In this document: positions 1 to 64,000 of the stretch, in pieces
How positions within the stretch are numbered: position 1 is the stretch's first letter
Layout: every line of letters starts with the position of its first letter
NCBI RefSeq assembly: GCF_000308875.1
Contig: NZ_BAGL01000013.1
Span: 62,001-126,000 of the forward strand
Source of the DNA: Nocardia transvalensis NBRC 15921
Lineage (GTDB): Bacteria > Actinomycetota > Actinomycetes > Mycobacteriales > Mycobacteriaceae
Reading direction: 5' to 3'
Length of the DNA stretch: 64,000 nucleotides
Position numbers and translations under genes: made by a program
The notes under the pieces: model-generated
The model's input: only the letters and a program-made list of their open reading frames with translations
Told to the model about the DNA's origin: nothing
The model's database searches: none

Positions 1-3000
1 AGGCCACCGTCGCCGGCTTCGCGGAACGGCTCGTCGCACTGTTCGACGCGATCACCACCGATCCGGCCCAACCCGTCGGCGATATCGACCTGCTGCGGTC
101 CGACGAGCGGGCGCGAATCCTGCACGACTGGAACGACACCCGCTATCCGGTCGAGCCCGAGTTACTGCTGGACGGCTACCGGGACGCGGTCACCCGATAC
201 CCGGACGCGGTGGCGGTCGCCTACGAGGGCGAGGAACTGACCTACGCGGAGTTCGACGCCCGCGTGAACCGGCTGGCGCGGCTGCTGATCTCGCGTGATG
301 TCGGCCCGGAAGCGTTGGTGGGGCTGGCGATCCGGCGGTCGCCGGAACTGGTCGTCGCCATGTACGCCGTCGTCGCGGCGGGCGGGGCGTACGTGCCGCT
401 GGATCCCGATCATCCGGCCGAGCGGATCGCGCACATTCTCGACACCGCGCGCCCGGCCTGTGTCCTCACCACCGTCGCGGATGCCGTTGCCGTGCCGGAG
501 GATACGCCGGTGCTGCGGCTGGACACCGTGGATCTCGGCGGCTTCGACGCCGCGCCCGTGCGGCCCGATGAGCTGCGTCGCCCGCTCCGGCCGGAGCACC
601 CCGCCTACGTCATCTTCACCTCGGGATCGACCGGCCGCCCCAAGGGCGTGGCCGTCTCGCACGCCGCCATCCACAATCAGATCACCTGGATGCTGGCGGC
701 GTACCCGCTGAGCACGGGCGATGTGTACCTGCAGAAGACCGCGACCACGTTCGACGTGTCGCTGTGGGGCTACTTCATGCCGCTGCGCACGGGCGCGAAG
801 CTGGTCGTCGCCACCCACGACGGGCACCGCGATCCGGCCTACATCGCCGAAACCATTGCGGCCCACGGTGTCACCGTCACCGACTTCGTGCCCTCGATGC
901 TGTCGGTCTTCGCCGCCCACGCCGCGCCCGGCGCGTGTTCGACGTTGCAGGACCTCTTCGTGATCGGCGAGGCGCTGCCGCCGGAGACGGTCGACGCCGT
1001 GCGCCGCGTCTGCGATGCGCGAGTGCACAACCTGTACGGCCCGACCGAGGCCGCGGTCTCGGTCACCTACTGGCCGGCCCAGGTCTCCGACCGGTCGAGC
1101 GTGCCGATCGGGTTGCCGCAGTGGAACACCCAGGTCTACGTGCTGGACGCCCGGTTGCGGCCGGTGCTGCCCGGCGTGCCCGGCGAGCTGTATCTCGCGG
1201 GGGAGCAGCTGGCCCGCGGATACGTCGCGCGGCCCGATCTGACCGCGGACCGTTTTGTAGCCAATCCTTTTGGGGACAACGGCGCTCGCATGTACCGGAC
1301 CGGCGATCTGGTGGTCTGGCGTGAGGCCGAGGGCGAGCTACCCGCGCGCCTGGATTATCTGGGCCGCACCGATTTCCAGGTGAAGTTCCGCGGTCAGCGG
1401 ATCGAGCTGGGCGAGATCGAGGCGGCGCTGCTGGCGCGGCCCGAGGTGAACCAGGCGGTGGCGCTGGTGCGCCCGTCCGAGCTGGGCGACCGGCTCGTCG
1501 CGTATGCCGTACCGGCGCCGGGTGATTCGATCGATCAGGACGCGCTGCGCTCGGCGCTGGCGGAAACCCTTCCGGCATACATGGTCCCGGAAACACTTGT
1601 GACATTGCCGGAGTTCCCGCTCAATGCCAGCGGCAAGCTGGACCGCAAGGCGCTCCCCGAGCCGGCCTACGCCGCACGGGAATTCCGCGCCCCGGCGACG
1701 CCCGTGGAGGAGATCGTCGCCGAGATCTTCGCCGCGGTGCTCGGGGTGGAGCGGGTCGGCGCGGACGACGATTTCTTCGCCCTCGGCGGCAATTCGCTGG
1801 TGGCCACCCAGGTGGTCGCGCGGCTCGGGGCGGCCGTCGACGGCCGGGTGCCGGTGCGCGCCCTCTTCGAAACGCCGACGGTGGCCGGATTGGCCGCTTC
1901 GGTCGAATCGCAGGCCCGCGAGCGGCCCCGGATCCCGCTCGGCAGCGTGGAGCGCCCGGACCGGTTGCCGCTGTCGCTGGCACAGCAGCGGATGTGGTTC
2001 CTGAACCGCTTCGACCAGGACGCGGTGACCGCGGGTTCGGCGGCCTACAACCTGCCGTTCGCGTTGCGGCTGACCGGCCGCCTCGACGTGCGGGCGCTGT
2101 CCGAGGCGCTCGACGACGTGGTCGCGCGGCACGAGGTGCTGCGCACCGTCTACCCGGAGACCCCCGACGGCCCGGTGCAGGTGATCCTCCCGGCCGACGC
2201 CCCGCTGGGTGTGACGCCGGAACGGGTCGCTGCCGTCGAGGTCGCCACGGCGGTGCACGAATTGGCGACAACCCCGTTCGACGTGACCGCCGAGGTGCCC
2301 ATCCGGGTGCGGCTGTTCGAGATCGACGGCCCGGCAACGGATTCCGGCTCGGAGTACGTGCTGGCCGTCGTGGTGCACCACATCGCGGCGGACGGCTCGT
2401 CGGTGGCCCCGCTGGTGCGCGACGTGATGACCGCGTACGCGGCGCGCACGTCCGGCGCCGCGCCCGGCTGGTCGCCGCTCGCGGTCCAGTACGCGGACTA
2501 CGCGCTCTGGCAGCGCGCCGTGCTGGGCGACGAATCGGATGCCCATTCGATTGCGGCGCAGCAGATCGCGTACTGGCGACAGGCACTGGACGACCTGCCC
2601 GACCTGCTGGAACTACCCGCCGACCGGCCGCGCCCCGCGGTCGCGACGCTGCGGGGCGGCCGGGTCGGCTTCCGCGTCGACGCGGAGACGCACGCCGCGC
2701 TGAACGACCTGGCGCACGCCCACGGCGCGACGCTGTTCATGGTGGTGCACACGGCGCTGGCGGTGCTGCTGGCCCGCCTGTCGGGCACCGACGACGTCGC
2801 GGTGGGCACCCCGGTCGCCGGGCGCGGCGAGGCCGAACTCGACGATCTGATCGGCATGTTCGTCAATACGGTGGTGTTCCGGACGCAGGTGGATCGCGCC
2901 GAATCGTTCGCCGAGTTGCTGACGCGACAGCGGGAGACGGACCTGTCGGCCTACGCGCACGCCGACATCCCGTTCGAGCGCCTGGTGGAGGTGCTCAATC

Positions 3001-6000
3001 CGCCGCGATCCACGGCCCACCATCCGCTGTTCCAGGTCGGCCTGTCGTTCCAGAACATGGCCCGCACCTCGGTGGAGCTGCCGGACCTGACCGTGCGCGG
3101 CGTGGACGCGGAGCTGGACGTCTCCCAGTTCGACCTACATCTGATCGTCGGCGACGGATACGACGAACACGGCCGCGCGGCGGGGATCGCCGGTCACTTC
3201 ACCTATGCCACCGACCTTTTCGACGCCGCGACGGTCGAGGGCTTCGCGGACCGCCTGTCCCGCATCCTGTCCGCGGTGATCGCCGACGCCGCCGTTCCGG
3301 TGGGGGATATCGAGATCCTCACCCCGGCCGAACGCGGCCGCATTCTCGCGGGCCGCAACGACACCGCCCATCCGACGGGCGCGCCCGCGACACTGGCGAC
3401 GCTGCTGGACCGCGCCGTCGCGGCCGCGCCCGAGGCGATCGCACTGGTGGCGGATCTGCCGGATGCCGAGACGGGCCGGGCGGAGGTCACCTACGCCGAA
3501 CTCGACGTCCGGGTCAATCGCCTTGCCCGGCACCTGATCTCGCTCGGAGTCGGGCCCGAGTCCCGGGTGGCGCTCATGCTGCCGCGGTCGGTAGATCTGG
3601 TGGTGGCGATGTACGCCGTCGCCAAGGCCGGCGGCGCGTACGTGCCGATCGATCCGGACCAGCCCGCCGACCGGGTCGACTACATCCTCGAGACCGCGGA
3701 CCCGGTGTGCGTGCTGACCACCTCCGCGACCCGGCGCGTGGTGGCCGCGGGCGACAGCCGCTCGCCCGCCGTCTCCGCCGCGGTCGGCGTGCCGAAACCG
3801 GTTGTCCCGATCGGGAACGCCGCGGTGCTCGACTGGCGCGGCCGCTCCGATTCCATGCCCACCTTCCTCGCGGCGCAGATCGAATCGACCGATCCGGCGG
3901 ACGACGACGCGCCGGGACCGGTGCTGATCGCCCCGGACCTACCCGGCGATCCGGCGGCGGACTCCGCGTCGCCGCGGATCGTCCCGCTCGACGGTCTGGA
4001 CCTGTCGGCGCTGTCCGGCGAATCCGTCACCGACGTGGATCGTCCTGCGCCGCTGCGTCCGTCGAATACCGCCTACGTGATCTTCACGTCGGGCTCGACC
4101 GGCCGCCCCAAGGGCGTGGCGGTGCCGCACGCGGCGGTCGTGAACCAATTGCTGTGGAAGACCGCCGAATTCGGCCTCGACGCCGACAACGTGGTGCTGC
4201 TGAAGACCGCGGCGACCTTCGACCTGTCGGTGTGGGAGTTCTGGTCGGCCGCGGTCTCCGGCGGCCGCCTGGTCATCGCGATGGCGGACGGACATCGGGA
4301 TCCGGGATATCTCAACGATCTGATCGCGCGCGAGGGCGTCACGACCCTGCACGTGGTGCCGTCGATGCTGGACACGCTGCTGACCGACGCGGCGTCCCGC
4401 TCGGGCGGGATCGCGAACGGGCTGCGCCGGGTGCTGGCGATCGGCGAGGCGCTCCCGGGTCCGCTGGCGCAGCGGTTCCGCGCGGCGCACCGCTCGGTGG
4501 AGCTGTTCAATCTCTACGGCCCGACCGAGGCCGCGGTCTCGATCACGACCCACCGGGTGACCGATGCCGACGCGGTGTCGGTGCCGATCGGCGTCCCGGA
4601 GTGGAACAGCCGGGTGTACGTGCTGGATTCGCGGCTGCGGCCGGTGCCCGACGGCGCGTCCGGCGAACTGTATCTGGCGGGTGCGCAGCTGGCGCGCGGC
4701 TATGCGGGACGCGCGGATCTCACCGCGGATCGCTTCGTGGCCGACCCGTTCCAGCGCGGCGCGCGCATGTACCGCACCGGCGATCTGGTGGCGTGGAACA
4801 CCGACGGCGAGCTGGAGTACCGGGGCCGCACCGACTTCCAGGTGAAGGTGCGGGGTTTCCGGATCGAACTCGGCGAGATCGAGGCGGCGCTGCTGGCGCT
4901 GCCGGAGATCGCGCGGGTGGCGGTGCTGGCGCGACAGGATCGGCGCGGCGATCGGCTCGTGGCGTATCTCGTCCCGGCCGACGGTGAGGTGGACACCGCC
5001 GCGGTCCGCTCCGCGCTGAGTACGGTCCTGCCGAATTACATGGTGCCGTCGGCCTTCGTCGTGCTGGACGCCCTGCCGCTCACCGCGAACGGCAAACTCG
5101 ACCGCCGGGCGCTGCCGGAACCGGTCGCCGAGACCAGGGAGTACCGCGCTCCGCAGACCCCGGCCGAGGAGGCCCTCGCCGAGGTGATCGGCGAGGTGCT
5201 CGGGCTGGACCGCGTCGGTCTCGACGACGACTTCTTCGCCCTCGGCGGCGACAGCATCATGTCCATCCAGGTGGTGTCGCGGGCCCGCGCACGGGGCGTG
5301 ATGTTCTCGCCCCGAGACGTTTTCGCCCTCCGCACCGTCGAGGCGCTGGCCGGGGCCGCGGCCGTGGAGTCGGCCGAGGAGGAACCGCCGAGCGCCGGGC
5401 CGGTCCCGCTCACCCCGATGGCCGTGCGGCTGCTGCGTATCGATCCGACCGGGCGCGGCCGCCGCGCCGTCGCCCTCGACATCCCCGACGATTGCACCGC
5501 CGACCGGGTCCTCGCGGCGGTGCAGGCGCTGCTCGACCGGCACCCGATGCTGTCGGCGCGCATCGAAACGCCCGACGGCGAGGGCATTCCCGCACCGGCC
5601 GGAGGGGCCGCGAGCCCGTTCGGCCCGCCGGTGGGGGTGCGAATCCCGTCGGTCGTGGCGGACGGGGCCGACCGCGAATCCGACGGCGAGGACGCCGAGC
5701 CCGGCCCGGCGACCTGGGCCGACCACGTCACCGAATTCCTGCCCGTCATCCAGCCCGGCCAGGATTTCGACGCCGCGACCACCCTGCTGCCGACGGTGCC
5801 CGCCGAGGCCGCGACCGAATTCCTGCCCGTCGTCACGGCCGCGGGGTTCGAGGCCGGCGCCCGCTTCGTCCGGCGCGACGACGTCGAGGAACCCGATGCG
5901 GTGCTGGTCGTTCCCGATACCGGCCCGGAGGCGTCGCTGCGGCCGTTCGCGCCCGCCGCCAATGTCACCGAGGTCGCCGTCCGCGCGCTGTCCGCCGAAC

Positions 6001-9000
6001 TGGACCCGGCGTCCGGCCACAACATCCGCTTCGGCCTGATCGCCCCGGCGGACGACACGGAATACGAAGGTGCACAGGACCTGACGACCACCCTGGTCGT
6101 GGTCGCCACCGAGCTGATCGTCGACGACGTCTCCTGGCGGATCATCGTCGACGAGCTGTCGGCCGCCTGGTCCGGAAGCGACACCCACACCCCGGTTCCG
6201 GCGGGCGCGGCGACGAGCGTGGCGCGCGCCCTGGCCGACTACGCCACCGACCCCGACACCATCACCGAAACCAGTTGGTGGAAGCGGACACTGGGCGGCA
6301 TACCCGCCGACCTCCCGGCCGGTGAGCTGGATCCGGCGGCGCGCGGCCGCGTCTCGCTGGTGATCACCGCGGAGGGCGCGGCGGCGGTCGCCGCGGTGGC
6401 CGCCGCCTATCACGCCACGATCGAGGAGGTGCTGCTCGCGGCCCTCGCCCTGTCGCTGGAACCGTCGCAGCGCGGACCCGCCGCCGAGGTCGTCGGCCCG
6501 GTCGTGCAGCTCCGCGCCGACGGCCGCGCGGTGGCCGGTCCCGAATTCGCGGGCGCCGTGGGCGGTTTCACCGCCGCCTACCCGTTCGTGCTGGGCCTCG
6601 ACGATATCGACGCCGAGGACGCGCTGCTGGGCGGACCGGCCGCGGGCGAGGTCATCGTCCAGGTGAAGGAGCGCCGCCGCACCGTGCCCGGCCGCGGCGC
6701 CGGCTACGGCCCGCTGCGCTACCTGAACCCCGAGACCGCCGCCGAACTGGCCGCGCTCACCCAGGGGCGCTTCGCCTTCCGCTATCGCGATCTGCGTCCC
6801 GCCACCGCCTTCGCGGATCCGGCGCCCGCCGATCTGTACCTCGACATCTCCATCGACGCCACCGCCGACAGCCTGCTGGCCCGATTCGACTACGCGGCCG
6901 AGGTATTGAGCGTCGAGCAGGTGAAAGACCTGGCCGGGCAGTGGGTCCGGGCGCTCGGCGGACTGGCCGAACACGGCGCGCACGACGGCGTGGGCGGATT
7001 CACCCCGACCGATTTCCCGCTGGTTCGGCTGGCACAGAACGACATCGACCGGCTGGCGCACGACTACCCGAACCTCGCCGACGTCTGGCCGGTGACGCCG
7101 CTGCAGTCCGGCATGCTCTTCCACGCGTTGCTGGCCGACACCTCCGTCGACCTTTACACCACGCAGTTCACCGCCGACCTGAGCGGCAGCGTGGACGCCG
7201 CGCGCCTGCGCGAGGCCGCGCAGGCGGTGCTGGACCGGCACGAGAACCTGCGCGTGGCCTTCGCCGAGGACGCGGACGGCAACCCCGCGCAGCTGGTTCT
7301 CAATGGCGTCGAAGTGCCTTGGCGCACAGTCGACCTCACCGGTTTCACCGCGGCGGGCGCCGAGGCGGAGCTGGCCCGGATCACCGCGACCGACTACGCC
7401 GACCGCTTCGATATGCGCACCGCGCCGCTGCTGCGCTTCACCCTGATCCGCACGGCGAGGGAGACCTACCGGCTGCTCGCGACCAGCCATCACATCCTGC
7501 TCGACGGCTGGTCGACGCCGCTGCTCATGCGGGATCTGTTGATCCACTACGCGCTCGGCCCCGATGTGAACATCCCCGTGGTCCAGCCGTATCGCGACTA
7601 TCTGGCCTGGCTGGTGGCCCAGGATCCGGAGGCCGCCCGCGCGGCCTGGCGGCGCGCCCTCGCGGGTGTCAGCGAGCCGACCCCGCTGGCTCCGGTCGAT
7701 CCGGGCCGCGAAATCGCTTCCGGCGCCGGTGAAGTCGGCTTCGAGCTGGATGCCGAGGTGACCGGCGAGCTGACCGGGCTGGCCGCGCGCCTCGGGGTGA
7801 CGGTCAATACGGTGGTGCAGGCGGCGTGGGGTCTGCTGATCGGCCGCAGCACCGACCGCGACGACGTGATCTTCGGCGCGACGGTCTCCGGCCGGCCGCC
7901 GACGCTGCCCGGCGTCGAATCGATGGTCGGCCTGTTCGTCAACGCCATCCCGGTCCGCGTGCGCCTGGACGCCACCGAGACCCTGGACGGACTGCTGCGG
8001 CGGCTGCAAGCCGAGCAGGCGGACCTGTTCGACCACCACTACCTGGGCCTGAGCGAGATCCAGGACGCCACCGGCGTGGGCGGGCTGTTCGATTCGCTGG
8101 TGGTGTTCGAATCGTTCCCGATCGATCGCGAGGGCCTGGACCGGGCGAGCGCCGTCGACGGCATGAACGTCACCGGGGTCGAGTCGGTCAACGGCACCCA
8201 CTACCCGGTCACCGTGATGGTGTCGCTGGACGACCGGCTGCACGTCTCGCTGAAATATCTGCGCGACGTCTTCGACGAAGCGGCCGCCACCGCACTGGCA
8301 CAACGACTCTCGGCGCTCATCGGGCGTTTCGTCGCGACGCCGGAGGCGCGGATCGCCGACGTGGACGCCCTGCTCGACACCGAACGCGACGCGCTGGCCG
8401 CCGCCAATGCCACCGAGACGCCCGGCCTGCTCGGCGACGCGACGCTGATATCGCTGTTCGACGCCCAGGTGGCGAGGACACCGCAGGCCCCGGCGCTGTA
8501 TTTCGGCGGCACCACGCTGACCTACCACGAGCTGGACGTCCGCTCCCGCGCGCTCGCGGCCGACCTCGCCGACCGCGGCGTCGGACCGGAGACGCTGGTG
8601 GCCGTGGCCATGCGGCGCTCGATCGATTTCGTCGTGGCGATCTACGCGGTGCTGCGCGCGGGTGGCGGCTACGTCCCGGTGGACCCCGACCATCCGGCCG
8701 ACCGCACCGCCTTCGTCCTCATCAACACCCTGCCGGTCTGCGTGCTCACCACCACCCGCGACGGGTTCGAAACCCGCACGGGCATACCGGTCGTCGCGAT
8801 CGACACCCTCGCGGGGGATCGAGCCGGGGAGGATTTTCCGGCGGCCAGTCCCGACGCCGTCGCCTACGTCATCCACACCTCGGGTTCCACCGGCCGGCCC
8901 AAGGGCGTGATGATCACGCACCGGCAGATGGCCAACCAGTTCCGCTGGGCGCAGCGGGCCTTCCCGCACGGCACCGGGGACGTGGTCCTGCACAAGACGC

Positions 9001-10985
9001 CGATCACCTTCGACATCTCCACCTGGGAGCTGTTCTGGCCGTTGCAGACCGGCGCGGCGGTGGTGATCGCCGAACCCGACGGCCATCGCGATCCGGCCTA
9101 CCTGTCCCGGGTGATCGACGAGTATTCGGTCGGCACGGTGCATTTCGTGCCGTCGATGCTGGACGCCTTCCTCGACGCCGACGCCAACCCGACTGTGGCG
9201 CAGGGGTATCCCTCGCTGCGCCGGGTGTTCGCGGCGGGTGAGGCGCTGTCCCGGGAGACGGCCACGACCTTCGCGGCCCTGCTCGAGCGCACCGAGCTGA
9301 TCAACTGGTACGGCCCGGCCGAGGCCACCGTCGTCACCTCCTGGCCGGCACTCGAGACTGGGGGAGCGACGGTGCCGATCGGCACGCCTGTGGCGAATAC
9401 CCGTGTGCACGTGCTCGATCGACAGTTGCGGCCGGTGCCGCCGGGCGCGCCGGGTGAGCTGTATGTGGCCGGTGTTCAGCTGGCCCGCGGCTATCTCGGT
9501 GCCCCGACGCTCACGGCCGAGCGCTTCGTCGCCCACGACGGCGGCGAACGCCTGTACCGCACGGGCGATATCGTCCGCTGGCGCGACGGCGCGCTGGAGT
9601 ACCTGGGCCGCAGCGACTTCCAGGTCAAACTGCGCGGCCAGCGCATCGAACTCGGCGAGATCGAAGCCGTTCTCGCGGGCCACGATTCGGTGCGGCACGC
9701 GGTGGTCTCCCTGGTCCGCGATCGCCTGGTGGCCCATGTCGTGCCCGCTCCCGGGGCCGCGGTCGACGAGCCGGACCTGCTGGCTCACGCGCGAGCGGCG
9801 CTGCCCGCCTATATGGTTCCGGCCGCCCTCGTGGTGCTGGACGAACTGCCGCTGAACGCCAGCGGCAAGCTGGACCGTCGCGCCCTGCCGATGCCGCAGC
9901 TGTCCACCCGTCCTTATCGGGCCCCGTCGACGCCGCTGGAGCAGGCCGTGGCCGACGTGTTCGCGGCCGTCCTGGGCGTCGATCGGGTCGGCGCGGACGA
10001 CGACTTCTTCGACCTGGGCGGCAATTCGCTCATCGCCACCCGCGCGGTGCGGCGGCTGCGCGAGGCGACCGGCGGCGAGATCCGGGTGCAGTGGTTCTTC
10101 ACCGGATCCACTGTCGCGGAGCTGGCCCGCCACATCGAGAACTCGCAGTCCGACGACTTCGACTTCGATCTGGATTCGGCGGCGGCGCTGGAGGTGGTGC
10201 TGCCCATCCGCGCCGGCGGCGCGGGCGCGCCCCTGTTCTGCCTCCATCCGATGTACGGATTGTCCTGGTGCTACGCCGGATTGGTGCGCTACGTGTCCAA
10301 CCGGCCGATCGTCGGCCTGCAGTCGCCCGCGCTGTCGGAGGACGGGGACCTGCCGGAGTCGTTGGGGGAGATGGCGATCCGCTACGCGGAGGAGATCCGG
10401 CGGGTATGGCCGGACGGGCCGTACCACCTGCTCGGCTGGTCGCTGGGCGGCGTGCTGGCCCACGAGATCGCCACCATCCTGCAAGCCCAGGGCGCGCGGG
10501 TGGAGCTGGTGGCCATGCTCGACAGCCGCCTGGACATCGTCCTCACCGACTTCCACGCCGTCCTGCGCGAGGTGCTGGCCGAGATCGGGATCGGCGCGGA
10601 GATGCTGGTCGGTGACGGGGACGTGCACGACCTCAGCGAATCCGGGCTGGCCACCCTGCACGCCACGCTGCCGCCGGAACTGGTCCTGCTCACCCCGGAG
10701 CGGCTGCGCCGCATCTACCGCAGCGCCGTCCGCGCCGCCGAGCTGATCGTCGAGCACCGGCCCGGGGTGTACCGCGGCCGCCTCGACTACTTCTCGGCCC
10801 AGGGACGCGAGTCGGGAGCCGGGAACTGGCGCGACTACGTCGACGGCGAGATCGTCGATTACCCGGTCGCCGCCGTGCACGAGGAGATGGTCGCCCCGGA
10901 GGCCATGGCGCAGATCGGCCCCCAGCTCAGAAAACGGCTGGCTACCGGGGGCGACGGCATTGTGCGGAAGACCGATCGGGCATGA
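1..10985 (+). CDS. Giant non-ribosomal peptide synthetase, 5' end outside the window
   Basis: The reading frame is open from the first base and begins with the tail of a condensation domain, so the first ATG at 210 is internal. Visible order: C end (1-120); A1 (SGSTG core near 620); PCP1 (GGNSL near 1785); C2 (HHIAADGSS near 2375); A2 (core near 4090); PCP2 (GGDSI near 5245); E (5400-7020); C3 (HHILLDGWS near 7488); A3 (core near 8878); PCP3 (GGNSL near 10020); thioesterase (GWSLGG near 10435, with a late His in AAVHEEM). It should extend a peptide by three residues and release it. Pocket residues read by eye are D-V-W-D-F-I-L-V-S (A1), D-L-W-H-L-I-L-V-S (A2) and D-I-W-H-F-A-W-V-V (A3); none gives a substrate I would name. 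Odd points: the E domain lacks its HH pair, and A2 carries a long low-complexity insert before its core. The product is unknown. Confidence 0.95.
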
Positions 10986-11133
10986 TGAGGCGGTCGTTAC
11001 GTAACACTGTCCTCTGGTCGGACGACTAGAAAGACCGTAGGGTCGGGCGCGATGCTGCTCGATCCGGGGTGTCGGCACAGGGCGCCGATGGGAATCGCCG
11101 AACGAAAACAGATAGATAGCGAAGGTGTGAGCA

Positions 11134-12205
11134 TTGATTCGTCGACACTTCCGGCGTAGCGGCCTGCGTGCCGCCGCCGCGATCGCGGCAACAGGAGTAC
11201 TCGCCGGCGTCGTCGCCGGAGTGGGGCCCCACCGCGTCGGCCGACGACCCGATCATCGCCTCCAAGACGTTGCTGGGCGATCCCAAGGCCCCCGACGGGT
11301 CCTACATCTCCAAGGCCACCTACAAGGACGACCGCAACATCCGGTTGTACGTGTACTCGGCCGCCATGGACAAGACCTTCCCGGTCGACGTGCAGCGCCC
11401 GGCCGACGCCTCGGAGGCGCGCCCGACGCTGTACCTGCTCAACGGCGCCGGCGGCGGCGAGGACGAGGCCTCCTGGGTCCGCAAGACCGATATCGTCAAC
11501 GGGTTCCTGGGCGACAAGAACGTCAACGTGGTCCAGCCCATCGGCGGTAAGTGGAGCTACTACACCGACTGGCTCAAGGACGACCCGACGCTGGGCCGCA
11601 ACAAGTGGACGACCTTCTTCACCGAGGAACTGCCGCCGCTGATCGACGGCGCCCTGGGCACCAACGGCGTGAATGCCGTTGCGGGCCTGTCCACCTCGGG
11701 CACGACCGTGCTGAACCTGCCGATCCACAAGCCGGGCCTGTACAAGGCCGTCGCCGCCTACTCCGGCTGCGCGCAGACCAGCGACCCGACCGGCCGGGAA
11801 TTCGTCAAGCTCACCGTCAACACCTGGGGCGGCGGCGACGTCACGAACATGTACGGCCCGGACAACGACCCGGCCTGGGTGGAGAACGATCCCTACGTGC
11901 ACGCCGATCAGCTGCGCGGCCTGGGCCTCTACATCTCCACCGGCAACGGCCTGCCCGGTGTCCACGACACCCTCAACGGCCCGTACGCGCTGCCCGGCTC
12001 CTACGGCCTGGGCAACCAGATCCTGGTCGGCGGCGTCATCGAGGCCGGCACCAACTACTGCACCCACAACCTGCAGACCAAGCTGGACTCGCTGGGCATC
12101 CCCGCCACCTACAACTTCCGCAACTCGGGCACCCACTCCTGGGGCTACTGGCACGACGATTTCATCGACTCGTGGCCGGTCCTGTCTCGCGGCCTGGGTA
12201 TCTGA
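11134..12205 (+). pseudogene. Secreted antigen-85-like esterase/mycolyltransferase, signal peptide out of frame by one base
   Basis: A TTG at 11134, preceded by GAAGG, begins a clear signal peptide (basic MIRRHFRRSG, then an Ala/Val/Gly-rich core). The mature domain, from about DDPIIASK onward, lies in the next frame. Removing one base from the run GGGGCCCC at 11223-11230 joins them as AGVGPTASA-DDP, with a good A-S-A cleavage site. The mature part resembles the esterase-D/antigen 85 family: GLSTSG carries the nucleophile Ser, and SGTHSWGYWHDDF carries the catalytic His as in antigen 85. Such enzymes transfer mycolic acids in the cell envelope or act as secreted esterases. A GTG at 11168 in the mature frame would give a protein without an export signal. 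Either this is a sequencing error in a homopolymer or the gene is broken. It follows the NRPS gene by about 150 bases. Confidence 0.75.
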
Positions 12206-12244
12206 TCGGAGTAGGCAGGAAGTAGCCGCCCCGGCCTCCTGTAT

Positions 12245-12318
12245 CACCTACCGCCCCGACCCTCCGACCTCACCTACCGCCCCGACCCTCCGACCTCACC
12301 TACCGCCCCGACCGCCCG
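12245..12318. repeat. 26-bp direct repeat copying the 5' arm of a terminator
   Basis: Two full units (12245-12270, 12271-12296) and a partial third (12297-12318) of a CACCTACCGCCCCGACC-type sequence. Each unit contains ACCGCCCCGACC, the left arm of the hairpin that follows, while only one right arm exists. Confidence 0.85.
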
Positions 12319-12341
12319 TGCGGTCGGGGCGGTCACATTTT
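12302..12341 (+). terminator. Intrinsic terminator after the antigen-85-like gene
   Basis: A perfect 14-bp GC-rich stem (arms 12302-12315 and 12320-12333, CCGT loop) is followed by CACATTTT. It lies about 100 bases after the esterase stop codon. Confidence 0.8.
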
Positions 12342-12375
12342 CTGGGATCCTCTTAATTAAAAGTTCGGATACCCG

Positions 12376-12390
12376 TAAAATTAAGTGATG
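12376..12390 (+). promoter_or_regulatory. Candidate -10 element giving a leaderless mntH mRNA
   Basis: TAAAAT at 12376-12381 stands seven bases before ATG 12388 and no ribosome binding site is visible, so transcription would begin at or near the start codon. The surrounding stretch (TTAATTAA at 12353-12360) is unusually AT-rich for this genome. Confidence 0.4.
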
Positions 12391-13638
12391 AGCACCGTCC
12401 TCGCGTCGCCCCGCACCTCGCTCCGCCGGGCGCGATCGGCGACGGTCCTGCTGGGTCCCGCCTTCGTGGCGGCCATCGCCTACGTCGACCCGGGCAATGT
12501 CGCGTCCAATATCAGCGCCGGGGCGGAGTACGGCTACCTGCTGGTGTGGGTCATCGTGATGGCCAATGCGATGGCCGCGCTGGTGCAGTTCCTGTCGGCG
12601 AAGCTCGGCCTGGTCACCGGGCGCACGCTGCCGCAGGTGGTGCGGGACCGGGCGGGCCGGCCGCTGCGGCTGGCGTACTGGGCGCAGGCCGAACTGGTCG
12701 CGATGGCAACGGATCTCGCGGAGGTGGTCGGCGGCGCGATCGCCCTGAAGCTGCTGTTCGACCTGCCGCTGCTACTCGGCGGCCTGATCACCGGTGTGGT
12801 GTCGATGGGCCTGCTGCTGGTGCAGAACCGCCGCGGGCAGAAGCCGTTCGAGCGGGTCATCATCGGTTTGCTGGCGATCATCGCGATCGGCTTCATGGCC
12901 AGCGTGGTGATCTCGCCGCCGTCCGCCTCGGGGACGCTCGGCGGGCTGGCGCCGCGCTTCGACGGCGCCGGGAGCGTGCTGCTGGCGGCGGCGATGATCG
13001 GCGCGACGGTGATGCCGCACGCCATCTACCTGCATTCGGGGCTGTCGCGGGACCGGCACGGGCAGCCGGAGGCCGGGCCCGCCCGCGCGCGTCTGCTGCG
13101 CATCACCCGCGTCGACGTCGGCCTGGCGATGGTGATCGCCGGCGCGGTGAACCTGTCCATGCTGCTGATGGCCGCGCATACGCTGAGCGGCCGCGAGGAT
13201 GTCGACTCGCTGGAGTCCGCGCACGCCGCGGTGGGCGACGCCCTGGGGCCGTGGGCGGCACTGCTGCTGGCCGTGGGCCTGCTGGCCTCCGGCCTGGCGT
13301 CGACGTCGGTCGGCGCCTACGCCGGGGCCATGATCATGGAAGGGCTGCTGCGCCGGCAGATCCCACTCCTGCTGCGCCGCGTGATCACCCTGGTCCCGGC
13401 GCTGATCATCCTCGCCGCCGGCATCGATCCCACCCAGGCGCTGATCATCTCCCAGGTGGTCCTCTCCTTCGGCATCCCCCTCGCCCTCATCCCGCTGGTC
13501 CGCTTCACCAGCGACCGCACCCTGATGGGCCCCGACACCAACCACCGCTGGACCACCGCCGCCGCCTGGCTCATAGCCGCGATCATCAGCGCCCTCAACC
13601 TGCTCCTGATCTACCTGACCATCACCGGCGGCAGCTGA
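12388..13638 (+). CDS. mntH: Nramp-family divalent metal ion transporter (MntH type)
   Basis: A 416-residue integral membrane protein of the Nramp family, which imports Mn2+ or Fe2+ with protons across the cytoplasmic membrane. The family signatures are present: the DPGN metal-binding motif in helix 1 (AYVDPGNVASN) and MPHAIYLHS in helix 6. About eleven hydrophobic segments fill the usual length. GTG at 12385 and ATG at 12388 are adjacent; the ATG is preferred because it would be the first base of a leaderless transcript. The gene stands alone between the terminator at 12302 and an inverted repeat at 13655. No IdeR box is seen upstream; regulation by a manganese sensor such as MntR would be usual but was not identified. 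Confidence 0.93.
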   Translation: MSTVLASPRTSLRRARSATVLLGPAFVAAIAYVDPGNVASNISAGAEYGYLLVWVIVMANAMAALVQFLSAKLGLVTGRTLPQVVRDRAGRPLRLAYWAQAELVAMATDLAEVVGGAIALKLLFDLPLLLGGLITGVVSMGLLLVQNRRGQKPFERVIIGLLAIIAIGFMASVVISPPSASGTLGGLAPRFDGAGSVLLAAAMIGATVMPHAIYLHSGLSRDRHGQPEAGPARARLLRITRVDVGLAMVIAGAVNLSMLLMAAHTLSGREDVDSLESAHAAVGDALGPWAALLLAVGLLASGLASTSVGAYAGAMIMEGLLRRQIPLLLRRVITLVPALIILAAGIDPTQALIISQVVLSFGIPLALIPLVRFTSDRTLMGPDTNHRWTTAAAWLIAAIISALNLLLIYLTITGGS

Positions 13639-13654
13639 CCCACCCCGTCCTCCA

Positions 13655-13714
13655 TTTTTCCGGCATGCTTTTGGCCGGAATCTCGCGAGTTTCCGGCCAA
13701 AAGCGCGCCGGAAA
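13655..13714. repeat. Dispersed palindromic element, copy A (inverted pair)
   Basis: Two inverted units, 13655-13680 and 13691-13714, flank a 10-base loop. The core is TTCCGGCATGCTTTTGGCCG. Each unit can also form its own TTCCGGC/GCCGGAA hairpin. The copy lies between two convergent genes and could end transcription in both directions. Confidence 0.85.
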
Positions 13715-13753
13715 CAAGGAAGGCGGGGCAGAGGGGGCCTGTAGAAACGCGAA

Positions 13754-14617
13754 TTACGTTGTCGCCGCGTAGTGTTCGGCGATCTCGTCGCTGGTGGTGA
13801 CCCATACGCCCGGGTGGTTGACCACGTAGTCCAGGGCCTCGTCGAGGTAGCGGTGGCGGAAGGCCTGGCCGGTGACGAACGGGTGCAGGGCGAGGCCGAA
13901 TACCCTTCCGGTGCCTTCGGATTCGGCGTACAGCTGGTCGACCTGGTCCTTGACCATCCGGACGAAGTCGGGCCCGGTGAGGCCCTTGGAGACGAAGACG
14001 CCGATGTCGTTGAGTTCCACCGAGTACGGAACGCTGAGCAGCCCCGGCACATTCAGCCGATAGGGCTGGTCGTCGTTGGTCCAGTCGAGGATGTAGCTCA
14101 GGCCGAGTTCGGCCAGCAGCTCGGGAGTGTTGAAGGTCTCGGTCAGCCCCGGCCCCATCCAGCCGCGCGGCCGGTACCCCGTGGACTTCTCGATCCCGTC
14201 GACGATCTCGCGCAGCGCGACCCGCTCCTCCTCCAGCGGCAGTCCGGTGTGCAGGTGGCTGTTGCTGCTGCCGTGCGCCAGCCACACCCAGTCCCGCGCC
14301 TTCCCGGCCTCGATGATCTGCGGATACCGCTCGCCCACATCGGAATTCAGCAGCGCGCTGGCCCGGATGCCGTGCTTGTCGAGCAGCTCGAGCTGCCGCC
14401 AGAAACCCACCCGCGGGCCGTAGTCGCGCCAGCCGTAGTTGAGCGCGTCCGGGACCAGCGTGGTGGTGCCCTCGTAGGTGGCGGTGCCGGGCAGGTCGAC
14501 GTAGAAGTGCTCGATATTGAGGCCGACGTAGAAGGCGACCCGCTTGTCGCCGGGCCAGTGGATCGGCGCCCGCTCGGTGATCGGGCTGTAGTCGAAAAGC
14601 GTGATGTCCTTACTCAT
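13754..14617 (-). CDS. Polysaccharide deacetylase family protein
   Basis: A 287-residue protein of the cytoplasmic NodB-type deacetylase group related to PuuE/allantoinase-like and PgdA-like enzymes. These are metal-dependent hydrolases removing an acyl or amide group from small amides or sugars. Seen features are FYVGLNIEHF near the N terminus, GWRDYGPRVGFWR, the metal-ligand-like AHGSSNSHLHTGL, GWMGPGLTETFNTPELL and LALHPFVTG. There is no signal peptide. The substrate cannot be told from sequence. The gene is divergent from a MerR regulator, and a perfect dyad lies in the 64-base gap, so it is probably controlled by that regulator. Confidence 0.85.
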   Translation of the reverse strand: MSKDITLFDYSPITERAPIHWPGDKRVAFYVGLNIEHFYVDLPGTATYEGTTTLVPDALNYGWRDYGPRVGFWRQLELLDKHGIRASALLNSDVGERYPQIIEAGKARDWVWLAHGSSNSHLHTGLPLEEERVALREIVDGIEKSTGYRPRGWMGPGLTETFNTPELLAELGLSYILDWTNDDQPYRLNVPGLLSVPYSVELNDIGVFVSKGLTGPDFVRMVKDQVDQLYAESEGTGRVFGLALHPFVTGQAFRHRYLDEALDYVVNHPGVWVTTSDEIAEHYAATT

Positions 14618-14631
14618 GCCGCTATGCTCGA

Positions 14632-14653
14632 ACCCTCACATAGATGTGAGGGT
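14632..14653. promoter_or_regulatory. MerR-type operator dyad between divergent genes
   Basis: ACCCTCACAT-AG-ATGTGAGGGT is a perfect 10-bp inverted repeat with a 2-bp centre, midway between the deacetylase start (14617) and the MerR start (14682). MerR-family activators bind such dyads inside overlong promoter spacers. Confidence 0.75.
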
Positions 14654-14681
14654 CAAGCGGACTTCCTGTGAGGTGGGGCAT

Positions 14682-15047
14682 ATGCGAATCGGCGAGCTGG
14701 CGGAGCGCACCGAGACCTCCCCGCGCCTGCTGCGCTACTACGAGGAACAGGGCCTGATGCAGGTCGGCCGCACCGCCAACGGCTACCGCGACTACGACGA
14801 GCGCCTGGTCGAACAGGTCCTGCACATCCGCGGCCTCTTGGAGGCCGGCCTGCCCACCCGCCTCATCAAACAGATCCTGCCCTGCCTCGACGACCCGCGT
14901 GACATCCACTTCGCCGACGCCGACCCCCACATTCTCGAAACCCTGGAACAACAGCGCGACCGCCTGTCCCACCGCATCGATCTCCTGACCCGCAACCGCG
15001 ACGCCATGACGGAGTACATCGATTCGCTGCGTAGCTGCGCCCGCTGA
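14682..15047 (+). CDS. MerR-family transcriptional regulator
   Basis: A 121-residue regulator. The N-terminal winged helix-turn-helix is typical (MRIGELAERTETSPRLLRYYEEQGL, then NGYRDYDE). A dimerising coiled coil follows (about residues 80-115, HILETLEQQRDRLSHRIDLL). No effector-binding domain or cluster of metal-binding Cys follows; the single Cys near the middle and the one near the end (LRSCAR) are weak evidence for metal sensing. ATG 14682 is chosen because the MerR motif begins there. It is divergent from the deacetylase and probably controls that gene and itself through the dyad at 14632. Its TGA overlaps the first bases of a palindromic repeat. Confidence 0.9.
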   Translation: MRIGELAERTETSPRLLRYYEEQGLMQVGRTANGYRDYDERLVEQVLHIRGLLEAGLPTRLIKQILPCLDDPRDIHFADADPHILETLEQQRDRLSHRIDLLTRNRDAMTEYIDSLRSCAR

Positions 15048-15142
15048 TCCCGGCCAAAAGCGTGCCGGGAAACGAGGGGTGTGCGCCGGGAGACGAGGGG
15101 TGTGCGCCGGGAGACGAGGGGTGTGCGCCGGGAAACGAGGGG
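15046..15142. repeat. Dispersed palindromic element, copy B, with 21-bp tandem array
   Basis: A single unit at 15046-15071 overlaps the merR stop codon by two bases. From 15059 to 15142 the right part of the unit is repeated four times with a 21-bp period (TGTGCGCCGGGAGACGAGGG and variants). No inverted partner is seen. Confidence 0.85.
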
Positions 15143-15164
15143 AGGCGCTGGAAGGCCGGGGATG

Positions 15165-16685
15165 TCACCCCCGGCCGTGCCGCAGCCGGAACACCGCCTT
15201 TGCCCAGCGGAGGTGGCGGGGGTGGCGGTCGAAGGTGGAGAGGTTGACCGGGGTGCGGTAGCGCTTCTGTGCGATGGCCAGGGTGCGGCTGAATTCGCGC
15301 AGTCCGGCCTCGCCGTGCGTGTGGCCCTGGCCGTATTCGCCGACGCCGCCGAACGGCATGGACGGGATACCCGCCGAGGCCATCGACGAATTGACCGTCA
15401 CCACACCGGTTCTGATGCGGTCGGCCAGCTCCGGCACCGCCCGCACGTCCCGGGTGAACACCGCCACCGCCAGGCCGTGGTCGGCCGCGTTGATGCGGTC
15501 CACCGCCTCGTCCATGGTGGCGACCCGGTTCACGATCAGCACCGGGCCCACTGCCTCCCCGGTGATCGCCGAACTGTCCTCGGGCACCTCGGCCAGCACG
15601 ATCGGCTCGATATACGGCTCCCGGATGGACTCCAGCCCGCCGACCACGGCCCGCCCGCCGCGCGCGATCGCGTCCTTGATCTGCCGGCGCACGATCTCGA
15701 TCTGCGACTCCAGGATCATCGGTCCGTAGGCGGCCTTCCGGTCGCCGCCCGGCCGCAGTTTGCGCGCCTGCGCCACGACCTTCTCCAGGAACGGTTCGTA
15801 GACCGAATCCGCGACGTAGGCGCGCTGGATCCCGGCGGCGCTCTGCCCGGCGTTGGACATGGCGCCGAAGACCGCGGCCTCGGCGGCATCGTCCAGTTTG
15901 GCGTCGACCTGGACGACCATCGCGCCCTTACCGCCCCGCTCGATCAGCACCGGCGTCATGGACTGCGCGCACATCGAGATCACCTCGCGCGCACCGGACT
16001 CCGTCCCGGCATAGGCGATCTTGTCGACCCGGGCGCGGCACAGCGCCGCGGAGGTCGTGGTGTCGCCCGTGACCACCTGCAGCACCGGCTGATTCGGCGC
16101 CAACCGGCTCCAGCTCTCGGCCAGCCAGACACCCACGCCCGGCGTCAGCTCACTCGGTTTGAACACCACCGCGTTCCCGGCGGCCATGGCGTAGGCGATG
16201 GACCCCATCGGCGTGAACACCGGATTGTTCCAGTGGCCGAGCACGCCCACCACGCCCAGCGGCAGATACCCGACCGACGCGCGCTGATTGCGATTGAGCC
16301 AGTTGGACCCCAGCCGCCGCCGGCCCAGCGCCTGTTCGGCATTGCGCGCCGCCCAGTCCAGATTCTCCACCGCGAGCATGACCTCGATGGCGGCGTCGGC
16401 CTCCGGCTTGCCCGTCTCGGCGGACACGATCTCGACCAGATCCCGGGCGCTGCGTGAGATGGTCCGCTTCCAGTCCAGCAGCCAGCGCCGACGGCCCGCG
16501 AATCCGAGTGCGGCCCACCATTTCTCGGCCGAGCGCGCGGCGCGGACGGTGCGGGTCACCTCGCCGGTGCCCATCATCGCGTAGTCGCCCACCGACTCGC
16601 CGGTCCGCGGATCATAGGATGTCAGCACTCTAGGACGGCTCGCCCCTCCGGATTGCGGTACCGTGCGGCGCGCCGGCTCGGCCAT
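15165..16685 (-). CDS. Aldehyde dehydrogenase-family protein lacking the catalytic cysteine
   Basis: 506 residues covering the whole ALDH fold: VGYLPLGVVGVLGHWNNP, the cofactor-region lysine motif VVFKPSE, YAGTESGAREV, the glutamate motif LIERGGKG, and the C-terminal MPFGGVGEYGQG. At the active site the usual NAGQxC reads NAGQSAAG, so the nucleophile position, residue 283 (15837-15839), is Ala. The family converts aldehydes to acids with NAD(P)+ through a thiohemiacetal on that Cys, so normal chemistry is not expected. The frame is otherwise intact and full length, which argues for a retained non-classical role rather than decay. It stands alone; a repeat array lies downstream and a 500-base gap upstream. 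Confidence 0.88.
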   Translation of the reverse strand: MAEPARRTVPQSGGASRPRVLTSYDPRTGESVGDYAMMGTGEVTRTVRAARSAEKWWAALGFAGRRRWLLDWKRTISRSARDLVEIVSAETGKPEADAAIEVMLAVENLDWAARNAEQALGRRRLGSNWLNRNQRASVGYLPLGVVGVLGHWNNPVFTPMGSIAYAMAAGNAVVFKPSELTPGVGVWLAESWSRLAPNQPVLQVVTGDTTTSAALCRARVDKIAYAGTESGAREVISMCAQSMTPVLIERGGKGAMVVQVDAKLDDAAEAAVFGAMSNAGQSAAGIQRAYVADSVYEPFLEKVVAQARKLRPGGDRKAAYGPMILESQIEIVRRQIKDAIARGGRAVVGGLESIREPYIEPIVLAEVPEDSSAITGEAVGPVLIVNRVATMDEAVDRINAADHGLAVAVFTRDVRAVPELADRIRTGVVTVNSSMASAGIPSMPFGGVGEYGQGHTHGEAGLREFSRTLAIAQKRYRTPVNLSTFDRHPRHLRWAKAVFRLRHGRG

Positions 16686-17183
16686 TGGTCACCCTCTCGC
16701 TGACGAATGCCCCGGCAACCGGTCCTCCCCGACCGGATCACGATTGCCGCGGACAGGTGAGTCTGTCTGCTTCCCCCTGCCAGCCAGACTATGGGCGGCC
16801 CCGGTCACGGACAAGAAACGATTCCTCCGGACAGACCGTTCAGTCGGTGTACCGGACCAGCGCCGACCCCAGTCGATACAAGCCGCACATCACGAAATGT
16901 GAGTAACGACACACACTTTCGTGATCACAGAGAAGAATCCGAAATACGCAACCCCTACAACGGTTTGCGGCGCGGCTCGGTCTCGAGGGGCCGCTGCGCA
17001 AGCGACCAAGGAGCAAGCAGCGGCCCCTCGAGACCGAGCCACACGGGCGCCGCAAACCCGCGACGCCGGAGGCGGCGCAATCGGACCCAGTAACATCGCG
17101 GCTGGTGGATGGGATGACCTACGGAAGCGCGCAAACGGCGTTCCGGACATACCGGTAATTGCCCGGTCGATAGTGGAGAGTTG
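16686..17183. other. Gene-free stretch with one long hairpin
   Basis: No convincing coding frame is present. It must hold the promoters of the leftward ALDH-like gene and of the rightward drr operon. The only strong structure is the inverted repeat at 16962-17058, listed separately. Confidence 0.6.
16962..17058. repeat. Long imperfect palindrome upstream of the drr operon
   Basis: An inner perfect 24-bp inverted repeat (16974-16997 with 17017-17040) is enclosed by an outer 12-bp repeat (16962-16973 with 17047-17058), with a six-base bulge (17041-17046) on the right and a 19-base loop. No T tract follows. It could be an attenuator, an operator or a small RNA gene. Confidence 0.8.
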
Positions 17184-18215
17184 ATGCCGAGCTTGGACAA
17201 CGCGGAGTCGGACACCCCGGTGGAACCGGAGGTGAAGGCGGCAGACGCAGCCGTGGACGTCGCCGAACCCGCGGTCGTGGTCTCGGAGGTGCACAAGTCC
17301 TTCGGCGACGTGCACGCCCTGCGGGGGGTCAGCTTCACCGCCGAGCGCGCCACGGTCCTCGGCATCCTCGGCCCGAACGGCGCCGGCAAGACCACCGCGG
17401 TCAAGATCCTCTCCACGCTGCTGCGCCCGGATTCCGGATCCGCCGTGGTGGCCGGTCACGACGTCGTGCGCGATCCGGCCGGGGTGCGCCGCTCGATCAT
17501 GATGACCGGGCAGTACGCGGCCCTGGACGAAAACCTCTCGGGCCGGGAGAACCTGGAGCTGTTCGCGCGGCTGATGGGCCTGAGTAAGAAGGCCGCCCGC
17601 ACCCGCGCCGACACCCTGCTCGAGGAATTCGATCTGGTCGGCGCCGGGCGGCGCGCGGTGCGCCATTATTCCGGCGGTATGCGCCGCCGCGTCGACATCG
17701 CCTGTGGTTTGGTGGTCCGGCCGGAGGTCGTCTTCCTGGACGAGCCCACCACCGGATTGGATCCGCGCAGCCGCCAGGGCGTCTGGGATCTGGTGACCGC
17801 GCTGAAGCAACAGGGCATCACGGTGCTGCTGACCACGCAGTATCTGGAAGAGGCCGACGTACTCAGCGACAACATCATCGTCATCGACAAGGGTGCGGTG
17901 ATCGCCGAGGGAACCGCCGACGAGCTGAAGCAGAAGACCGGCGGCAGCTACTGCGAGGTGGTGCCGCTGGATCCGAAGCTCCTGCTCCGCGCGGCCGACG
18001 TCCTCGGCGACCTGGTGTCCGGCGCGATCCTCGAGGATCTGCCGGCCGGCGCCGACCGGCTGTCCATCCCGGCCCCGGACGGTGCGACGACACTCACCGA
18101 GGCGCTGCGCCGCCTGGACGCGGCCGGGATCGAGCTGGCCGATATCGCGCTGCGGCGGCCGTCGCTGGACGACGTCTTCCTATCCATCACCGGTCACGCG
18201 GGCGGTCAGCCGTGA
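17184..18215 (+). CDS. DrrA-type ABC transporter ATP-binding protein
   Basis: 343 residues. The Walker A motif is GPNGAGKTTA, the signature is HYSGGMRRRVDIA, and Walker B is VVFLDEPTTGLDPRSR, as in the daunorubicin-resistance DrrA family. The C-terminal segment ends in RRPSLDDVFLSITGH, typical of this subfamily and absent from ordinary ABC ATPases. The protein should energise the two permeases that follow, exporting a lipid or drug-like molecule. TTG 17181 and ATG 17184 are adjacent; the ATG lies at the better distance from GGAGAG. It overlaps the next gene by four bases, so translation is coupled. Confidence 0.92.
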   Translation: MPSLDNAESDTPVEPEVKAADAAVDVAEPAVVVSEVHKSFGDVHALRGVSFTAERATVLGILGPNGAGKTTAVKILSTLLRPDSGSAVVAGHDVVRDPAGVRRSIMMTGQYAALDENLSGRENLELFARLMGLSKKAARTRADTLLEEFDLVGAGRRAVRHYSGGMRRRVDIACGLVVRPEVVFLDEPTTGLDPRSRQGVWDLVTALKQQGITVLLTTQYLEEADVLSDNIIVIDKGAVIAEGTADELKQKTGGSYCEVVPLDPKLLLRAADVLGDLVSGAILEDLPAGADRLSIPAPDGATTLTEALRRLDAAGIELADIALRRPSLDDVFLSITGHAGGQP

Positions 18216-19024
18216 CCGGATCCACCCTCGCCGCGGAGCACCGGCTGTTCGCCGCCATGCCGCCCGCGCGGCCCTCGGCGTTCGCGCAGTGGCGCGCCCT
18301 GACCGGGCGCATCGTGCGGACGATGGTGACCAAGGGTGAGCTGGTCGTCGCCCTGATCACCCCGCTGGTGTTCACCGTCGGGTTCTATCTGCCGCTGCGC
18401 TTCGTGATGCAGGTCCAGGGCATCGACTACGCGCAGTTCGTGATGCCGATCATCGTGCTGCAGACCATGTCCTTCACGATGATGTCGAATGCGCAGATCG
18501 CCGCCTACGAATCGGTGACGGGCTTCAACACCCGATTGCAGACGATGCCGGTGGGCAGCCTGGTGCCGCTGCTCTCGCGCCTGTCGGCAGGGCTGATGCG
18601 GTCGGTGACGTCGCTGGCCGCGGCCATCGTCTTCGGCTATGTGATCGGGTTCCGGTTCGTGGCCGGATTCGACCAGGCCGTGCTGTTCCTGGTGTTCTCC
18701 CTGGCCGTGGGCACCGTGCTGGCGATCGGCGCGGACGCGCTGGGCAGCCTCACCCGCAGCCCGGAATCGCTGAGCCAGGCGCTGACGCTGCCGACGCTGA
18801 TCTTCGGCATGCTCTCGTGCGGATTCGTCCCGGAGACCGGCTTCCCCGCGTGGATCCGGCCGTTCGCGCGCAATCAGCCGATCTCGCAGTTCTCCTTCGC
18901 CATGCGGGATATGGCCGAGAGCGGGGTGAGCTGGCATGTGTTGTGGGTGCCGCTGGTGTGGCTGGGCGCGCTCGCGGTCGCGTTCGTGCCGCTGGCGGTC
19001 TGGGCGAGTGTGAGGCGATCGTGA
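18212..19024 (+). CDS. DrrB-type ABC transporter permease
   Basis: 270 residues with about six hydrophobic segments. The arrangement is that of the ABC-2 permeases of daunorubicin resistance: a cytoplasmic N-terminal region, AQFVMPIIVLQTMSF, an amphipathic loop with the N-Q-P-I-S motif (RNQPISQFSFAMRDM), and a last helix at the C terminus. It should form the membrane channel together with the following protein. Start and stop both overlap neighbours by four bases (GTGA), a tight operon of drrA-drrB-drrC type. In mycolic-acid bacteria such triads export lipids or glycolipids as well as drugs; the substrate here is unknown. Confidence 0.9.
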   Translation: MTGSTLAAEHRLFAAMPPARPSAFAQWRALTGRIVRTMVTKGELVVALITPLVFTVGFYLPLRFVMQVQGIDYAQFVMPIIVLQTMSFTMMSNAQIAAYESVTGFNTRLQTMPVGSLVPLLSRLSAGLMRSVTSLAAAIVFGYVIGFRFVAGFDQAVLFLVFSLAVGTVLAIGADALGSLTRSPESLSQALTLPTLIFGMLSCGFVPETGFPAWIRPFARNQPISQFSFAMRDMAESGVSWHVLWVPLVWLGALAVAFVPLAVWASVRRS

Positions 19025-19890
19025 GTTCGGCGGGAGTACAGGTGGCCGGTGATATCGAGCAGCGTGCCGAGACCGGGCGGGACCTCACGCTGCCGGTGGC
19101 GCCGCCGCAGTCCGAGCGCGCGCTGTCGACCTGGGCGCGGCACAGCCTGATCCAGTGCCGCCGCCTGCTGACGGCGTGGTCGCGCGATCCCGCGACCACC
19201 ATCCAGGCGCTGGTCTATCCGGTCCTGACGCTGCTGATGTTCCGTGTGGTGCTGGGCGATTCGATCACCCGCGCCACCGGCATGCCCAGCTATTACGGCA
19301 CGGTTCCGATGATCACGCTGGTGGCGGCGATGTCGGGCGCGATGATCAGCGCGCTGGGTTTCAAGACGGAGAAGCAGACCGGGCTGCTGAGCCGGTTCTG
19401 GACCATGCCGGTGCACCGGGCCGCCGGGCTCACCGGGCGGCTGCTGGCCGAGAGTATCCGCGTGCTGGTCACGACGCTGTTCGTGGTCGCGGTCGGGGTG
19501 TGTATCGGCTTCCGGTTCTGGAACGGGCCGCTGGCGACGCTGGCGATGTTCGCCATTCCGGTGCTGTACGGCATCGCGTTCGCGGTGCTGGTGACGGCGC
19601 TGGCCACGGTGTCGGAGGGCGCGGTCCTGGTGAGCGTCATCGGCATCGTGAGCACGCTGCTGATGTTCTTCAACTCCGGCTTCGTCCCGGTCTTCGCCTA
19701 CCCCCAGTGGCTCCAGGCCACCGTGGAGAACCAGCCCATGAGCACCGCCATCGACGCCATGCGCGGCCTGGCCTGGGACGGCCCAGTCGCCGAACCCCTG
19801 CTGAAGACGGTCGCCTGGATCATCGGGGTGATCGTGGTCTTCGCGTACCCGGCGATCCGGGGTTATCGGAGGGCTGCCGAGACCGCCTGA
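19021..19890 (+). CDS. DrrC-type ABC transporter permease
   Basis: 289 residues from GTG 19021, chosen because it overlaps the drrB stop by four bases and because upstream sequence in this frame is a shadow of drrB. An N-terminal cytoplasmic stretch of about 45 residues precedes the first membrane segment (TTIQALVYPVLTLLMF). The motif ENQPMSTAIDAMRGL matches the conserved loop also seen in DrrB. It is the second half of the permease. The gene ends one base before the convergent tandem TetR gene, with no terminator between them. Confidence 0.9.
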   Translation: MSSAGVQVAGDIEQRAETGRDLTLPVAPPQSERALSTWARHSLIQCRRLLTAWSRDPATTIQALVYPVLTLLMFRVVLGDSITRATGMPSYYGTVPMITLVAAMSGAMISALGFKTEKQTGLLSRFWTMPVHRAAGLTGRLLAESIRVLVTTLFVVAVGVCIGFRFWNGPLATLAMFAIPVLYGIAFAVLVTALATVSEGAVLVSVIGIVSTLLMFFNSGFVPVFAYPQWLQATVENQPMSTAIDAMRGLAWDGPVAEPLLKTVAWIIGVIVVFAYPAIRGYRRAAETA

Positions 19891-19891
19891 T

Positions 19892-21154
19892 TCAGGACTC
19901 GTCCTCCACGACCTCGGCCCCGATCAGCGCCGCCTGCATCAATGCCTGCATGCGGGCCAGGCTTTCGGGGCGGATGTCGAAGCGCATGCGCCGCCCCACG
20001 TCCACCACCTGGGCGATGGCGGCGTGCACGCGGAAGCGGGCCTCGGCCGGGTCGTCGTCGAGCAGGTGGGCCCACTCCAGCACGTTCTGGCGCTGGATGG
20101 ACCGCAGCTTCTGCTGTTCGGCGGCGGGCAGATTGGAGAATTCGGCGAAGTAGACCGGCAGGATCTCCGGCATGGCGAAGGTCAGCCGCGCGAAGCGGGC
20201 CGCGATGCGCAGCGCCGCGTCGGCCCGGCCGGTCGCCTCGGCCAGCGCCTCGGAGTTGGCGATCGCGACCCGCTCGCCCGTGCGGTGGAAGGCCGCGGCC
20301 AGCAGATCCGATTTACTCGAGAAGTAGCGGTAGACGCTGGAGGCGTTGATCCCCACGGCCGCGCCGATCTCCTCGATGCTGGCCTCGTGATACCCCTGCC
20401 GGCCGAAGATCCGGATGGCCTCGGTGAGCAGCTGTTCGCGCTTACTGCTCAGCGGCAGGCCGCGCACCGCGGCCCCGGCGGCCTCCTGATCCGGCGGCGG
20501 GGGCAGCTCGGTGTGCAGGATCGCGCGGCAGATGGTCTGCAACAGGTCGGTGAGCCGGGTCGTGGACAGTGCCGTGCGATGCGCGGTGATGCTGCCGATC
20601 GCGCCGAGCATGCCGGTGGCCAGGATCTGGATGTCGAGGGGGGAGGCGTCCGGGCGCAGCGGCTCGATCGCGTTCTCCACGGTCTCGTGCAGCCCGGCGT
20701 AGATCACCCGGATCCGCGCGCGGTCCTCGCGCTCCAGATACCGGCGCTCCCACCGGTACAGGCCGCCCTCGCGACGTACCTCGATGGTGTGTTCGGCCAG
20801 GGCGCGGATCAGCGTGGTGAGTCGCGATTCCGGGTCCAGCGACGGATCGTCGGCGCCGCGGGCGGTATCGAGCAACTGCTGCGCGCCGGCCTCCGCGGCC
20901 GCCACCAGCAGCGCGTATTTATTGGTGAAGTGGCGATAGAGGGCCGGCCCGGAGATGCCGACCTCGGCCGCGATCTCGTCGACCCCGACCGGGTGGTAGC
21001 CACGCTCGCTGAACGCGCGGGCCGCTACCCGCACGATCTGCGCCTTTCGGTTCTTCGGCCGCCGCTGCACCGGGTTGCGGCGCTCGCCGCGACCGGCCGG
21101 CGTGCTGTCCGGTCGCGCGGAAGCGAGTCGAGCCTCGCTGCGATCCGCGACCAT
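19892..21154 (-). CDS. Tandem TetR-family regulator with two DNA-binding domains
   Basis: 420 residues made of two complete TetR units joined in one chain. The first helix-turn-helix is near residues 40-85 (AFSERGYHPVGVDEIAAEVG, ALYRHF), the second near 240-285 (IFGRQGYHEASIEEIGAAVG, SVYRYF); each has its own helical ligand domain. ATG 21154 is preferred over an upstream ATG at 21205 because AAGGAGAG precedes it closely. Such double TetR proteins occur in mycobacteria and relatives, often beside fatty-acid genes. It is divergent from an enoyl-CoA hydratase-like gene and probably controls it through GTTAAC sites in the gap. It abuts drrC tail to tail. Confidence 0.9.
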   Translation of the reverse strand: MVADRSEARLASARPDSTPAGRGERRNPVQRRPKNRKAQIVRVAARAFSERGYHPVGVDEIAAEVGISGPALYRHFTNKYALLVAAAEAGAQQLLDTARGADDPSLDPESRLTTLIRALAEHTIEVRREGGLYRWERRYLEREDRARIRVIYAGLHETVENAIEPLRPDASPLDIQILATGMLGAIGSITAHRTALSTTRLTDLLQTICRAILHTELPPPPDQEAAGAAVRGLPLSSKREQLLTEAIRIFGRQGYHEASIEEIGAAVGINASSVYRYFSSKSDLLAAAFHRTGERVAIANSEALAEATGRADAALRIAARFARLTFAMPEILPVYFAEFSNLPAAEQQKLRSIQRQNVLEWAHLLDDDPAEARFRVHAAIAQVVDVGRRMRFDIRPESLARMQALMQAALIGAEVVEDES

Positions 21155-21200
21155 ACGTCTCTCCTTCTGCCGTGCCGCCCTTGTTGACAGCGCCGGACAA

Positions 21201-21235
21201 GTCAACCTAAGTTAACCACAATTCGCAATGTTAAC
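21201..21235. promoter_or_regulatory. Candidate operator, repeated GTTAAC sites
   Basis: GTTAAC occurs at 21211-21216 and 21230-21235, 19 bases apart, with a related GTCAAC at 21201. They lie between the tandem TetR gene and the enoyl-CoA hydratase-like gene, in sequence much more AT-rich than its surroundings. Confidence 0.5.
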
Positions 21236-21283
21236 CGTCATTCTCGCAACGCCGGCGCCGGCGGGCCTTCCTCTGGAGTAGCC

Positions 21284-22084
21284 ATGAGCACTACCGACGA
21301 CACGACCACCCCGAGCCGATTCAGTGCCGTCCACGACGGTCCGGTGCTGCGGGTGACGATCACCAACCCCAAGCGCAAGAACGCCATCGACTACGACACC
21401 ATGGTCGGTCTCGGTGACACCTTCCTCGCCGCGGCCGAGGATCGCTCGGTGCGCGCGATCGTCCTGACCGGCGAGGGCGGCGACTTCTGCACCGGCGCCG
21501 ACCTGTCCGCGACCGCGTCGGAGGCGCAGCGGGGCATCACGCCCGAGATGACCATGGATTCCGCGGGCCGGTTGGTGCGGTCGATCGTCGACGCGCCGGT
21601 CCCGGTGGTCGCCCGCGTCAAGGGTGCTGCCGCCGGTATCGGGGTGGCGCTCGCGCTGGCCGCCGACCTCACCTACGCGGCCGACGACTCCTACCTGCTG
21701 CTGGCCTTCATCAATATCGGCCTGATGCCCGACGGCGGCGCCGCGGCCATGGTCGCCGCCGCGGCCGGCCGCCCGCTGGCCGCCGAGATGGCCCTGCTCG
21801 GCGATCGCCTGCCCGCGACCGAAGCGCACAAGTACGGCCTGATCACGCGGGTCCTCCCGGCAGCCGATCTCGACGCCACGGTGGAGGCCGCCGCCGACAA
21901 ACTCGCCCACGGCCCCCGCCGCGCCCTCGAACTCACCAAGCGGGCCCTCAACCAGGCCGCCCTGACCTCCCTCGACGCCGCCCTCGCCGCCGAGAAGGCA
22001 GGCCAGATCGAACTCCTCCAGTCCCCGGACTTCATGGAGGGCGCGACGGCCATGCTCCAGAAGCGAAAGGCTGTGTTCAATTAG
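21284..22084 (+). CDS. Enoyl-CoA hydratase/isomerase family protein
   Basis: 266 residues of the crotonase fold, which stabilises CoA-thioester enolates. The first oxyanion-hole region is TGEGGDFCTGADLSA and the second is VKGAAAGIGVALALAADLTYA. The first catalytic Glu of true hydratases is Val or Ala in this stretch, while INIGLMPDGGAA places an Asp at the second site, as in PaaG-like isomerases. An isomerase or a non-hydratase role is therefore more likely than classic beta-oxidation hydration. GGAG precedes ATG 21284. It is divergent from the tandem TetR regulator. Confidence 0.88.
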   Translation: MSTTDDTTTPSRFSAVHDGPVLRVTITNPKRKNAIDYDTMVGLGDTFLAAAEDRSVRAIVLTGEGGDFCTGADLSATASEAQRGITPEMTMDSAGRLVRSIVDAPVPVVARVKGAAAGIGVALALAADLTYAADDSYLLLAFINIGLMPDGGAAAMVAAAAGRPLAAEMALLGDRLPATEAHKYGLITRVLPAADLDATVEAAADKLAHGPRRALELTKRALNQAALTSLDAALAAEKAGQIELLQSPDFMEGATAMLQKRKAVFN

Positions 22085-22322
22085 CCTCCGCTTCGCTCCG
22101 CCGAAAACCGTGCGGGTTGCTTTGGGAGGTGCGTGCGGCCGCGGCGAAACTGGCTGCGCGGCGCGGTAATCCGGCACAGGTGCGCCAGATCGTCCCGAGG
22201 ATGACCCGAACCACGACCTCCAGGCCTTGGGCGCCCTGCTGCCGGGACCGGACGCCGGTTAAGCGAACGGCGCGCAACTCGCTTACCGATCTTGTGGGCA
22301 CCTGCGGGCTACTCTTGATGGC

Positions 22323-23348
22323 ATGGCTTACCTGGTTACCGGCGCAACCGGGTGCATCGGACGATATCTCGTTCCGGAATTGCTGAAGCGTAACGGCGAG
22401 GTCCACGTGCTGGTGCGGCCCGGCGCCGATTCGGCGTATCGCTTCGATCGATGCGCGCGGGAGTGGGGCGGCGGCGACCGGGTGCGGCCCGTGCGCGGCG
22501 ACCTGAGCGCCGCCGGCCTCGGCATCGATCCGGAGTGGTATGCGGCCCATCGCGGTTCGATCGACCACGTCTTCCACCTGGCCTCCGGCTACGGTGCCGC
22601 CGTCCCGGGTGGCACCGGCAATGTGGTGGACGCCGCCGAGCGGGTGGAAGCCGGTGCGCTCCACCACATGTCGACCGTCGAGGTGGCCGGCGCCGCGGAG
22701 GGCCTGTTCACCGAGGATATGGTCGATATCGGGCAGGCGCTGCCGACGCGGCCGCAACGCGCCGCCTTCGAGGCCGAACTGGCGGTGCGCGGGCAATCCC
22801 GGGTGCCCTGGCACATCTACCGGCCCTCGATCGTGATCGGCCATTCCCGCACCGGCGAGATCGACCGCATCACCGGGCCGTACTCCTTCTTCCGGCTGCT
22901 CCGCATGGCCGCGCAGCTGCCCCGGATCCTGCCGCTGCTGATACCCAAGCTCGGCGAAACCAATATGGTGCCGGTCGATTTCGTGACCCGCGCCCTCGGC
23001 CACATCGCGCACGCCGCCCCGGAGCCGGGCACGACCTTCCATCTCGTCGACCCGCGCCGCCAGAGCGCCGCCGACGTGCTGAACCTGTTCGCCGACCAAG
23101 CGGGCGCGCCGCATCTGGTGGAGGTCATGCCGAAGCAGACCCTCGACATGATGCTGCGGCTCCCCGGCGTCGGCTGGGCGCTGCCGCGCGTGGGCGTGCC
23201 GCGAGACATCCTGGAGCACAGCGAATTCGGCTGCTGGTTCGACAACCGCAACACCGAGGCCGCGCTGGCGGGCACCGATATCCGCGTCCCGCCGCTGGCG
23301 GCCTACGCCCCGGTCATCTGGAAGTACTGGAGCGAGAACTGGGTCTGA
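22323..23348 (+). CDS. Extended SDR-family protein without the YxxxK pair
   Basis: 341 residues. The N terminus has the dinucleotide-binding motif TGATGCIGRYL typical of extended short-chain dehydrogenases and of the N-terminal half of acyl-CoA reductases such as FcrA. The Ser position is present (HHMSTVEVAG). Where Tyr and Lys should follow, the sequence reads LPTRPQRAAFEAEL, so aligned positions 144 and 148 are Pro and Ala. HIYRPSIVIG and NMVPVDFV are conserved SDR segments. NADP-dependent oxidoreduction by the usual mechanism is doubtful. The last 35 bases overlap the convergent cyclase gene. Confidence 0.82.
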   Translation: MAYLVTGATGCIGRYLVPELLKRNGEVHVLVRPGADSAYRFDRCAREWGGGDRVRPVRGDLSAAGLGIDPEWYAAHRGSIDHVFHLASGYGAAVPGGTGNVVDAAERVEAGALHHMSTVEVAGAAEGLFTEDMVDIGQALPTRPQRAAFEAELAVRGQSRVPWHIYRPSIVIGHSRTGEIDRITGPYSFFRLLRMAAQLPRILPLLIPKLGETNMVPVDFVTRALGHIAHAAPEPGTTFHLVDPRRQSAADVLNLFADQAGAPHLVEVMPKQTLDMMLRLPGVGWALPRVGVPRDILEHSEFGCWFDNRNTEAALAGTDIRVPPLAAYAPVIWKYWSENWV

Positions 23349-24525
23349 GCCCGGAGTCGGGGGCCGCGTAGTCGTACCCCACCCACCGGTTCCGGTTGGT
23401 CCAGCCGACCAGGTCGTAGCGCCACCGGAACGGCCAGGTCCGCGCGACCGTCATGAACAGCACGGCTCCCAGCGGCGCGTAGTCGTCGTGCCGGGACAGC
23501 AGCGCGCGCTGCCGGCGCGGGGAGGCGGTGAAGAACGCGTCGAACATGGCGATCGACTGTTCGGTGGTCAACCGGCCCAGGCCGTAGACCCCGCGCATCC
23601 GCATCCAGTACACGAGCCGGGCCTGCCACGGCCACAGCGCCGCGACCGGATCCTCGCCCGCGCGCAGCGCCTCGATCGCGGTATCCACCAGCGCCAGCGA
23701 ATCGGCCACGCTGTATCCCGTGCACGGATGCATCATCCCGCCGCGGGAGCCGAACGGAATCGCCTCGCGCGCACCGTGTTTCGGCGGCGGCTGGTCGAGC
23801 GGATAGTGCGCGGCCTCGGTCGGCTCGTCGCCGCGCAGCCGAATGCCGTGCGCGGCAAGACGATTGAGCGTGCGGCGACGCAGCTCGTGCTGCGGCATCC
23901 CGCCGCGCAATCCGAGACTGGTCTCCTCGAAGATCACCGTGCCGTCGCCGAGCGGCACCGCGTACAGGAACGACGGCGGTTCGTCCGGCCCCGCCCCGTT
24001 CTCGTCGCGCCAGTCCAGCAGCAGCCCTTCGCCGTCACCGACCATCGGCGCGGCACGTTCGGCATCGACGAAGATGCCGTGCGCGCTGGCGGTCCGCCGC
24101 GCGCCGGGGGAGGGGAGCCCGCGGGTATCGAAGACCGCCCCCGCCGTGATCACCGTGCCGTCGTTCAGCTCGACCCGATGAGCGCCCACCGTCGCGGCCC
24201 GCCCCGCCAGCACCGTCGCGTCCTCCAGCGAAAGCGCGTCGTACAACCCCTGTTTCGACAGCACGCAGTACGGCCGCTCGATCCGCCGCGCGGCGGTCGT
24301 CCACACCACCGGCGCCTCGATCCGCTGCGCGATCGCGCTCTCCGGTAGCCACCCCGGCAACTCGTCCACCCAGCACGAGAACGTCGGCGGCCACAACCGC
24401 TCCGGCCGCGGATCCACCGCCACCACATCCAGCCCGGCCCGCATCGCCCGGTGCGCCAGCGCCCGCCCGGTCGGGCCCAGCCCCACCACGCACACATCCG
24501 CATCCCGGACAGGCTGAGTACTCAT
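23314..24525 (-). CDS. Lycopene-cyclase family FAD-dependent protein
   Basis: 403 residues. The N-terminal dinucleotide-binding site is VCVVGLGPTGRALAHRA, followed by AVDPRPERLWPPTFSCWVDEL, characteristic of the CrtY/CrtL lycopene cyclase family. GGMMHPCTGYSVADSLAL corresponds to the conserved HP-TGY segment. Such enzymes use FAD as a non-redox cofactor to form ionone rings in carotenoids. No other carotenoid gene is visible in the window, so a carotenoid role is inferred from the family alone. ATG 24525 is preferred over ATG 24534 because GAGG sits six bases upstream. Its 3' end overlaps the convergent SDR gene. Confidence 0.85.
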   Translation of the reverse strand: MSTQPVRDADVCVVGLGPTGRALAHRAMRAGLDVVAVDPRPERLWPPTFSCWVDELPGWLPESAIAQRIEAPVVWTTAARRIERPYCVLSKQGLYDALSLEDATVLAGRAATVGAHRVELNDGTVITAGAVFDTRGLPSPGARRTASAHGIFVDAERAAPMVGDGEGLLLDWRDENGAGPDEPPSFLYAVPLGDGTVIFEETSLGLRGGMPQHELRRRTLNRLAAHGIRLRGDEPTEAAHYPLDQPPPKHGAREAIPFGSRGGMMHPCTGYSVADSLALVDTAIEALRAGEDPVAALWPWQARLVYWMRMRGVYGLGRLTTEQSIAMFDAFFTASPRRQRALLSRHDDYAPLGAVLFMTVARTWPFRWRYDLVGWTNRNRWVGYDYAAPDSGLRPSSRSSTSR

Positions 24526-24565
24526 GTGCCTCATTCAATCAGCAGCCTGGCCACCTGCCGTCCTT

Positions 24566-24722
24566 GATTCCGGCCAAAAGCGTGCCGGAAAAAGATGGCG
24601 TCGCCAGCGCGCGCCCTCAACAAAGATGACGTCGCCGGCGTGCGCCCCTCGTTTCCCGGCACGCTTTTGGCCGGGACCCCACCCGCTGACGAGAGATTCC
24701 GGCCAAGAGCGTGCCGGAAAAC
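24566..24722. repeat. Dispersed palindromic element, copy C (three units)
   Basis: Units at 24566-24593 and 24695-24722 run in one orientation and the unit at 24651-24676 in the other. Between the first two is an imperfect duplication of about 26 bases beginning AAAGATGRCGTCGCC. The middle unit and its flank (CGTTTCCCGG and CGCCCCTC) match copy B, so these two copies share more than the core. Confidence 0.8.
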
Positions 24723-24754
24723 GGTGAGGCAGGCATGGAGTGACGGTCGCACCC

Positions 24755-25231
24755 CTACTTGGGGGTCACCCAAGTGGTGATGTCGGCATGCACCACCTCG
24801 ATCCCCCGCTTGTCGTAGATCGACACGGGCACGACCAGATCCCGACCCTCGGTGATCGCACCGAAGTCGGGGACCTCGGCGAGCTGGGCGACCGCCCGCA
24901 ACCCCGACTCCGCCTTGGTCAGGTACTGGACGTTCATGGCCTTGGGGATCCAGCGGTGGGTGGTCGGCACGGTGGCCTCGCTGAGCATGCCCATCGCCAC
25001 CTCGGCGAGGTTGCAGGCGGCGATGGCGTGGAAGGTGCCCAGGTGGTTGTGGATGCCGAACCATTTGGGCGCGGTCACCTCGCACAATCCCGGCTCCAGC
25101 CGCACCACGGTGGGGACCACGGTCCCGAAATACGGCACCCGGGCCACCATGCCCAGGGAGAACAGCGCGTGCCCGAGCCGATTGTCGGGAAGCTTCTTCC
25201 AGCCGCGATAGGTGGCGGTCTCGTTGGTCAT
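24755..25231 (-). CDS. DUF4442 hotdog-fold protein, putative thioesterase
   Basis: 158 residues with the pattern of the DUF4442 branch of the hotdog superfamily: FGTVVPTVVRLEPGLCEV, HNHLGTFHAIAACNLAEVAMG, and VQYLTKAESGLRAVA. The HNHLGTFHA helix is the usual central hotdog helix. Members are thought to hydrolyse acyl-CoA or related thioesters, but the substrate is unknown. No signal peptide or membrane segment is present. It is a single gene facing away from the S10 operon, with a three-unit palindromic repeat downstream. Confidence 0.85.
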   Translation of the reverse strand: MTNETATYRGWKKLPDNRLGHALFSLGMVARVPYFGTVVPTVVRLEPGLCEVTAPKWFGIHNHLGTFHAIAACNLAEVAMGMLSEATVPTTHRWIPKAMNVQYLTKAESGLRAVAQLAEVPDFGAITEGRDLVVPVSIYDKRGIEVVHADITTWVTPK

Positions 25232-25726
25232 GCCGCCTACCTTACTCTAGAGTAAGTTACCGCTCACCGGCCGCTCATGTGCGCTGGTGGCGGGGTCGCG
25301 GGCATCACACCGACCCCGATTTGGAGGGGCGTGGACGCCTCATGCATACTATTCGGGTTGCCTGCACCGAGGTGCGGTATGTCCTGTGGATGTATCAGCC
25401 GTCGGAGCGGGCGAGCAGTACCCACTCTGTATCCCGCCGGATTCGGTGCGGATACGTCCGGGACGGACGTTCCGAGGCCCACAGGGAAGTTATTCGCCCG
25501 GGCCGAGGAATGAGCGGATTGGCGACACGCCCGACCGCGTGGACCGGAAGAACCATGACAGATGAACAGCGGCGAAGGATCGGGTCGACCCGGTCGTGGT
25601 CAAGACGGATGCGTCAGCTGTGACTTCTCAGGTTCGGGCATGCAGATGAGGGTGCGTCGGGAGGAAACTCCCGCGGCGCCCTCTACACCGAAAAGCGAAA
25701 GCTAAGCGGAGAAAAGGACACTCAGC
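25232..25726. other. Non-coding region and leader upstream of the S10 operon
   Basis: No convincing gene. It must carry the promoter and long 5' leader of the ribosomal operon. TTGGAG (25321-25326) and CATACT (25345-25350) are 18 bases apart and form a possible promoter, which would give a leader of about 370 bases. A stable hairpin stands at 25648-25683. Confidence 0.6.
25648..25683 (+). promoter_or_regulatory. Leader hairpin with GAAA tetraloop before rpsJ
   Basis: Arms 25648-25663 and 25668-25683 pair over 16 positions with two central mismatches and one G-U, closed by a GAAA (GNRA-type) loop. It ends 43 bases before the rpsJ start and is followed by an unpaired A-rich run and the AAAGGA binding site. 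It may serve ribosomal-protein autoregulation. Confidence 0.55.
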
Positions 25727-26032
25727 GTGGCGGGACAAAAGATCCGCATCAGGCTCAAGGCCTACGACCATGAGGCGATCGATGCGTCTGCTCGCAAGAT
25801 CGTCGAGACGGTGACCCGCACCGGTGCCCGTGTCGTCGGGCCGGTGCCGTTGCCGACCGAGAAGAACGTGTACTGCGTCATCCGTTCGCCGCACAAGTAC
25901 AAGGACTCGCGCGAGCACTTCGAGATGCGCACGCACAAGCGGCTGATCGACATCCTCGACCCGACGCCGAAGACGGTCGACGCGCTCATGCGTATCGATC
26001 TGCCGGCCAGCGTCGACGTCAACATTCAGTGA
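25727..26032 (+). CDS. rpsJ: 30S ribosomal protein S10
   Basis: 101 residues, full length, first gene of the S10 operon. [19 protein letters not shown] and the loop [13 protein letters not shown] are diagnostic. S10 sits in the head of the small subunit and also joins NusB in antitermination. GTG 25727 is the start, with AAAGGA upstream. A short 14-base gap leads to rplC. Confidence 0.98.
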
Positions 26033-26046
26033 CGGGGACTGTAGAT

Positions 26047-26712
26047 ATGACTGACAACAAGAACCGGCCGGCTACCGGCATCCTGGGCACCAAGCTCGGT
26101 ATGACCCAGGTCTTCGACGAGAAGAACCGCGTCGTTCCCGTGACCGTCGTCAAGGCCGGGCCGAACGTCGTGACCCAGATTCGCACCGAGGACAAGGACG
26201 GCTACTCGGCCGTTCAGGTCGCCTTCGGCGCCATCGACCCGCGCAAGGTGACCAAGCCCGTGTCCGGGCAGTTCGCCAAGGCCGGCGTCACCCCGCGTCG
26301 CCACGTCGTGGAGATCCGCGTCGCCGACGCCTCGTCCTTCGAGGTCGGCCAGGAGATCTCCGCCGACGCGTTCGAAGAGGGCGCGTTCGTCGACGTGACC
26401 GGAACCAGCAAGGGCAAGGGCTTCGCCGGCACCATGAAGCGTCACGGCTTCAGCGGCCAGGGCGCCTCGCACGGCGCGCAGGCCGTGCACCGCCGCCCGG
26501 GTTCCATCGGTGGTTGCGCCACCCCCGGCCGCGTGTTCAAGGGCATGCGGATGGCCGGCCGGATGGGTAACGACCGCGTCACCACGCAGAACCTCTCGGT
26601 CCACAAGGTGGACGCCGAGAACGGACTGCTGCTGATCAAGGGTGCGATCCCGGGCCGCAAGGGCGGCATCGTGATCGTCAAGAGTGCAGTGAAGGGTGGT
26701 GCCCGGGCATGA
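26047..26712 (+). CDS. rplC: 50S ribosomal protein L3
   Basis: 221 residues. [14 protein letters not shown] at the N terminus and the central loop [19 protein letters not shown], which reaches toward the peptidyl-transferase centre, identify L3. ATG 26047 is used rather than an in-frame GTG 18 bases upstream, since [16 protein letters not shown] fits the family. The stop overlaps the rplD start by four bases. Confidence 0.97.
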
Positions 26713-27380
26713 GCACCGAAACCAAGACCAACCTCACGCTGCCGGTGAAAGAGCCGGGCGGCAAGACCAACGGCACCGTCGATCTCCCCGCGGAGATCTT
26801 CGACGTGACCGCCAACATCGCGCTGATGCACCAGGCCGTCGTGGCCCAGGAGGCCGCCGCGCGCCAGGGCACGCACTCCACCAAGACCCGCGGCGAGGTC
26901 CGCGGCGGTGGCAAGAAGCCCTACCGCCAGAAGGGCACCGGCCGCGCCCGCCAGGGCTCGACCCGCGCGCCGCAGTTCACCGGCGGTGGCACCGTGCACG
27001 GCCCGCAGCCGCGCGACTACTCGCAGCGCCTGCCCAAGAAGATGAAGGCCGCCGCCCTGCGTGGCGCCCTGTCGGACCGCGCGCGCAACGAGCGCATCCA
27101 CGTGATCACCGAACTTGTTGCGGGACAGACGCCGTCGACCAAGAACGCCAAGAGCTTCCTGGCCGAACTGTCCGACCGCAAGAAGCTGCTGGTCGTGGTG
27201 GGCCGCGAGGATCTCACCGCGTGGAAGAGCGTCGCGAACCTGCAGAACGTGCACCCGATCGCGCCGGACCAGCTCAACACACGCGACGTGCTGAACAGCG
27301 ACGATGTCGTGTTCAGCGTGGAGGCCCTGAACGCCTTCGTGCACGGGCCCGCTGAGGCTGCACAGGAGGACAGCAAGTGA
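26709..27380 (+). CDS. rplD: 50S ribosomal protein L4
   Basis: 223 residues. The extended loop [18 protein letters not shown], then [17 protein letters not shown], lines the exit tunnel and is the site of macrolide-resistance changes in other bacteria; it looks wild type. ATG 26709 overlaps rplC and the stop overlaps rplW, each by four bases. Confidence 0.97.
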
Positions 27381-27682
27381 CCACCATCGCCGATCCCCGC
27401 GACATCCTGCTCGCGCCGGTCATCTCCGAGAAGTCCTACGGGCTGATCGAGGAGGGCACGTACACCTTCGTGGTGCACCCCGACGCGAACAAGACGCAGA
27501 TCAAGATCGCCGTGGAGAAGGTCTTCGGCGTGAAGGTGACCAGCGTCAACACCGCCAACCGTCAGGGCAAGCGCAAGCGGACCCGCGCCGGTTACGGACA
27601 GCGCAAGAGCACCAAGCGCGCGCTCGTGACCCTCTCGGCCGACAGCAAGCCCATCGAGATCTTCGGAGGCCCGGTCGCGTAA
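27377..27682 (+). CDS. rplW: 50S ribosomal protein L23
   Basis: 101 residues with [19 protein letters not shown] at the N terminus and the conserved loop [19 protein letters not shown]23 lies at the tunnel exit and docks trigger factor and SRP. GTG 27377 overlaps the rplD stop by four bases. A 33-base gap with AGAGAAG precedes rplB. Confidence 0.97.
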
Positions 27683-27715
27683 GCGGCGGGGAATCCAGAA
27701 AGCAGAGAAGAACTC

Positions 27716-28546
27716 ATGGCTATCCGTAAGTACAAGCCGACGACCCCGGGTCGCCGCGGCTCGTCGGTCTCGGACTTCGCCGAGATCACGCGCTCGACCC
27801 CCGAGAAGTCGCTGCTGCGCCCGCTGAGCAAGTCCGGCGGTCGTAACGCGCACGGCCGCATCACGACTCGCCACCGCGGTGGCGGTCACAAGCGCGCCTA
27901 CCGGATCATCGACTTCCGTCGCCTGGACAAGGACGGCATCCCGGCCAAGGTCGCGCACATCGAGTACGACCCCAACCGGACCGCGAACATCGCGTTGCTG
28001 CACTACGCCGACGGCGAGAAGCGCTACATCCTCGCGCCCAAGAACGTCACCCAGGGCACGCGGATCGAGTCCGGCGCCGGCGCCGATATCAAGGCGGGCA
28101 ACAACCTGCCGCTGCGCTCGATCCCGACCGGTACCACCATCCACGCCGTGGAGCTGCGTCCGGGCGGTGGCGCCAAGATGGCCCGTGCCGCCGGCATGAG
28201 CATCCAGCTGCTGGGTAAGGAAGGCGCCTACGCCGTCCTGCGTATGCCCTCCGGCGAGATCCGCCGCGTCGACGTGCGCTGCCGCGCCACCGTCGGCGAG
28301 GTCGGCAACGCCGAGCAGTCGAACATCAACTGGGGCAAGGCCGGCCGCATGCGCTGGAAGGGCCGTCGCCCCACCGTCCGTGGTGTCGTGATGAACCCCG
28401 TCGACCACCCGCACGGTGGTGGCGAGGGCAAGACCTCCGGTGGTCGCCACCCGGTCAGCCCGTGGGGTCAGCCCGAGGGCCGCACTCGTAAACCCAACCG
28501 TCCGAGCGACAAGCTCATCGTCCGCCGTCGCGGCAAGAAGCGCTAA
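27716..28546 (+). CDS. rplB: 50S ribosomal protein L2
   Basis: 276 residues. [36 protein letters not shown] and the C-terminal [20 protein letters not shown], which contains the conserved His near the peptidyl-transferase centre, are all present. L2 joins the subunits and supports tRNA binding. It is separated from rpsS by a short gap carrying AGAGGAGG. Confidence 0.98.
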
Positions 28547-28561
28547 AGAGGAGGTTAAGAC

Positions 28562-28843
28562 ATGCCACGCAGCCTGAAGAAGGGCCCGTTCGTCGACGAA
28601 CACCTCCTCAAGAAGGTGGACGTCCAGAACGAGAAGAACACCAAGCAGGTCATCAAGACCTGGTCGCGTCGTTCGACCATCATCCCCGATTTCATCGGCC
28701 ACACCTTCGCCGTCCACGACGGCCGCAAGCACGTGCCGGTGTTCGTGTCGGAGAACATGGTCGGGCACAAGCTCGGTGAGTTCGCGCCGACCAGGACCTT
28801 CAAGAGCCACGTCAAGGAAGATCGGAAGAGCAAGCGGCGATGA
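28562..28843 (+). CDS. rpsS: 30S ribosomal protein S19
   Basis: 93 residues. [19 protein letters not shown] and the C-terminal [16 protein letters not shown] are diagnostic of S19, which forms a complex with S13 in the head of the small subunit. AGAGGAGG stands upstream of ATG 28562. The stop overlaps rplV by four bases. Confidence 0.98.
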
Positions 28844-29238
28844 GCACTGAAACTCAGAACCCGACCGCGCGCGCGACCGCCAAGTTCGTCCGCGTGACGC
28901 CGATGAAGGCCCGCCGGGTCGTGGACCTGGTCCGCGGCAAGCGGGTCGAGGATGCGCTGAACATCCTGCGGTTCGCGCCGCAGGCCGCCAGCGAGCCGGT
29001 CGCGAAGGTTGTGGCCAGCGCCGCGGCGAACGCGGAGAACAACCTCGGCCTGAATCCGGACACCCTGGTCATCTCGACGGCGTATGTCGACGAGGGCGCG
29101 ACCATGAAGCGTTTCCAGCCGCGGGCCCAGGGCCGCGCGTTCCGGATCCGCAAGCGCACCAGCCACATCACCATCGAGGTCGAGAGCGTCGCCAGCGCCG
29201 CCCCGGCTCGCAGCCGCCGGAAGGGAGGGGCTAAGTAA
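28840..29238 (+). CDS. rplV: 50S ribosomal protein L22
   Basis: 132 residues. [20 protein letters not shown] and the hairpin region [19 protein letters not shown], which lines the exit tunnel, identify L22. The tail after ITIEVES is a short Ala/Arg-rich extension common in actinobacteria. The stop TAA touches the rpsC start directly. Confidence 0.97.
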
Positions 29239-30042
<804 letters not shown>

Positions 30043-30045
30043 CCA

Positions 30046-30462
30046 ATGCTGATGCCTCGCAAGGTCAAGCACCGCAAGCAGCATCACCCCAAGCGTTCCG
30101 GCATGGCCAAGGGCGGCACCTCGGTGTCGTTCGGCGACTACGGCATCCAGGCCCTCGAGCCCGCCTACGTCACCAACCGGCAGATCGAGTCCGCTCGTAT
30201 CGCGATGAACCGCCACATCAAGCGTGGCGGCAAGGTCTGGATCAACATCTACCCGGACCGCCCGCTGACCAAGAAGCCCGCCGAGACCCGCATGGGTTCC
30301 GGTAAGGGTTCGCCGGAGTGGTGGGTCGCGAACGTGAAGCCGGGCCGGGTCATGTTCGAGATGTCGTACCCGAACGAGGAGACCGCTCGCGAGGCCCTGC
30401 GCCGCGCGATGCACAAGCTCCCGATGAAGTGCAGGATCGTGACCCGGGAGGAGCAGTTCTGA
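30046..30462 (+). CDS. rplP: 50S ribosomal protein L16
   Basis: 138 residues starting [15 protein letters not shown], close to the usual MLxPxRxKxRK pattern. [20 protein letters not shown] and [19 protein letters not shown] are conserved. L16 helps position A-site tRNA. The TGA at 30460-30462 shares its A with the rpmC ATG. Confidence 0.98.
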
Positions 30463-30701
30463 TGGCTACCGCCAATCCGGCCGCAGAGCTCCGTGAGCTC
30501 GACAACGAGGCCCTCGTCGCGAAACTGCGTGAGTCCAAGGAAGAGCTGTTCAACCTGCGCTTCCAGATGGCGACCGGTCAGTTGCAGAACAACCGGCGTC
30601 TGCGTGTGGTCCGCCACGAGATCGCGCGTATCTACACGGTCATGCGCGAGCGCGAGCTCGGCCTGGCCTCCGGCCCCGAAGGCGAGGGAGACGCGGCATG
30701 A
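30462..30701 (+). CDS. rpmC: 50S ribosomal protein L29
   Basis: 79 residues, a two-helix coiled coil with the family pattern [20 protein letters not shown], then [19 protein letters not shown]. It binds near the tunnel exit beside L23. ATG 30462 overlaps rplP by one base. The C terminus has a short acidic tail (GPEGEGDAA). It overlaps rpsQ by four bases. Confidence 0.95.
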
Positions 30702-30994
30702 GTGACGCGAAGGGCCCGGCCAAGACGCCGGCCAAAGAGGAGGAGCGTGGCAGCCGCAAGGTTCGCGTCGGCTACGTCGTCTCCGACAAGATGAACAAGA
30801 CGATCGTCGTCGAGCTGGAAGACCGTCACCGGCACCCGCTCTACGGCAAGATCATCCGCACCACCTCCAAGGTGAAGGCGCACGACGAGAACGAGGTAGC
30901 CGGCGTCGGCGACCGCGTAACGCTGATGGAAACCCGCCCCCTGTCCGCCACCAAGCGCTGGCGGCTGGTGGAGGTCCTGGAGCGGGCCAAGTAA
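30698..30994 (+). CDS. rpsQ: 30S ribosomal protein S17
   Basis: 98 residues. An N-terminal extension of about 20 residues ([17 protein letters not shown]) precedes the S17 core [19 protein letters not shown], with [20 protein letters not shown]17 binds 16S rRNA early in assembly. It is the last gene of the operon; a strong terminator follows within 30 bases, and rplN is not present, as is usual in mycolic-acid actinobacteria. Confidence 0.97.
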
Positions 30995-31020
30995 GCCCCT
31001 CCACCTCGGCTGAGTCGAAA

Positions 31021-31057
31021 CCGAAGGCCCGCTTCCCGATGGGAAGCGGGCCTTCGG
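31021..31057 (+). terminator. Terminator of the S10 operon
   Basis: A perfect 17-bp stem, arms 31021-31037 and 31041-31057, with a three-base GAT loop, begins 27 bases after the rpsQ stop. Only a weak T-containing tail follows (CGTTGGTTCGG), as is common in actinobacteria. Confidence 0.9.
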
Positions 31058-31095
31058 CGTTGGTTCGGACATTCTCGCTGCTCAGCGGCATGATT

Positions 31096-31134
31096 TTTGA
31101 GGAAGTACAGTTAGTGTAAGTATGCTTCCTCAAA
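31096..31134. repeat. 10-bp inverted repeat at the edge of the accessory region
   Basis: TTTGAGGAAG (31096-31105) and CTTCCTCAAA (31125-31134) form a perfect inverted repeat with an AT-rich 19-base loop. It lies between the S10 terminator and the end of a leftward small gene. T residues precede it on the plus strand rather than following, so a simple terminator is unlikely. Confidence 0.5.
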
Positions 31135-31141
31135 CTTCGAC

Positions 31142-31438
31142 TCAGTTCGATCCGGCCAGGTAGCGCCCTATGACAGCGTCGACCGGATCCTGCGGGCCTT
31201 CGTAATCCGCTCCGTCGAGCAGATAGTCCAGCACAGCGGCGCTGTCGAGCGTGGCACCGAACGATCTCTCCCGCGCACTCGAAACTACCGCCTGCACGAC
31301 GACCGCATATATCCGAGAGCGTGATGTCAGGACTTGTCCGCCGAGCCGTTCGTGCCGGCGTAGGCGTTGTTCGATCGTGTCGATGACATCCTGGATTACT
31401 CGGATCTCGATTTCCTCCGGATCATCCCTGTCGACCAT
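31142..31438 (-). CDS. Hypothetical protein, 98 residues
   Basis: Family not recognised. From ATG 31438 the protein is acidic at the start (MVDRDDPEEIEIRVIQDVID) and largely helical, with a basic middle (QRLRRHERLGGQ) and an acidic end (LLDGADYEGPQDPVD). No membrane segment, signal or Cys pair is present. The frame stays open much further upstream, but that part overlaps the next small gene and is proline/arginine-rich, typical of shadow sequence. The start codon comes two bases after the stop of the 63-residue gene, so the two are probably translated together. The composition would suit a small regulatory or partner protein. Confidence 0.55.
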   Translation of the reverse strand: MVDRDDPEEIEIRVIQDVIDTIEQRLRRHERLGGQVLTSRSRIYAVVVQAVVSSARERSFGATLDSAAVLDYLLDGADYEGPQDPVDAVIGRYLAGSN

Positions 31439-31440
31439 GG

Positions 31441-31632
31441 TCAGAATCCGAACTTCGGACGATCGGCGGGCCTTAGACGCCCGTTCTGAATAAGCACGGT
31501 TCTTGCGTGAGACTTGATCGGGCACACGGTGATCGGGCAGTCCATGTGGAGCTGCATGATCTGGTGGGCGATGTCCACGGTCATATCGCCGGAAGGCACG
31601 CGGTGATCCATCGGGGGAAGCGCGGGGTCCAT
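31441..31632 (-). CDS. Hypothetical small protein, 63 residues
   Basis: The sequence includes DMTVDIAHQIMQLHMDCPITVCPIK, then ARTVLIQNGRLRPADRPKFGF. The HQIMQLH-x-D-C-x5-C pattern recalls small proteins that I have seen repeatedly in Nocardia genomes, but I know no function. Two Cys six positions apart could bind metal or form a disulphide. ATG 31632 gives the longest form; ATG 31584 would remove the poorly structured first 16 residues. No ribosome binding site is obvious for either. Its stop lies two bases before the next gene's start. Confidence 0.5.
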   Translation of the reverse strand: MDPALPPMDHRVPSGDMTVDIAHQIMQLHMDCPITVCPIKSHARTVLIQNGRLRPADRPKFGF

Positions 31633-31677
31633 GAATCAAGCGTTGCAGCGCGAACGGGGCGTGGCTGTGACAAGTTG

Positions 31678-32568
31678 TCACACCCGCCATGAGTCCCGGA
31701 CGATGGTGTCGATATCGGAATACTGTGGCCGCCAAGACAATTCGGTGCGTGCTTTGGTCGAATCCCCGATCAACGCGGCAGGTTCCGATGCCGGTGGACG
31801 GTGCACGAGAGGGATGGTGCGACCGGTGACCCGCTCGACGGAGGCAACGACATCGAGGACGCTGGTTCCGTTCCCACTGCCGATGATGTACGAGGAGGTC
31901 GAGTTCGCTTCCGGCATCCTCTCGAAAGCCGCGACAAATGCTGCCGCGACGTCGGTGACGTGGACATAGTCCCGCACCGCGCTGCCATCGCCGTTGACTT
32001 CCAAGGACGAATTGTCCGCTGCCGCAGCCAGCGTCCGGGGAACGAGCCGCGTCGGGTCCGGATCATCTCCGCCGGCGATATTGAGCAGGCGGAGGATGAT
32101 CGCGGACATACCAGCGGCGTTGGCCTGTGCCCGGATCGCGTACTCCGCGGCCAGCTTGCTCGCTGCGTACGGATGCGGTGGGGCGTCGAGAGTCAGTTCC
32201 GTCATGGGCTGCCGGTCGGGAGTTCCATAGATCGACGCAGTTGAGGCGAAAGCGAGTCGGGGAACGCCGCAAGTTGTCATTGCGCCCAACAGATTGAAGG
32301 TGCCTCCGGCATTCACGCGGAAGTATGCGAGGGGATCGGCGAACGACTCCCGTGCATGGGTGAGGCCTGCGAGATGACATACCGCATCCACCCCGGTCAA
32401 TGCCTGCTGGAGGGCGGGTTCATCGAGCAGATCGGCGACCCGCACGGCAACTCCACGTGTCGGAAACATGGCACGCATCAGCGCGATCGGCTCGTGCCCG
32501 GCCGCCACGAGCGCCGCGACGGTCGCCCGGCCGAGATATCCATTTGCCCCCGTAACCAGTACGCGCAC
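31678..32568 (-). CDS. NAD-dependent epimerase/dehydratase (GalE-like)
   Basis: 296 residues of an extended SDR. The NAD-binding motif is VTGANGYLGRATV. The catalytic Ser-Tyr-Lys set is in STASIYGTP and PYAASKLAAEY. NGDGSAVRDYVHVTDVAAAF matches the sugar-binding segment of nucleotide-sugar epimerases. It is about 35 residues shorter than GalE and probably acts on a nucleotide sugar. It ends 46 bases from the divergent 63-residue gene and begins 16 bases from the XRE regulator's stop, on the same strand, so it is probably cotranscribed with that regulator. Confidence 0.88.
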   Translation of the reverse strand: MRVLVTGANGYLGRATVAALVAAGHEPIALMRAMFPTRGVAVRVADLLDEPALQQALTGVDAVCHLAGLTHARESFADPLAYFRVNAGGTFNLLGAMTTCGVPRLAFASTASIYGTPDRQPMTELTLDAPPHPYAASKLAAEYAIRAQANAAGMSAIILRLLNIAGGDDPDPTRLVPRTLAAAADNSSLEVNGDGSAVRDYVHVTDVAAAFVAAFERMPEANSTSSYIIGSGNGTSVLDVVASVERVTGRTIPLVHRPPASEPAALIGDSTKARTELSWRPQYSDIDTIVRDSWRV

Positions 32569-32583
32569 GCCGCAATTGTTACA

Positions 32584-33960
32584 TCAGGGCAGCAACGTCT
32601 CGCGATACTTCCAGGTCAGTGCTATGCAGGCCGCAGCCGCCGCGGCGATCGGCTCACGATTGAGTACCCGGCGAACGTTCTCTGCGGTCCAGCGGATCCC
32701 TACAGCGCCGATGTCGGAGGGGTACACCTCTCCCTCGGAGTTCCGTGTCACCAGTCCTGCGAACAGCCGATCGAATACGTCTGCATCGATGACGACCGTC
32801 GTGAGTATTTCACCGGCCGGCGCCAGCGGGTCCAGACCCATCCCGAAGCACCATGCCTGCACCTTGCCGGAACAGCGGGCCTCCGTGAGGGCTCGGTACG
32901 GTTCCGCGCTGTAATCGATAGACGTCCCACGGCTTCCGTCGTGCTCCGGTGCATCGAGAAACTCCTCGAAGAACTCGCGAATCATGTTGCGCCACAGACT
33001 GAAGTCGGCAGCGACATTCCATGGCCCGATCGCTGCGGGCTGGAATACGCCAGCCGGGATCACATGGGTCAACCCGGCCGCGAGCGTGACCGACTGTGCG
33101 CCTCGACGGTGGAGGAAGAATGTGTCGCCGTCCCGAGCGCGACGGATCGTCAACGTGTTGATACTCGGTAGAACTGGCCTACGAGACGTATCGAAAAGGT
33201 CGCCGACACGGTTTCTGAACGGAAGCCGACCGAGGTCGAGCCCGACGGCAGGATCACGGGCAAGCCAAGCGGCGGCAGCCTCGTGCGCCAAGACTTCACA
33301 CACGTCGACCATGTCGAAATACGTTGTTAGCCCGAACTCCATCCGCCCAGCCGACCCCGCGAAGGCTACGTCGAGCAATCTGTAGGACGTTCGGTTCTCG
33401 AACAGTGTCGGCCGCGCGATCGACCGCACTGCTTGGCTGTACCTTTCGAATCGCGACCCATCCGATCGTCTGGGCCGCCACGACTCGGATTCGGGCTCGC
33501 CACCAGTGAGGTTTGGTTGCTCCGCATCGGGTGTGAATTCGAGCCGAACGGCGTCGAGATCAACCGGCGCCGACGCGAGCCAACCCGGCCGACTGATACA
33601 GGATGTCCCCTCGATCCGAATGGGGTCCCAGTACAGACGGGCCGCCGCAGCCGTCAGGGCATGCCGATTCTGATTCAACGCCTGCCGTACCAGCCGCCAC
33701 TCGGCGAACTCGTCAACCGGATCCAATACGTCTGTCGCGGAGCGCAACCCGAACGATTCCGGCGGCAATCCCATGGCCTCGGCAAAACGGCGCAGCTGCC
33801 CGACATCCCGACATGTCCGAGCCCCGCTGAGATACTTCGATACCAGACTGCGTTCAACGCCGAGGACGCGCGCAACCTGTTCGTGAGTGGTGAGGCCACG
33901 GGCCTGCATGTATGCCTTGATCACTGGCCCGAGTTGTGGGTCGCGGGCGGCAGTCGCCAT
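32584..33960 (-). CDS. XRE-family regulator with a large Nudix-like C-terminal region
   Basis: 458 residues. An N-terminal helix-turn-helix (TTHEQVARVLGVERSLVSKYLSG, residues about 24-48) is of the Cro/CI type. The long C-terminal part contains IPAGVFQP, followed about 20 residues later by NMIREFFEEFLD; the REFFEEF segment (32960-32985) resembles the REuxEE core of a Nudix box with a displaced Gly and Glu. If real, the domain would bind or cleave a nucleoside diphosphate compound, which fits the epimerase that follows. This is an inference; no known protein was identified. It is divergent from a YdcF gene. Base composition is lower in GC than the flanking core genes. Confidence 0.72.
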   Translation of the reverse strand: MATAARDPQLGPVIKAYMQARGLTTHEQVARVLGVERSLVSKYLSGARTCRDVGQLRRFAEAMGLPPESFGLRSATDVLDPVDEFAEWRLVRQALNQNRHALTAAAARLYWDPIRIEGTSCISRPGWLASAPVDLDAVRLEFTPDAEQPNLTGGEPESESWRPRRSDGSRFERYSQAVRSIARPTLFENRTSYRLLDVAFAGSAGRMEFGLTTYFDMVDVCEVLAHEAAAAWLARDPAVGLDLGRLPFRNRVGDLFDTSRRPVLPSINTLTIRRARDGDTFFLHRRGAQSVTLAAGLTHVIPAGVFQPAAIGPWNVAADFSLWRNMIREFFEEFLDAPEHDGSRGTSIDYSAEPYRALTEARCSGKVQAWCFGMGLDPLAPAGEILTTVVIDADVFDRLFAGLVTRNSEGEVYPSDIGAVGIRWTAENVRRVLNREPIAAAAAACIALTWKYRETLLP

Positions 33961-34041
33961 GGATATCAGCGTAAGTCCAATGATGCGTGGCAGGGTGGGT
34001 TTGCCGGTCGATTACGCATGCAGGTTCGAAAGGAGATTCTG

Positions 34042-34746
34042 ATGCCGCCGACGGCGTTGCCGGATGGGCTTCGTGCTGATGTCGAGGTGCTGTGGGAGTT
34101 CAACCAGATGCATCATGCGGTCCGGCGGGTTGATGTGGTGATCGGGTTGGGGAGTCATGACCTCGGCGTGGCGACCTACGCCGCGGAGCTTTATCACCAG
34201 GGCATCTCTCCGCTGATCGTGTTCAGCGGGGCCAATGCGCCGACGACTGTGGACCGGTTTCCGAACGGCGAAGCGCAGCACTATCGGGACCATGCGGTTG
34301 GGCTGGGGGTTCCGGACAGGGCGATTCTGGTCGAGTCCGAGGCGACCAATACGCGGGAGAACATCGAGTTCAGCCGGGACTTGCTCGACAGGTGTGACCG
34401 TCTCGGCTCGATCAAGTCGGTGATGCTGATATCCCGTCCGTACCAACAGCGTCGCAGCTATGCCACCTGCCGGAAGTGGTGGCCCGAGGTCGACCTCGTT
34501 TGCGGATCCCTGCCGCTGCCCCTGGACGCCTACCTCGACAGCATCGGAGACGTACGGCGTGTGATCGATATGCTGGTCGGTGACACGCAACGGATTCGGC
34601 TATACGGCCACAAGGGATGGGCCATCGTTCAAGACGTGCCCGTTCAGGTCTGGAACGCATGCACAAGACTCGTTGCAGCGGGTTTCACGAGCCGGTTGGT
34701 CCCGGGAACGGATATGAGGGACCAATCGAGCATCTCAGGTATGTGA
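34042..34746 (+). CDS. YdcF/ElyC-family protein (DUF218)
   Basis: 234 residues from ATG 34042, chosen for the AAGGAGAT that precedes it. The DUF218 pattern is clear: VDVVIGLGSHDLGVATYAAELY, SPLIVFSGANAP, ILVESEATNTRENIEFSRDLL and VMLISRPYQQRRSYATCRK. Family members ElyC and SanA affect envelope precursors and antibiotic tolerance, but this copy has no membrane anchor and is probably cytoplasmic. It is divergent from the XRE regulator and may be controlled by it. Together with the epimerase it could be part of a nucleotide-sugar or lipid-carrier function; this is inference from proximity. Confidence 0.85.
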   Translation: MPPTALPDGLRADVEVLWEFNQMHHAVRRVDVVIGLGSHDLGVATYAAELYHQGISPLIVFSGANAPTTVDRFPNGEAQHYRDHAVGLGVPDRAILVESEATNTRENIEFSRDLLDRCDRLGSIKSVMLISRPYQQRRSYATCRKWWPEVDLVCGSLPLPLDAYLDSIGDVRRVIDMLVGDTQRIRLYGHKGWAIVQDVPVQVWNACTRLVAAGFTSRLVPGTDMRDQSSISGM

Positions 34747-34796
34747 GGTACTTGATGCACTCGCTGGATCGGTGGAGGGCGAACGGAAGGTTGCCG

Positions 34797-35231
34797 ATGT
34801 CTGCAGTGCAATACGAGGGTTACGCCGAGGCCCAGTCCCATCTGAAAGATCTCTTGGACGCGGCGACGGACGGCGTGGTTGCGACGGTTCGTCGTGACGG
34901 CGAGCGCTTGGCGATTGTGGATGCCGACCGACTGCGCTGTGCGCTGAGCCGGCTGTTCCCGTCGAATGCCGAGGCGGTGAGCGAGAACGGCGGGTGGTCG
35001 GTGGCCCTCCCCGGTCTTCCGGCCGGCGCGTCCGGTGCCACTTTCGACGAGGCGGTCGACGAGATGGCCGACGAACTTCGCGAATACGCCGAGGATTGGC
35101 AGAGCCGCCTACGCGTTGCGCCCAATCATCGAGAGAACTGGGGAATCGTTCAGCTCATCGGCCTCAGCGATGACGTGCAGCTCCGGGGATGGCTGTTAGG
35201 TGACGCTGCCGACAGTCGATTACGTCGTTAG
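34797..35231 (+). CDS. Phd/YefM-like antitoxin with HicB-like C terminus, no toxin seen
   Basis: 144 residues from ATG 34797, preceded by GGAAGG. The first half (EGYAEAQSHLKDLLDAATDG, then VATVRRDGERLAIVDADRL) is the prevent-host-death fold that binds DNA and neutralises a toxin. The second half (GWSVALPGLPAGASGATFDE, then AVDEMADELREYAEDW) resembles the HicB partial RNase-H-like fold. Type II antitoxins usually precede a toxin gene. Here the stop is followed at once by the remains of a leftward transporter gene, so the toxin is missing or was never present. The upstream start 34617 in this frame is rejected because it overlaps the YdcF gene. Confidence 0.75.
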   Translation: MSAVQYEGYAEAQSHLKDLLDAATDGVVATVRRDGERLAIVDADRLRCALSRLFPSNAEAVSENGGWSVALPGLPAGASGATFDEAVDEMADELREYAEDWQSRLRVAPNHRENWGIVQLIGLSDDVQLRGWLLGDAADSRLRR

Positions 35232-35837
35232 GGCAGTGGTCACCATCGCGACCAGGACGACCGCCAGGAAGCTGAGATATGTGATGGCGTGGGTGGTCGG
35301 GGACGTGGACTATCAGGCGTTTGGTCAGGGCGATGGCGGGCACAGAGTAGGGCGGCTGCGGCGGGGAGGTCTACGTAGCCGATGTGGCCGGGGATGGTGG
35401 TTGTGGGGCGGCTAGGGCGTAGATCGTTGTTGCCGCAATGGCTATCGGGATGCTGAGGGGGTTTGCCAGGGCGGTGGCGGCGGCCATGGGCGGCCGTGGC
35501 GGCGGAGGAGGAGGGGGACCGTTATGACGCTGCTGCCGCCGCCGAGGAAGCTTGCTACAGCGCCGATTCCGAGTCCTCCAACCGTAGAGGTGAAGCGGCC
35601 CAGTGGTTTTTCCAGGTCGGCGTCGTGGTCCGGGCCGGTGAAGAATCCGCTGCGCATGGCGGTGTCGGCGATCGTGACCGCTAGGTACACCGCGAACAGT
35701 ATGTGCAGCACGATATCCGGGACGTCGACTGCCGAGATCGCGCCGGCCACGGCACCGATCGCGATGAAAACAGCGATGAGCACTCGATTCACGGCAGATT
35801 TGCCAACCGGTGGCGCACAATCGACGGTGCGCCACAA
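35220..35837 (-). pseudogene. Remnant of a TauE/SafE-family (TSUP) transporter
   Basis: The N-terminal part is open from 35837: VLIAVFIAIGAVAGAISAV, VDVPDIVLHILFAVYLAV, LEKPLGRFTSTVGGLGIGAV and FLGGGSSVITVPLLLRRHG, ordinary TSUP sequence with membrane segments. It then continues in a second frame (MAAATALANPLSIPIAIAAT), a third (GHIGYVDLPAAAAL), and again (ALTKRLIVHVP, then THAITYLSFLAVVLVAM and a final stop near 35220). At least three or four frame changes are needed, too many for one sequencing error. The intact family exports sulphite, sulphonates or related acids. It is divergent from a decayed AraC gene. Confidence 0.8.
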
Positions 35838-35876
35838 ACTATCGAGTTTGCGACAACGACCGATCGGAGCGAGGCG

Positions 35877-36639
35877 GTGCGCAACATACCGGTGGACGAC
35901 ATCGACGCGATCGACCGCGAGGTCCTCGCGATCGGTACCGACTATCCGCCCACCATCTCCTGCCCGCGCACCGGCACCGCCGCGCCCAATTCCGCTACGG
36001 CGCGACCGGCCTCATGCGCGTCGAGACGGCCGACGGCACCTGGACCGTCCGCACCGCCGCGCCGTCCTGATCCCGCCCGAGACCGACCACGAGGTGCGGA
36101 TGGACGAGGTCAGTACCCGCAGCCTGTACCTCGAGCCCGCCGCCGTCCCGTGGTTTCCGGAGCGTTGCCGGGTCGTGGACGTCTCGCCGCTCCTGCGTGA
36201 ACTCCTGCTCGCCGCAGTGGAATTGCCGCCCGAATACGACGGCCACGGCCGCGACGGATGCCTGATCCGGCTCATACTCTTCGAGATTCGCTCGCTGACG
36301 CCATTGCCGTTCGACCTCCCGCCGCCCGCGCGGGCCGATCTACGGAGTTTGTGCGAAAGAGTTCCGATCCGCACCGACAATGGGCTCGGCTGCGCGAGAA
36401 TGGGCCGATGCGGTGTGGGTCGGCGCACGCAGGTTCAACAGGCTTTTCTGGAACAGACGGGCCTCAGTTTCCGGCGGTGGCGACAACGCGCCTGTGTCCT
36501 GTTTGCGCTGCGGGAACTTTCGGCCGGGGAATCCGTGACACGAGTCGCCGCGGCGCTGGAGTACGATACTGCTGCCGCTTTCAAGACGATGTTCCGCAAG
36601 CAGACCGGCAGGGTGCCAAGTTCATTCCAGCCCCGCTGA
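35877..36639 (+). pseudogene. Remnant of an AraC-family regulator
   Basis: GTG 35877 begins MRNIPVDDIDAIDREVLAIG in frame 1. The cupin-like sensor then continues in frame 2 (HRHRRAQFRYGATGLMRVET) and from about 36060 in frame 3 (AVLIPPETDHEVRMDEVSTR, LYLEPAAVPWFPERCRVV). The C-terminal AraC DNA-binding domain is recognisable (ETVTRVAAALEYDTAAAF-like stretch and FRKQTGRVP), but its first helix-turn-helix is out of frame or altered between 36345 and 36420. This layout is that of the short cupin-AraC regulators that control a divergent transporter. Both partners here are broken. Confidence 0.78.
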
Positions 36640-36741
36640 ACGACATCGCATTGTTTGCTCGACGAACCGCGTGGAGCGGTAGCGGGATGCTGTCGAGTGG
36701 AATACGATCCGCGCGGAACAACCCGTCCGATGGAGGAACCA

Positions 36742-37821
36742 GTGACCACCCCGAGCACGCTGGAGCGCGAGAGCGGGGGAACCGGAGGCCGGCGAACGGT
36801 ACCCCTGTCACAGCTGATCTATCTGATCGCCGAGCACGACAAGCTGGGCACCCACCGGCAGACATTCCTGCCGGCGCCGCTGAGCGGTGACGCCGTGGTG
36901 CGTGGCTGTGTTCTGGTCGCCGGTGGTCTCGTCGCCGTGGGCGGGCTCTGCGCGGCCGTCGGCTCGATGATCGGCTGTGGGGCCCTCGGCGGGCTGGCCT
37001 TGGTGCCGGCCGCGGCCGCATTCGTGCGGAGCCGCCGTAACCGTGGCAGCCGCCGGGCCCGCCTCGATCTGTTCGACAACGGTATGACCGTGTACCGCAG
37101 CAGCGAGAATGTCGTCGCCTTCCGCTGGGACACCATGGAGGTGCGGCAGGAGGTCATCCCGTTCCACAATGCCGCCGCCGCGTCGACCGACTACTCCTTC
37201 ACCCTCACCGGTCCTGGCAGCAGCGCCACCTTCGACGAAAAGGTGTTCCAGGGCGCCCGGGAATGGGGGCCCGGCATCCAATCCGCCGTGACGGCAACGC
37301 AACTGCCGGGAGTCGTCGCCGCGATCGATACCGAGGAGACGGTGTCGTTCGGTGATATCTCCGTCGACCTGAACCACCTCACCTTTGCCGGAAAGGCATA
37401 TCCGTGGGAGCGAATTCAACGGATCGAGGCCCAGCACGGCCTGGTGTGCATCAAGGTCGACGGGCAATGGGTTTCCCTCGACACCGTCGAATCCATCCCG
37501 AACTTCTACATTTTCAACGAGGTCACCGAACGCCTACGCCTGGCGGCGCTGGAAGAGCTGGCCGCCACGACCGCAGAGGCTGAAACTCCCGCCACGGAAA
37601 CGGACGCACCCCTCGCCTCCACCGAAGAGACGAATGCCCAAGTGGCGGAGGCGGAGAGCGGCACCGTGGAACCGCCGACGGGCGAGTCGGACAAGCCTGC
37701 CGCCACATCCACGACCCCCACAGTCACCCCGGATGACGACGAACCGACCACCGCCTCGCCGCGAAAGATGGAAACGGTCGGCGCCTCAGCGGTTCTGGAA
37801 CGCGGCCTACGGAAGCTGTAG
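36742..37821 (+). CDS. Membrane protein of DUF6585 type
   Basis: 359 residues from GTG 36742, chosen because GGAGG lies five bases upstream; ATG 36730 would place that site inside the gene. After a cytoplasmic segment (RTVPLSQLIYLIAEHDKLGT) come two closely spaced hydrophobic helices (about residues 45-90), then a PH-like beta-rich region (ARLDLFDNGMTVYRSSENVV, FRWDTMEVRQEV, YPWERIQRIEAQHG). The last 90 residues are a low-complexity Thr/Glu/Pro/Ala tail. The pattern matches uncharacterised DUF6585 membrane proteins. Function unknown. It stands alone, convergent with the DUF2637 gene. Confidence 0.65.
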   Translation: MTTPSTLERESGGTGGRRTVPLSQLIYLIAEHDKLGTHRQTFLPAPLSGDAVVRGCVLVAGGLVAVGGLCAAVGSMIGCGALGGLALVPAAAAFVRSRRNRGSRRARLDLFDNGMTVYRSSENVVAFRWDTMEVRQEVIPFHNAAAASTDYSFTLTGPGSSATFDEKVFQGAREWGPGIQSAVTATQLPGVVAAIDTEETVSFGDISVDLNHLTFAGKAYPWERIQRIEAQHGLVCIKVDGQWVSLDTVESIPNFYIFNEVTERLRLAALEELAATTAEAETPATETDAPLASTEETNAQVAEAESGTVEPPTGESDKPAATSTTPTVTPDDDEPTTASPRKMETVGASAVLERGLRKL

Positions 37822-37862
37822 CCGGGTCGGCATCCTCAGCCTCAACCCGGGCTGCGGCGGTG

Positions 37863-40130
37863 TTACCCGCTGACTACGTAGGGGCGGCGGATGCGGCGGG
37901 CGGCGTCGAGGATGCCGAGGATGCGGGAGCCGGGGAGGCCGATGGTGGCACCGATGGCGGCGGGGGTCCAGGATTCGTCTGCCAGGGTGAGGATTTCGGC
38001 GAGCTGCTCGACGGGGAGCTTGGACAGGCGGCGCTCGGAGATCTCGCGGGCCACCGCCCACACGCCGACATTGTCGATCTCGGCGACCAGGTCGGAGTGG
38101 GTCGTCTTGGACGGGGACGAATCGGGCTCCTCCACAACGGGTTCCGGGGTGGTTACCGCGTAAGGTCGCCGGTACTTGGAGACGTCGACCGGGGTCGGTT
38201 CGTCCAAGGCCAGTTGAGTGCCGCTCTGCTCTTCTTTCCGTGCGCGGGGCTTCGGCTCGGGCTCGGAGACCTCCGGCTCGGCCGGAGGAGAAGCGGGCCG
38301 GCGGGTGTACGGGTGCTCGGCCGTCGCCTTCGGCTCAGGTCGAGTCTTGTTGCGCCGCTGAGGCTCCGGGGCGTGATCCTCGGGCCGAAGGGTGGTCTCT
38401 TCGTTGTGGGCCAGCTCGGCCGGACTGTCGGGCTCCGTAGCGGGCGGTTCGGCGGGACCTGCCGCGGTGCCGTCGTCGGCGGGCCGCGGCGGCTGTGCGG
38501 GAACCTCGGTGCCGGAGGAGGTATGCGCGGAATCAGCACCGTTGTGCGTGGGTCGTGGACCCGCGTGTGGGTGGCTGTGGCCGTTGATCCGGCCGTCCCG
38601 GGCACCGTTGTGCTCGCCCGCCGCCGGACGCGTCACGTCGTGACCATTGCGGTGCGCCGGAAAACCGTTGTCGGCCGGGCCGGTTGCGGGCAGCGGGTAG
38701 GTCTGGCCCGCAATACTGGACGCGGAGCCAGGCGTATGCGCATGACCATTGCTTTCGGTGGAATCCCTAGCCGTTGAACCGGATTCGCCGCGCACCTCAT
38801 GGGAGTGCCCGTTCACTGTCGGCTCGGCCGGACCCCCGCCCTCTTGGTGCAGGCGCCCGTTCACCGGGTGCATCGGCGGCTCGGGCTGACGACTCCCGTT
38901 CCTGCCGTGTGAGTGCCCGTTCACCACACGCCGGGTTGCCTCGAGGCCGTCCCTGTTCCCTTCGTGGGAATGGCCGTTCACCGTCTGCTGGGTCGGCTCG
39001 AGGTGGCTCCCATTCTGTTGGTGGGAGTGGCTGTTCATCGCTTGCTGGGTCGGCTCGAGACGGTTGCCGCCTCCTTCGTGGGAGTGGCCGTTGACCGTCT
39101 GCTGGGTGGCCTCGGGACGGCTTCCGTTCCGTTCGTGGGACTGGCCGTTGACAGTTTGCCGAGGCGGCTCTGGCTGGATCTCGTCCTGTGCTTGCTGCGT
39201 GGGATAGCCGTTGCTGTAAGCCTCATCCGAGGCGTGGCTGTATTCGTACCTCGCCGACAGCAGGCGCGACGCATCGTCCGCCCGGGGCGTCACCGGCGTC
39301 GCGAAGGCGTCGACGATGCGGTGGGAGACGGTGCGGTGCGAACCGGAGGACTGGTCGGGGATGGCATCGATGAGCTGGGCGTAGCGGGCGGAAACCCAGG
39401 CGTGCAGCCAGATCACGACGCCGACCATGACCGGCGCCACGGCGGCTTCGGCGGCGCGGGCCGGTGCGCCCGAGGCCAGGTGCGGCCCGGCATTGAGCGC
39501 GATGGTGACGCCGAGCAGCGCCGCCTCCAGGAAAACGACCTTGCCGCGGGCGATCTCGCGTCCCCAGCGGGCCGCGGTGGTCGCCACGACCATGATGGTG
39601 ATGATCGGGATGGAGATCATCGCCTCGAAGCCGTAGCTGAGCCAGTACAGCGGGTCGGACATATCGCCGCTGGGCACCAGGTTGTGCTGGACGTTCACCC
39701 CGGCCCACACCATGCCGAGGACGACCACGCCGATGAGCGCCCGCGACGACCACTCGGCGCGGCGGTACAGCTGGGCAAGGCGCGCATCGGGATTCGAGAC
39801 CCGGCGGCGGGCGGCGAGGGCCTTGCGGTGCCAGCGGGCGTCGGCGTCGTCGGAGCGGCGGAGGGCCAGCGCGACCCGCCGGTCGCGCTTCTCGGCGGCC
39901 AGTTCGGCGGCGACCGCCCGGCGGCGCTGGTCGCGACGCTGCGCCCGAATCCATTCCGAGAGATCGCGTTCGGCGGCGATCTCCGATTCGGACAGTTCGT
40001 CGAACAGGGCCGGATCCGTCTGGAGCGGGAGCTTGCCGCGCGCCGTCGCCACGCGCTGCGCCAGTGCGGCGATCTCGGGGTTGGTGTCCGCTGAAATCTC
40101 TGCATTCCCGGCCGACTGGTCGTCGCGCAT
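37863..40130 (-). CDS. DUF2637 membrane protein with His-rich tandem repeats
   Basis: 755 residues. An N-terminal basic cytoplasmic part leads to four membrane helices (residues about 130-250; WSSRALIGVVVLGMVWAGV, PLYWLSYGFEAMISIPI), the DUF2637 domain found in SpdB-like plasmid-spread proteins of actinobacteria. A long hydrophilic region follows with about seven repeats built around QTVNGHSHE (38790-39180), then a Pro/Glu-rich stretch, and a C-terminal helical domain (LPVEQLAEILTLADESWTPA, then IGATIGLPGSRILGIL) that looks like a helix-turn-helix. Its role is unknown; a conjugation- or replicon-associated origin is inferred from the family. GGAAGG precedes ATG 40130. Confidence 0.85.
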   Translation of the reverse strand: MRDDQSAGNAEISADTNPEIAALAQRVATARGKLPLQTDPALFDELSESEIAAERDLSEWIRAQRRDQRRRAVAAELAAEKRDRRVALALRRSDDADARWHRKALAARRRVSNPDARLAQLYRRAEWSSRALIGVVVLGMVWAGVNVQHNLVPSGDMSDPLYWLSYGFEAMISIPIITIMVVATTAARWGREIARGKVVFLEAALLGVTIALNAGPHLASGAPARAAEAAVAPVMVGVVIWLHAWVSARYAQLIDAIPDQSSGSHRTVSHRIVDAFATPVTPRADDASRLLSARYEYSHASDEAYSNGYPTQQAQDEIQPEPPRQTVNGQSHERNGSRPEATQQTVNGHSHEGGGNRLEPTQQAMNSHSHQQNGSHLEPTQQTVNGHSHEGNRDGLEATRRVVNGHSHGRNGSRQPEPPMHPVNGRLHQEGGGPAEPTVNGHSHEVRGESGSTARDSTESNGHAHTPGSASSIAGQTYPLPATGPADNGFPAHRNGHDVTRPAAGEHNGARDGRINGHSHPHAGPRPTHNGADSAHTSSGTEVPAQPPRPADDGTAAGPAEPPATEPDSPAELAHNEETTLRPEDHAPEPQRRNKTRPEPKATAEHPYTRRPASPPAEPEVSEPEPKPRARKEEQSGTQLALDEPTPVDVSKYRRPYAVTTPEPVVEEPDSSPSKTTHSDLVAEIDNVGVWAVAREISERRLSKLPVEQLAEILTLADESWTPAAIGATIGLPGSRILGILDAARRIRRPYVVSG
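38790..39180. repeat. 57-bp coding minisatellite (NGHSHE repeats)
   Basis: Five units keep an exact 57-bp (19-residue) spacing, followed by two diverged ones of different length. Anchors (CGTGGGA or equivalent) are near 38906, 38963, 39020, 39077 and 39134. Each unit encodes variants of VNGHSHE plus a polar spacer. Confidence 0.85.
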
Positions 40131-40337
40131 CGCGAGCCTTCCATGAAGCAGGTATGGTGCCGAATATCCGCAACAGCCGATTACTCGAACATATGTGTGA
40201 CCGCAGTGAGAGTAATCCGTGACCTACTCGCGGTCAATGGCAACACCGAACATCTGTTCGTACGAGTTCGCGAATATGCGCGTCTACCCGCACCTTTCGA
40301 ACGGAATTCGCTCGCGTGTCCGGTCGGCGCGCCGCGC

Positions 40338-41096
40338 TCAGCGCAGGGCGGTGTGCCAGAGAATGGCGGCGGTCAGTGCGCCGGCCCCGTTCAGCGACCA
40401 GTGCAGCGCGATCGGCGCGAGCAGGCTGCCGCTGCGCCGCCGCAGCCAGGTGAAGACCGCGCCCGCGGCGGCCGTGGCCAGTACCGCGAGGGCGATACCG
40501 GCGATCTGCCCCGCGGCCCCGCCGCCGAGGATGCCGCTCAAACCCCGGTTGCCACTGGTCAACCCGAGCGACGAGGCGATATGCCACAGCCCGAAAAGCA
40601 GTGACCCGGCGGCGAATACGCCGCGGACGCCGTAGGCGCGATCCAACGCCCCGTGCAGGACGCCGCGGAATGCCAGTTCCTCGGGAATGGCGGTCTGCAG
40701 CGGGATCACGATCATGGAGGCGATCAGCGCGCCGGAAATGGTGGCGTAGCGGTCGGCGAGAAAGAAGGGCCGCGTCACGGGCAACAGTGCGCCGATGGCG
40801 ACCGCGCTCAACACGATTCCCACCGCGCCGACCGCGTAGAGCGTGCCCCGCCGCCAGTGCCGCGGCGACAGCCCGAGTTCGGCCCAGCCGAGGCCGCGCC
40901 GCCGCATCATGACGACGAGCACCACCGCGGCTATCGGCACGGTGACGATATTGGCCCACGCCGAGGTGAAGTGGGCGACGAGATTGGTGCAGGCGAGCAC
41001 CACGACAACGACGGCGACGTCCAGATAGGCGTGCAACCGGCGGCCGGAACCGGAGGGCGCGGGCAACACTGCGGCGTCGTTATCGTTTCGAGACAT
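40338..41096 (-). CDS. CPBP-family intramembrane metalloprotease
   Basis: 252 residues with about seven hydrophobic helices. The CPBP/Abi motifs are complete: EExxxR in IPEELAFRGVL, FxxxH in LLFGLWHIAS, and HxxxN in ALHWSLNGAGAL. These residues bind zinc in Rce1-type proteases, which cleave substrates within the membrane; bacterial members take part in bacteriocin immunity or stress pathways. ATG 41096 is chosen over one 60 bases upstream because GGAG stands just before it. It is divergent from the EXLDI-MMPL pair. The substrate is unknown. Confidence 0.9.
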   Translation of the reverse strand: MSRNDNDAAVLPAPSGSGRRLHAYLDVAVVVVVLACTNLVAHFTSAWANIVTVPIAAVVLVVMMRRRGLGWAELGLSPRHWRRGTLYAVGAVGIVLSAVAIGALLPVTRPFFLADRYATISGALIASMIVIPLQTAIPEELAFRGVLHGALDRAYGVRGVFAAGSLLFGLWHIASSLGLTSGNRGLSGILGGGAAGQIAGIALAVLATAAAGAVFTWLRRRSGSLLAPIALHWSLNGAGALTAAILWHTALR

Positions 41097-41176
41097 CTCC
41101 GCCAGTCTACGTTCATCCGTTCGGACGTGCCTTGTTCCGCCGGACACGTTCCGCACATCGGGTCTTGTGCTGTATG

Positions 41177-41192
41177 TATACGTCTACGTATA
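41177..41192. promoter_or_regulatory. Palindromic operator before the EXLDI-MMPL operon
   Basis: TATACGT-CT-ACGTATA is a perfect 7-bp inverted repeat with a 2-bp centre, the form bound by TetR-family repressors. It lies about 130 bases before the EXLDI start and 80 bases from the divergent protease gene. No TetR gene is adjacent. Confidence 0.65.
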
Positions 41193-41319
41193 GTCTCACT
41201 CGGGGTGACGGAGATTCCCCGGTCGGCAACGCCGGATCGGTGCGCCGAGGGCATGGATCCCGAATGCCTCAAAGATCAACTGATGCGCACATGCGCAGTC
41301 ACATATGAACGGAGACGTC

Positions 41320-41766
41320 ATGACCACCGACCCGCACAGCGACGAGGACACCCGCGCAGCGGTGGCCGAATACGACGGCCTGGAGGAGATCAGCCTGAAG
41401 GACGGCCCCGGTGGCCTGCGCGTGAAGCGCTTCGCCGGCCGCTATCTGGCCGAGGCCCGCGAGGTCGCGAAGACCGGATTCGAGGTGACCAGGGTCTACC
41501 GCAGCCGCAAGGGCAAGTTCGTGATCCAGCGTCAGCAGTCGGACTGGTCCGATCTCTCGACCATGGCCACCCTCGCCGCCGACTGGAAGAACGAGTGGAA
41601 GAACTGGCGCGGCCTGCTCGGCGGCGCGGGCGACCGGAACTGGGGCGATTTCACCGTGGAGATCGTCGATTCGCTCGACGACCTGCGGCCCGCGGTCGCG
41701 CCCAAGCTGTACCGCCGTGTCGTCGCCGCGGTGGAGCAGCCGCGGGCCGAAGACCTCGACATCTGA
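41320..41766 (+). CDS. EXLDI family protein
   Basis: 148 residues ending RAEDLDI, the E-x-L-D-I C-terminal motif that names this small actinobacterial family. Other conserved parts are KDGPGGLRVKRFAGRYLAEA, VYRSRKGKFVIQRQQSDW and a Trp-rich helix (DWKNEWKNWRGLLG). No signal or membrane segment. Function unknown; the family is typically found with TetR regulators and transporters. ATG 41320 follows GGAG at a good distance, unlike the ATG 15 bases upstream. The MMPL gene begins 29 bases downstream, so the two form an operon. Confidence 0.88.
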   Translation: MTTDPHSDEDTRAAVAEYDGLEEISLKDGPGGLRVKRFAGRYLAEAREVAKTGFEVTRVYRSRKGKFVIQRQQSDWSDLSTMATLAADWKNEWKNWRGLLGGAGDRNWGDFTVEIVDSLDDLRPAVAPKLYRRVVAAVEQPRAEDLDI

Positions 41767-41795
41767 CGGGCCCGTTCCCGGAAAGGACCCCTGAC

Positions 41796-43958
41796 ATGTT
41801 CGCACGGCTGGGCGCGCTCGTCGTCCATCATCCGTGGAAGACGATCGGCCTCTGGGTGCTGATCGTGATCGCGGTCGTCGCCACCGCGCCGAAACTGGCC
41901 TCGACGACCGACCAATCCGACTTCCTGCCTTCGCATTACGAATCCATCCAGGCGATGCAGTTGCAGGAGAAGGCATTTCCCCAAGCCTCCGCGCCCGCCG
42001 CGATCCTCGTCTTCGAGCGCTCCGACGGGGCGGCGCTGTCACCGGCGGATTCGGCCGCGGTCGAGAAGATCGCGACGCAGCTGCGCGAGGCGAATATCGA
42101 GAACGTCACCGGGATTCAGGCGGCGCCACCGTCGGACAATCGGCTCGTCCAGATCGCCGCGGTGCAGATGACCAAGCCCACCGGCGCGAGCGACACGCGG
42201 CAGAACGACGCGGTGAAGGATCTGCGAGAAGCCTTGCGGGCCAAGATCGACGGCACCGACCTGAAGGGCGGCATCACGGGTCAGGCCGCGCAGGCCCTGG
42301 ACGCGACGGAGTCGTCGACGAAGGGCCTGACCATCATCGGCGTGGCCACCGTCCTGCTGATCCTGCTGTTGCTGCTGCTCATCTTCCGCAGCCCGGTCAT
42401 CGCGCTGCTGCCGATCGTGGTCATCGGCGCGATCACCGGTGTCGTCACCGGCCTGATCGCCTGGGTGAGCAAGGGTTTCGACCTGAAGGTCGACAGTTCG
42501 GTGACGTCGATCCTGGTCGTCGTGCTCTACGGCGTCGGCACCGACTACATCCTGTTCCTGATGTTCCGCTATCGGGAACGCCTGCGCGCGGGTGAGGATC
42601 CGAAGACCGCCATGGTCAGCGCGGTCACCCGGGTGGGCGAGGCGATCACCTCGGCCGCCGCCGCGGTGATCATCGCCTTCATGGCGCTCACGCTGTCGAC
42701 GCTGGGCATGTTCCGGTCGCTCGGACCGGCGCTGGCGATCGCGGTGGGCATGGCGCTGCTGGCCGGGCTGACCCTCGTGCCCGCGATCGTCTCGCTGCTG
42801 GGCACCAAGGTGTTCTGGCCGTCGAAGGCGTGGCGGTCCGAGCCGACGGGTGCGCGGTTCGCGGCGGTCGGGCGCGGGCTCGGGCAGCGGCCGGGACTGG
42901 TCGCGGTGGCGTCGGGCGGTGCGCTGGTGGTGCTGGGCGTCTTCGCGATCGGATTCCATCCGACCTTCGACCTCACCTCGGGATCGACCTCGAACGCCTC
43001 CGAATCCGTCGTCTACAGCAAGGAGTTGCTCAAGGGCATGCCCGCGGGCGTGACTCAGCCCTCGGATGTCCTGCTGCGGTCGCCGGGCGGTCTGAGCGAC
43101 GAACAGCTGGCGTCGTACCGCACCGCACTGGCGGGCGTGCCGGGCGTCGGTCAGGTGTCGGAACCTGTTGTGTCGCAGGACGGTACAGTGACCGACTTCC
43201 GGGTCACGCTCGCCTCCGCGCCCGAATCCGACGCGGCCGCCGATACCGTCGGGGGACCGTTGCGCGACACCGCCCACGCGGCCGCGCCGCCGGGGACGAC
43301 CGCGGCCGTGGGCGGGATGACCGCGGTGTTCGTCGATTTCAAGGATGCGATGAACCACGACTACACCGTCGTGTTCCCGGTGGCGGCGATCCTGATCATG
43401 ATCGTGCTGGGGCTGTTGCTGCGGAGCCTGGTCGCGCCGTGGTACCTGATGGCGTCGGTATTCCTGGGATTCGCTGCGACACTGGGCGCTTCGGTGCTCG
43501 TGTTCCAGCACATCCAGGGAGAGCCGGGGCTGATATTCACACTGCCGGTGATCATGTATTTGTTCGTGGTCGCCCTCGGCACCGACTACAACATCCTGAT
43601 GGTGGCCCGGCTCCGCGAGGAGGCCCGGGAGGGCAACGATCCGCGGCAGGCGGCCGCACTGGCGGTGCGGCACACGGGCCCGACGGTCGCCGCCGCCGGA
43701 GTGATCCTGGCGGGCACCTTCGCCTCGATGATGTTGGCGGGCAACACCGTTCTGTCGGAGATGGGCTTCGCGATCTCGGTCGGCATCGCGATCGCGGCAT
43801 TCGTGATGGCGATGTTCTTCACCCCGGCGCTCACCGCGCTGATCGGTCATCGAGCATGGTGGCCCGGACACGGCGCCGACTACGCGCGGCCCGACCAGCC
43901 CTCCAGATCGGACCACGCCAGCAGCGACCGCGTGGTGTCGAACCGGCGCGGCTCGTGA
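41796..43958 (+). CDS. MMPL-family transporter
   Basis: 720 residues of the RND superfamily as found in mycolic-acid bacteria. One membrane helix at the N terminus (KTIGLWVLIVIAVVATAP), a first periplasmic domain, five helices, a second periplasmic domain and five more helices give the expected two-fold repeat. The proton-relay region is YGVGTDYILFLMFRYRE in the first half and LGTDYNILMVARLREE in the second. It exports lipids or small hydrophobic molecules using proton motive force. ATG 41796 follows GAAAGGA; the frame is open far upstream without coding meaning. Its last 79 bases overlap the convergent pseudouridine synthase gene. Confidence 0.93.
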   Translation: MFARLGALVVHHPWKTIGLWVLIVIAVVATAPKLASTTDQSDFLPSHYESIQAMQLQEKAFPQASAPAAILVFERSDGAALSPADSAAVEKIATQLREANIENVTGIQAAPPSDNRLVQIAAVQMTKPTGASDTRQNDAVKDLREALRAKIDGTDLKGGITGQAAQALDATESSTKGLTIIGVATVLLILLLLLLIFRSPVIALLPIVVIGAITGVVTGLIAWVSKGFDLKVDSSVTSILVVVLYGVGTDYILFLMFRYRERLRAGEDPKTAMVSAVTRVGEAITSAAAAVIIAFMALTLSTLGMFRSLGPALAIAVGMALLAGLTLVPAIVSLLGTKVFWPSKAWRSEPTGARFAAVGRGLGQRPGLVAVASGGALVVLGVFAIGFHPTFDLTSGSTSNASESVVYSKELLKGMPAGVTQPSDVLLRSPGGLSDEQLASYRTALAGVPGVGQVSEPVVSQDGTVTDFRVTLASAPESDAAADTVGGPLRDTAHAAAPPGTTAAVGGMTAVFVDFKDAMNHDYTVVFPVAAILIMIVLGLLLRSLVAPWYLMASVFLGFAATLGASVLVFQHIQGEPGLIFTLPVIMYLFVVALGTDYNILMVARLREEAREGNDPRQAAALAVRHTGPTVAAAGVILAGTFASMMLAGNTVLSEMGFAISVGIAIAAFVMAMFFTPALTALIGHRAWWPGHGADYARPDQPSRSDHASSDRVVSNRRGS

Positions 43959-44815
43959 GTGAGGGGATCGGTGAATTCCAGTGTGGTGGCGAGTAATTGG
44001 AGCGGCCGTGTGAAATCGTCGATGGGGCGATCGGTGAGGTCGGGATAGAAGTCGTCACCGAGGATCGGGACGCCGAGCCCGTTCATGTGCAGGCGCAGCT
44101 GATGGGTGCGGCCGGTGTGCGGGCTCAGGCGGTAGCGGCCCAGGCCGTCGCGGTGCTCCAGCAGTTCCACGAAGGTCTCCGCATTGGGCTCGCCCTCCAT
44201 CTCGAAAGCACGAAGTATGGTGCGCTCCTTGATGATCCGGCTGCGCACGGTGCGGGGCAGGGTCAGCTCCGGGCGGTACGGGGCGATCGCCTCGTACCGC
44301 TTGCGCACCTGCCGCTTGTGGAAGAGGGTCTGGTAGGCGCCGCGGCGGGCGGGGTCGACCACGAACAGCACCAGGCCCGCGGTCGCCCGGTCCAGGCGGT
44401 GCGCGGGGATCAGATCCGGTAGGTCCAGTTCGCGCCGTAGCCGTACCAGCGCGGTCTGCAGGATGTGCTGCCCGCGCGGGATCGTGGACAGGAAGTGCGG
44501 TTTGTCGACCACCAGCAGGGTGTCGTCGCGGTGCACGATCGTGATCTCGAAGGGCACCTCGGTCTCCTGTGGGAGATCCCGGTGGAACCAGACCGCGCCG
44601 CCCGGCACGTACGGCGCGTCGGGTGCGATCGGTCCGTCGAGGTCGACGATGCCGCCCTCGGCCAGCAGTTCGTCGATCCGCGTGGCCGGCACCCGCGGCA
44701 GCCGCTCCACGAGATGGTCGCGGATGGTCGCCCAGGAGCCCTCCTCCGGCAGCCGAAGCCGCGCCGGATCCAGTCCGTGCCGCTTCGGTAGGGGAGGCTT
44801 CTGCCTGCGTCTCAC
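43880..44815 (-). CDS. RluA-family RNA pseudouridine synthase
   Basis: 311 residues. An S4-like N-terminal part (TRIDELLAEGGIVDLDG) precedes the RluA catalytic domain. The nucleophilic Asp is in AHRLDRATAGLVL, and PHTGRTHQLRLHMNGLG with PILGDDFYP are the other family motifs. It isomerises specific uridines to pseudouridine in rRNA or tRNA; the target base cannot be told from sequence. The gene overlaps the end of the MMPL gene by 79 bases in a convergent arrangement. Confidence 0.92.
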   Translation of the reverse strand: MRRRQKPPLPKRHGLDPARLRLPEEGSWATIRDHLVERLPRVPATRIDELLAEGGIVDLDGPIAPDAPYVPGGAVWFHRDLPQETEVPFEITIVHRDDTLLVVDKPHFLSTIPRGQHILQTALVRLRRELDLPDLIPAHRLDRATAGLVLFVVDPARRGAYQTLFHKRQVRKRYEAIAPYRPELTLPRTVRSRIIKERTILRAFEMEGEPNAETFVELLEHRDGLGRYRLSPHTGRTHQLRLHMNGLGVPILGDDFYPDLTDRPIDDFTRPLQLLATTLEFTDPLTHEPRRFDTTRSLLAWSDLEGWSGRA

Positions 44816-44858
44816 GTATCGACCCTAGCGACCGCGCCGGGACGCGCCGCGGGGCCGC

Positions 44859-45299
44859 TCAGAAACCGCGCAGGCGGTCCGGGGTGATCCGGATCAGCGT
44901 CGAATACGTGGCGTAGAACTTCTCCGGCGCCATGCCGATGCTCACGAAGCCCTGGGCATACTTCTCGGAGTAGTCGGCGATCTCCTCCGGGGTGGGGCCG
45001 CCGTCGTCGATGCGGGCCGTGCCGGTCAGCACGGCCACCTCGCCACCCTGCTCGGAGCTGTTGAGGTGCAGCGCGATTCGCGGATTGCGCGCGATATTGC
45101 GCAGCTTGGCCTGATTCGCCTGGCTGAAGACGAGGAACTCCCCGCCGCGCCAGAGGAACCACACCGGGTTGGGCTGCGGCGTGCCGCTCGGGCCGACCGT
45201 CGTCAGCCAGCCGATCGTCTCGCCGCGCAGGCGCTCGGCGACATGAGCGCCGAATTCGGTGCCGGGGTCTACCACCGGCCGGTTGTTCGTGGAGGTCAT
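44859..45299 (-). CDS. PPOX-class flavin/F420-dependent enzyme (TIGR03667-like)
   Basis: 146 residues of the split beta-barrel fold. GWLTTVGPSGTPQPNPVWFLW and VFSQANQAKLRNIARNPRIA followed by LHLNSS are the cofactor-binding strands of PPOX-class proteins. Mycobacterial relatives bind F420 or FMN and reduce unknown small molecules. ATG 45299 is chosen because GGAG precedes it and the family begins near there; the upstream open frame reads through a palindromic repeat and is not coding. It stands alone, with copy D of the repeat between it and the secreted-protein gene. Confidence 0.85.
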   Translation of the reverse strand: MTSTNNRPVVDPGTEFGAHVAERLRGETIGWLTTVGPSGTPQPNPVWFLWRGGEFLVFSQANQAKLRNIARNPRIALHLNSSEQGGEVAVLTGTARIDDGGPTPEEIADYSEKYAQGFVSIGMAPEKFYATYSTLIRITPDRLRGF

Positions 45300-45361
45300 C
45301 GCACATCTCCTCGGGGGATTGTCGCGGAAGTCACCCACGTCAACGCCGTCGGTAGGTGCTT

Positions 45362-45484
45362 GATTCCGGCCAAAAGCGTGCCGGAAAAGAGCATCGGGGG
45401 GTGCCGGAGAAAGCTTCGAAGGTGCCGGAGAAAGCTTCGGGGGTGCCGGAGAAGGCTTCGGGGGTGCCGGAAAGGCCCCGGTTA
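45362..45484. repeat. Dispersed palindromic element, copy D, with 21-bp tandem array
   Basis: One unit at 45362-45389 is followed by repeats of GTGCCGGAGAAAGCTTCGGG type with a 21-bp period (45401-45421, 45422-45442, 45443-45463, partial from 45464). The array extends the GTGCCGGAA arm of the unit. It is intergenic. Confidence 0.85.
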
Positions 45485-45510
45485 CCCGCAATCTTCGCAG
45501 GTAACCAGGG
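45477..45510 (-). terminator. Hairpin after the MTB12-like gene
   Basis: CCCGGTTACC (45477-45486) pairs with GGTAACCAGGG (45500-45510) across a 13-base loop, just past the stop of the leftward gene at 45526. The tandem array abuts it. No T tract is visible. Confidence 0.5.
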
Positions 45511-45525
45511 CCTTGTCGGGAGAAA

Positions 45526-45990
45526 TCAGACCGTGCAGGGCTGGTTGGCGTAGTACGCGATGGTGCACTCGGACTCGCGGGTCAGCTTCCAGTTGCCGTC
45601 GATGTCCTTCCACGACAGCTCGATGAACATCGCGTCGAAGCCGGGGACGTTGATCTGCAGGTTGTGGGTCAGCTGGTCGCCGTTGACGTTGACCGGTCCC
45701 ACGGCCTGCCACTGGAAGCCGGGCACGGAGGCCATCACGCCACCGACATTGTCCACCAGCGGCAGCCCGGCCTCGCCGGCCTCCAGCTCGTTGGCCCGCG
45801 CCGACCGCGAGGCGCCCGGATCGAGCACCAGCTGCAGCTTGCTCTGCAGCTCACCGACGCCGGGGGCGGCGGCGTGCACCGGCGCGACGACCGGGGTGGC
45901 CAGCGCCGGGGTGGCGGTCGCGACACCGCCGACGAAGACCGCGGCGGCCAGGGAGAACGCCGCTAAGCCACGGGACTTGATGTTGATCAT
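45526..45990 (-). CDS. Secreted MTB12-like low-molecular-weight protein
   Basis: 154 residues. A signal peptide (KSRGLAAFSLAAAVFVGGVA, then TATPALA) precedes a domain with GELQSKLQLVLDPGASRSAR, ANELEAGEAG and LSWKDIDGNWKLTRES, which resembles the secreted MTB12/CFP-2 antigen family of mycobacteria. Two Cys near the C terminus (SECTIAYYANQPC) could form a disulphide. The function of the family is unknown; NTF2-like folds are proposed. ATG 45990 gives the signal peptide directly. It is divergent from the N-hydroxylase gene; the 141-base gap holds an IdeR box, so iron control is possible but the box is placed for the rightward gene. Confidence 0.8.
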   Translation of the reverse strand: MINIKSRGLAAFSLAAAVFVGGVATATPALATPVVAPVHAAAPGVGELQSKLQLVLDPGASRSARANELEAGEAGLPLVDNVGGVMASVPGFQWQAVGPVNVNGDQLTHNLQINVPGFDAMFIELSWKDIDGNWKLTRESECTIAYYANQPCTV

Positions 45991-46069
45991 GGGGCATATC
46001 CAATCGTTCACGTGATGTCCGTGCCGTCCGTCGCAGTCGTGTGGGAAGGACTGGCACCACAGTGCAATA

Positions 46070-46088
46070 TAAGGTAAGCCTATGCAAA
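46070..46088. promoter_or_regulatory. IdeR/DtxR iron box 1
   Basis: TAAGGTAAGCCTATGCAAA matches the consensus TTAGGTTAGGCTAACCTAA at most positions, allowing its A/T and G/C choices. It lies 44 bases before the N-hydroxylase start. Confidence 0.75.
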
Positions 46089-46131
46089 CGTTGTAACCCC
46101 GCGTGGCTGTCATCACAGAACGGAGAACCAG

Positions 46132-47424
46132 GTGGATACGCTTCTGGTGGTCGGAGCCGGGCCGAAGGCGATGGCCGTCGCGGCCAAGGCGCGGGTGCTG
46201 CGGGACCTGGGCCTGCCGGCTCCGCGCGTCGTGGTGGTGGAATCGCATACGGTCGGCGGCAATTGGCTGCCCAGCGGCGGCTGGACCGACGGTCAGCACC
46301 GGCTGGGCACCGGCCCGGAGAAGGATGTCGGGTTCCCGTACCACTCGACCTGGGCGCGCGGGCACAACCGCGCGATCGATCAGGCGATGGTCGGCTTCAG
46401 CTGGACCTCGTTCCTGGTCGAGAACGGCACCTACGCGGAATGGGTCGACCGCGGCCGGCCCAGCCCGCAGCATCACGTCTGGGCGAAATACCTGCAGTGG
46501 GTCGCGGCCAAGGCCGAGGTCGAGCTGGTCTCCGGGACCGTGCGGCAGATCCGCGCCGCGGCCGACGGCTGGCTGGTCTCGGTGGCCGACGCCGACGGCG
46601 CGATCACCGAGATCGATACCGACCGGCTGATGATCACCGGCCCGGGTAAGAGCGGCCGGGCGTTGGCCGAGCACCCGAAAGTCCTGAGTATCGCGGACTT
46701 CTGGGATCTCGCCGGTAAGCGCCGGCTGCCCGCCTCCTCGCGGGCGGCGGTCATCGGCGGCGGCGAGACGGCCGGATCGGCGGTGGACGAACTGGTGCAC
46801 CACGACGTGCTGACCGTCTCGGTGATCTCGCCCGCGGCCACCCTTTACACCCGCGGCGAAAGCTATTTCGAGAACGCGCTGTTCAGCGATCCGGCCAAGT
46901 GGCGGGCGCTGAGCCTGCAGGAGCGCCGCGACGTCATCCGGCGCACCGATCGCGGCGTGTTCTCCGTCCGGGTGCAGGAGAACGTACTGGGCGACAACAG
47001 GGTTCATCACCTGCAAGGCCGCGTGGTGCGGGTCGCCGAGCAGGGCGAGGGCGTGGCGCTGACGCTGCGCAACGAGTTACGCCCGGATCAGGTGCACGGA
47101 TTCGATCTGGTGGTCGACGCGACCGGCGGGCAGCCGCTGTGGTTCCTGGATCTGTTCGACGCCGACGCCGCCGATCTGGTCGAGCTGGCGGTCGGCGGTC
47201 CCGTGACGCAGGCGCGGCTGGAGGCGTCCATCGGCCACGATCTGGCGGTCGACGGGCTCGACGCGAAGCTGTATCTGCCCAACCTCGCGGGCCTGGCCCA
47301 GGGGCCGGGTTTCCCGAATCTCAGCTGCCTGGGCGAACTTTCGGATCGGGTGCTCGGCGGTGCGCCGGGGCGGGCCCTGGCGACCGCCGGACGGGTCTCG
47401 GGGGCGCACGATCGGACCCACTGA
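46132..47424 (+). CDS. mbtG: MbtG-like amine N-hydroxylase for siderophore synthesis
   Basis: 430 residues, closely like mycobacterial MbtG throughout. The FAD site is VVGAGPKAMAVAAKA, followed by VGGNWLPSGGWTDGQHRLGT and GPEKDVGFPYHSTWARG. The NADPH site is VIGGGETAGSAV. GESYFENALFSDPAKW and QGPGFPNLSCLGELSDRVLG are also shared. It hydroxylates the side-chain amine of Lys or Orn to make the iron-binding hydroxamate precursor; MbtG uses Lys, but the neighbouring formyltransferase points to Orn or Lys carried as an N-formyl-N-hydroxy residue. GTG 46132 follows GGAGA. IdeR box 1 lies upstream, so iron should repress it. Confidence 0.9.
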   Translation: MDTLLVVGAGPKAMAVAAKARVLRDLGLPAPRVVVVESHTVGGNWLPSGGWTDGQHRLGTGPEKDVGFPYHSTWARGHNRAIDQAMVGFSWTSFLVENGTYAEWVDRGRPSPQHHVWAKYLQWVAAKAEVELVSGTVRQIRAAADGWLVSVADADGAITEIDTDRLMITGPGKSGRALAEHPKVLSIADFWDLAGKRRLPASSRAAVIGGGETAGSAVDELVHHDVLTVSVISPAATLYTRGESYFENALFSDPAKWRALSLQERRDVIRRTDRGVFSVRVQENVLGDNRVHHLQGRVVRVAEQGEGVALTLRNELRPDQVHGFDLVVDATGGQPLWFLDLFDADAADLVELAVGGPVTQARLEASIGHDLAVDGLDAKLYLPNLAGLAQGPGFPNLSCLGELSDRVLGGAPGRALATAGRVSGAHDRTH

Positions 47425-47432
47425 GGGTGTGA

Positions 47433-47451
47433 GTAGGCTAGGCTACCCTTA
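47433..47451. promoter_or_regulatory. IdeR/DtxR iron box 2
   Basis: GTAGGCTAGGCTACCCTTA matches the iron-box consensus at about 15 of 19 positions. It lies in the 51-base gap before the formyltransferase gene, so the second unit of the locus has its own iron-controlled promoter. Confidence 0.75.
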
Positions 47452-47475
47452 GTGGTAGAGAATGAGGTTCGGTTC

Positions 47476-48417
47476 ATGCGTATCGTGTCGTTCGGCTTTC
47501 AGACCTGGGGCCGGAAAACGCTGCAGGCTCTGATCGAGTCGGAGCACGAGGTCGTGCTCGCGGTCACCCACCCCGCGAGCGAGCATGCCTACAAGGGCAT
47601 CTGGTCCGATTCGGTCGAGGAGCTGGCTCGCGAGCACGGCATCCCGGTCCATCTGACCGAGCGGGCCGATGCCGAGACCATCGACCTGGTGAAGCGGGCC
47701 GAGCCCGACGTCATCGTGGTGAACAGCTGGTACACCTGGATGCCGCGGGAGCTGTACGCCATGCCCCCGCACGGCACGCTGAACCTGCACGATTCGCTGC
47801 TGCCGAAGTTCACCGGTTTCTCCCCGGTGCTATGGGCCCTGATCAGCGGCGAGTCCGAGTTCGGGCTCACCGTGCACCGCATGGACGAGCGGCTGGACGC
47901 CGGCGACATCCTGGTGCAGCACTCGCTGCCGATCGGCCCGGACGCGACCGGCACCGAACTGGTCCTGGCCGGGCTGGAGCTGATTCCGGGCGTGCTCGAG
48001 GAGGCGCTGGGCGCGATCGAATCCGGCACCGCCGAGTGGCGCCCGCAGAGCAACTCCGAGCGCACCTACTTCCACAAGCGTTCCGAGCGCGACAGCCGGA
48101 TCGATTGGCACTGGGACGCAGTCGATCTCGAGCGTTTCGTGCGGGCGCTGTCGGAGCCGTATCCGCGGGCGTTCTCCTACTATCGCGGCGAGAAGGTCGA
48201 AATCCTCGCGTCGGCACTGTCGGAGGCCCGGTACGGCGGGACCCCGGGCCGCGTGGTCGTCGTCGAGGGCGGCGGCGTGGTGGTCTGCGGCCCCGACGCC
48301 CATCGCGGGCGCAACCGCGGCCTGCTGATCACCCGGGTGCGTACCAGCGACGGCGTCGAGTACGACGGGGCCCAATTCTTCGCCCGCGGCGGGTATCTGA
48401 CCGATTCACCCGCATGA
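47476..48417 (+). CDS. Formyltransferase for siderophore hydroxamate (FxbA-like)
   Basis: 313 residues of the methionyl-tRNA/GAR formyltransferase superfamily. The folate-binding catalytic region NLHDSLLPKFTGFSPVLWAL and VHRMDERLDAGDIL place the conserved Asn, His and Asp. The C-terminal domain is of Fmt type. As it sits between an amine N-hydroxylase and an NRPS and overlaps the NRPS start by four bases, it should transfer formyl from N10-formyl-tetrahydrofolate to the hydroxylated amine, as FxbA does for exochelin and Rft for rhodochelin. ATG 47476 follows GAGG by eight bases. A housekeeping Fmt would not be in this context. Confidence 0.9.
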   Translation: MRIVSFGFQTWGRKTLQALIESEHEVVLAVTHPASEHAYKGIWSDSVEELAREHGIPVHLTERADAETIDLVKRAEPDVIVVNSWYTWMPRELYAMPPHGTLNLHDSLLPKFTGFSPVLWALISGESEFGLTVHRMDERLDAGDILVQHSLPIGPDATGTELVLAGLELIPGVLEEALGAIESGTAEWRPQSNSERTYFHKRSERDSRIDWHWDAVDLERFVRALSEPYPRAFSYYRGEKVEILASALSEARYGGTPGRVVVVEGGGVVVCGPDAHRGRNRGLLITRVRTSDGVEYDGAQFFARGGYLTDSPA

Positions 48418-51400
48418 CTTCCTTATCGGCGGGGCAGCGCCGCATCTGGTTCCTGCAGACCCGCGATCCCGAGGACACCACGCTCAACAGTTGCGCGGTG
48501 TACCGGCTGCGCGGTCCGGTGGATGCCGGGCGGTTGCGCGCGGCCGTCGACGGGGTGGCGGAACGGCACGAAATCCTCCGCAGTACATACGATTCCGATG
48601 ACGAAGGCGAACCTTTTCGGGTCGTGCGCGAGGGTATCGGTCCGTCGTGGCAGGAACTGGACGTCTCCGAACTGACCGGGTCGAGCCGGGCGCGGCGGCT
48701 GGAGGTGCTGGTGCGCCGGGCCGCCGGGCGGCCGTTCGATCCGACGGCGGAAGCGCCCCTGCGCTGCCTGCTGATCCGTACGGACGTCGAGGAATACATC
48801 TTCGCGCTGGTTATACACGCCATCGGCTGGGACGAGGGTTCTTGGACGGTGTTCTGTGACGAGGTGAGCCACCGATACAACGGCACGGACCTTCCCACGG
48901 CCGCCGCGGCGCAAAACGCGAGCGGGGCAACCGAATCCGGGATCGAGTACTGGCGTCGTACGCTGCGCCCGCTGCCGCAGCCACTCGAGCTGCCGGGACG
49001 CGTCGCCGTACCCGCCGGGTCGGCATCGCAGGCCGCGCGCCGTGTCCGCGAGCTTCCCGGTGATCTGATGGCTCGCGTCGAGGAGTTCGCCCGCGACCGG
49101 GGCACGACACCGTTCACCGTGCTGCTCGCCGCCTACGACGTGTTGCTCCATCGCTACACCGCGGCTACGGATTTCCTTGTCTCCGTACCCGTCTCGGTGC
49201 GCGAAACGGATTCCGAGGGCATCGGATACTTCGGCAACTCGGTGCTGCTGCGGGCAGCCGTACGTCCCGGCGACACCTTCGCCGGATTCACCGACACCGT
49301 CCGCGACGCCGTCACCGGCGCGTTCGCGCATCGGGACATCGGCATCGATCGCGTCGTGCGCGAGGTCAACCCGGAACGGGACGGCGGCCGGGACGGGCTG
49401 GAACAACTGGTGCGCACCGAATTCGGAATACGTTCCGGTGCGGCCCGATTCGCGCTCGACGGCATCGAGTCCACCCTGCTCGAATTCGGCAGCCCTAGTA
49501 CTCGAATCCCGCTGTCACTCACGGTCGTCATGGATGCCTCCGCCGAATCCGCCTCGGCGAGTGCGGGAATGCCGCCTTCTCCCGTCGCCCGCCTGGAGGC
49601 CGAGTACCAGGTCGACCGGGTCGAGTGCGAGATCGTCGAGCAGGTGCTGTCGAACTACGTCCGGCTGCTGGACAGCGCGCTGGCCGAGCCGGGCCGCCTG
49701 ATCGGCGACCTGGACATGTTCGGCGGCCAGGACCGCGCCGGAATCCTGGAGCAATCGCACGGGGAACTGGTCGCCACCGAACCCACCACGCTGGTGGCGT
49801 TGGTCGAGCGCCGGGTCGCGGCCACGCCCACCGCCACGGCGCTCGTCGCCGCGGCCGAGGGCGACCGCGAATACGACTACGACCACCTCGATCGGCGCGC
49901 GAACCGCTTGGCGCACTGGCTCATCCGGCGGGGCATCGGCACGGAGGATGTCGTCGGGCTGCGGCTGGAGACATCCGTCGAGTTCGTGGTGGCGGTCCTG
50001 GCGGTGCTGAAAGCCGGCGCCGCGTACCTGCCGATCGATCCGGCCTACCCCGGCGAACGCATCGACCTGCTCGCCGCCGACGCGCGGCCGGTACTGATGC
50101 TGCGCCGCTCGGGCACCGGCGGTGCGGGCGACGGGGAGGCCGACTTCGACGCCGCGGAACGGGAGGCGGGTGCGCTCGCCGACCACGCACCCACCGACGC
50201 CGACCGGGTCCGCCCGCTGCGGCCCGGCAATCTCGCCTACGTCATCTACACCTCGGGATCGACGGGGACCCCCAAGGGCGTGCCGGTCACGCACGCGGCC
50301 ATCGCCGAACACGTGGAGGGCTTCCGCGCGCAGTGGGGGATGACCGCCCGCGACCGGCTCCTGCAATCGTCCTCGATCAGCTTCGACGCCTCCCTGCTCG
50401 ACCTGTTCGTCACGCTGACTCTCGGTGCGTGCCTGGTGATTCCGAAGCCGGACGCCTTCCGCGACATCCCGTACGTCGCCGATCTGATCTCCCGCTGCGG
50501 AGTCACCGTGCTGCACATGGTGCCGTCGCTGCTGCGCACGTTCCTGATGCTGCCGGAGGTGAAGCAGTGGCGGGCGCTGCGCCACGTCCCGGTCGGCGGC
50601 GAGGCCCTGCACGGCGAGGTGGCGGACCGATTCGCGGGTGTCTTCGACGCCGAGCTGCGCAACCACTACGGGCCCACCGAGGCGGTGGTGTCCGCCACCC
50701 ACCTGACCGTGGAGGGGCCGCAGGGGACCCGGATCGTGCCGATCGGCCACCCCAATCGCAACGTGTACGTCTACCTCCTCGACGAGCGGCTGCACCTCGT
50801 CCCGGCCGGGGTGGTCGGCGAGATCTATCTGGGCGGTGAGCAATTGGCGCGCGGCTACCTCCGGCGGCCGGGCGCCACCGCGAAGCGTTTCGTGGCCGAC
50901 CCGTTCCGCCCGGAACGGCGGCTGTATCGCACCGGCGACCTGGCGCGGCGCAATATCCGCGGCGAACTCGAATTCCTCGGCCGCGCGGACGAACAGGTGA
51001 AGGTGCGCGGCTACCGGATCGAACTCGGCGAGGTGGAGGCGGCCGTCGCGAGCCATCCCGCCGTCGCGCAGTGCGTGGCTACTGCGGTGCCGGACAAGGC
51101 GATCGGCACGGTGCTGGCGGCCTACGTCGTGCCCGCGGGCGACGCCGTCGACATCGACGCGGTCAGGGCCCACGCGGCCATGACCCTGCCGGAATATATG
51201 GTGCCCGCGGCCTTCACGGTGATCGACGAGATCCCGCTCACCGAGCACGGCAAACTCGCCCGCCGCGCACTGCCGCCGCCCGCACCCGTGAGCGTCGAAC
51301 TGTATCGGGAACCGGTGACCGCCACCGAGATCCGGCTCGCCGAGGTGTTCGGGGAGCTGTTCGGCCGGGACCGGGTCGGGGCCGGCGATTCGTTCTTCGA

Positions 51401-51566
51401 CCTCGGTGGGCACTCGCTGCTGGCGGCCCGGCTGCTGGCGCGCGTCCGCGCCGAATTCGGCGTCGAGATCGGGGTCCGGGTGCTGTTCGAGACCCCGACG
51501 GTGACCGGCCTGGCCGCGCTCGTGGAGGCGGCCGCGGCACGCAACACACCCCTGGAGGTCGGCTGA
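48414..51566 (+). CDS. Siderophore NRPS, C-A-PCP, condensation domain lacks catalytic His
   Basis: 1050 residues. The condensation domain (1-430) begins SLSAGQRRIWFLQ, but its HHxxxDG motif reads HAIGWDEGS, so the second His (residue 136) is Ala. The adenylation domain (about 450-955) is complete: YTSGSTGTPKG, NHYGPTEAVVS, YRTGDLARR and the C-terminal EHGKLARRALPP. Pocket residues read by eye are D-A-L-H-P-G-H-V-S. The PCP (about 965-1040) has FFDLGGHSL with the phosphopantetheine Ser. It probably loads the first, formyl-hydroxylated residue; a starter module need not condense, which could explain the lost His. It overlaps the formyltransferase by four bases and the next gene by one. Confidence 0.93.
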   Translation: MTSLSAGQRRIWFLQTRDPEDTTLNSCAVYRLRGPVDAGRLRAAVDGVAERHEILRSTYDSDDEGEPFRVVREGIGPSWQELDVSELTGSSRARRLEVLVRRAAGRPFDPTAEAPLRCLLIRTDVEEYIFALVIHAIGWDEGSWTVFCDEVSHRYNGTDLPTAAAAQNASGATESGIEYWRRTLRPLPQPLELPGRVAVPAGSASQAARRVRELPGDLMARVEEFARDRGTTPFTVLLAAYDVLLHRYTAATDFLVSVPVSVRETDSEGIGYFGNSVLLRAAVRPGDTFAGFTDTVRDAVTGAFAHRDIGIDRVVREVNPERDGGRDGLEQLVRTEFGIRSGAARFALDGIESTLLEFGSPSTRIPLSLTVVMDASAESASASAGMPPSPVARLEAEYQVDRVECEIVEQVLSNYVRLLDSALAEPGRLIGDLDMFGGQDRAGILEQSHGELVATEPTTLVALVERRVAATPTATALVAAAEGDREYDYDHLDRRANRLAHWLIRRGIGTEDVVGLRLETSVEFVVAVLAVLKAGAAYLPIDPAYPGERIDLLAADARPVLMLRRSGTGGAGDGEADFDAAEREAGALADHAPTDADRVRPLRPGNLAYVIYTSGSTGTPKGVPVTHAAIAEHVEGFRAQWGMTARDRLLQSSSISFDASLLDLFVTLTLGACLVIPKPDAFRDIPYVADLISRCGVTVLHMVPSLLRTFLMLPEVKQWRALRHVPVGGEALHGEVADRFAGVFDAELRNHYGPTEAVVSATHLTVEGPQGTRIVPIGHPNRNVYVYLLDERLHLVPAGVVGEIYLGGEQLARGYLRRPGATAKRFVADPFRPERRLYRTGDLARRNIRGELEFLGRADEQVKVRGYRIELGEVEAAVASHPAVAQCVATAVPDKAIGTVLAAYVVPAGDAVDIDAVRAHAAMTLPEYMVPAAFTVIDEIPLTEHGKLARRALPPPAPVSVELYREPVTATEIRLAEVFGELFGRDRVGAGDSFFDLGGHSLLAARLLARVRAEFGVEIGVRVLFETPTVTGLAALVEAAAARNTPLEVG

Positions 51567-52651
51567 TGACGAGCCTGATGCCCGAGATCGACAGTGTGCG
51601 AGCGGAATTCGCGCCAACGATATCGCCGCGGCACCGCGTGGTCGGCGAATGGGCCACCGGCGTCGAACTGTCGGATGTGATCGGAATCGCCGGGCTGGCC
51701 CGGCGCGGCCGCGGGATCCCGATCGTCCGGACGGCCGTCCGTTGCGGGACGGACAGCATCGACTACGGCGAAGTGTTCACCAAGGTGGACACGCCTGGCG
51801 CCGCGGCCGGCCCGGGAATCATCGGCTCCTGCGTGCGACTGCTGGCCGCCCTCGTCGCCTGTGACGGCGGCCCGGTCCGGCTGGGCGCGGGGCGGCGGAT
51901 GAGCGCTGCCGCGGTGGCCGCGGCGGTGGCCGACCGGCGCGCGGTCGCGGCCGAACGTCGCTGCGGCCCGGTCGATCCCGCACTCGGCTCGGCCGACGTC
52001 CGGCTCGTCGTCGCTCCCTGGGGCAGCCCGTACCTGCTGGTCGAACTGCTCGCCGCGCTCGCGGACGGCGCGGCCCTGATCGTCCCCACACCCGCCGAGC
52101 GCGGCGATCCGAACGCGCTGGCGGAGTTGATCGCCACGCGATCGGTCACTCATGTCGTCGCGCCGCCCGGCGCGCTGGCGGGTCTCCCCGAGACGGGACT
52201 GCCGACGGTGCATCGCTGGGACGTCATCGGCACCACCTGCCCGCCCGGCCTCGCCGAGCGGCTGCGTGCCGTATCACCGGGCGCTGTCGCGAGTTTCGGA
52301 TACGGGTTGGCGGACTACGCCGGCGCCGTCGCCCGCGGACCGCTGGACGGCACGGGACGGGTCCGCCCGATTCCCGGCGCCCGCGTCCTGGTGCTCGACG
52401 AATACGGGCGGGCCGTGCCGCCCGGCACGATCGGCGCCGTCTACGCCGGTGGCGCCGCGCTGATCGAACCCGATGGGGCACAGGCCGATTGGAGCCGATT
52501 CATCCCGGACCCCTTCCCGCTGGAAGGTATCGGGAGCGCGCTGTGCCGGACCGGCGAGCGGGCCCGATGGACGCCGGAGGGCTGGCTCGTCTTCGGCGAT
52601 TCCGAACCGCACCGGGTGGGCCGACCAACCTCCGACGAAATATTAGCTTAG
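51566..52651 (+). CDS. Degenerate stand-alone adenylation-domain-like protein
   Basis: 361 residues. The outline of an adenylation N-subdomain can be followed: TDSIDYGEVFTK (A1-like), SCVRLLAALVACDGGPVRLG (A2-like), LLVELLAALADGAALIVPTP with a VTHVVAPPG strand (A4 region), GARVLVLDEYGRAVPPGTIG (A5-A6) and CRTGERARWTPEGWLVFGDS (A7-A8). The P-loop-like SGSTGxPKG and the YGPTE motif are absent, and there is no C-terminal subdomain with the catalytic Lys and no PCP. It should not activate an amino acid. The frame is long and intact and its ATG overlaps the NRPS stop, so it is expressed; a scaffold or MbtH-like helper role is possible. Its stop codon lies inside IdeR box 3. Confidence 0.75.
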   Translation: MTSLMPEIDSVRAEFAPTISPRHRVVGEWATGVELSDVIGIAGLARRGRGIPIVRTAVRCGTDSIDYGEVFTKVDTPGAAAGPGIIGSCVRLLAALVACDGGPVRLGAGRRMSAAAVAAAVADRRAVAAERRCGPVDPALGSADVRLVVAPWGSPYLLVELLAALADGAALIVPTPAERGDPNALAELIATRSVTHVVAPPGALAGLPETGLPTVHRWDVIGTTCPPGLAERLRAVSPGAVASFGYGLADYAGAVARGPLDGTGRVRPIPGARVLVLDEYGRAVPPGTIGAVYAGGAALIEPDGAQADWSRFIPDPFPLEGIGSALCRTGERARWTPEGWLVFGDSEPHRVGRPTSDEILA

Positions 52652-52661
52652 CCTAAGCTAC
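52643..52661. promoter_or_regulatory. IdeR/DtxR iron box 3
   Basis: TTAGCTTAGCCTAAGCTAC is an almost perfect palindrome and a strong iron box. It overlaps the stop codon of the A-like gene (TAG at 52649-52651) and lies 51 bases before the binding-protein gene. Confidence 0.85.
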
Positions 52662-52711
52662 GATTCCGAGGATCCGTGCAGTCGGCGGATCGTGGAGAAG
52701 GAGCTGACGGA

Positions 52712-53719
52712 ATGAACCCTGGTCGAACACTCGCGGGACGGATCTTCGGTACCCGCGCGCGGGCCACGACGCGTCGGATGGGTCTGGCCGCACTGGCCCT
52801 GGGGCTCGTGCTGAGCGCGGCCGCCTGCGGATCCGGTGACGGCGACTCCGCGTCGTCCGGCGCGGTGACCATCAAACACACCATGGGCGAGGCCACCATC
52901 GAGGGCACGCCGCAACGAGTGGTCGCGATCGGCCCGCAGTGGCTGGATGCCGCTGTGGCGCTGGGGGTCACGCCGGTCGGCTACCTGGTCCCGGGCGCGG
53001 CTCCCGGTCAGACCGTGCCGTGGCTGCCGCAGTCGCTGGCGCAGCAGTCGAAAGCGCTGACGGCGGGCGGCGACCTCGCCGAGCAGATCGCGGCGCTGAA
53101 TCCGGATCTCATCGTGGCCCCCGGCTACATGATGGACAAGGCGATGTACGACAAGCTGTCCAAGCTCGCGCCCACGATCGGGCCGCTGACCAGCGCGCAG
53201 ATCGATCCCTGGGAGGACCAGACCACCGCGCTCGGCAAGGCCCTGCACAAGGAGCCCGAGGCCGAGAAGGTCGTCGCCGACGTGCACGGCAAGATCGACG
53301 CCGTCGCCGCGAAGCATCCGGGCCTGACAGGTAAGACCTTCCTGACCTGCATGCTGACCACCCCGACCCAGCTGATGGTGCTCGCCGATCCCAAGGACGG
53401 TTCGGCCCAGCTGTTCACCCGGCTCGGGATGACCATGCCGGAGAAGCTGGTCGCCGAGGCGCCGACCGGCGGCCGGCTGTCCCTGTCGCCGGAACGGCTC
53501 GGCGATCTGACCGCCGACATGCTCGTGTGCGGCGCGGCGCCCGGCCTGGAGGCGAAGTTCAAGCAGCTGCCCGGTTACTCCGACCTGCCGTCGGTGCGTC
53601 AGGGCGGGATCGCCTTCGTCGACATGATCGGCATCAACGCCATCAACGTGCCGACCGCGCTGTCGCTGCCGTACGTGCTCGACAAGCTGGAACCGACGTT
53701 CGCGAACGTCGGGAAGTGA
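52712..53719 (+). CDS. Ferric-siderophore-binding lipoprotein (FecB/FepB type)
   Basis: 335 residues. The N terminus has Arg pairs, a hydrophobic core and the lipobox LSAAAC-GSG, so the mature protein is lipid-anchored at the outer face of the membrane. The rest is a type III substrate-binding protein: EGTPQRVVAIGPQWLDAAVAL, LNPDLIVAPGYMMDKAMYDK and VRQGGIAFVDM. It should capture the ferric siderophore. The usual FecCD-type permease is not adjacent; only the half-transporters at 60037-63629 are. ATG 52712 follows AAGGAG. It is the first gene after IdeR box 3 and is followed after 11 bases by the C-PCP gene. Confidence 0.9.
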   Translation: MNPGRTLAGRIFGTRARATTRRMGLAALALGLVLSAAACGSGDGDSASSGAVTIKHTMGEATIEGTPQRVVAIGPQWLDAAVALGVTPVGYLVPGAAPGQTVPWLPQSLAQQSKALTAGGDLAEQIAALNPDLIVAPGYMMDKAMYDKLSKLAPTIGPLTSAQIDPWEDQTTALGKALHKEPEAEKVVADVHGKIDAVAAKHPGLTGKTFLTCMLTTPTQLMVLADPKDGSAQLFTRLGMTMPEKLVAEAPTGGRLSLSPERLGDLTADMLVCGAAPGLEAKFKQLPGYSDLPSVRQGGIAFVDMIGINAINVPTALSLPYVLDKLEPTFANVGK

Positions 53720-53730
53720 GAGGGACCGCC

Positions 53731-55368
53731 ATGCCCGATACGCCATCCCGGTCCGCCGACCGCGGTATCCCGCTGACGCTGGCCCAGCAGGCCGCGTTGC
53801 TGCCGGAGCGCATGCGCCGCACACCGGTCGCGAATCTGTCCGTGGCGCTGGAGGTTTCGCCCGGCCTGGACGCCGAGGCGCTGGATCGCGCCGCGGTCGC
53901 GGTGATCGAGCGGCACGAGATCCTGCGCACCGTCTACCCCGACGATCGCCGGATTCCGTACCAGCGGGTGGTTCCCGCGCCCGAGTCGGTGGTGGAGGTG
54001 GTCGAGACGGACGAGGCTCGCCTCGATGCCGAGCTGGCCGCCGATGCGGGGCGCCAATTCGATTTGCTGACCGAGTTGCCGGTGCGAATCCGGTTGTACC
54101 GCTTACCGGGTCGCGACGTGCTGTCGATCGTCGCGCATCCGGTGGCCGCCGACGACCGGTCGCTCGAGCTGCTGGTCGCGGCGCTGTTCGAGGCGTACGA
54201 CGGTGCGCCCGTGGCGGCGACCGCCCAGTACCGGACCTTCGCGCTGGCACAGCTGAAGACGCTGGCGGGCAATGCCGCCGGTGACGCGGGCCTGAACTAC
54301 TGGCTGGAGCGGCTCGCGGAGCTGCCCGAGCGGGCGGATCTCACGGATGCGGAGCCCGGTGAGTCGGTCGCGCGCCGGGTGTTCCGGGTATCCGGGGTCG
54401 TCACCGAGGCCGACGCGGTTGCACTGGTGGCGCATGTGCTGAGCGCGGCCGGAATGGGCGATGACATCGCCGTGGGTGTCGCCGATTCCGATCGGGGCGC
54501 CGACGGGGCCGATACGGCCCTGGGCAACTTCGCCAATCACCTTGTGCTGCGGATCGATACGGCCGGTGGACGTCCGCCGCGGCAGCTCGTCGCGGACGCG
54601 GCGGCGCTGGTGGACGAGGCGCGGGCGCATACCGGGACCCGCATCGAGCGGATCACCCACCAGATGCGCGGTGTGGCCGCGGTATCCAGCGGCTCGCTGT
54701 TCCAGGCGCTGGTCACAGTGCGGCCGGGCGCGCTCGCGCCCGCGGTGTCGGGGCTGAGCGTGCGGGAACTCTCGCGCCGCACGGCCCGCCCGCACGGCGT
54801 CGACCTCGTGGTGGACGTCGTCACCGAGGACGAGGGCGCGACGATCACCCTCGAATTCGCGCCCGCACTGGCCGCGCACCCCGAAATCGGTAAGTTCGCT
54901 GACCTTCTCGAGCGGACGTATGCGGAGTGGGCCGCCGCGCCCGAGGTTCCGACCGCGCCGGCTGCTCCAGTGCTGTTCAGCCGCGACGAAGTGCCGGAGC
55001 CGGGTGTCACCGGACTGGGCGGTGCCCCGCGCACCGACGCCGAGCGCATGGTCGCGGACGCCATTCGCGAGATTCTCGACCTGGACGAGGACGACGAGGT
55101 CGGGCGCAAGGACACCTTCTTCTCGCTGGGCGGGGACAGCATCGCCGCGTTGCGGCTGGTCACCCTGCTCGGCGAGCGCGGTCACGTCCTGGACGTGCAG
55201 AAGGTCTTCGAGTTCCCGGCCCTGTTCGAACTCGCCGAACAGCTCGAGACCGCCGATCCCGCGGCCGAGTCCGCGGCGGCCCCGGCGCCCGCGGTGGCGC
55301 CGATGGCCGCCTCCGGTCTGGACCCTGCCGCGCTGCAGGCGCTCGGTCGGAAGTTCGCCGGCCGGTGA
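53731..55368 (+). CDS. C-PCP didomain protein with inactive-looking condensation domain
   Basis: 545 residues: a condensation-type domain (1-430) and a carrier domain (about 450-525). The condensation motif HHxxxDG reads HPVAADDRS, with Pro at residue 137 for the catalytic His. The carrier has FFSLGGDSIAALRLV; GGDSI is usual for carriers placed before epimerisation domains. There is no adenylation domain, so the carrier must be loaded in trans or serve as a relay to the NRPS that follows. The C-terminal Ala/Pro linker ends in LDPAALQALGRKFAGR. GTGA overlap with the next gene suggests a split of one original multidomain protein. Confidence 0.85.
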   Translation: MPDTPSRSADRGIPLTLAQQAALLPERMRRTPVANLSVALEVSPGLDAEALDRAAVAVIERHEILRTVYPDDRRIPYQRVVPAPESVVEVVETDEARLDAELAADAGRQFDLLTELPVRIRLYRLPGRDVLSIVAHPVAADDRSLELLVAALFEAYDGAPVAATAQYRTFALAQLKTLAGNAAGDAGLNYWLERLAELPERADLTDAEPGESVARRVFRVSGVVTEADAVALVAHVLSAAGMGDDIAVGVADSDRGADGADTALGNFANHLVLRIDTAGGRPPRQLVADAAALVDEARAHTGTRIERITHQMRGVAAVSSGSLFQALVTVRPGALAPAVSGLSVRELSRRTARPHGVDLVVDVVTEDEGATITLEFAPALAAHPEIGKFADLLERTYAEWAAAPEVPTAPAAPVLFSRDEVPEPGVTGLGGAPRTDAERMVADAIREILDLDEDDEVGRKDTFFSLGGDSIAALRLVTLLGERGHVLDVQKVFEFPALFELAEQLETADPAAESAAAPAPAVAPMAASGLDPAALQALGRKFAGR

Positions 55369-58300
55369 CCGTCGAGATCCGCGACGTCGTCGCGCTGTCC
55401 CCGCTGCAGCGCGGGCTGTATTCGGTGAGTTCACTTGCGCGCGAGGGTGATCCGTATCTGGTCACCTTCGCGGTGCGGGTCGACGGCCTCGCCGATCTGC
55501 CCGCGCTGCGGCGCGCGTTCGACGAACTGCTCGACCGCTACCCGCATCTCGGGGCCTCGGTGCTGGCCGAGGACGTGCCGCATCCGGTGCTCGTGATCAC
55601 CTCCGCCGGCCGAATCGGCTGGCGGGAGGTCGATCTGCGCACGGCGGACGATCCCGAGGCGGCGGCGCGGCAGCTGTACTGGGACGAGGCGCGACGTCCG
55701 CTGGATCTCGACATCGGCCCGCTGTTCCGGGTCGTGGCGGCGCGGGTCGGTGACGCCGACTACGAATTGGTCTGCACCGCACACCATATCGTCGTGGACG
55801 GCTGGTCCATCCCGCTGCTGTTCTCCGATCTGATCGCGTTGCACGCCGGTGGCGGCGCCGCGCTGCCGCCCGCACCGCCGCTGCGCGAACACGCGGCCTG
55901 GTTGGCGACCCGCGACACCGCGGAGTCGGGGCGGGCTTGGGCGTCGGCGCTGGACGGCCTCGCCCCGATGCCGATGATCGGGCCGCCGGCCCCACCCGAG
56001 GTGGAGCTGCCGGTCGTCGGCGAGGCCCGCGTGGACGCGGCCGCCACCGGCGCGCTGCTCGCCTGGGCGCGCGGGCGCGGGCTGACGCTCAACACCCTGC
56101 TCCAAATGTCCTGGGCGCGTATTCTTTCCGGGCTCACCGGGCGCGACGACGTGGTCTTCGGGCAGACCACCTCGGGCCGGGACGCGTCGCTGCCCAATGC
56201 CGAACGGCTCGTCGGCGCGCTCGTCACCACCATCCCGGTCCGCGTCCGGATGGACGACCGCGATCCGGGCGAGATCGGCGCCCGGCTGCAACGCGAGGTA
56301 GCCCGGTTGCGCGCCCACGAGTACCTCGGCATCGCCGAGATCACCCGCCACGCGGGTGCGGGCCAGCTCTTCGACACCCTCCTGGTCTTCGAGAACTCGC
56401 CCGTCGGCGACGTCACCGCCGGCATGCCCATGGGCGGCGGCGCCACCATGACCCCCCGCCGCGTCGACTCCCCGAGCCACTACCCCCTCGCGATCGTCCC
56501 GGTCCTCGAGAACGGCACCCTCATCTGCCGCGTCGAAACCCGCCCGGACGTCGAAACCACCTTCGCCCCCACCCGCATGGCCCGCCGAGTCCTCACCGTC
56601 GCCCAGCGCCTCACCGAAACCGATCGAGCCTCCGCCACCGACGTCCTGCTGGACGACGAGCCCCCGGCCCTGACCGCCACCGACCCCTCCGCCGCCGCAC
56701 CGGCCGATTCTTCCGCCGCCGCATCCCCATTTTTCCGGCATGCTTTTGGCCGGAATCCCCAGTTGCCAGCGGTGGATCCCGGCCAAAAGCGTGCCGGGAA
56801 GAGGGTGCCTGGTGCCGGGAAGACGGTGGCTGGTGCCGGGAAGACGGTGGCTGGTGCCGGGAAGACGGTGGCTGGTGCCGGGAGCGTGGGACTGGGTGTT
56901 CCGGGGAAGTTGCTGGATGCTGCTGGGAGTGCTGCCGGGCGGACGGCTGTGGTCGATGCGGTGGGGGAGCACTCCTTCGAGGAGTTTGCCTCCGCTGTAA
57001 GGGCTTTGGCGGAGGGGCTGCGGGCAGCGGGCATAGGGCCCGGCGATTCCGTCGCGGTCATGTTGCCTCGGGATCGGCGAGTTCTGCACGCGCCCTTCGC
57101 TATCGGGTACGCGGGCGGTACGTGCGTGCATCTGGATCCTGCGACGCCCGCGGATCGTGTCGCCTATATTCTCGAAACCTCCGGTGCGCGAATCATCTTG
57201 GCGGACGCGGCGCGGGCCGATGTGATCGCTGAGGTTCGTGCGTCCGGGATCGATTGCCTGCACGGCGTACCCGACAACGACGGCCGCCTGCGGTTCGCGT
57301 CGCCGGAGGGGGCCTCTCCGGAGGAAATCCACGACACCGGCCCATTCTCCGGCAACGGCACCACCACTTTTCCGGCACGCTTTCGGCCGGAATCCACAAC
57401 TGGGGACGCTCCCTTCTATGTCGTGTTCACCTCCGGCACCACCGGTCGCCCGAAAGGCGTTGCCGTATCGCATGGTTCGCTGCTCAATCACTGGGCGAAC
57501 CACGAGCGCCGGATCTTCGCACCCACGACGGCGAAGACGGGGCGGCAGCTGCGGATCGGTCACGGCTGGTCGACCGGGTTCGATGCCGCGTGGCAGCCGA
57601 CCGTCGCCCTGCTGAGCGGGCATACGGTGGTGCTGCTCGGCGACGAGGTGCGCACCGATGCCGAGCGCATCGTGGCCGCGATCGACGACTTCGGTATCGA
57701 TATCTTCGACACCTCGCCGTCGATGCTGAATCGGCTGATCGCCGCGGGGTTGTTCCGGACGCGCGACGGGCGGGAGCACTGCCCGCTGGCGGTGCTGGCG
57801 CTCGGCGGCGAGGCGATCAGCCCCGATACCTGGCGGCGCCTGCGGGGCCTGCCGGAGACTCGGGTGATCAACTTCTACGGTCCCACCGAGACCACGGTGG
57901 AAGCGCTGATGGCGGACGTGCACGAGCACGCCGCGCCGACCATCGGACGCCCCTTCGACGGGATGACCGCCGAGGTGCTGGACCATCGGCTGCGTCCGGT
58001 CCCGGTCGGCGGTACGGGTGAGCTGTATCTGTCCGGACCGCAGCTGGCGCAGGGATACCTGGGCAGGCCCGGGACCACCGCCGCGGCCTTCGTCGCCGGA
58101 TCGCACGGAAGGCGTTACCGCACCGGCGATCTGGTGCGGCGCGCCGCGGACGGCACCGTCGCGTACGAGGGGCGCATCGACAGCCAGGTGAAGATCAACG
58201 GGTACCGGGTCGAGCCCGACGAGGTCACCGTCGTCCTGCGGGAGCTGACGGGCATCCGGCACGCCGCGGCACTGGCGTTCACCGAGAACGGCCGAACTCG

Positions 58301-60047
58301 CCTGGGCGCCTTGGTCGTCGGCACACCATCGGCAGGGCACATTCGCTCGGCCCTGGCCCGGCGGTTGCCGCAGTTCATGGTGCCGACCCGCATCGTGCAC
58401 GTCGAGCAGATCCCGCTGAACCGCAACGACAAACTGGATGTGCACGCCGCCGCGGCCCTGCTGGCCCGCCCGTCCGGAACGACGGCCGCCGCACAGCCGG
58501 GGACCGACACCGAGCGCACGCTGCTCGCGGTGATCACCGCGATGTCCACCGCGCCGGACGGTACGCAGCCTCGCGTCGGAATCCTCGACAGCCTGCTCGA
58601 TCTGGGCATCGACAGCATCGGCGTCATCGATCTCGTGTCCCGTCTGCGGGGCGCGGGTTTCAAGGTCTCGGCACGAAATGTGCTGGCCGCCGCCGATCTG
58701 CGCGACCTCGCCCACCGCCTGGACCACCCGGACGCTCTCGACGAACCTCTCGCCGAGGTCATTCCGGCGGGAACGGTTCTGCCGCTCACGGACTTGGCCA
58801 ACGAGATCCTCGCCAACGGCGACTACCGCTATCTCGCACAGTCCCAGGTGATCTCGCTCCCCGCCGAGGTCTCGGTGGACGAGATCCTCGCGCGGCTCGA
58901 GGCCCTCGCCACCGCACACCCGACCCTGCGTTCCCGCCTGCACACCGAAGGCACACCGGTCCTGGTCGTCGGCGAAACCTCCAGCGCCGCCGAACTCCTC
59001 TCGATCGCCGCCGAATCACAGGACCCCACAGCCGCTGTGGCGGCCACCGTGGAACGCCTGGACCCCGAAGCGGGCCGCATGGTCGCCGCGACCATCCTGG
59101 AGGGCCCACCCCGCCGCCTACTGCTCTCGATCCACCACCTGGCGGTCGACGTCGTCTCCTGGCTCATCCTCATGGACGACCTGCGCCGCTTGGAGCAGGG
59201 GGAAGTCCCGCTGAACGAGGTTTGCGACACCTCGCCGAACCAGGCGCACGACCCTTCTCCGAACGACACGCCCGACCCTTCTTTTTTCCGGCACGCTTTT
59301 GGCCGGAAACCACCGTCGCAGGTGGGGGATCCCGGCCAAAAGCATGCCGGGAAAACGAAGATTGTCGGCACGGCGCTCGGCGGAAGACTGACGAATCCCG
59401 CGACCGACAAGGCGGGTAAGGCTATTCAGCGTGTGGTCGAACTCAACCCTGCCCGCACCGCACAGTTGCTGAGTGGCTGTGCGAATGCCGGTGTGCCGCT
59501 GGAGGACGCGTTGTTGGTGGCGTGTGCGTTCACCGTGGCCGATACCGCGGACTCGGCGGGCTACATCGCGGTGACGCGTGAATCGCACGGGCGCGCACCG
59601 GATAACGATACGCGGCGCGTCGGCTGGTTCACCGTGGAGGAAACGGTGCTGGTGCCGGCCGATGCCGAGGGCTGGACGCCGGAGTCGGGCCGGCCGCCGC
59701 TGGCCGGCCGCACCCTGGCCGCTCGCGGCCAGATCCGGCTCAATCACCTGGGCCGATTCGATGTGCTGCAGTTCGGTTCCGGGCCGTGGACGCCGGTCCC
59801 GCTGGCGGATTTCACCTCGGAATTCGGCGTGACCGGACATCCGGATCTCCCGCTGCGATTCACCCTCGACGTGAATACCGCGGTGGTGTCCCGGGATTCG
59901 CGGCCCGTGCTGGTCGCGCAGTTCGACGTCAACTCGGCGGTACTGGACGAGGCCGAGGTACAGGCCCGCACCGACCGGTGGCTGGCCGCAGTGTCGATGT
60001 TCACCGCGGGTGGGCAGCAGAGCAGGGAGGGAAACCATGACGGCTGA
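55365..60047 (+). CDS. Siderophore NRPS, C-A-PCP-E, with three repeat-derived inserts
   Basis: 1560 residues from GTG 55365, which overlaps the previous stop by four bases. Condensation domain: ALSPLQRGLYSVS and intact HHIVVDGWS (residues 140-148). Insert 1 (residues about 456-503) lies in the C-A linker. Adenylation domain about 505-1010 with core FTSGTTGRPKG; insert 2 (about 668-677) lies just before that core. Carrier: LGIDSIGVIDL near 1080. Epimerisation domain from about 1125 with intact HHLAVDVVSW (1257-1266); insert 3 (about 1307-1330) follows the motif. Pocket residues by eye: D-A-Q-D-L-L-F-V-E. It should add a D-configured residue. No thioesterase or reductase follows. The inserts keep the frame and come from the dispersed palindromic repeat. 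It overlaps the next gene by 11 bases. Confidence 0.93.
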   Translation: MTVEIRDVVALSPLQRGLYSVSSLAREGDPYLVTFAVRVDGLADLPALRRAFDELLDRYPHLGASVLAEDVPHPVLVITSAGRIGWREVDLRTADDPEAAARQLYWDEARRPLDLDIGPLFRVVAARVGDADYELVCTAHHIVVDGWSIPLLFSDLIALHAGGGAALPPAPPLREHAAWLATRDTAESGRAWASALDGLAPMPMIGPPAPPEVELPVVGEARVDAAATGALLAWARGRGLTLNTLLQMSWARILSGLTGRDDVVFGQTTSGRDASLPNAERLVGALVTTIPVRVRMDDRDPGEIGARLQREVARLRAHEYLGIAEITRHAGAGQLFDTLLVFENSPVGDVTAGMPMGGGATMTPRRVDSPSHYPLAIVPVLENGTLICRVETRPDVETTFAPTRMARRVLTVAQRLTETDRASATDVLLDDEPPALTATDPSAAAPADSSAAASPFFRHAFGRNPQLPAVDPGQKRAGKRVPGAGKTVAGAGKTVAGAGKTVAGAGSVGLGVPGKLLDAAGSAAGRTAVVDAVGEHSFEEFASAVRALAEGLRAAGIGPGDSVAVMLPRDRRVLHAPFAIGYAGGTCVHLDPATPADRVAYILETSGARIILADAARADVIAEVRASGIDCLHGVPDNDGRLRFASPEGASPEEIHDTGPFSGNGTTTFPARFRPESTTGDAPFYVVFTSGTTGRPKGVAVSHGSLLNHWANHERRIFAPTTAKTGRQLRIGHGWSTGFDAAWQPTVALLSGHTVVLLGDEVRTDAERIVAAIDDFGIDIFDTSPSMLNRLIAAGLFRTRDGREHCPLAVLALGGEAISPDTWRRLRGLPETRVINFYGPTETTVEALMADVHEHAAPTIGRPFDGMTAEVLDHRLRPVPVGGTGELYLSGPQLAQGYLGRPGTTAAAFVAGSHGRRYRTGDLVRRAADGTVAYEGRIDSQVKINGYRVEPDEVTVVLRELTGIRHAAALAFTENGRTRLGALVVGTPSAGHIRSALARRLPQFMVPTRIVHVEQIPLNRNDKLDVHAAAALLARPSGTTAAAQPGTDTERTLLAVITAMSTAPDGTQPRVGILDSLLDLGIDSIGVIDLVSRLRGAGFKVSARNVLAAADLRDLAHRLDHPDALDEPLAEVIPAGTVLPLTDLANEILANGDYRYLAQSQVISLPAEVSVDEILARLEALATAHPTLRSRLHTEGTPVLVVGETSSAAELLSIAAESQDPTAAVAATVERLDPEAGRMVAATILEGPPRRLLLSIHHLAVDVVSWLILMDDLRRLEQGEVPLNEVCDTSPNQAHDPSPNDTPDPSFFRHAFGRKPPSQVGDPGQKHAGKTKIVGTALGGRLTNPATDKAGKAIQRVVELNPARTAQLLSGCANAGVPLEDALLVACAFTVADTADSAGYIAVTRESHGRAPDNDTRRVGWFTVEETVLVPADAEGWTPESGRPPLAGRTLAARGQIRLNHLGRFDVLQFGSGPWTPVPLADFTSEFGVTGHPDLPLRFTLDVNTAVVSRDSRPVLVAQFDVNSAVLDEAEVQARTDRWLAAVSMFTAGGQQSREGNHDG
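56730..56874. repeat. Palindromic element, copy E, inside the NRPS gene
   Basis: Inverted units at 56730-56756 and 56775-56800, then four 21-bp tandem units (56791-56874, GTGCCGGGAAGACGGTGGCT). It is translated as PFFRHAFGRNP, DPGQKRAGK and the heptapeptide repeat GAGKTVA. Confidence 0.95.
57368..57393. repeat. Palindromic element, copy F, inside the NRPS gene
   Basis: A single unit (core CCGGCACGCTTTCGGCCGGA) translated as TFPARFRPES, in a reading frame different from copies E and G. It lies about 45 bases before the adenylation core motif. Confidence 0.9.
59283..59354. repeat. Palindromic element, copy G, inside the NRPS gene
   Basis: Inverted units at 59283-59308 and 59328-59354 around a 19-base loop, translated as FFRHAFGRK and DPGQKHAGK, the same frame as copy E. 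It falls in the epimerisation domain about 145 bases after the HHLAVDVVSW motif. Confidence 0.95.
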
Positions 60048-61899
60048 GACCGTCGAACAGGCCGCGCCGGAGACGGAGGCGCCGATACCCGCGCCGGACA
60101 AGGTGGCGCTGAAACAGCAGAAGAAGGCCGACGGCGTCGCCCGCAAGAAGATCCTGGCGCCCGTGAACGGTGCGCTGGCCCTCGCGAGCCTGGTGATCGT
60201 GATCGCCTCGGTCTGCTCCGTCGTGCCGTTCATCCTGATCGTCGAGGCATGCCGCGAACTACTGTCCGCACCGGTCGATACGGATCGCGTGTGGTGGCTG
60301 GTGATCAGCGCGGTCGTCGTGCTGATCGTGCGCGGCCTGCTCGAGGCCGGGGCCCTGGTCCGGACGCACCTGCTCGACGCGAGCTTCCAGCACACCCTGC
60401 GGCAGCAACTGGCCGCCAAGCTGACCCGGGTGCCGCTGGGCTGGTTCACCGACCGCAGTTCGGGCGAGGTCAAGAGGTTCCTGCAGGACGACGTCGAGGC
60501 GCTGCACTATCTGATCGCGCACGCGCGGCTCGACTTCGTCGGCGCGGTGACCGTCCAAGTGGTCGCGCTCGTCTACCTTTTCACCGTCGACTGGCGGCTC
60601 ACCCTGGTATTGCTGATTCCGCTGTTCCTCTACACGCGGGCGCTGGCCGCCATGATGGGCGAGGGGCATCGCGAGCGTTTCGCCGTCTTCGCGGGCGCCG
60701 AACGCAAGATCGAGGAGTCGACGATCGAATTCGTCGACGGCATCCAGGTGGTCCGCGCGTTCGGACAGGCCCGCAAGGCGCACAACACCTTCCAGGACGC
60801 GGTCGACAAGACGGCCGCGGGCCTGCTGGCGTGGAAGACCCCGATGACCCGGTTGCAGGCCGCCGCCGAGATCCTGCTGACCCCGCTGTTCATGATGCTG
60901 GTCGTGGTGGTGGCCGGGCTCGGATTCGTCGGGCTGGACTGGATCGAACCGGTCGACATCCTCCCGTTCCTGCTGGTCGGCATCGGGCTGGGCAGCGCAC
61001 TGCTCGGCATCGGGTACAACGGGCAGGCGCTGCGCGAGGGCGCGGCGGCGGCGCTGCGGTTGCACGAATTGCAGCAGACGCCGGAACTGGTCGCCCCCAC
61101 CAGCGGCGGCTCGGGGCTCGACGCGGACACCAAGGCCGGGCTGCCGGTGCGGTTCGAGGACGTCAGCTTCGGCTACCGCAAGGACCGCACCGTCCTGCGC
61201 GACATCGATATCGAGCTGGCGCCGGGCACCATCACGGCACTCGTCGGACCCAGCGGTTCCGGCAAGTCGACGCTGGCCCGCCTGCTGCCGCGCTTCTACG
61301 ACGTGACCGCGGGACGGATCACCATCGGCGGCAAGGACCTTCGCGAGTTCTCCACCGAAGAGCTGTACCGCACAGTCGGATTCGTGCTCCAGGACGTGCA
61401 GATGATTCGCGGCACCATCCGCGAGAACATCCTGCTGGCCCGCCCCGACGCCGACGAGGCGACCGTCGAGCGGGCCGCCCGCGCGGCGCAGATCCACGAA
61501 CGCATCGTGGCCTTGCCACGCGGCTACGACTCCGAGATCGGCGTCGACGCCATCCTTTCCGGAGGCGAGGCGCAGCGGCTGTCCATCGCGCGCACCCTGC
61601 TGGCCGACACCCCGGTGCTGGTCCTCGACGAGGCCACCGCCTTCGCCGACCCCGAATCCGAGGCTGCGGTGCAGGACGCGCTCGCGGTGCTGGTCGCCGA
61701 CCGGACGGTGCTCGTCATCGCGCACCGGCTGCACACCATCACCGGCGTCGACCGGATCCTGGTGCTGGAGAACGGAATCGTGGTCGAGAACGGCGACCAC
61801 CCGACACTGGTCCGGGCGGGCGGGCTCTATCAGCGGCTGTTCGAGACGAACGAAGCCTCCATGAACGAGATCCAGCTCGTGGAAGGGGAGACCCGATGA
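60037..61899 (+). CDS. ABC half-transporter, IrtA-like siderophore transporter
   Basis: 620 residues: a basic N terminus, six membrane helices (about 45-330), then an ATPase domain. Walker A is GPSGSGKSTLA, the signature is variant (LSGGEAQRLSIARTLL), and Walker B is VLVLDEATAFADPESE, as in IrtA and YbtP/Q-type importers with exporter fold. Unlike mycobacterial IrtA it has no FAD-containing siderophore-reductase domain at the N terminus, so iron release must be done by another protein. It should pair with the next protein and import the ferric siderophore; export cannot be excluded. ATG 60037 follows GGAGGG and overlaps the NRPS end by 11 bases; it overlaps the next gene by four. Confidence 0.9.
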   Translation: MTAETVEQAAPETEAPIPAPDKVALKQQKKADGVARKKILAPVNGALALASLVIVIASVCSVVPFILIVEACRELLSAPVDTDRVWWLVISAVVVLIVRGLLEAGALVRTHLLDASFQHTLRQQLAAKLTRVPLGWFTDRSSGEVKRFLQDDVEALHYLIAHARLDFVGAVTVQVVALVYLFTVDWRLTLVLLIPLFLYTRALAAMMGEGHRERFAVFAGAERKIEESTIEFVDGIQVVRAFGQARKAHNTFQDAVDKTAAGLLAWKTPMTRLQAAAEILLTPLFMMLVVVVAGLGFVGLDWIEPVDILPFLLVGIGLGSALLGIGYNGQALREGAAAALRLHELQQTPELVAPTSGGSGLDADTKAGLPVRFEDVSFGYRKDRTVLRDIDIELAPGTITALVGPSGSGKSTLARLLPRFYDVTAGRITIGGKDLREFSTEELYRTVGFVLQDVQMIRGTIRENILLARPDADEATVERAARAAQIHERIVALPRGYDSEIGVDAILSGGEAQRLSIARTLLADTPVLVLDEATAFADPESEAAVQDALAVLVADRTVLVIAHRLHTITGVDRILVLENGIVVENGDHPTLVRAGGLYQRLFETNEASMNEIQLVEGETR

Positions 61900-63629
61900 T
61901 CATCACCAAGGTCTTCGCACTCGTCCCGTCCGAGTTGCGCCGTCACATTCCCCGGTACCTGGGCTTGATCGGCGGCCTGTCGCTCGCGCAGATCGCGGGC
62001 TACCTGCTGCTGATCCCGGTGCTCGAGGCGCTGTTCGACGGCGACCTGGGCAGCGCGTGGCGGTGGGCGGCGTGGATGGCGGTCGCCGTGGCGGCGGCTT
62101 CGGCGCTGTCCTACCTGGTGACGATGACCGGTCTGCGCATCGGTGTCGGCATGCTGCGCGGCGTGCAGACCCGGCTCGGCGATCACCTGAGCAGCCTGCC
62201 GCTGGGCTGGTTCGCGACCGCCAACGCCGGATCCATCTCGAAGATCATCGTGGGCGGGGTGCGCGAGATCATCAGCGTCGTCTCGTATCTGGTGGCGCCG
62301 GTGGTGACCGCGGTGGTCGTGCCGGTGGGCGTCGCCGTCGGCGTCGCGTTCATCGACTGGCGGATCGCGCTGACCATGCTGATCAGCCTGCCGGTGCTGC
62401 TGGCGGTGAGCACCTGGGCCAACCGGAGCTTCTCGAGTTCCGACCAGCGGATGCACGAGGCGGCGGCCGAATCCAATGCGCGCGTGGTCGAATTCGCCCA
62501 GGCGCAGCCGGTGCTGCGGGCCTTCGGCGCGGTCGGCGACGGCAATCGGAAGCTGTCGGAGGCGTTGCGCGAGCAGCAGCGCGCCTCGACCAAGATGCTG
62601 TTCGCGAGCGTTCCCGGCCTGATGGTCTTCGCCCTGTGCGTGCAGATCGTCTTCCTGATCCTGGTGTCGGTGATCGTCGCCCGCGGGACCGGCGGCGACC
62701 TGGCCGTGCCGGCCGCCATCGCGCTGATCGCGGTGAGCGCCCGCTTCATCGAGCCGATCAACCGGGCCGCGCAGCTGACCAACGCCCTGCGCAGCGCGGC
62801 GGCGGCCGCCGATCGCATCCTCGAGTTCCTGGCCGTGCGCGATCTGGGGGAGGCCGTCGAGGCGGTCGAGCCGGGCGCGCCGGAGATCGTGTTCACCGAT
62901 GTCGATTTCGGTTACCGCGACGGCGAGAAGGTCATCGACGGTGCGACGTTCACCGTGCCGAGCGGCACCACGACCGCGATCGTGGGCCCGTCCGGCAGCG
63001 GTAAGACGACCCTGCTGCGGCTGGCGTCACGCTTCTACGACGTCGACTCGGGCGGAATCACCGTGGGCGGGCACGACGTTCGCAAGCAGCCCTCGGAAAC
63101 GCTGCTGCGGCAGGTGTCGCTGGTCTTCCAGGACGTGTACCTGTTCAACCGGACGATCGAGGAGAACATCCGCATCGGCCGCCCGGACGCGACGGCCGAG
63201 GAGGTGCGCCGCGCCGGCGAGATGGCCCGCGTGGACGAGATCGTCGAGCGCCTGCCCGACGGCTGGGACTCCGCGGTCGGCGAGGGCGGCGCCGCCCTGT
63301 CCGGCGGTGAGCGCCAGCGTGTTTCGATCGCCCGCGCCCTGCTCAAGGACGCCCCGATCGTCCTGCTGGACGAGGCGACCAGCGCCCTGGACCCGCACAG
63401 CGAGGCCGTCGTGGTCCGCGGCATCCACGAACTCACCCAGGGCAAAACCGTTGTGGTGGTGGCCCATCGCCTCGCCACCATCCAGCACGCCGACCAGATC
63501 CTGTTCGTCGACGCGGGCAAGATCGTCGAAAGCGGCACGCACAGAGAACTTCTCGACCGCGGCGGCCGCTACGCCGAGTTCTGGAGTGAACGCTCGCGCG
63601 CGACAGGGTGGCATTTGGCTCCGGCCTGA
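61896..63629 (+). CDS. ABC half-transporter, IrtB-like siderophore transporter
   Basis: 577 residues: six membrane helices (about 15-310) and an ATPase domain with Walker A GPSGSGKTTLL, a canonical signature (LSGGERQRVSIARALL) and Walker B IVLLDEATSALDPHSE. The final segment FWSERSRATGWHL resembles the IrtB tail. It forms a heterodimer with the protein above, overlapped by four bases. The pair lies at the end of the iron-regulated operon that starts at IdeR box 3. The 3' end is followed by a large inverted repeat of the dispersed family, likely its terminator. Confidence 0.9.
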   Translation: MIITKVFALVPSELRRHIPRYLGLIGGLSLAQIAGYLLLIPVLEALFDGDLGSAWRWAAWMAVAVAAASALSYLVTMTGLRIGVGMLRGVQTRLGDHLSSLPLGWFATANAGSISKIIVGGVREIISVVSYLVAPVVTAVVVPVGVAVGVAFIDWRIALTMLISLPVLLAVSTWANRSFSSSDQRMHEAAAESNARVVEFAQAQPVLRAFGAVGDGNRKLSEALREQQRASTKMLFASVPGLMVFALCVQIVFLILVSVIVARGTGGDLAVPAAIALIAVSARFIEPINRAAQLTNALRSAAAAADRILEFLAVRDLGEAVEAVEPGAPEIVFTDVDFGYRDGEKVIDGATFTVPSGTTTAIVGPSGSGKTTLLRLASRFYDVDSGGITVGGHDVRKQPSETLLRQVSLVFQDVYLFNRTIEENIRIGRPDATAEEVRRAGEMARVDEIVERLPDGWDSAVGEGGAALSGGERQRVSIARALLKDAPIVLLDEATSALDPHSEAVVVRGIHELTQGKTVVVVAHRLATIQHADQILFVDAGKIVESGTHRELLDRGGRYAEFWSERSRATGWHLAPA

Positions 63630-63671
63630 GCCACACGAGTACCGGGCATAGCCAACGACCCAAGACACGTA

Positions 63672-63750
63672 ACCCGTTTTCCGGCATGCTCTTGGCCGGA
63701 ATCCACTGTGGCGAGGTGGATTCCGGCCTAAAGCGTGCCGGAAAACGGGT
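63672..63750. repeat. Palindromic element, copy H, likely bidirectional terminator
   Basis: Two 35-base arms (from 63672 and ending 63750) pair with only about three mismatches around a nine-base loop. The central parts are the family units (63677-63702, 63719-63746). It separates the convergent irtB-like and TetR genes. Confidence 0.9.
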
Positions 63751-63760
63751 GGTTGGGTGG

Positions 63761-64000
63761 TCACGTCGGCCTGGCTGTCAGCCCGTCCATGAGCAAGTCC
63801 ATTATCCGCCCCGCCTGCTCTCGTTCGTCGGGCGCGCCGCTGGCGAGGCCGATGCCCAGCAGGCTGACGACGATGTCTTCGGCGCGGACGTCGTCGCGGA
63901 GGGTGCCGTCGGCGATACCGGCCTCGAGTAGCGTCCCGACCGCGCTCGACAGGTCGGAGCGGGCCTGTGCGGAGGTGATCGCTCCCGAGGCGATCACCGC
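63761..64000 (-). CDS. TetR-family regulator, C-terminal part only
   Basis: About 80 residues at the C terminus; the gene continues past the window edge. SDLSSAVGTLLEAGIADGTL, RDDVRAEDIVVSLLGIGLAS and QAGRIMDLLMDGLTARPT form the usual last helices of a TetR ligand domain of the group used in drug or stress response. The DNA-binding domain is not visible. It is convergent with the siderophore transporter operon, separated by the palindromic repeat copy H, so it is not part of that operon. Confidence 0.75.
   Translation of the reverse strand, partial: AVIASGAITSAQARSDLSSAVGTLLEAGIADGTLRDDVRAEDIVVSLLGIGLASGAPDEREQAGRIMDLLMDGLTARPT

Follow-up and report, generated by a model that had tools for sequence, protein, structure and literature searches.

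A degenerate stand-alone adenylation domain in the nocobactin-type siderophore clusters of Nocardia, with a possible structural role in trans

The window, by which we mean the whole stretch of 64,000 nt analyzed here, comes from Nocardia transvalensis NBRC 15921 (GCF_000308875.1, contig NZ_BAGL01000013.1, positions 62,001-126,000, forward strand) and carries a siderophore gene cluster whose members are collected in Table 1. A lysine hydroxylase, a formyltransferase, NbtD-like and NbtE-like non-ribosomal peptide synthetases (NRPSs) and a C-T unit are all found in it, and from this gene content the cluster appears to be of the nocobactin type. Within it lies a gene for a degenerate stand-alone adenylation (A) domain, to which we refer as A*. 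Part of a large multimodular NRPS occupies positions 1-10139 (+), outside the siderophore run as far as seen.

Table 1. Coordinates of A*, its neighboring genes and nearby iron-box-like sites in the window
Feature	Position	Strand	Basis or remark
Lysine N6-hydroxylase (NbtG-like)	46132..47424	+	Pfam PF13434
Iron-box-like site (16/19), putative head of the formyltransferase-NbtD-A* run	47433..47451	+	Site scan
N-formyltransferase (TerH-like), first gene of the run ending in A*	47452..48417	+	Formyl_trans_N, Formyl_trans_C (Pfam)
NbtD-like NRPS, C-A-T only, without second module; stop overlaps A* start	48414..51566	+	Start corrected from 47832
A* (stand-alone degenerate adenylation domain, 361 aa)	51566..52651	+	ORF, Pfam, motif alignment, predicted fold
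Iron-box-like site (16/19), overlaps A* stop; on the promoter side of the next gene	52643..52661	+	Site scan
FecB-like siderophore-binding protein	52712..53719	+	Pfam PF01497
Discrete C-T didomain without A domain	53731..55368	+	C motif HPVAADD where HHxxxDG expected
NbtE-like NRPS, C-A-T plus a further condensation-type (E-like) domain	55362..60047	+	Start approximate
ABC transporter (membrane and ATPase domains)	60249..63629	+	Domain matches

The A* frame, from its ATG to the last base of its stop, has no internal stop codon, and is therefore as intact as the sequence-only reading of this locus had described it. The overlap with the preceding NRPS was also correctly noted: the TGA of the latter (51564-51566) shares a base with the ATG of A* (TGATG), and a GGAGGT lies immediately upstream of A*. 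Both the sequence match and the core fold place the protein in the AMP-binding/adenylation-domain superfamily. Its only Pfam match is to PF00501 (56.9 bits, cut-off 29.9) and spans the second half of the model, positions 204-379 of 384; AMP-binding_C (PF13193) is not matched, the chain stopping before motif A8. On TIGR01733 it scores 62.5 bits, against a curated cut-off of 317.4 for a functional NRPS A domain. The motif layout was read by aligning A* to its relatives and to the two A domains of the cluster itself. At the N-terminus stands the C-A linker, with GEWATGVE in the consensus and in the window copy alike, and this linker persists in A* copies even when no C domain precedes them. Compared to normal A domains, A1 is present, A2-A3 are deleted together with the SGSTG motif, A4 and A5 are degenerate (VAPWGSPY, and YGLADY in place of YGPTE), and A6 and A7 are partly kept and still recognizable before the chain ends short of A8-A10. 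None of the three hallmarks of a functional domain (SGSTG in A3, YGPTE in A5 and the C-terminal subdomain A8-A10) is left, and the earlier description of A* as an A-domain remnant devoid of them agrees with Pfam and with the motif alignment. The C-terminal subdomain of A domains carries the catalytic lysine. Because this subdomain and the P-loop motif are missing, A* should not adenylate.

In an AlphaFold2 model built from 25 sequences the A-domain core is predicted with confidence (pLDDT 83.3, pTM 0.81), and the solved structures that resemble it best are NRPS A domains and modules, tied at Z 30-31, such as the Txo1 C-A didomain 6ozv (Z 31.0, 314 aligned, rmsd 2.7), suggesting that the core of A* retains the A-domain fold. 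A sequence search of the PDB found 74 distinct sequences, of which the 60 listed are NRPS A domains or acyl-CoA-ligase-like enzymes. For a fused C-A*-T module, modeled on three sequences, the pLDDT was 37.5, too low for a docking surface to be read from the prediction.

Three iron-box-like sites, each with 16/19 matching positions, occur in the window cluster (starting at 46070, 47433 and 52643). Iron control of A* had been proposed in the sequence-only reading, and this stands in part. As the third gene, after those for the formyltransferase and NbtD, A* seems better placed under the site that precedes the formyltransferase gene, a placement made from sequence only, while the site overlapping its own stop would belong to the gene that follows. 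Two details of the neighborhood deserve mention. An ORF opening at 47832 would give NbtD a 190-residue N-terminal domain (47832-48410), but this supposed domain, of odd composition and with no Pfam or PDB match, comes from reading the formyltransferase gene out of frame; the true start of NbtD is at 48414. In the C-T didomain, the second His of HHxxxDG is replaced by Pro, and the same replacement is also found in many relatives with a discrete C-T.

The search for homologues that had been suggested as a check showed 78 of the 150 genus genomes to carry the A* class with an E of 1e-24 or lower, a cut picked after a gap had been seen between the weakest genome kept (3.5e-26) and the next (3.6e-20); at E 1e-10 all 150 genomes match, through ordinary A domains, with some 13 candidates scored per genome. 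Relatives of the lysine hydroxylase are present in 134/150 genomes and in 77 of the 78 that bear A*, an association with a Fisher p of 8e-5 when relatedness among genomes is ignored. The exception is a genome (G074, locus L112) in which the hydroxylase and the first A domain of NbtD were both not found; its A* is fused to a partial C domain and is divergent from a FecB-like gene.

In 57 genomes of the 150 the hydroxylase is present but A* was not found, and we examined 20 of their loci (L137-L156). Eight belong to close relatives that keep the gene order of the window, with A* missing between NbtD and FecB (L137-L144); in eleven others, of C-A-T-C-T architecture, the borders of C and T lie 25-32 residues apart, and the last is cut off by a contig edge. 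Both fused C-A*-T modules and C-T modules without A* exist and, given the eight relatives of identical order, A* is dispensable to the pathway. In a scan of named genomes we counted at least 24 A* loci, all of them from Nocardia among the matches listed, including N. wallacei, N. transvalensis, N. brasiliensis, N. cyriacigeorgica, N. otitidiscaviarum and N. altamirensis. The latter is reported to make amamistatins (PMC8978914, in the text available, where gene cluster, NRPS and domain are not mentioned), so that a species bearing A* yields a normal member of the compound class, albeit with different strain numbers for the genome and in the paper. A single-sequence search of genome contigs and an alignment-based search of viral contigs found no relative of A*; among plasmids 185 records matched, and none of the 20 listed had one place covering 80% of A*.

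A* is a separate gene in 50 of the 78 genomes, window included, and is fused to NbtD in 26, as C-A-T-C-A*-T (nine), C-A-T-C-A* (seven) or C-A-T-A* (ten). In the two others (L108 and L112) only a partial C domain is left before it; L050 resembles them and was entered as separate, the architecture of G026 was read across two contigs, and L058 begins at a contig end. Three genomes (G042, G133 and G099) hold a separate A* together with a shorter embedded one. As in the window, the gene sits directly behind NbtD in five relatives (L039, L040, L041, L052 and L053). A tree of 48 Nocardia copies requires five changes between the fused and separate states; well-supported branches force at least four of them, and not one of 200 bootstrap trees permits a single change. 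Since sister genera have their second A domain in fused form, we read most of these switches as probable releases from the NRPS, though re-fusion is possible.

These sister genera are informative about the origin of A*. At E 1e-30 or better, 86 of 401 genomes of the family match. Other genera supplied 14 of the loci that we fetched, of which six are C-A-T-C-A-T, four are C-A-T-C-A*-T with a shorter A*, and four (L196, L197, L198 and L200) are ordinary multimodular NRPSs. The second A domains of the six are homologous to A* by tree, linker and A4-A6 signatures; unlike A*, they are full length and keep SGSTG and GKLD or GKLN. In a quick tree of 77 rows, an SH-aLRT of 99 supports the separation of A* and these domains from the A domains of first and third modules and from others. 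Tree, motifs and domain order together indicate that A* derives from the second A domain of NbtD, whose architecture in sister genera is C-A-T-C-A-T. In the six loci (L191-L195 and L199), which contain a FecB-like or a hydroxylase gene, motif A4 of the second A domain is SFLDGG-like and not SFDVS, and its substrate may differ from an alpha-amino acid.

The same comparison bears on whether A* could have become an enzyme of a new activity, for instance one transferring the acyl group onto the C-T carrier. The pathway text that we consulted (PMC7413640) gives no dedicated enzyme for this loading, and the predicted model retains the core fold. However, the residues conserved in A* within the compared motif blocks are mostly shared with the sister-genus second A domains, and no new set of catalytic residues is apparent in these blocks. 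We regard this as highly improbable, and as the least probable of the explanations considered.

As its own refutation, the sequence-only reading had named an absence of homologues and signs of neutral decay, with a dN/dS near 1. Neither is the case. We calculated dN/dS by the Nei-Gojobori method on pairs that are not independent, taking as close those with an A* dS of 0.1-0.6. The median over the 124 close pairs is 0.205, with 0.196 for 99 separate pairs, 0.225 for 24 fused pairs and 0.76 for the one mixed pair, where a copy counts as separate if its upstream open frame is shorter than 900 codons, a class into which L103, which is broken, and the embedded L065b and L077b also fall. The highest value among the 99 separate-class pairs is 0.594. 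Over the same genome pairs, wherever the neighboring gene fell inside the fetched locus, FecB gives 0.189 (65 pairs), the first C domain 0.244 (48), the first A domain 0.121 (56) and the hydroxylase 0.055 (54). In close pairs A* is under purifying selection, with a dN/dS around 0.2 like that of neighboring genes. The 70 closest pairs listed lie between 0.08 and 0.39, except for a group formed by L048, L072 and L103 (0.46-0.57). Across all 2,610 pairs with dS of 0.05-1.2 the median rises to 0.50, which stands against very strong constraint. We weighted close pairs more, since in distant ones saturation leads to an undercount of synonymous change; this weighting was decided after both medians were known.

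L103 (genome G125) has an interrupted frame and no iron-box-like site, and is the sole clearly broken copy among the 77 extracted. The relaxation in its group is evidence for the loss of A* in one lineage.

A* could be a relic that no longer has a function and is in the course of being lost. The graded series from a full A domain to A*, a shorter A* and none at all would fit such a course, as would the eight relatives lacking A* in an otherwise identical gene order, the broken copy with the weaker constraint of its group, and the median over near and far pairs. Yet dN/dS in close pairs has a median of about 0.2 and does not exceed 0.594 in any separate-class pair; a single copy is clearly broken, and most separate copies have an iron-box-like site upstream, including one far away from NbtD. 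For the close-pair dN/dS and these sites we rank pure decay low, as distinctly improbable.

Sites with at least 15/19 matches within 450 bases upstream were found for 40 of the 49 separate A* copies scanned. First-order Markov resampling reaches at most 14/19, and among 980 segments of 510 bases drawn at random from these loci 59 reach 15/19. The nine separate copies without a site are those of the window and of its five relatives with A* behind NbtD, L086 and L088, where A* is behind another same-strand cluster gene, and the broken L103. Sixteen genomes have A* and FecB in divergent orientation, less than 400 bases apart, so that one site may serve both genes. The separate copy of G149 (L067:9286-10392) lies 158 kb from NbtD, beside genes for a glycogen-debranching enzyme, a glycosyltransferase, a GntR-aminotransferase and an M13 peptidase, with an iron-box-like site about 70 bases upstream. 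Iron control of A* is, in the window and elsewhere, a prediction from sequence.

MbtH-like proteins, of around 70 residues, are small non-catalytic NRPS partners encoded beside NRPS genes. A* shares with them its place beside NRPS genes and its candidacy as a non-catalytic partner, but differs in its 361 residues and in lacking PF03621, a Pfam search at E 0.001 returning PF00501 only. The sequence-only reading noted that MbtH was missing here and suggested that A* could take its role. None was indeed found on the contig of the window; two copies are nonetheless encoded on other contigs of the same genome, and all 148 genus genomes searched (148/148) have MbtH, which led us to drop an MbtH substitute as the main reading. 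A* might still assist the lysine A domain in the manner of MbtH, as its activator or chaperone: it stands immediately behind NbtD in the window and in five relatives, its start overlapping the NbtD stop in the window copy, and it is fused to C-A-T in ten genomes. The ubiquity of MbtH, the lack of any MbtH match in A* and the 57 hydroxylase-positive genomes in which A* was not found all weigh against this, and we consider it improbable. The origin of A* points rather to the acyl (C-T) step of the second module than to a general A-domain chaperone. A trans-acting adaptor role, in the wider sense of the sequence-only reading, remains plausible.

The variety of architectures in which A* is kept, including directly after the lysine T domain (C-A-T-A*), could also be the consequence of a docking function. 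A* would then, rather than fill out the C-T module, be a platform recruiting the polyketide synthase (PKS) carrier NbtC, the hydroxylase or the formyltransferase, much as X domains recruit P450s, a precedent taken from a review in the part available. The C-A-T-A* arrangement of ten genomes suits a hub near the lysine-loaded carrier, and in the window A* comes after the formyltransferase and NbtD. However, we found no partner-specific pattern, and the C-T unit is kept in 19 of the 20 A*-negative loci examined. We hold such a platform to be unlikely.

Our best reading, to which we give an even chance of being right, is that A* is the dead, separate and iron-controlled former A domain of the second NbtD module, with a structural role in trans at the C-T step. 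In the text available for N. farcinica, NbtD (C-A-T-C-T) is given the task of inserting, in ester linkage, a hydroxy fatty acid that a PKS has made (PMC7413640). If the hydroxy-acyl unit of the second module is supplied by a polyketide synthase, the ester step would need no adenylation, and the second A domain could decay because its activity had become unnecessary; its ATP-binding part and C-terminal subdomain would then have been lost. What survived, a core with its C-A linker, may act in trans at the C-T (acyl-ester) step, where it would be a platform or a spacer. The retained linker would suit docking on the C domain in trans or, alternatively, could be needed just for folding of the core. 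About 1 kb downstream of A* the window encodes a C-T protein without an A domain of its own, and the two could therefore rebuild a C-A*-T module together. Action as a protein in the assembly line, with the C-T module as partner and in a structural capacity, is what we find most likely. Several observations count against it: no A* was found in 57 hydroxylase-positive genomes, eight of the relatives examined manage without it in the gene order of the window, C-T modules occur with and without A*, three genomes have both an embedded and a separate A*, the median dN/dS over all pairs is higher than in close ones, and the C motif of the window didomain is damaged.

A broader proposition, that this pseudo-A domain has become an autonomous iron-regulated NRPS subunit, repeatedly released in one genus and serving as a non-catalytic substitute in trans in the module that it left, we advance tentatively and would not be surprised to see fail. 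Such a subunit would have taken or kept an iron box, and its gene may sit far from the cluster. Degenerate A domains are easily taken for annotation noise or evolutionary debris. The same dead domain, kept by selection both fused and free, with at least four switches between these states and mostly with iron-box-like sites ahead of the free copies, is a natural experiment on the non-catalytic role of A domains, and on what A* does for condensation and carrier domains, that is relevant to the engineering of PKS-fed NRPS modules. A* may also add an unrecognized gene to nocobactin-type siderophore pathways.

We found no description of a free-standing, truncated and iron-controlled A domain in nocobactin clusters in the mostly non-subscription literature that we searched, which is weak evidence that the free-standing form is new; truncated A domains within siderophore NRPSs are already known. 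As far as the available text describes it, NbtD of the N. farcinica nocobactin NA cluster, of the same gene family and pathway step, has no A remnant in its C-A-T-C-T, and no truncated A protein is mentioned (PMC7413640). The closest parallel is the dA of fungal SidD and Nps6 (PMC10192304, available text). Like A*, it is by origin the A domain of a second module in a siderophore NRPS, has lost a large part, is inactive and is still retained. That domain stays inside the NRPS and lacks some 290 N-terminal residues, whereas A* lacks the internal A2-A3 stretch and the C-terminal subdomain and is a separate gene in 50 genomes; the window copy shares with it the loss of the catalytic part of a second-module A domain, but not the location in cis. 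In albicidin synthetase, from what we could see of its description, a dead A domain is complemented in trans by a stand-alone A-T (PMC8949500), so that the separate protein is the active one there and the dead one here. Degenerate A domains are further known, on the available text, from S. pombe Sib1 (PMC2644324).
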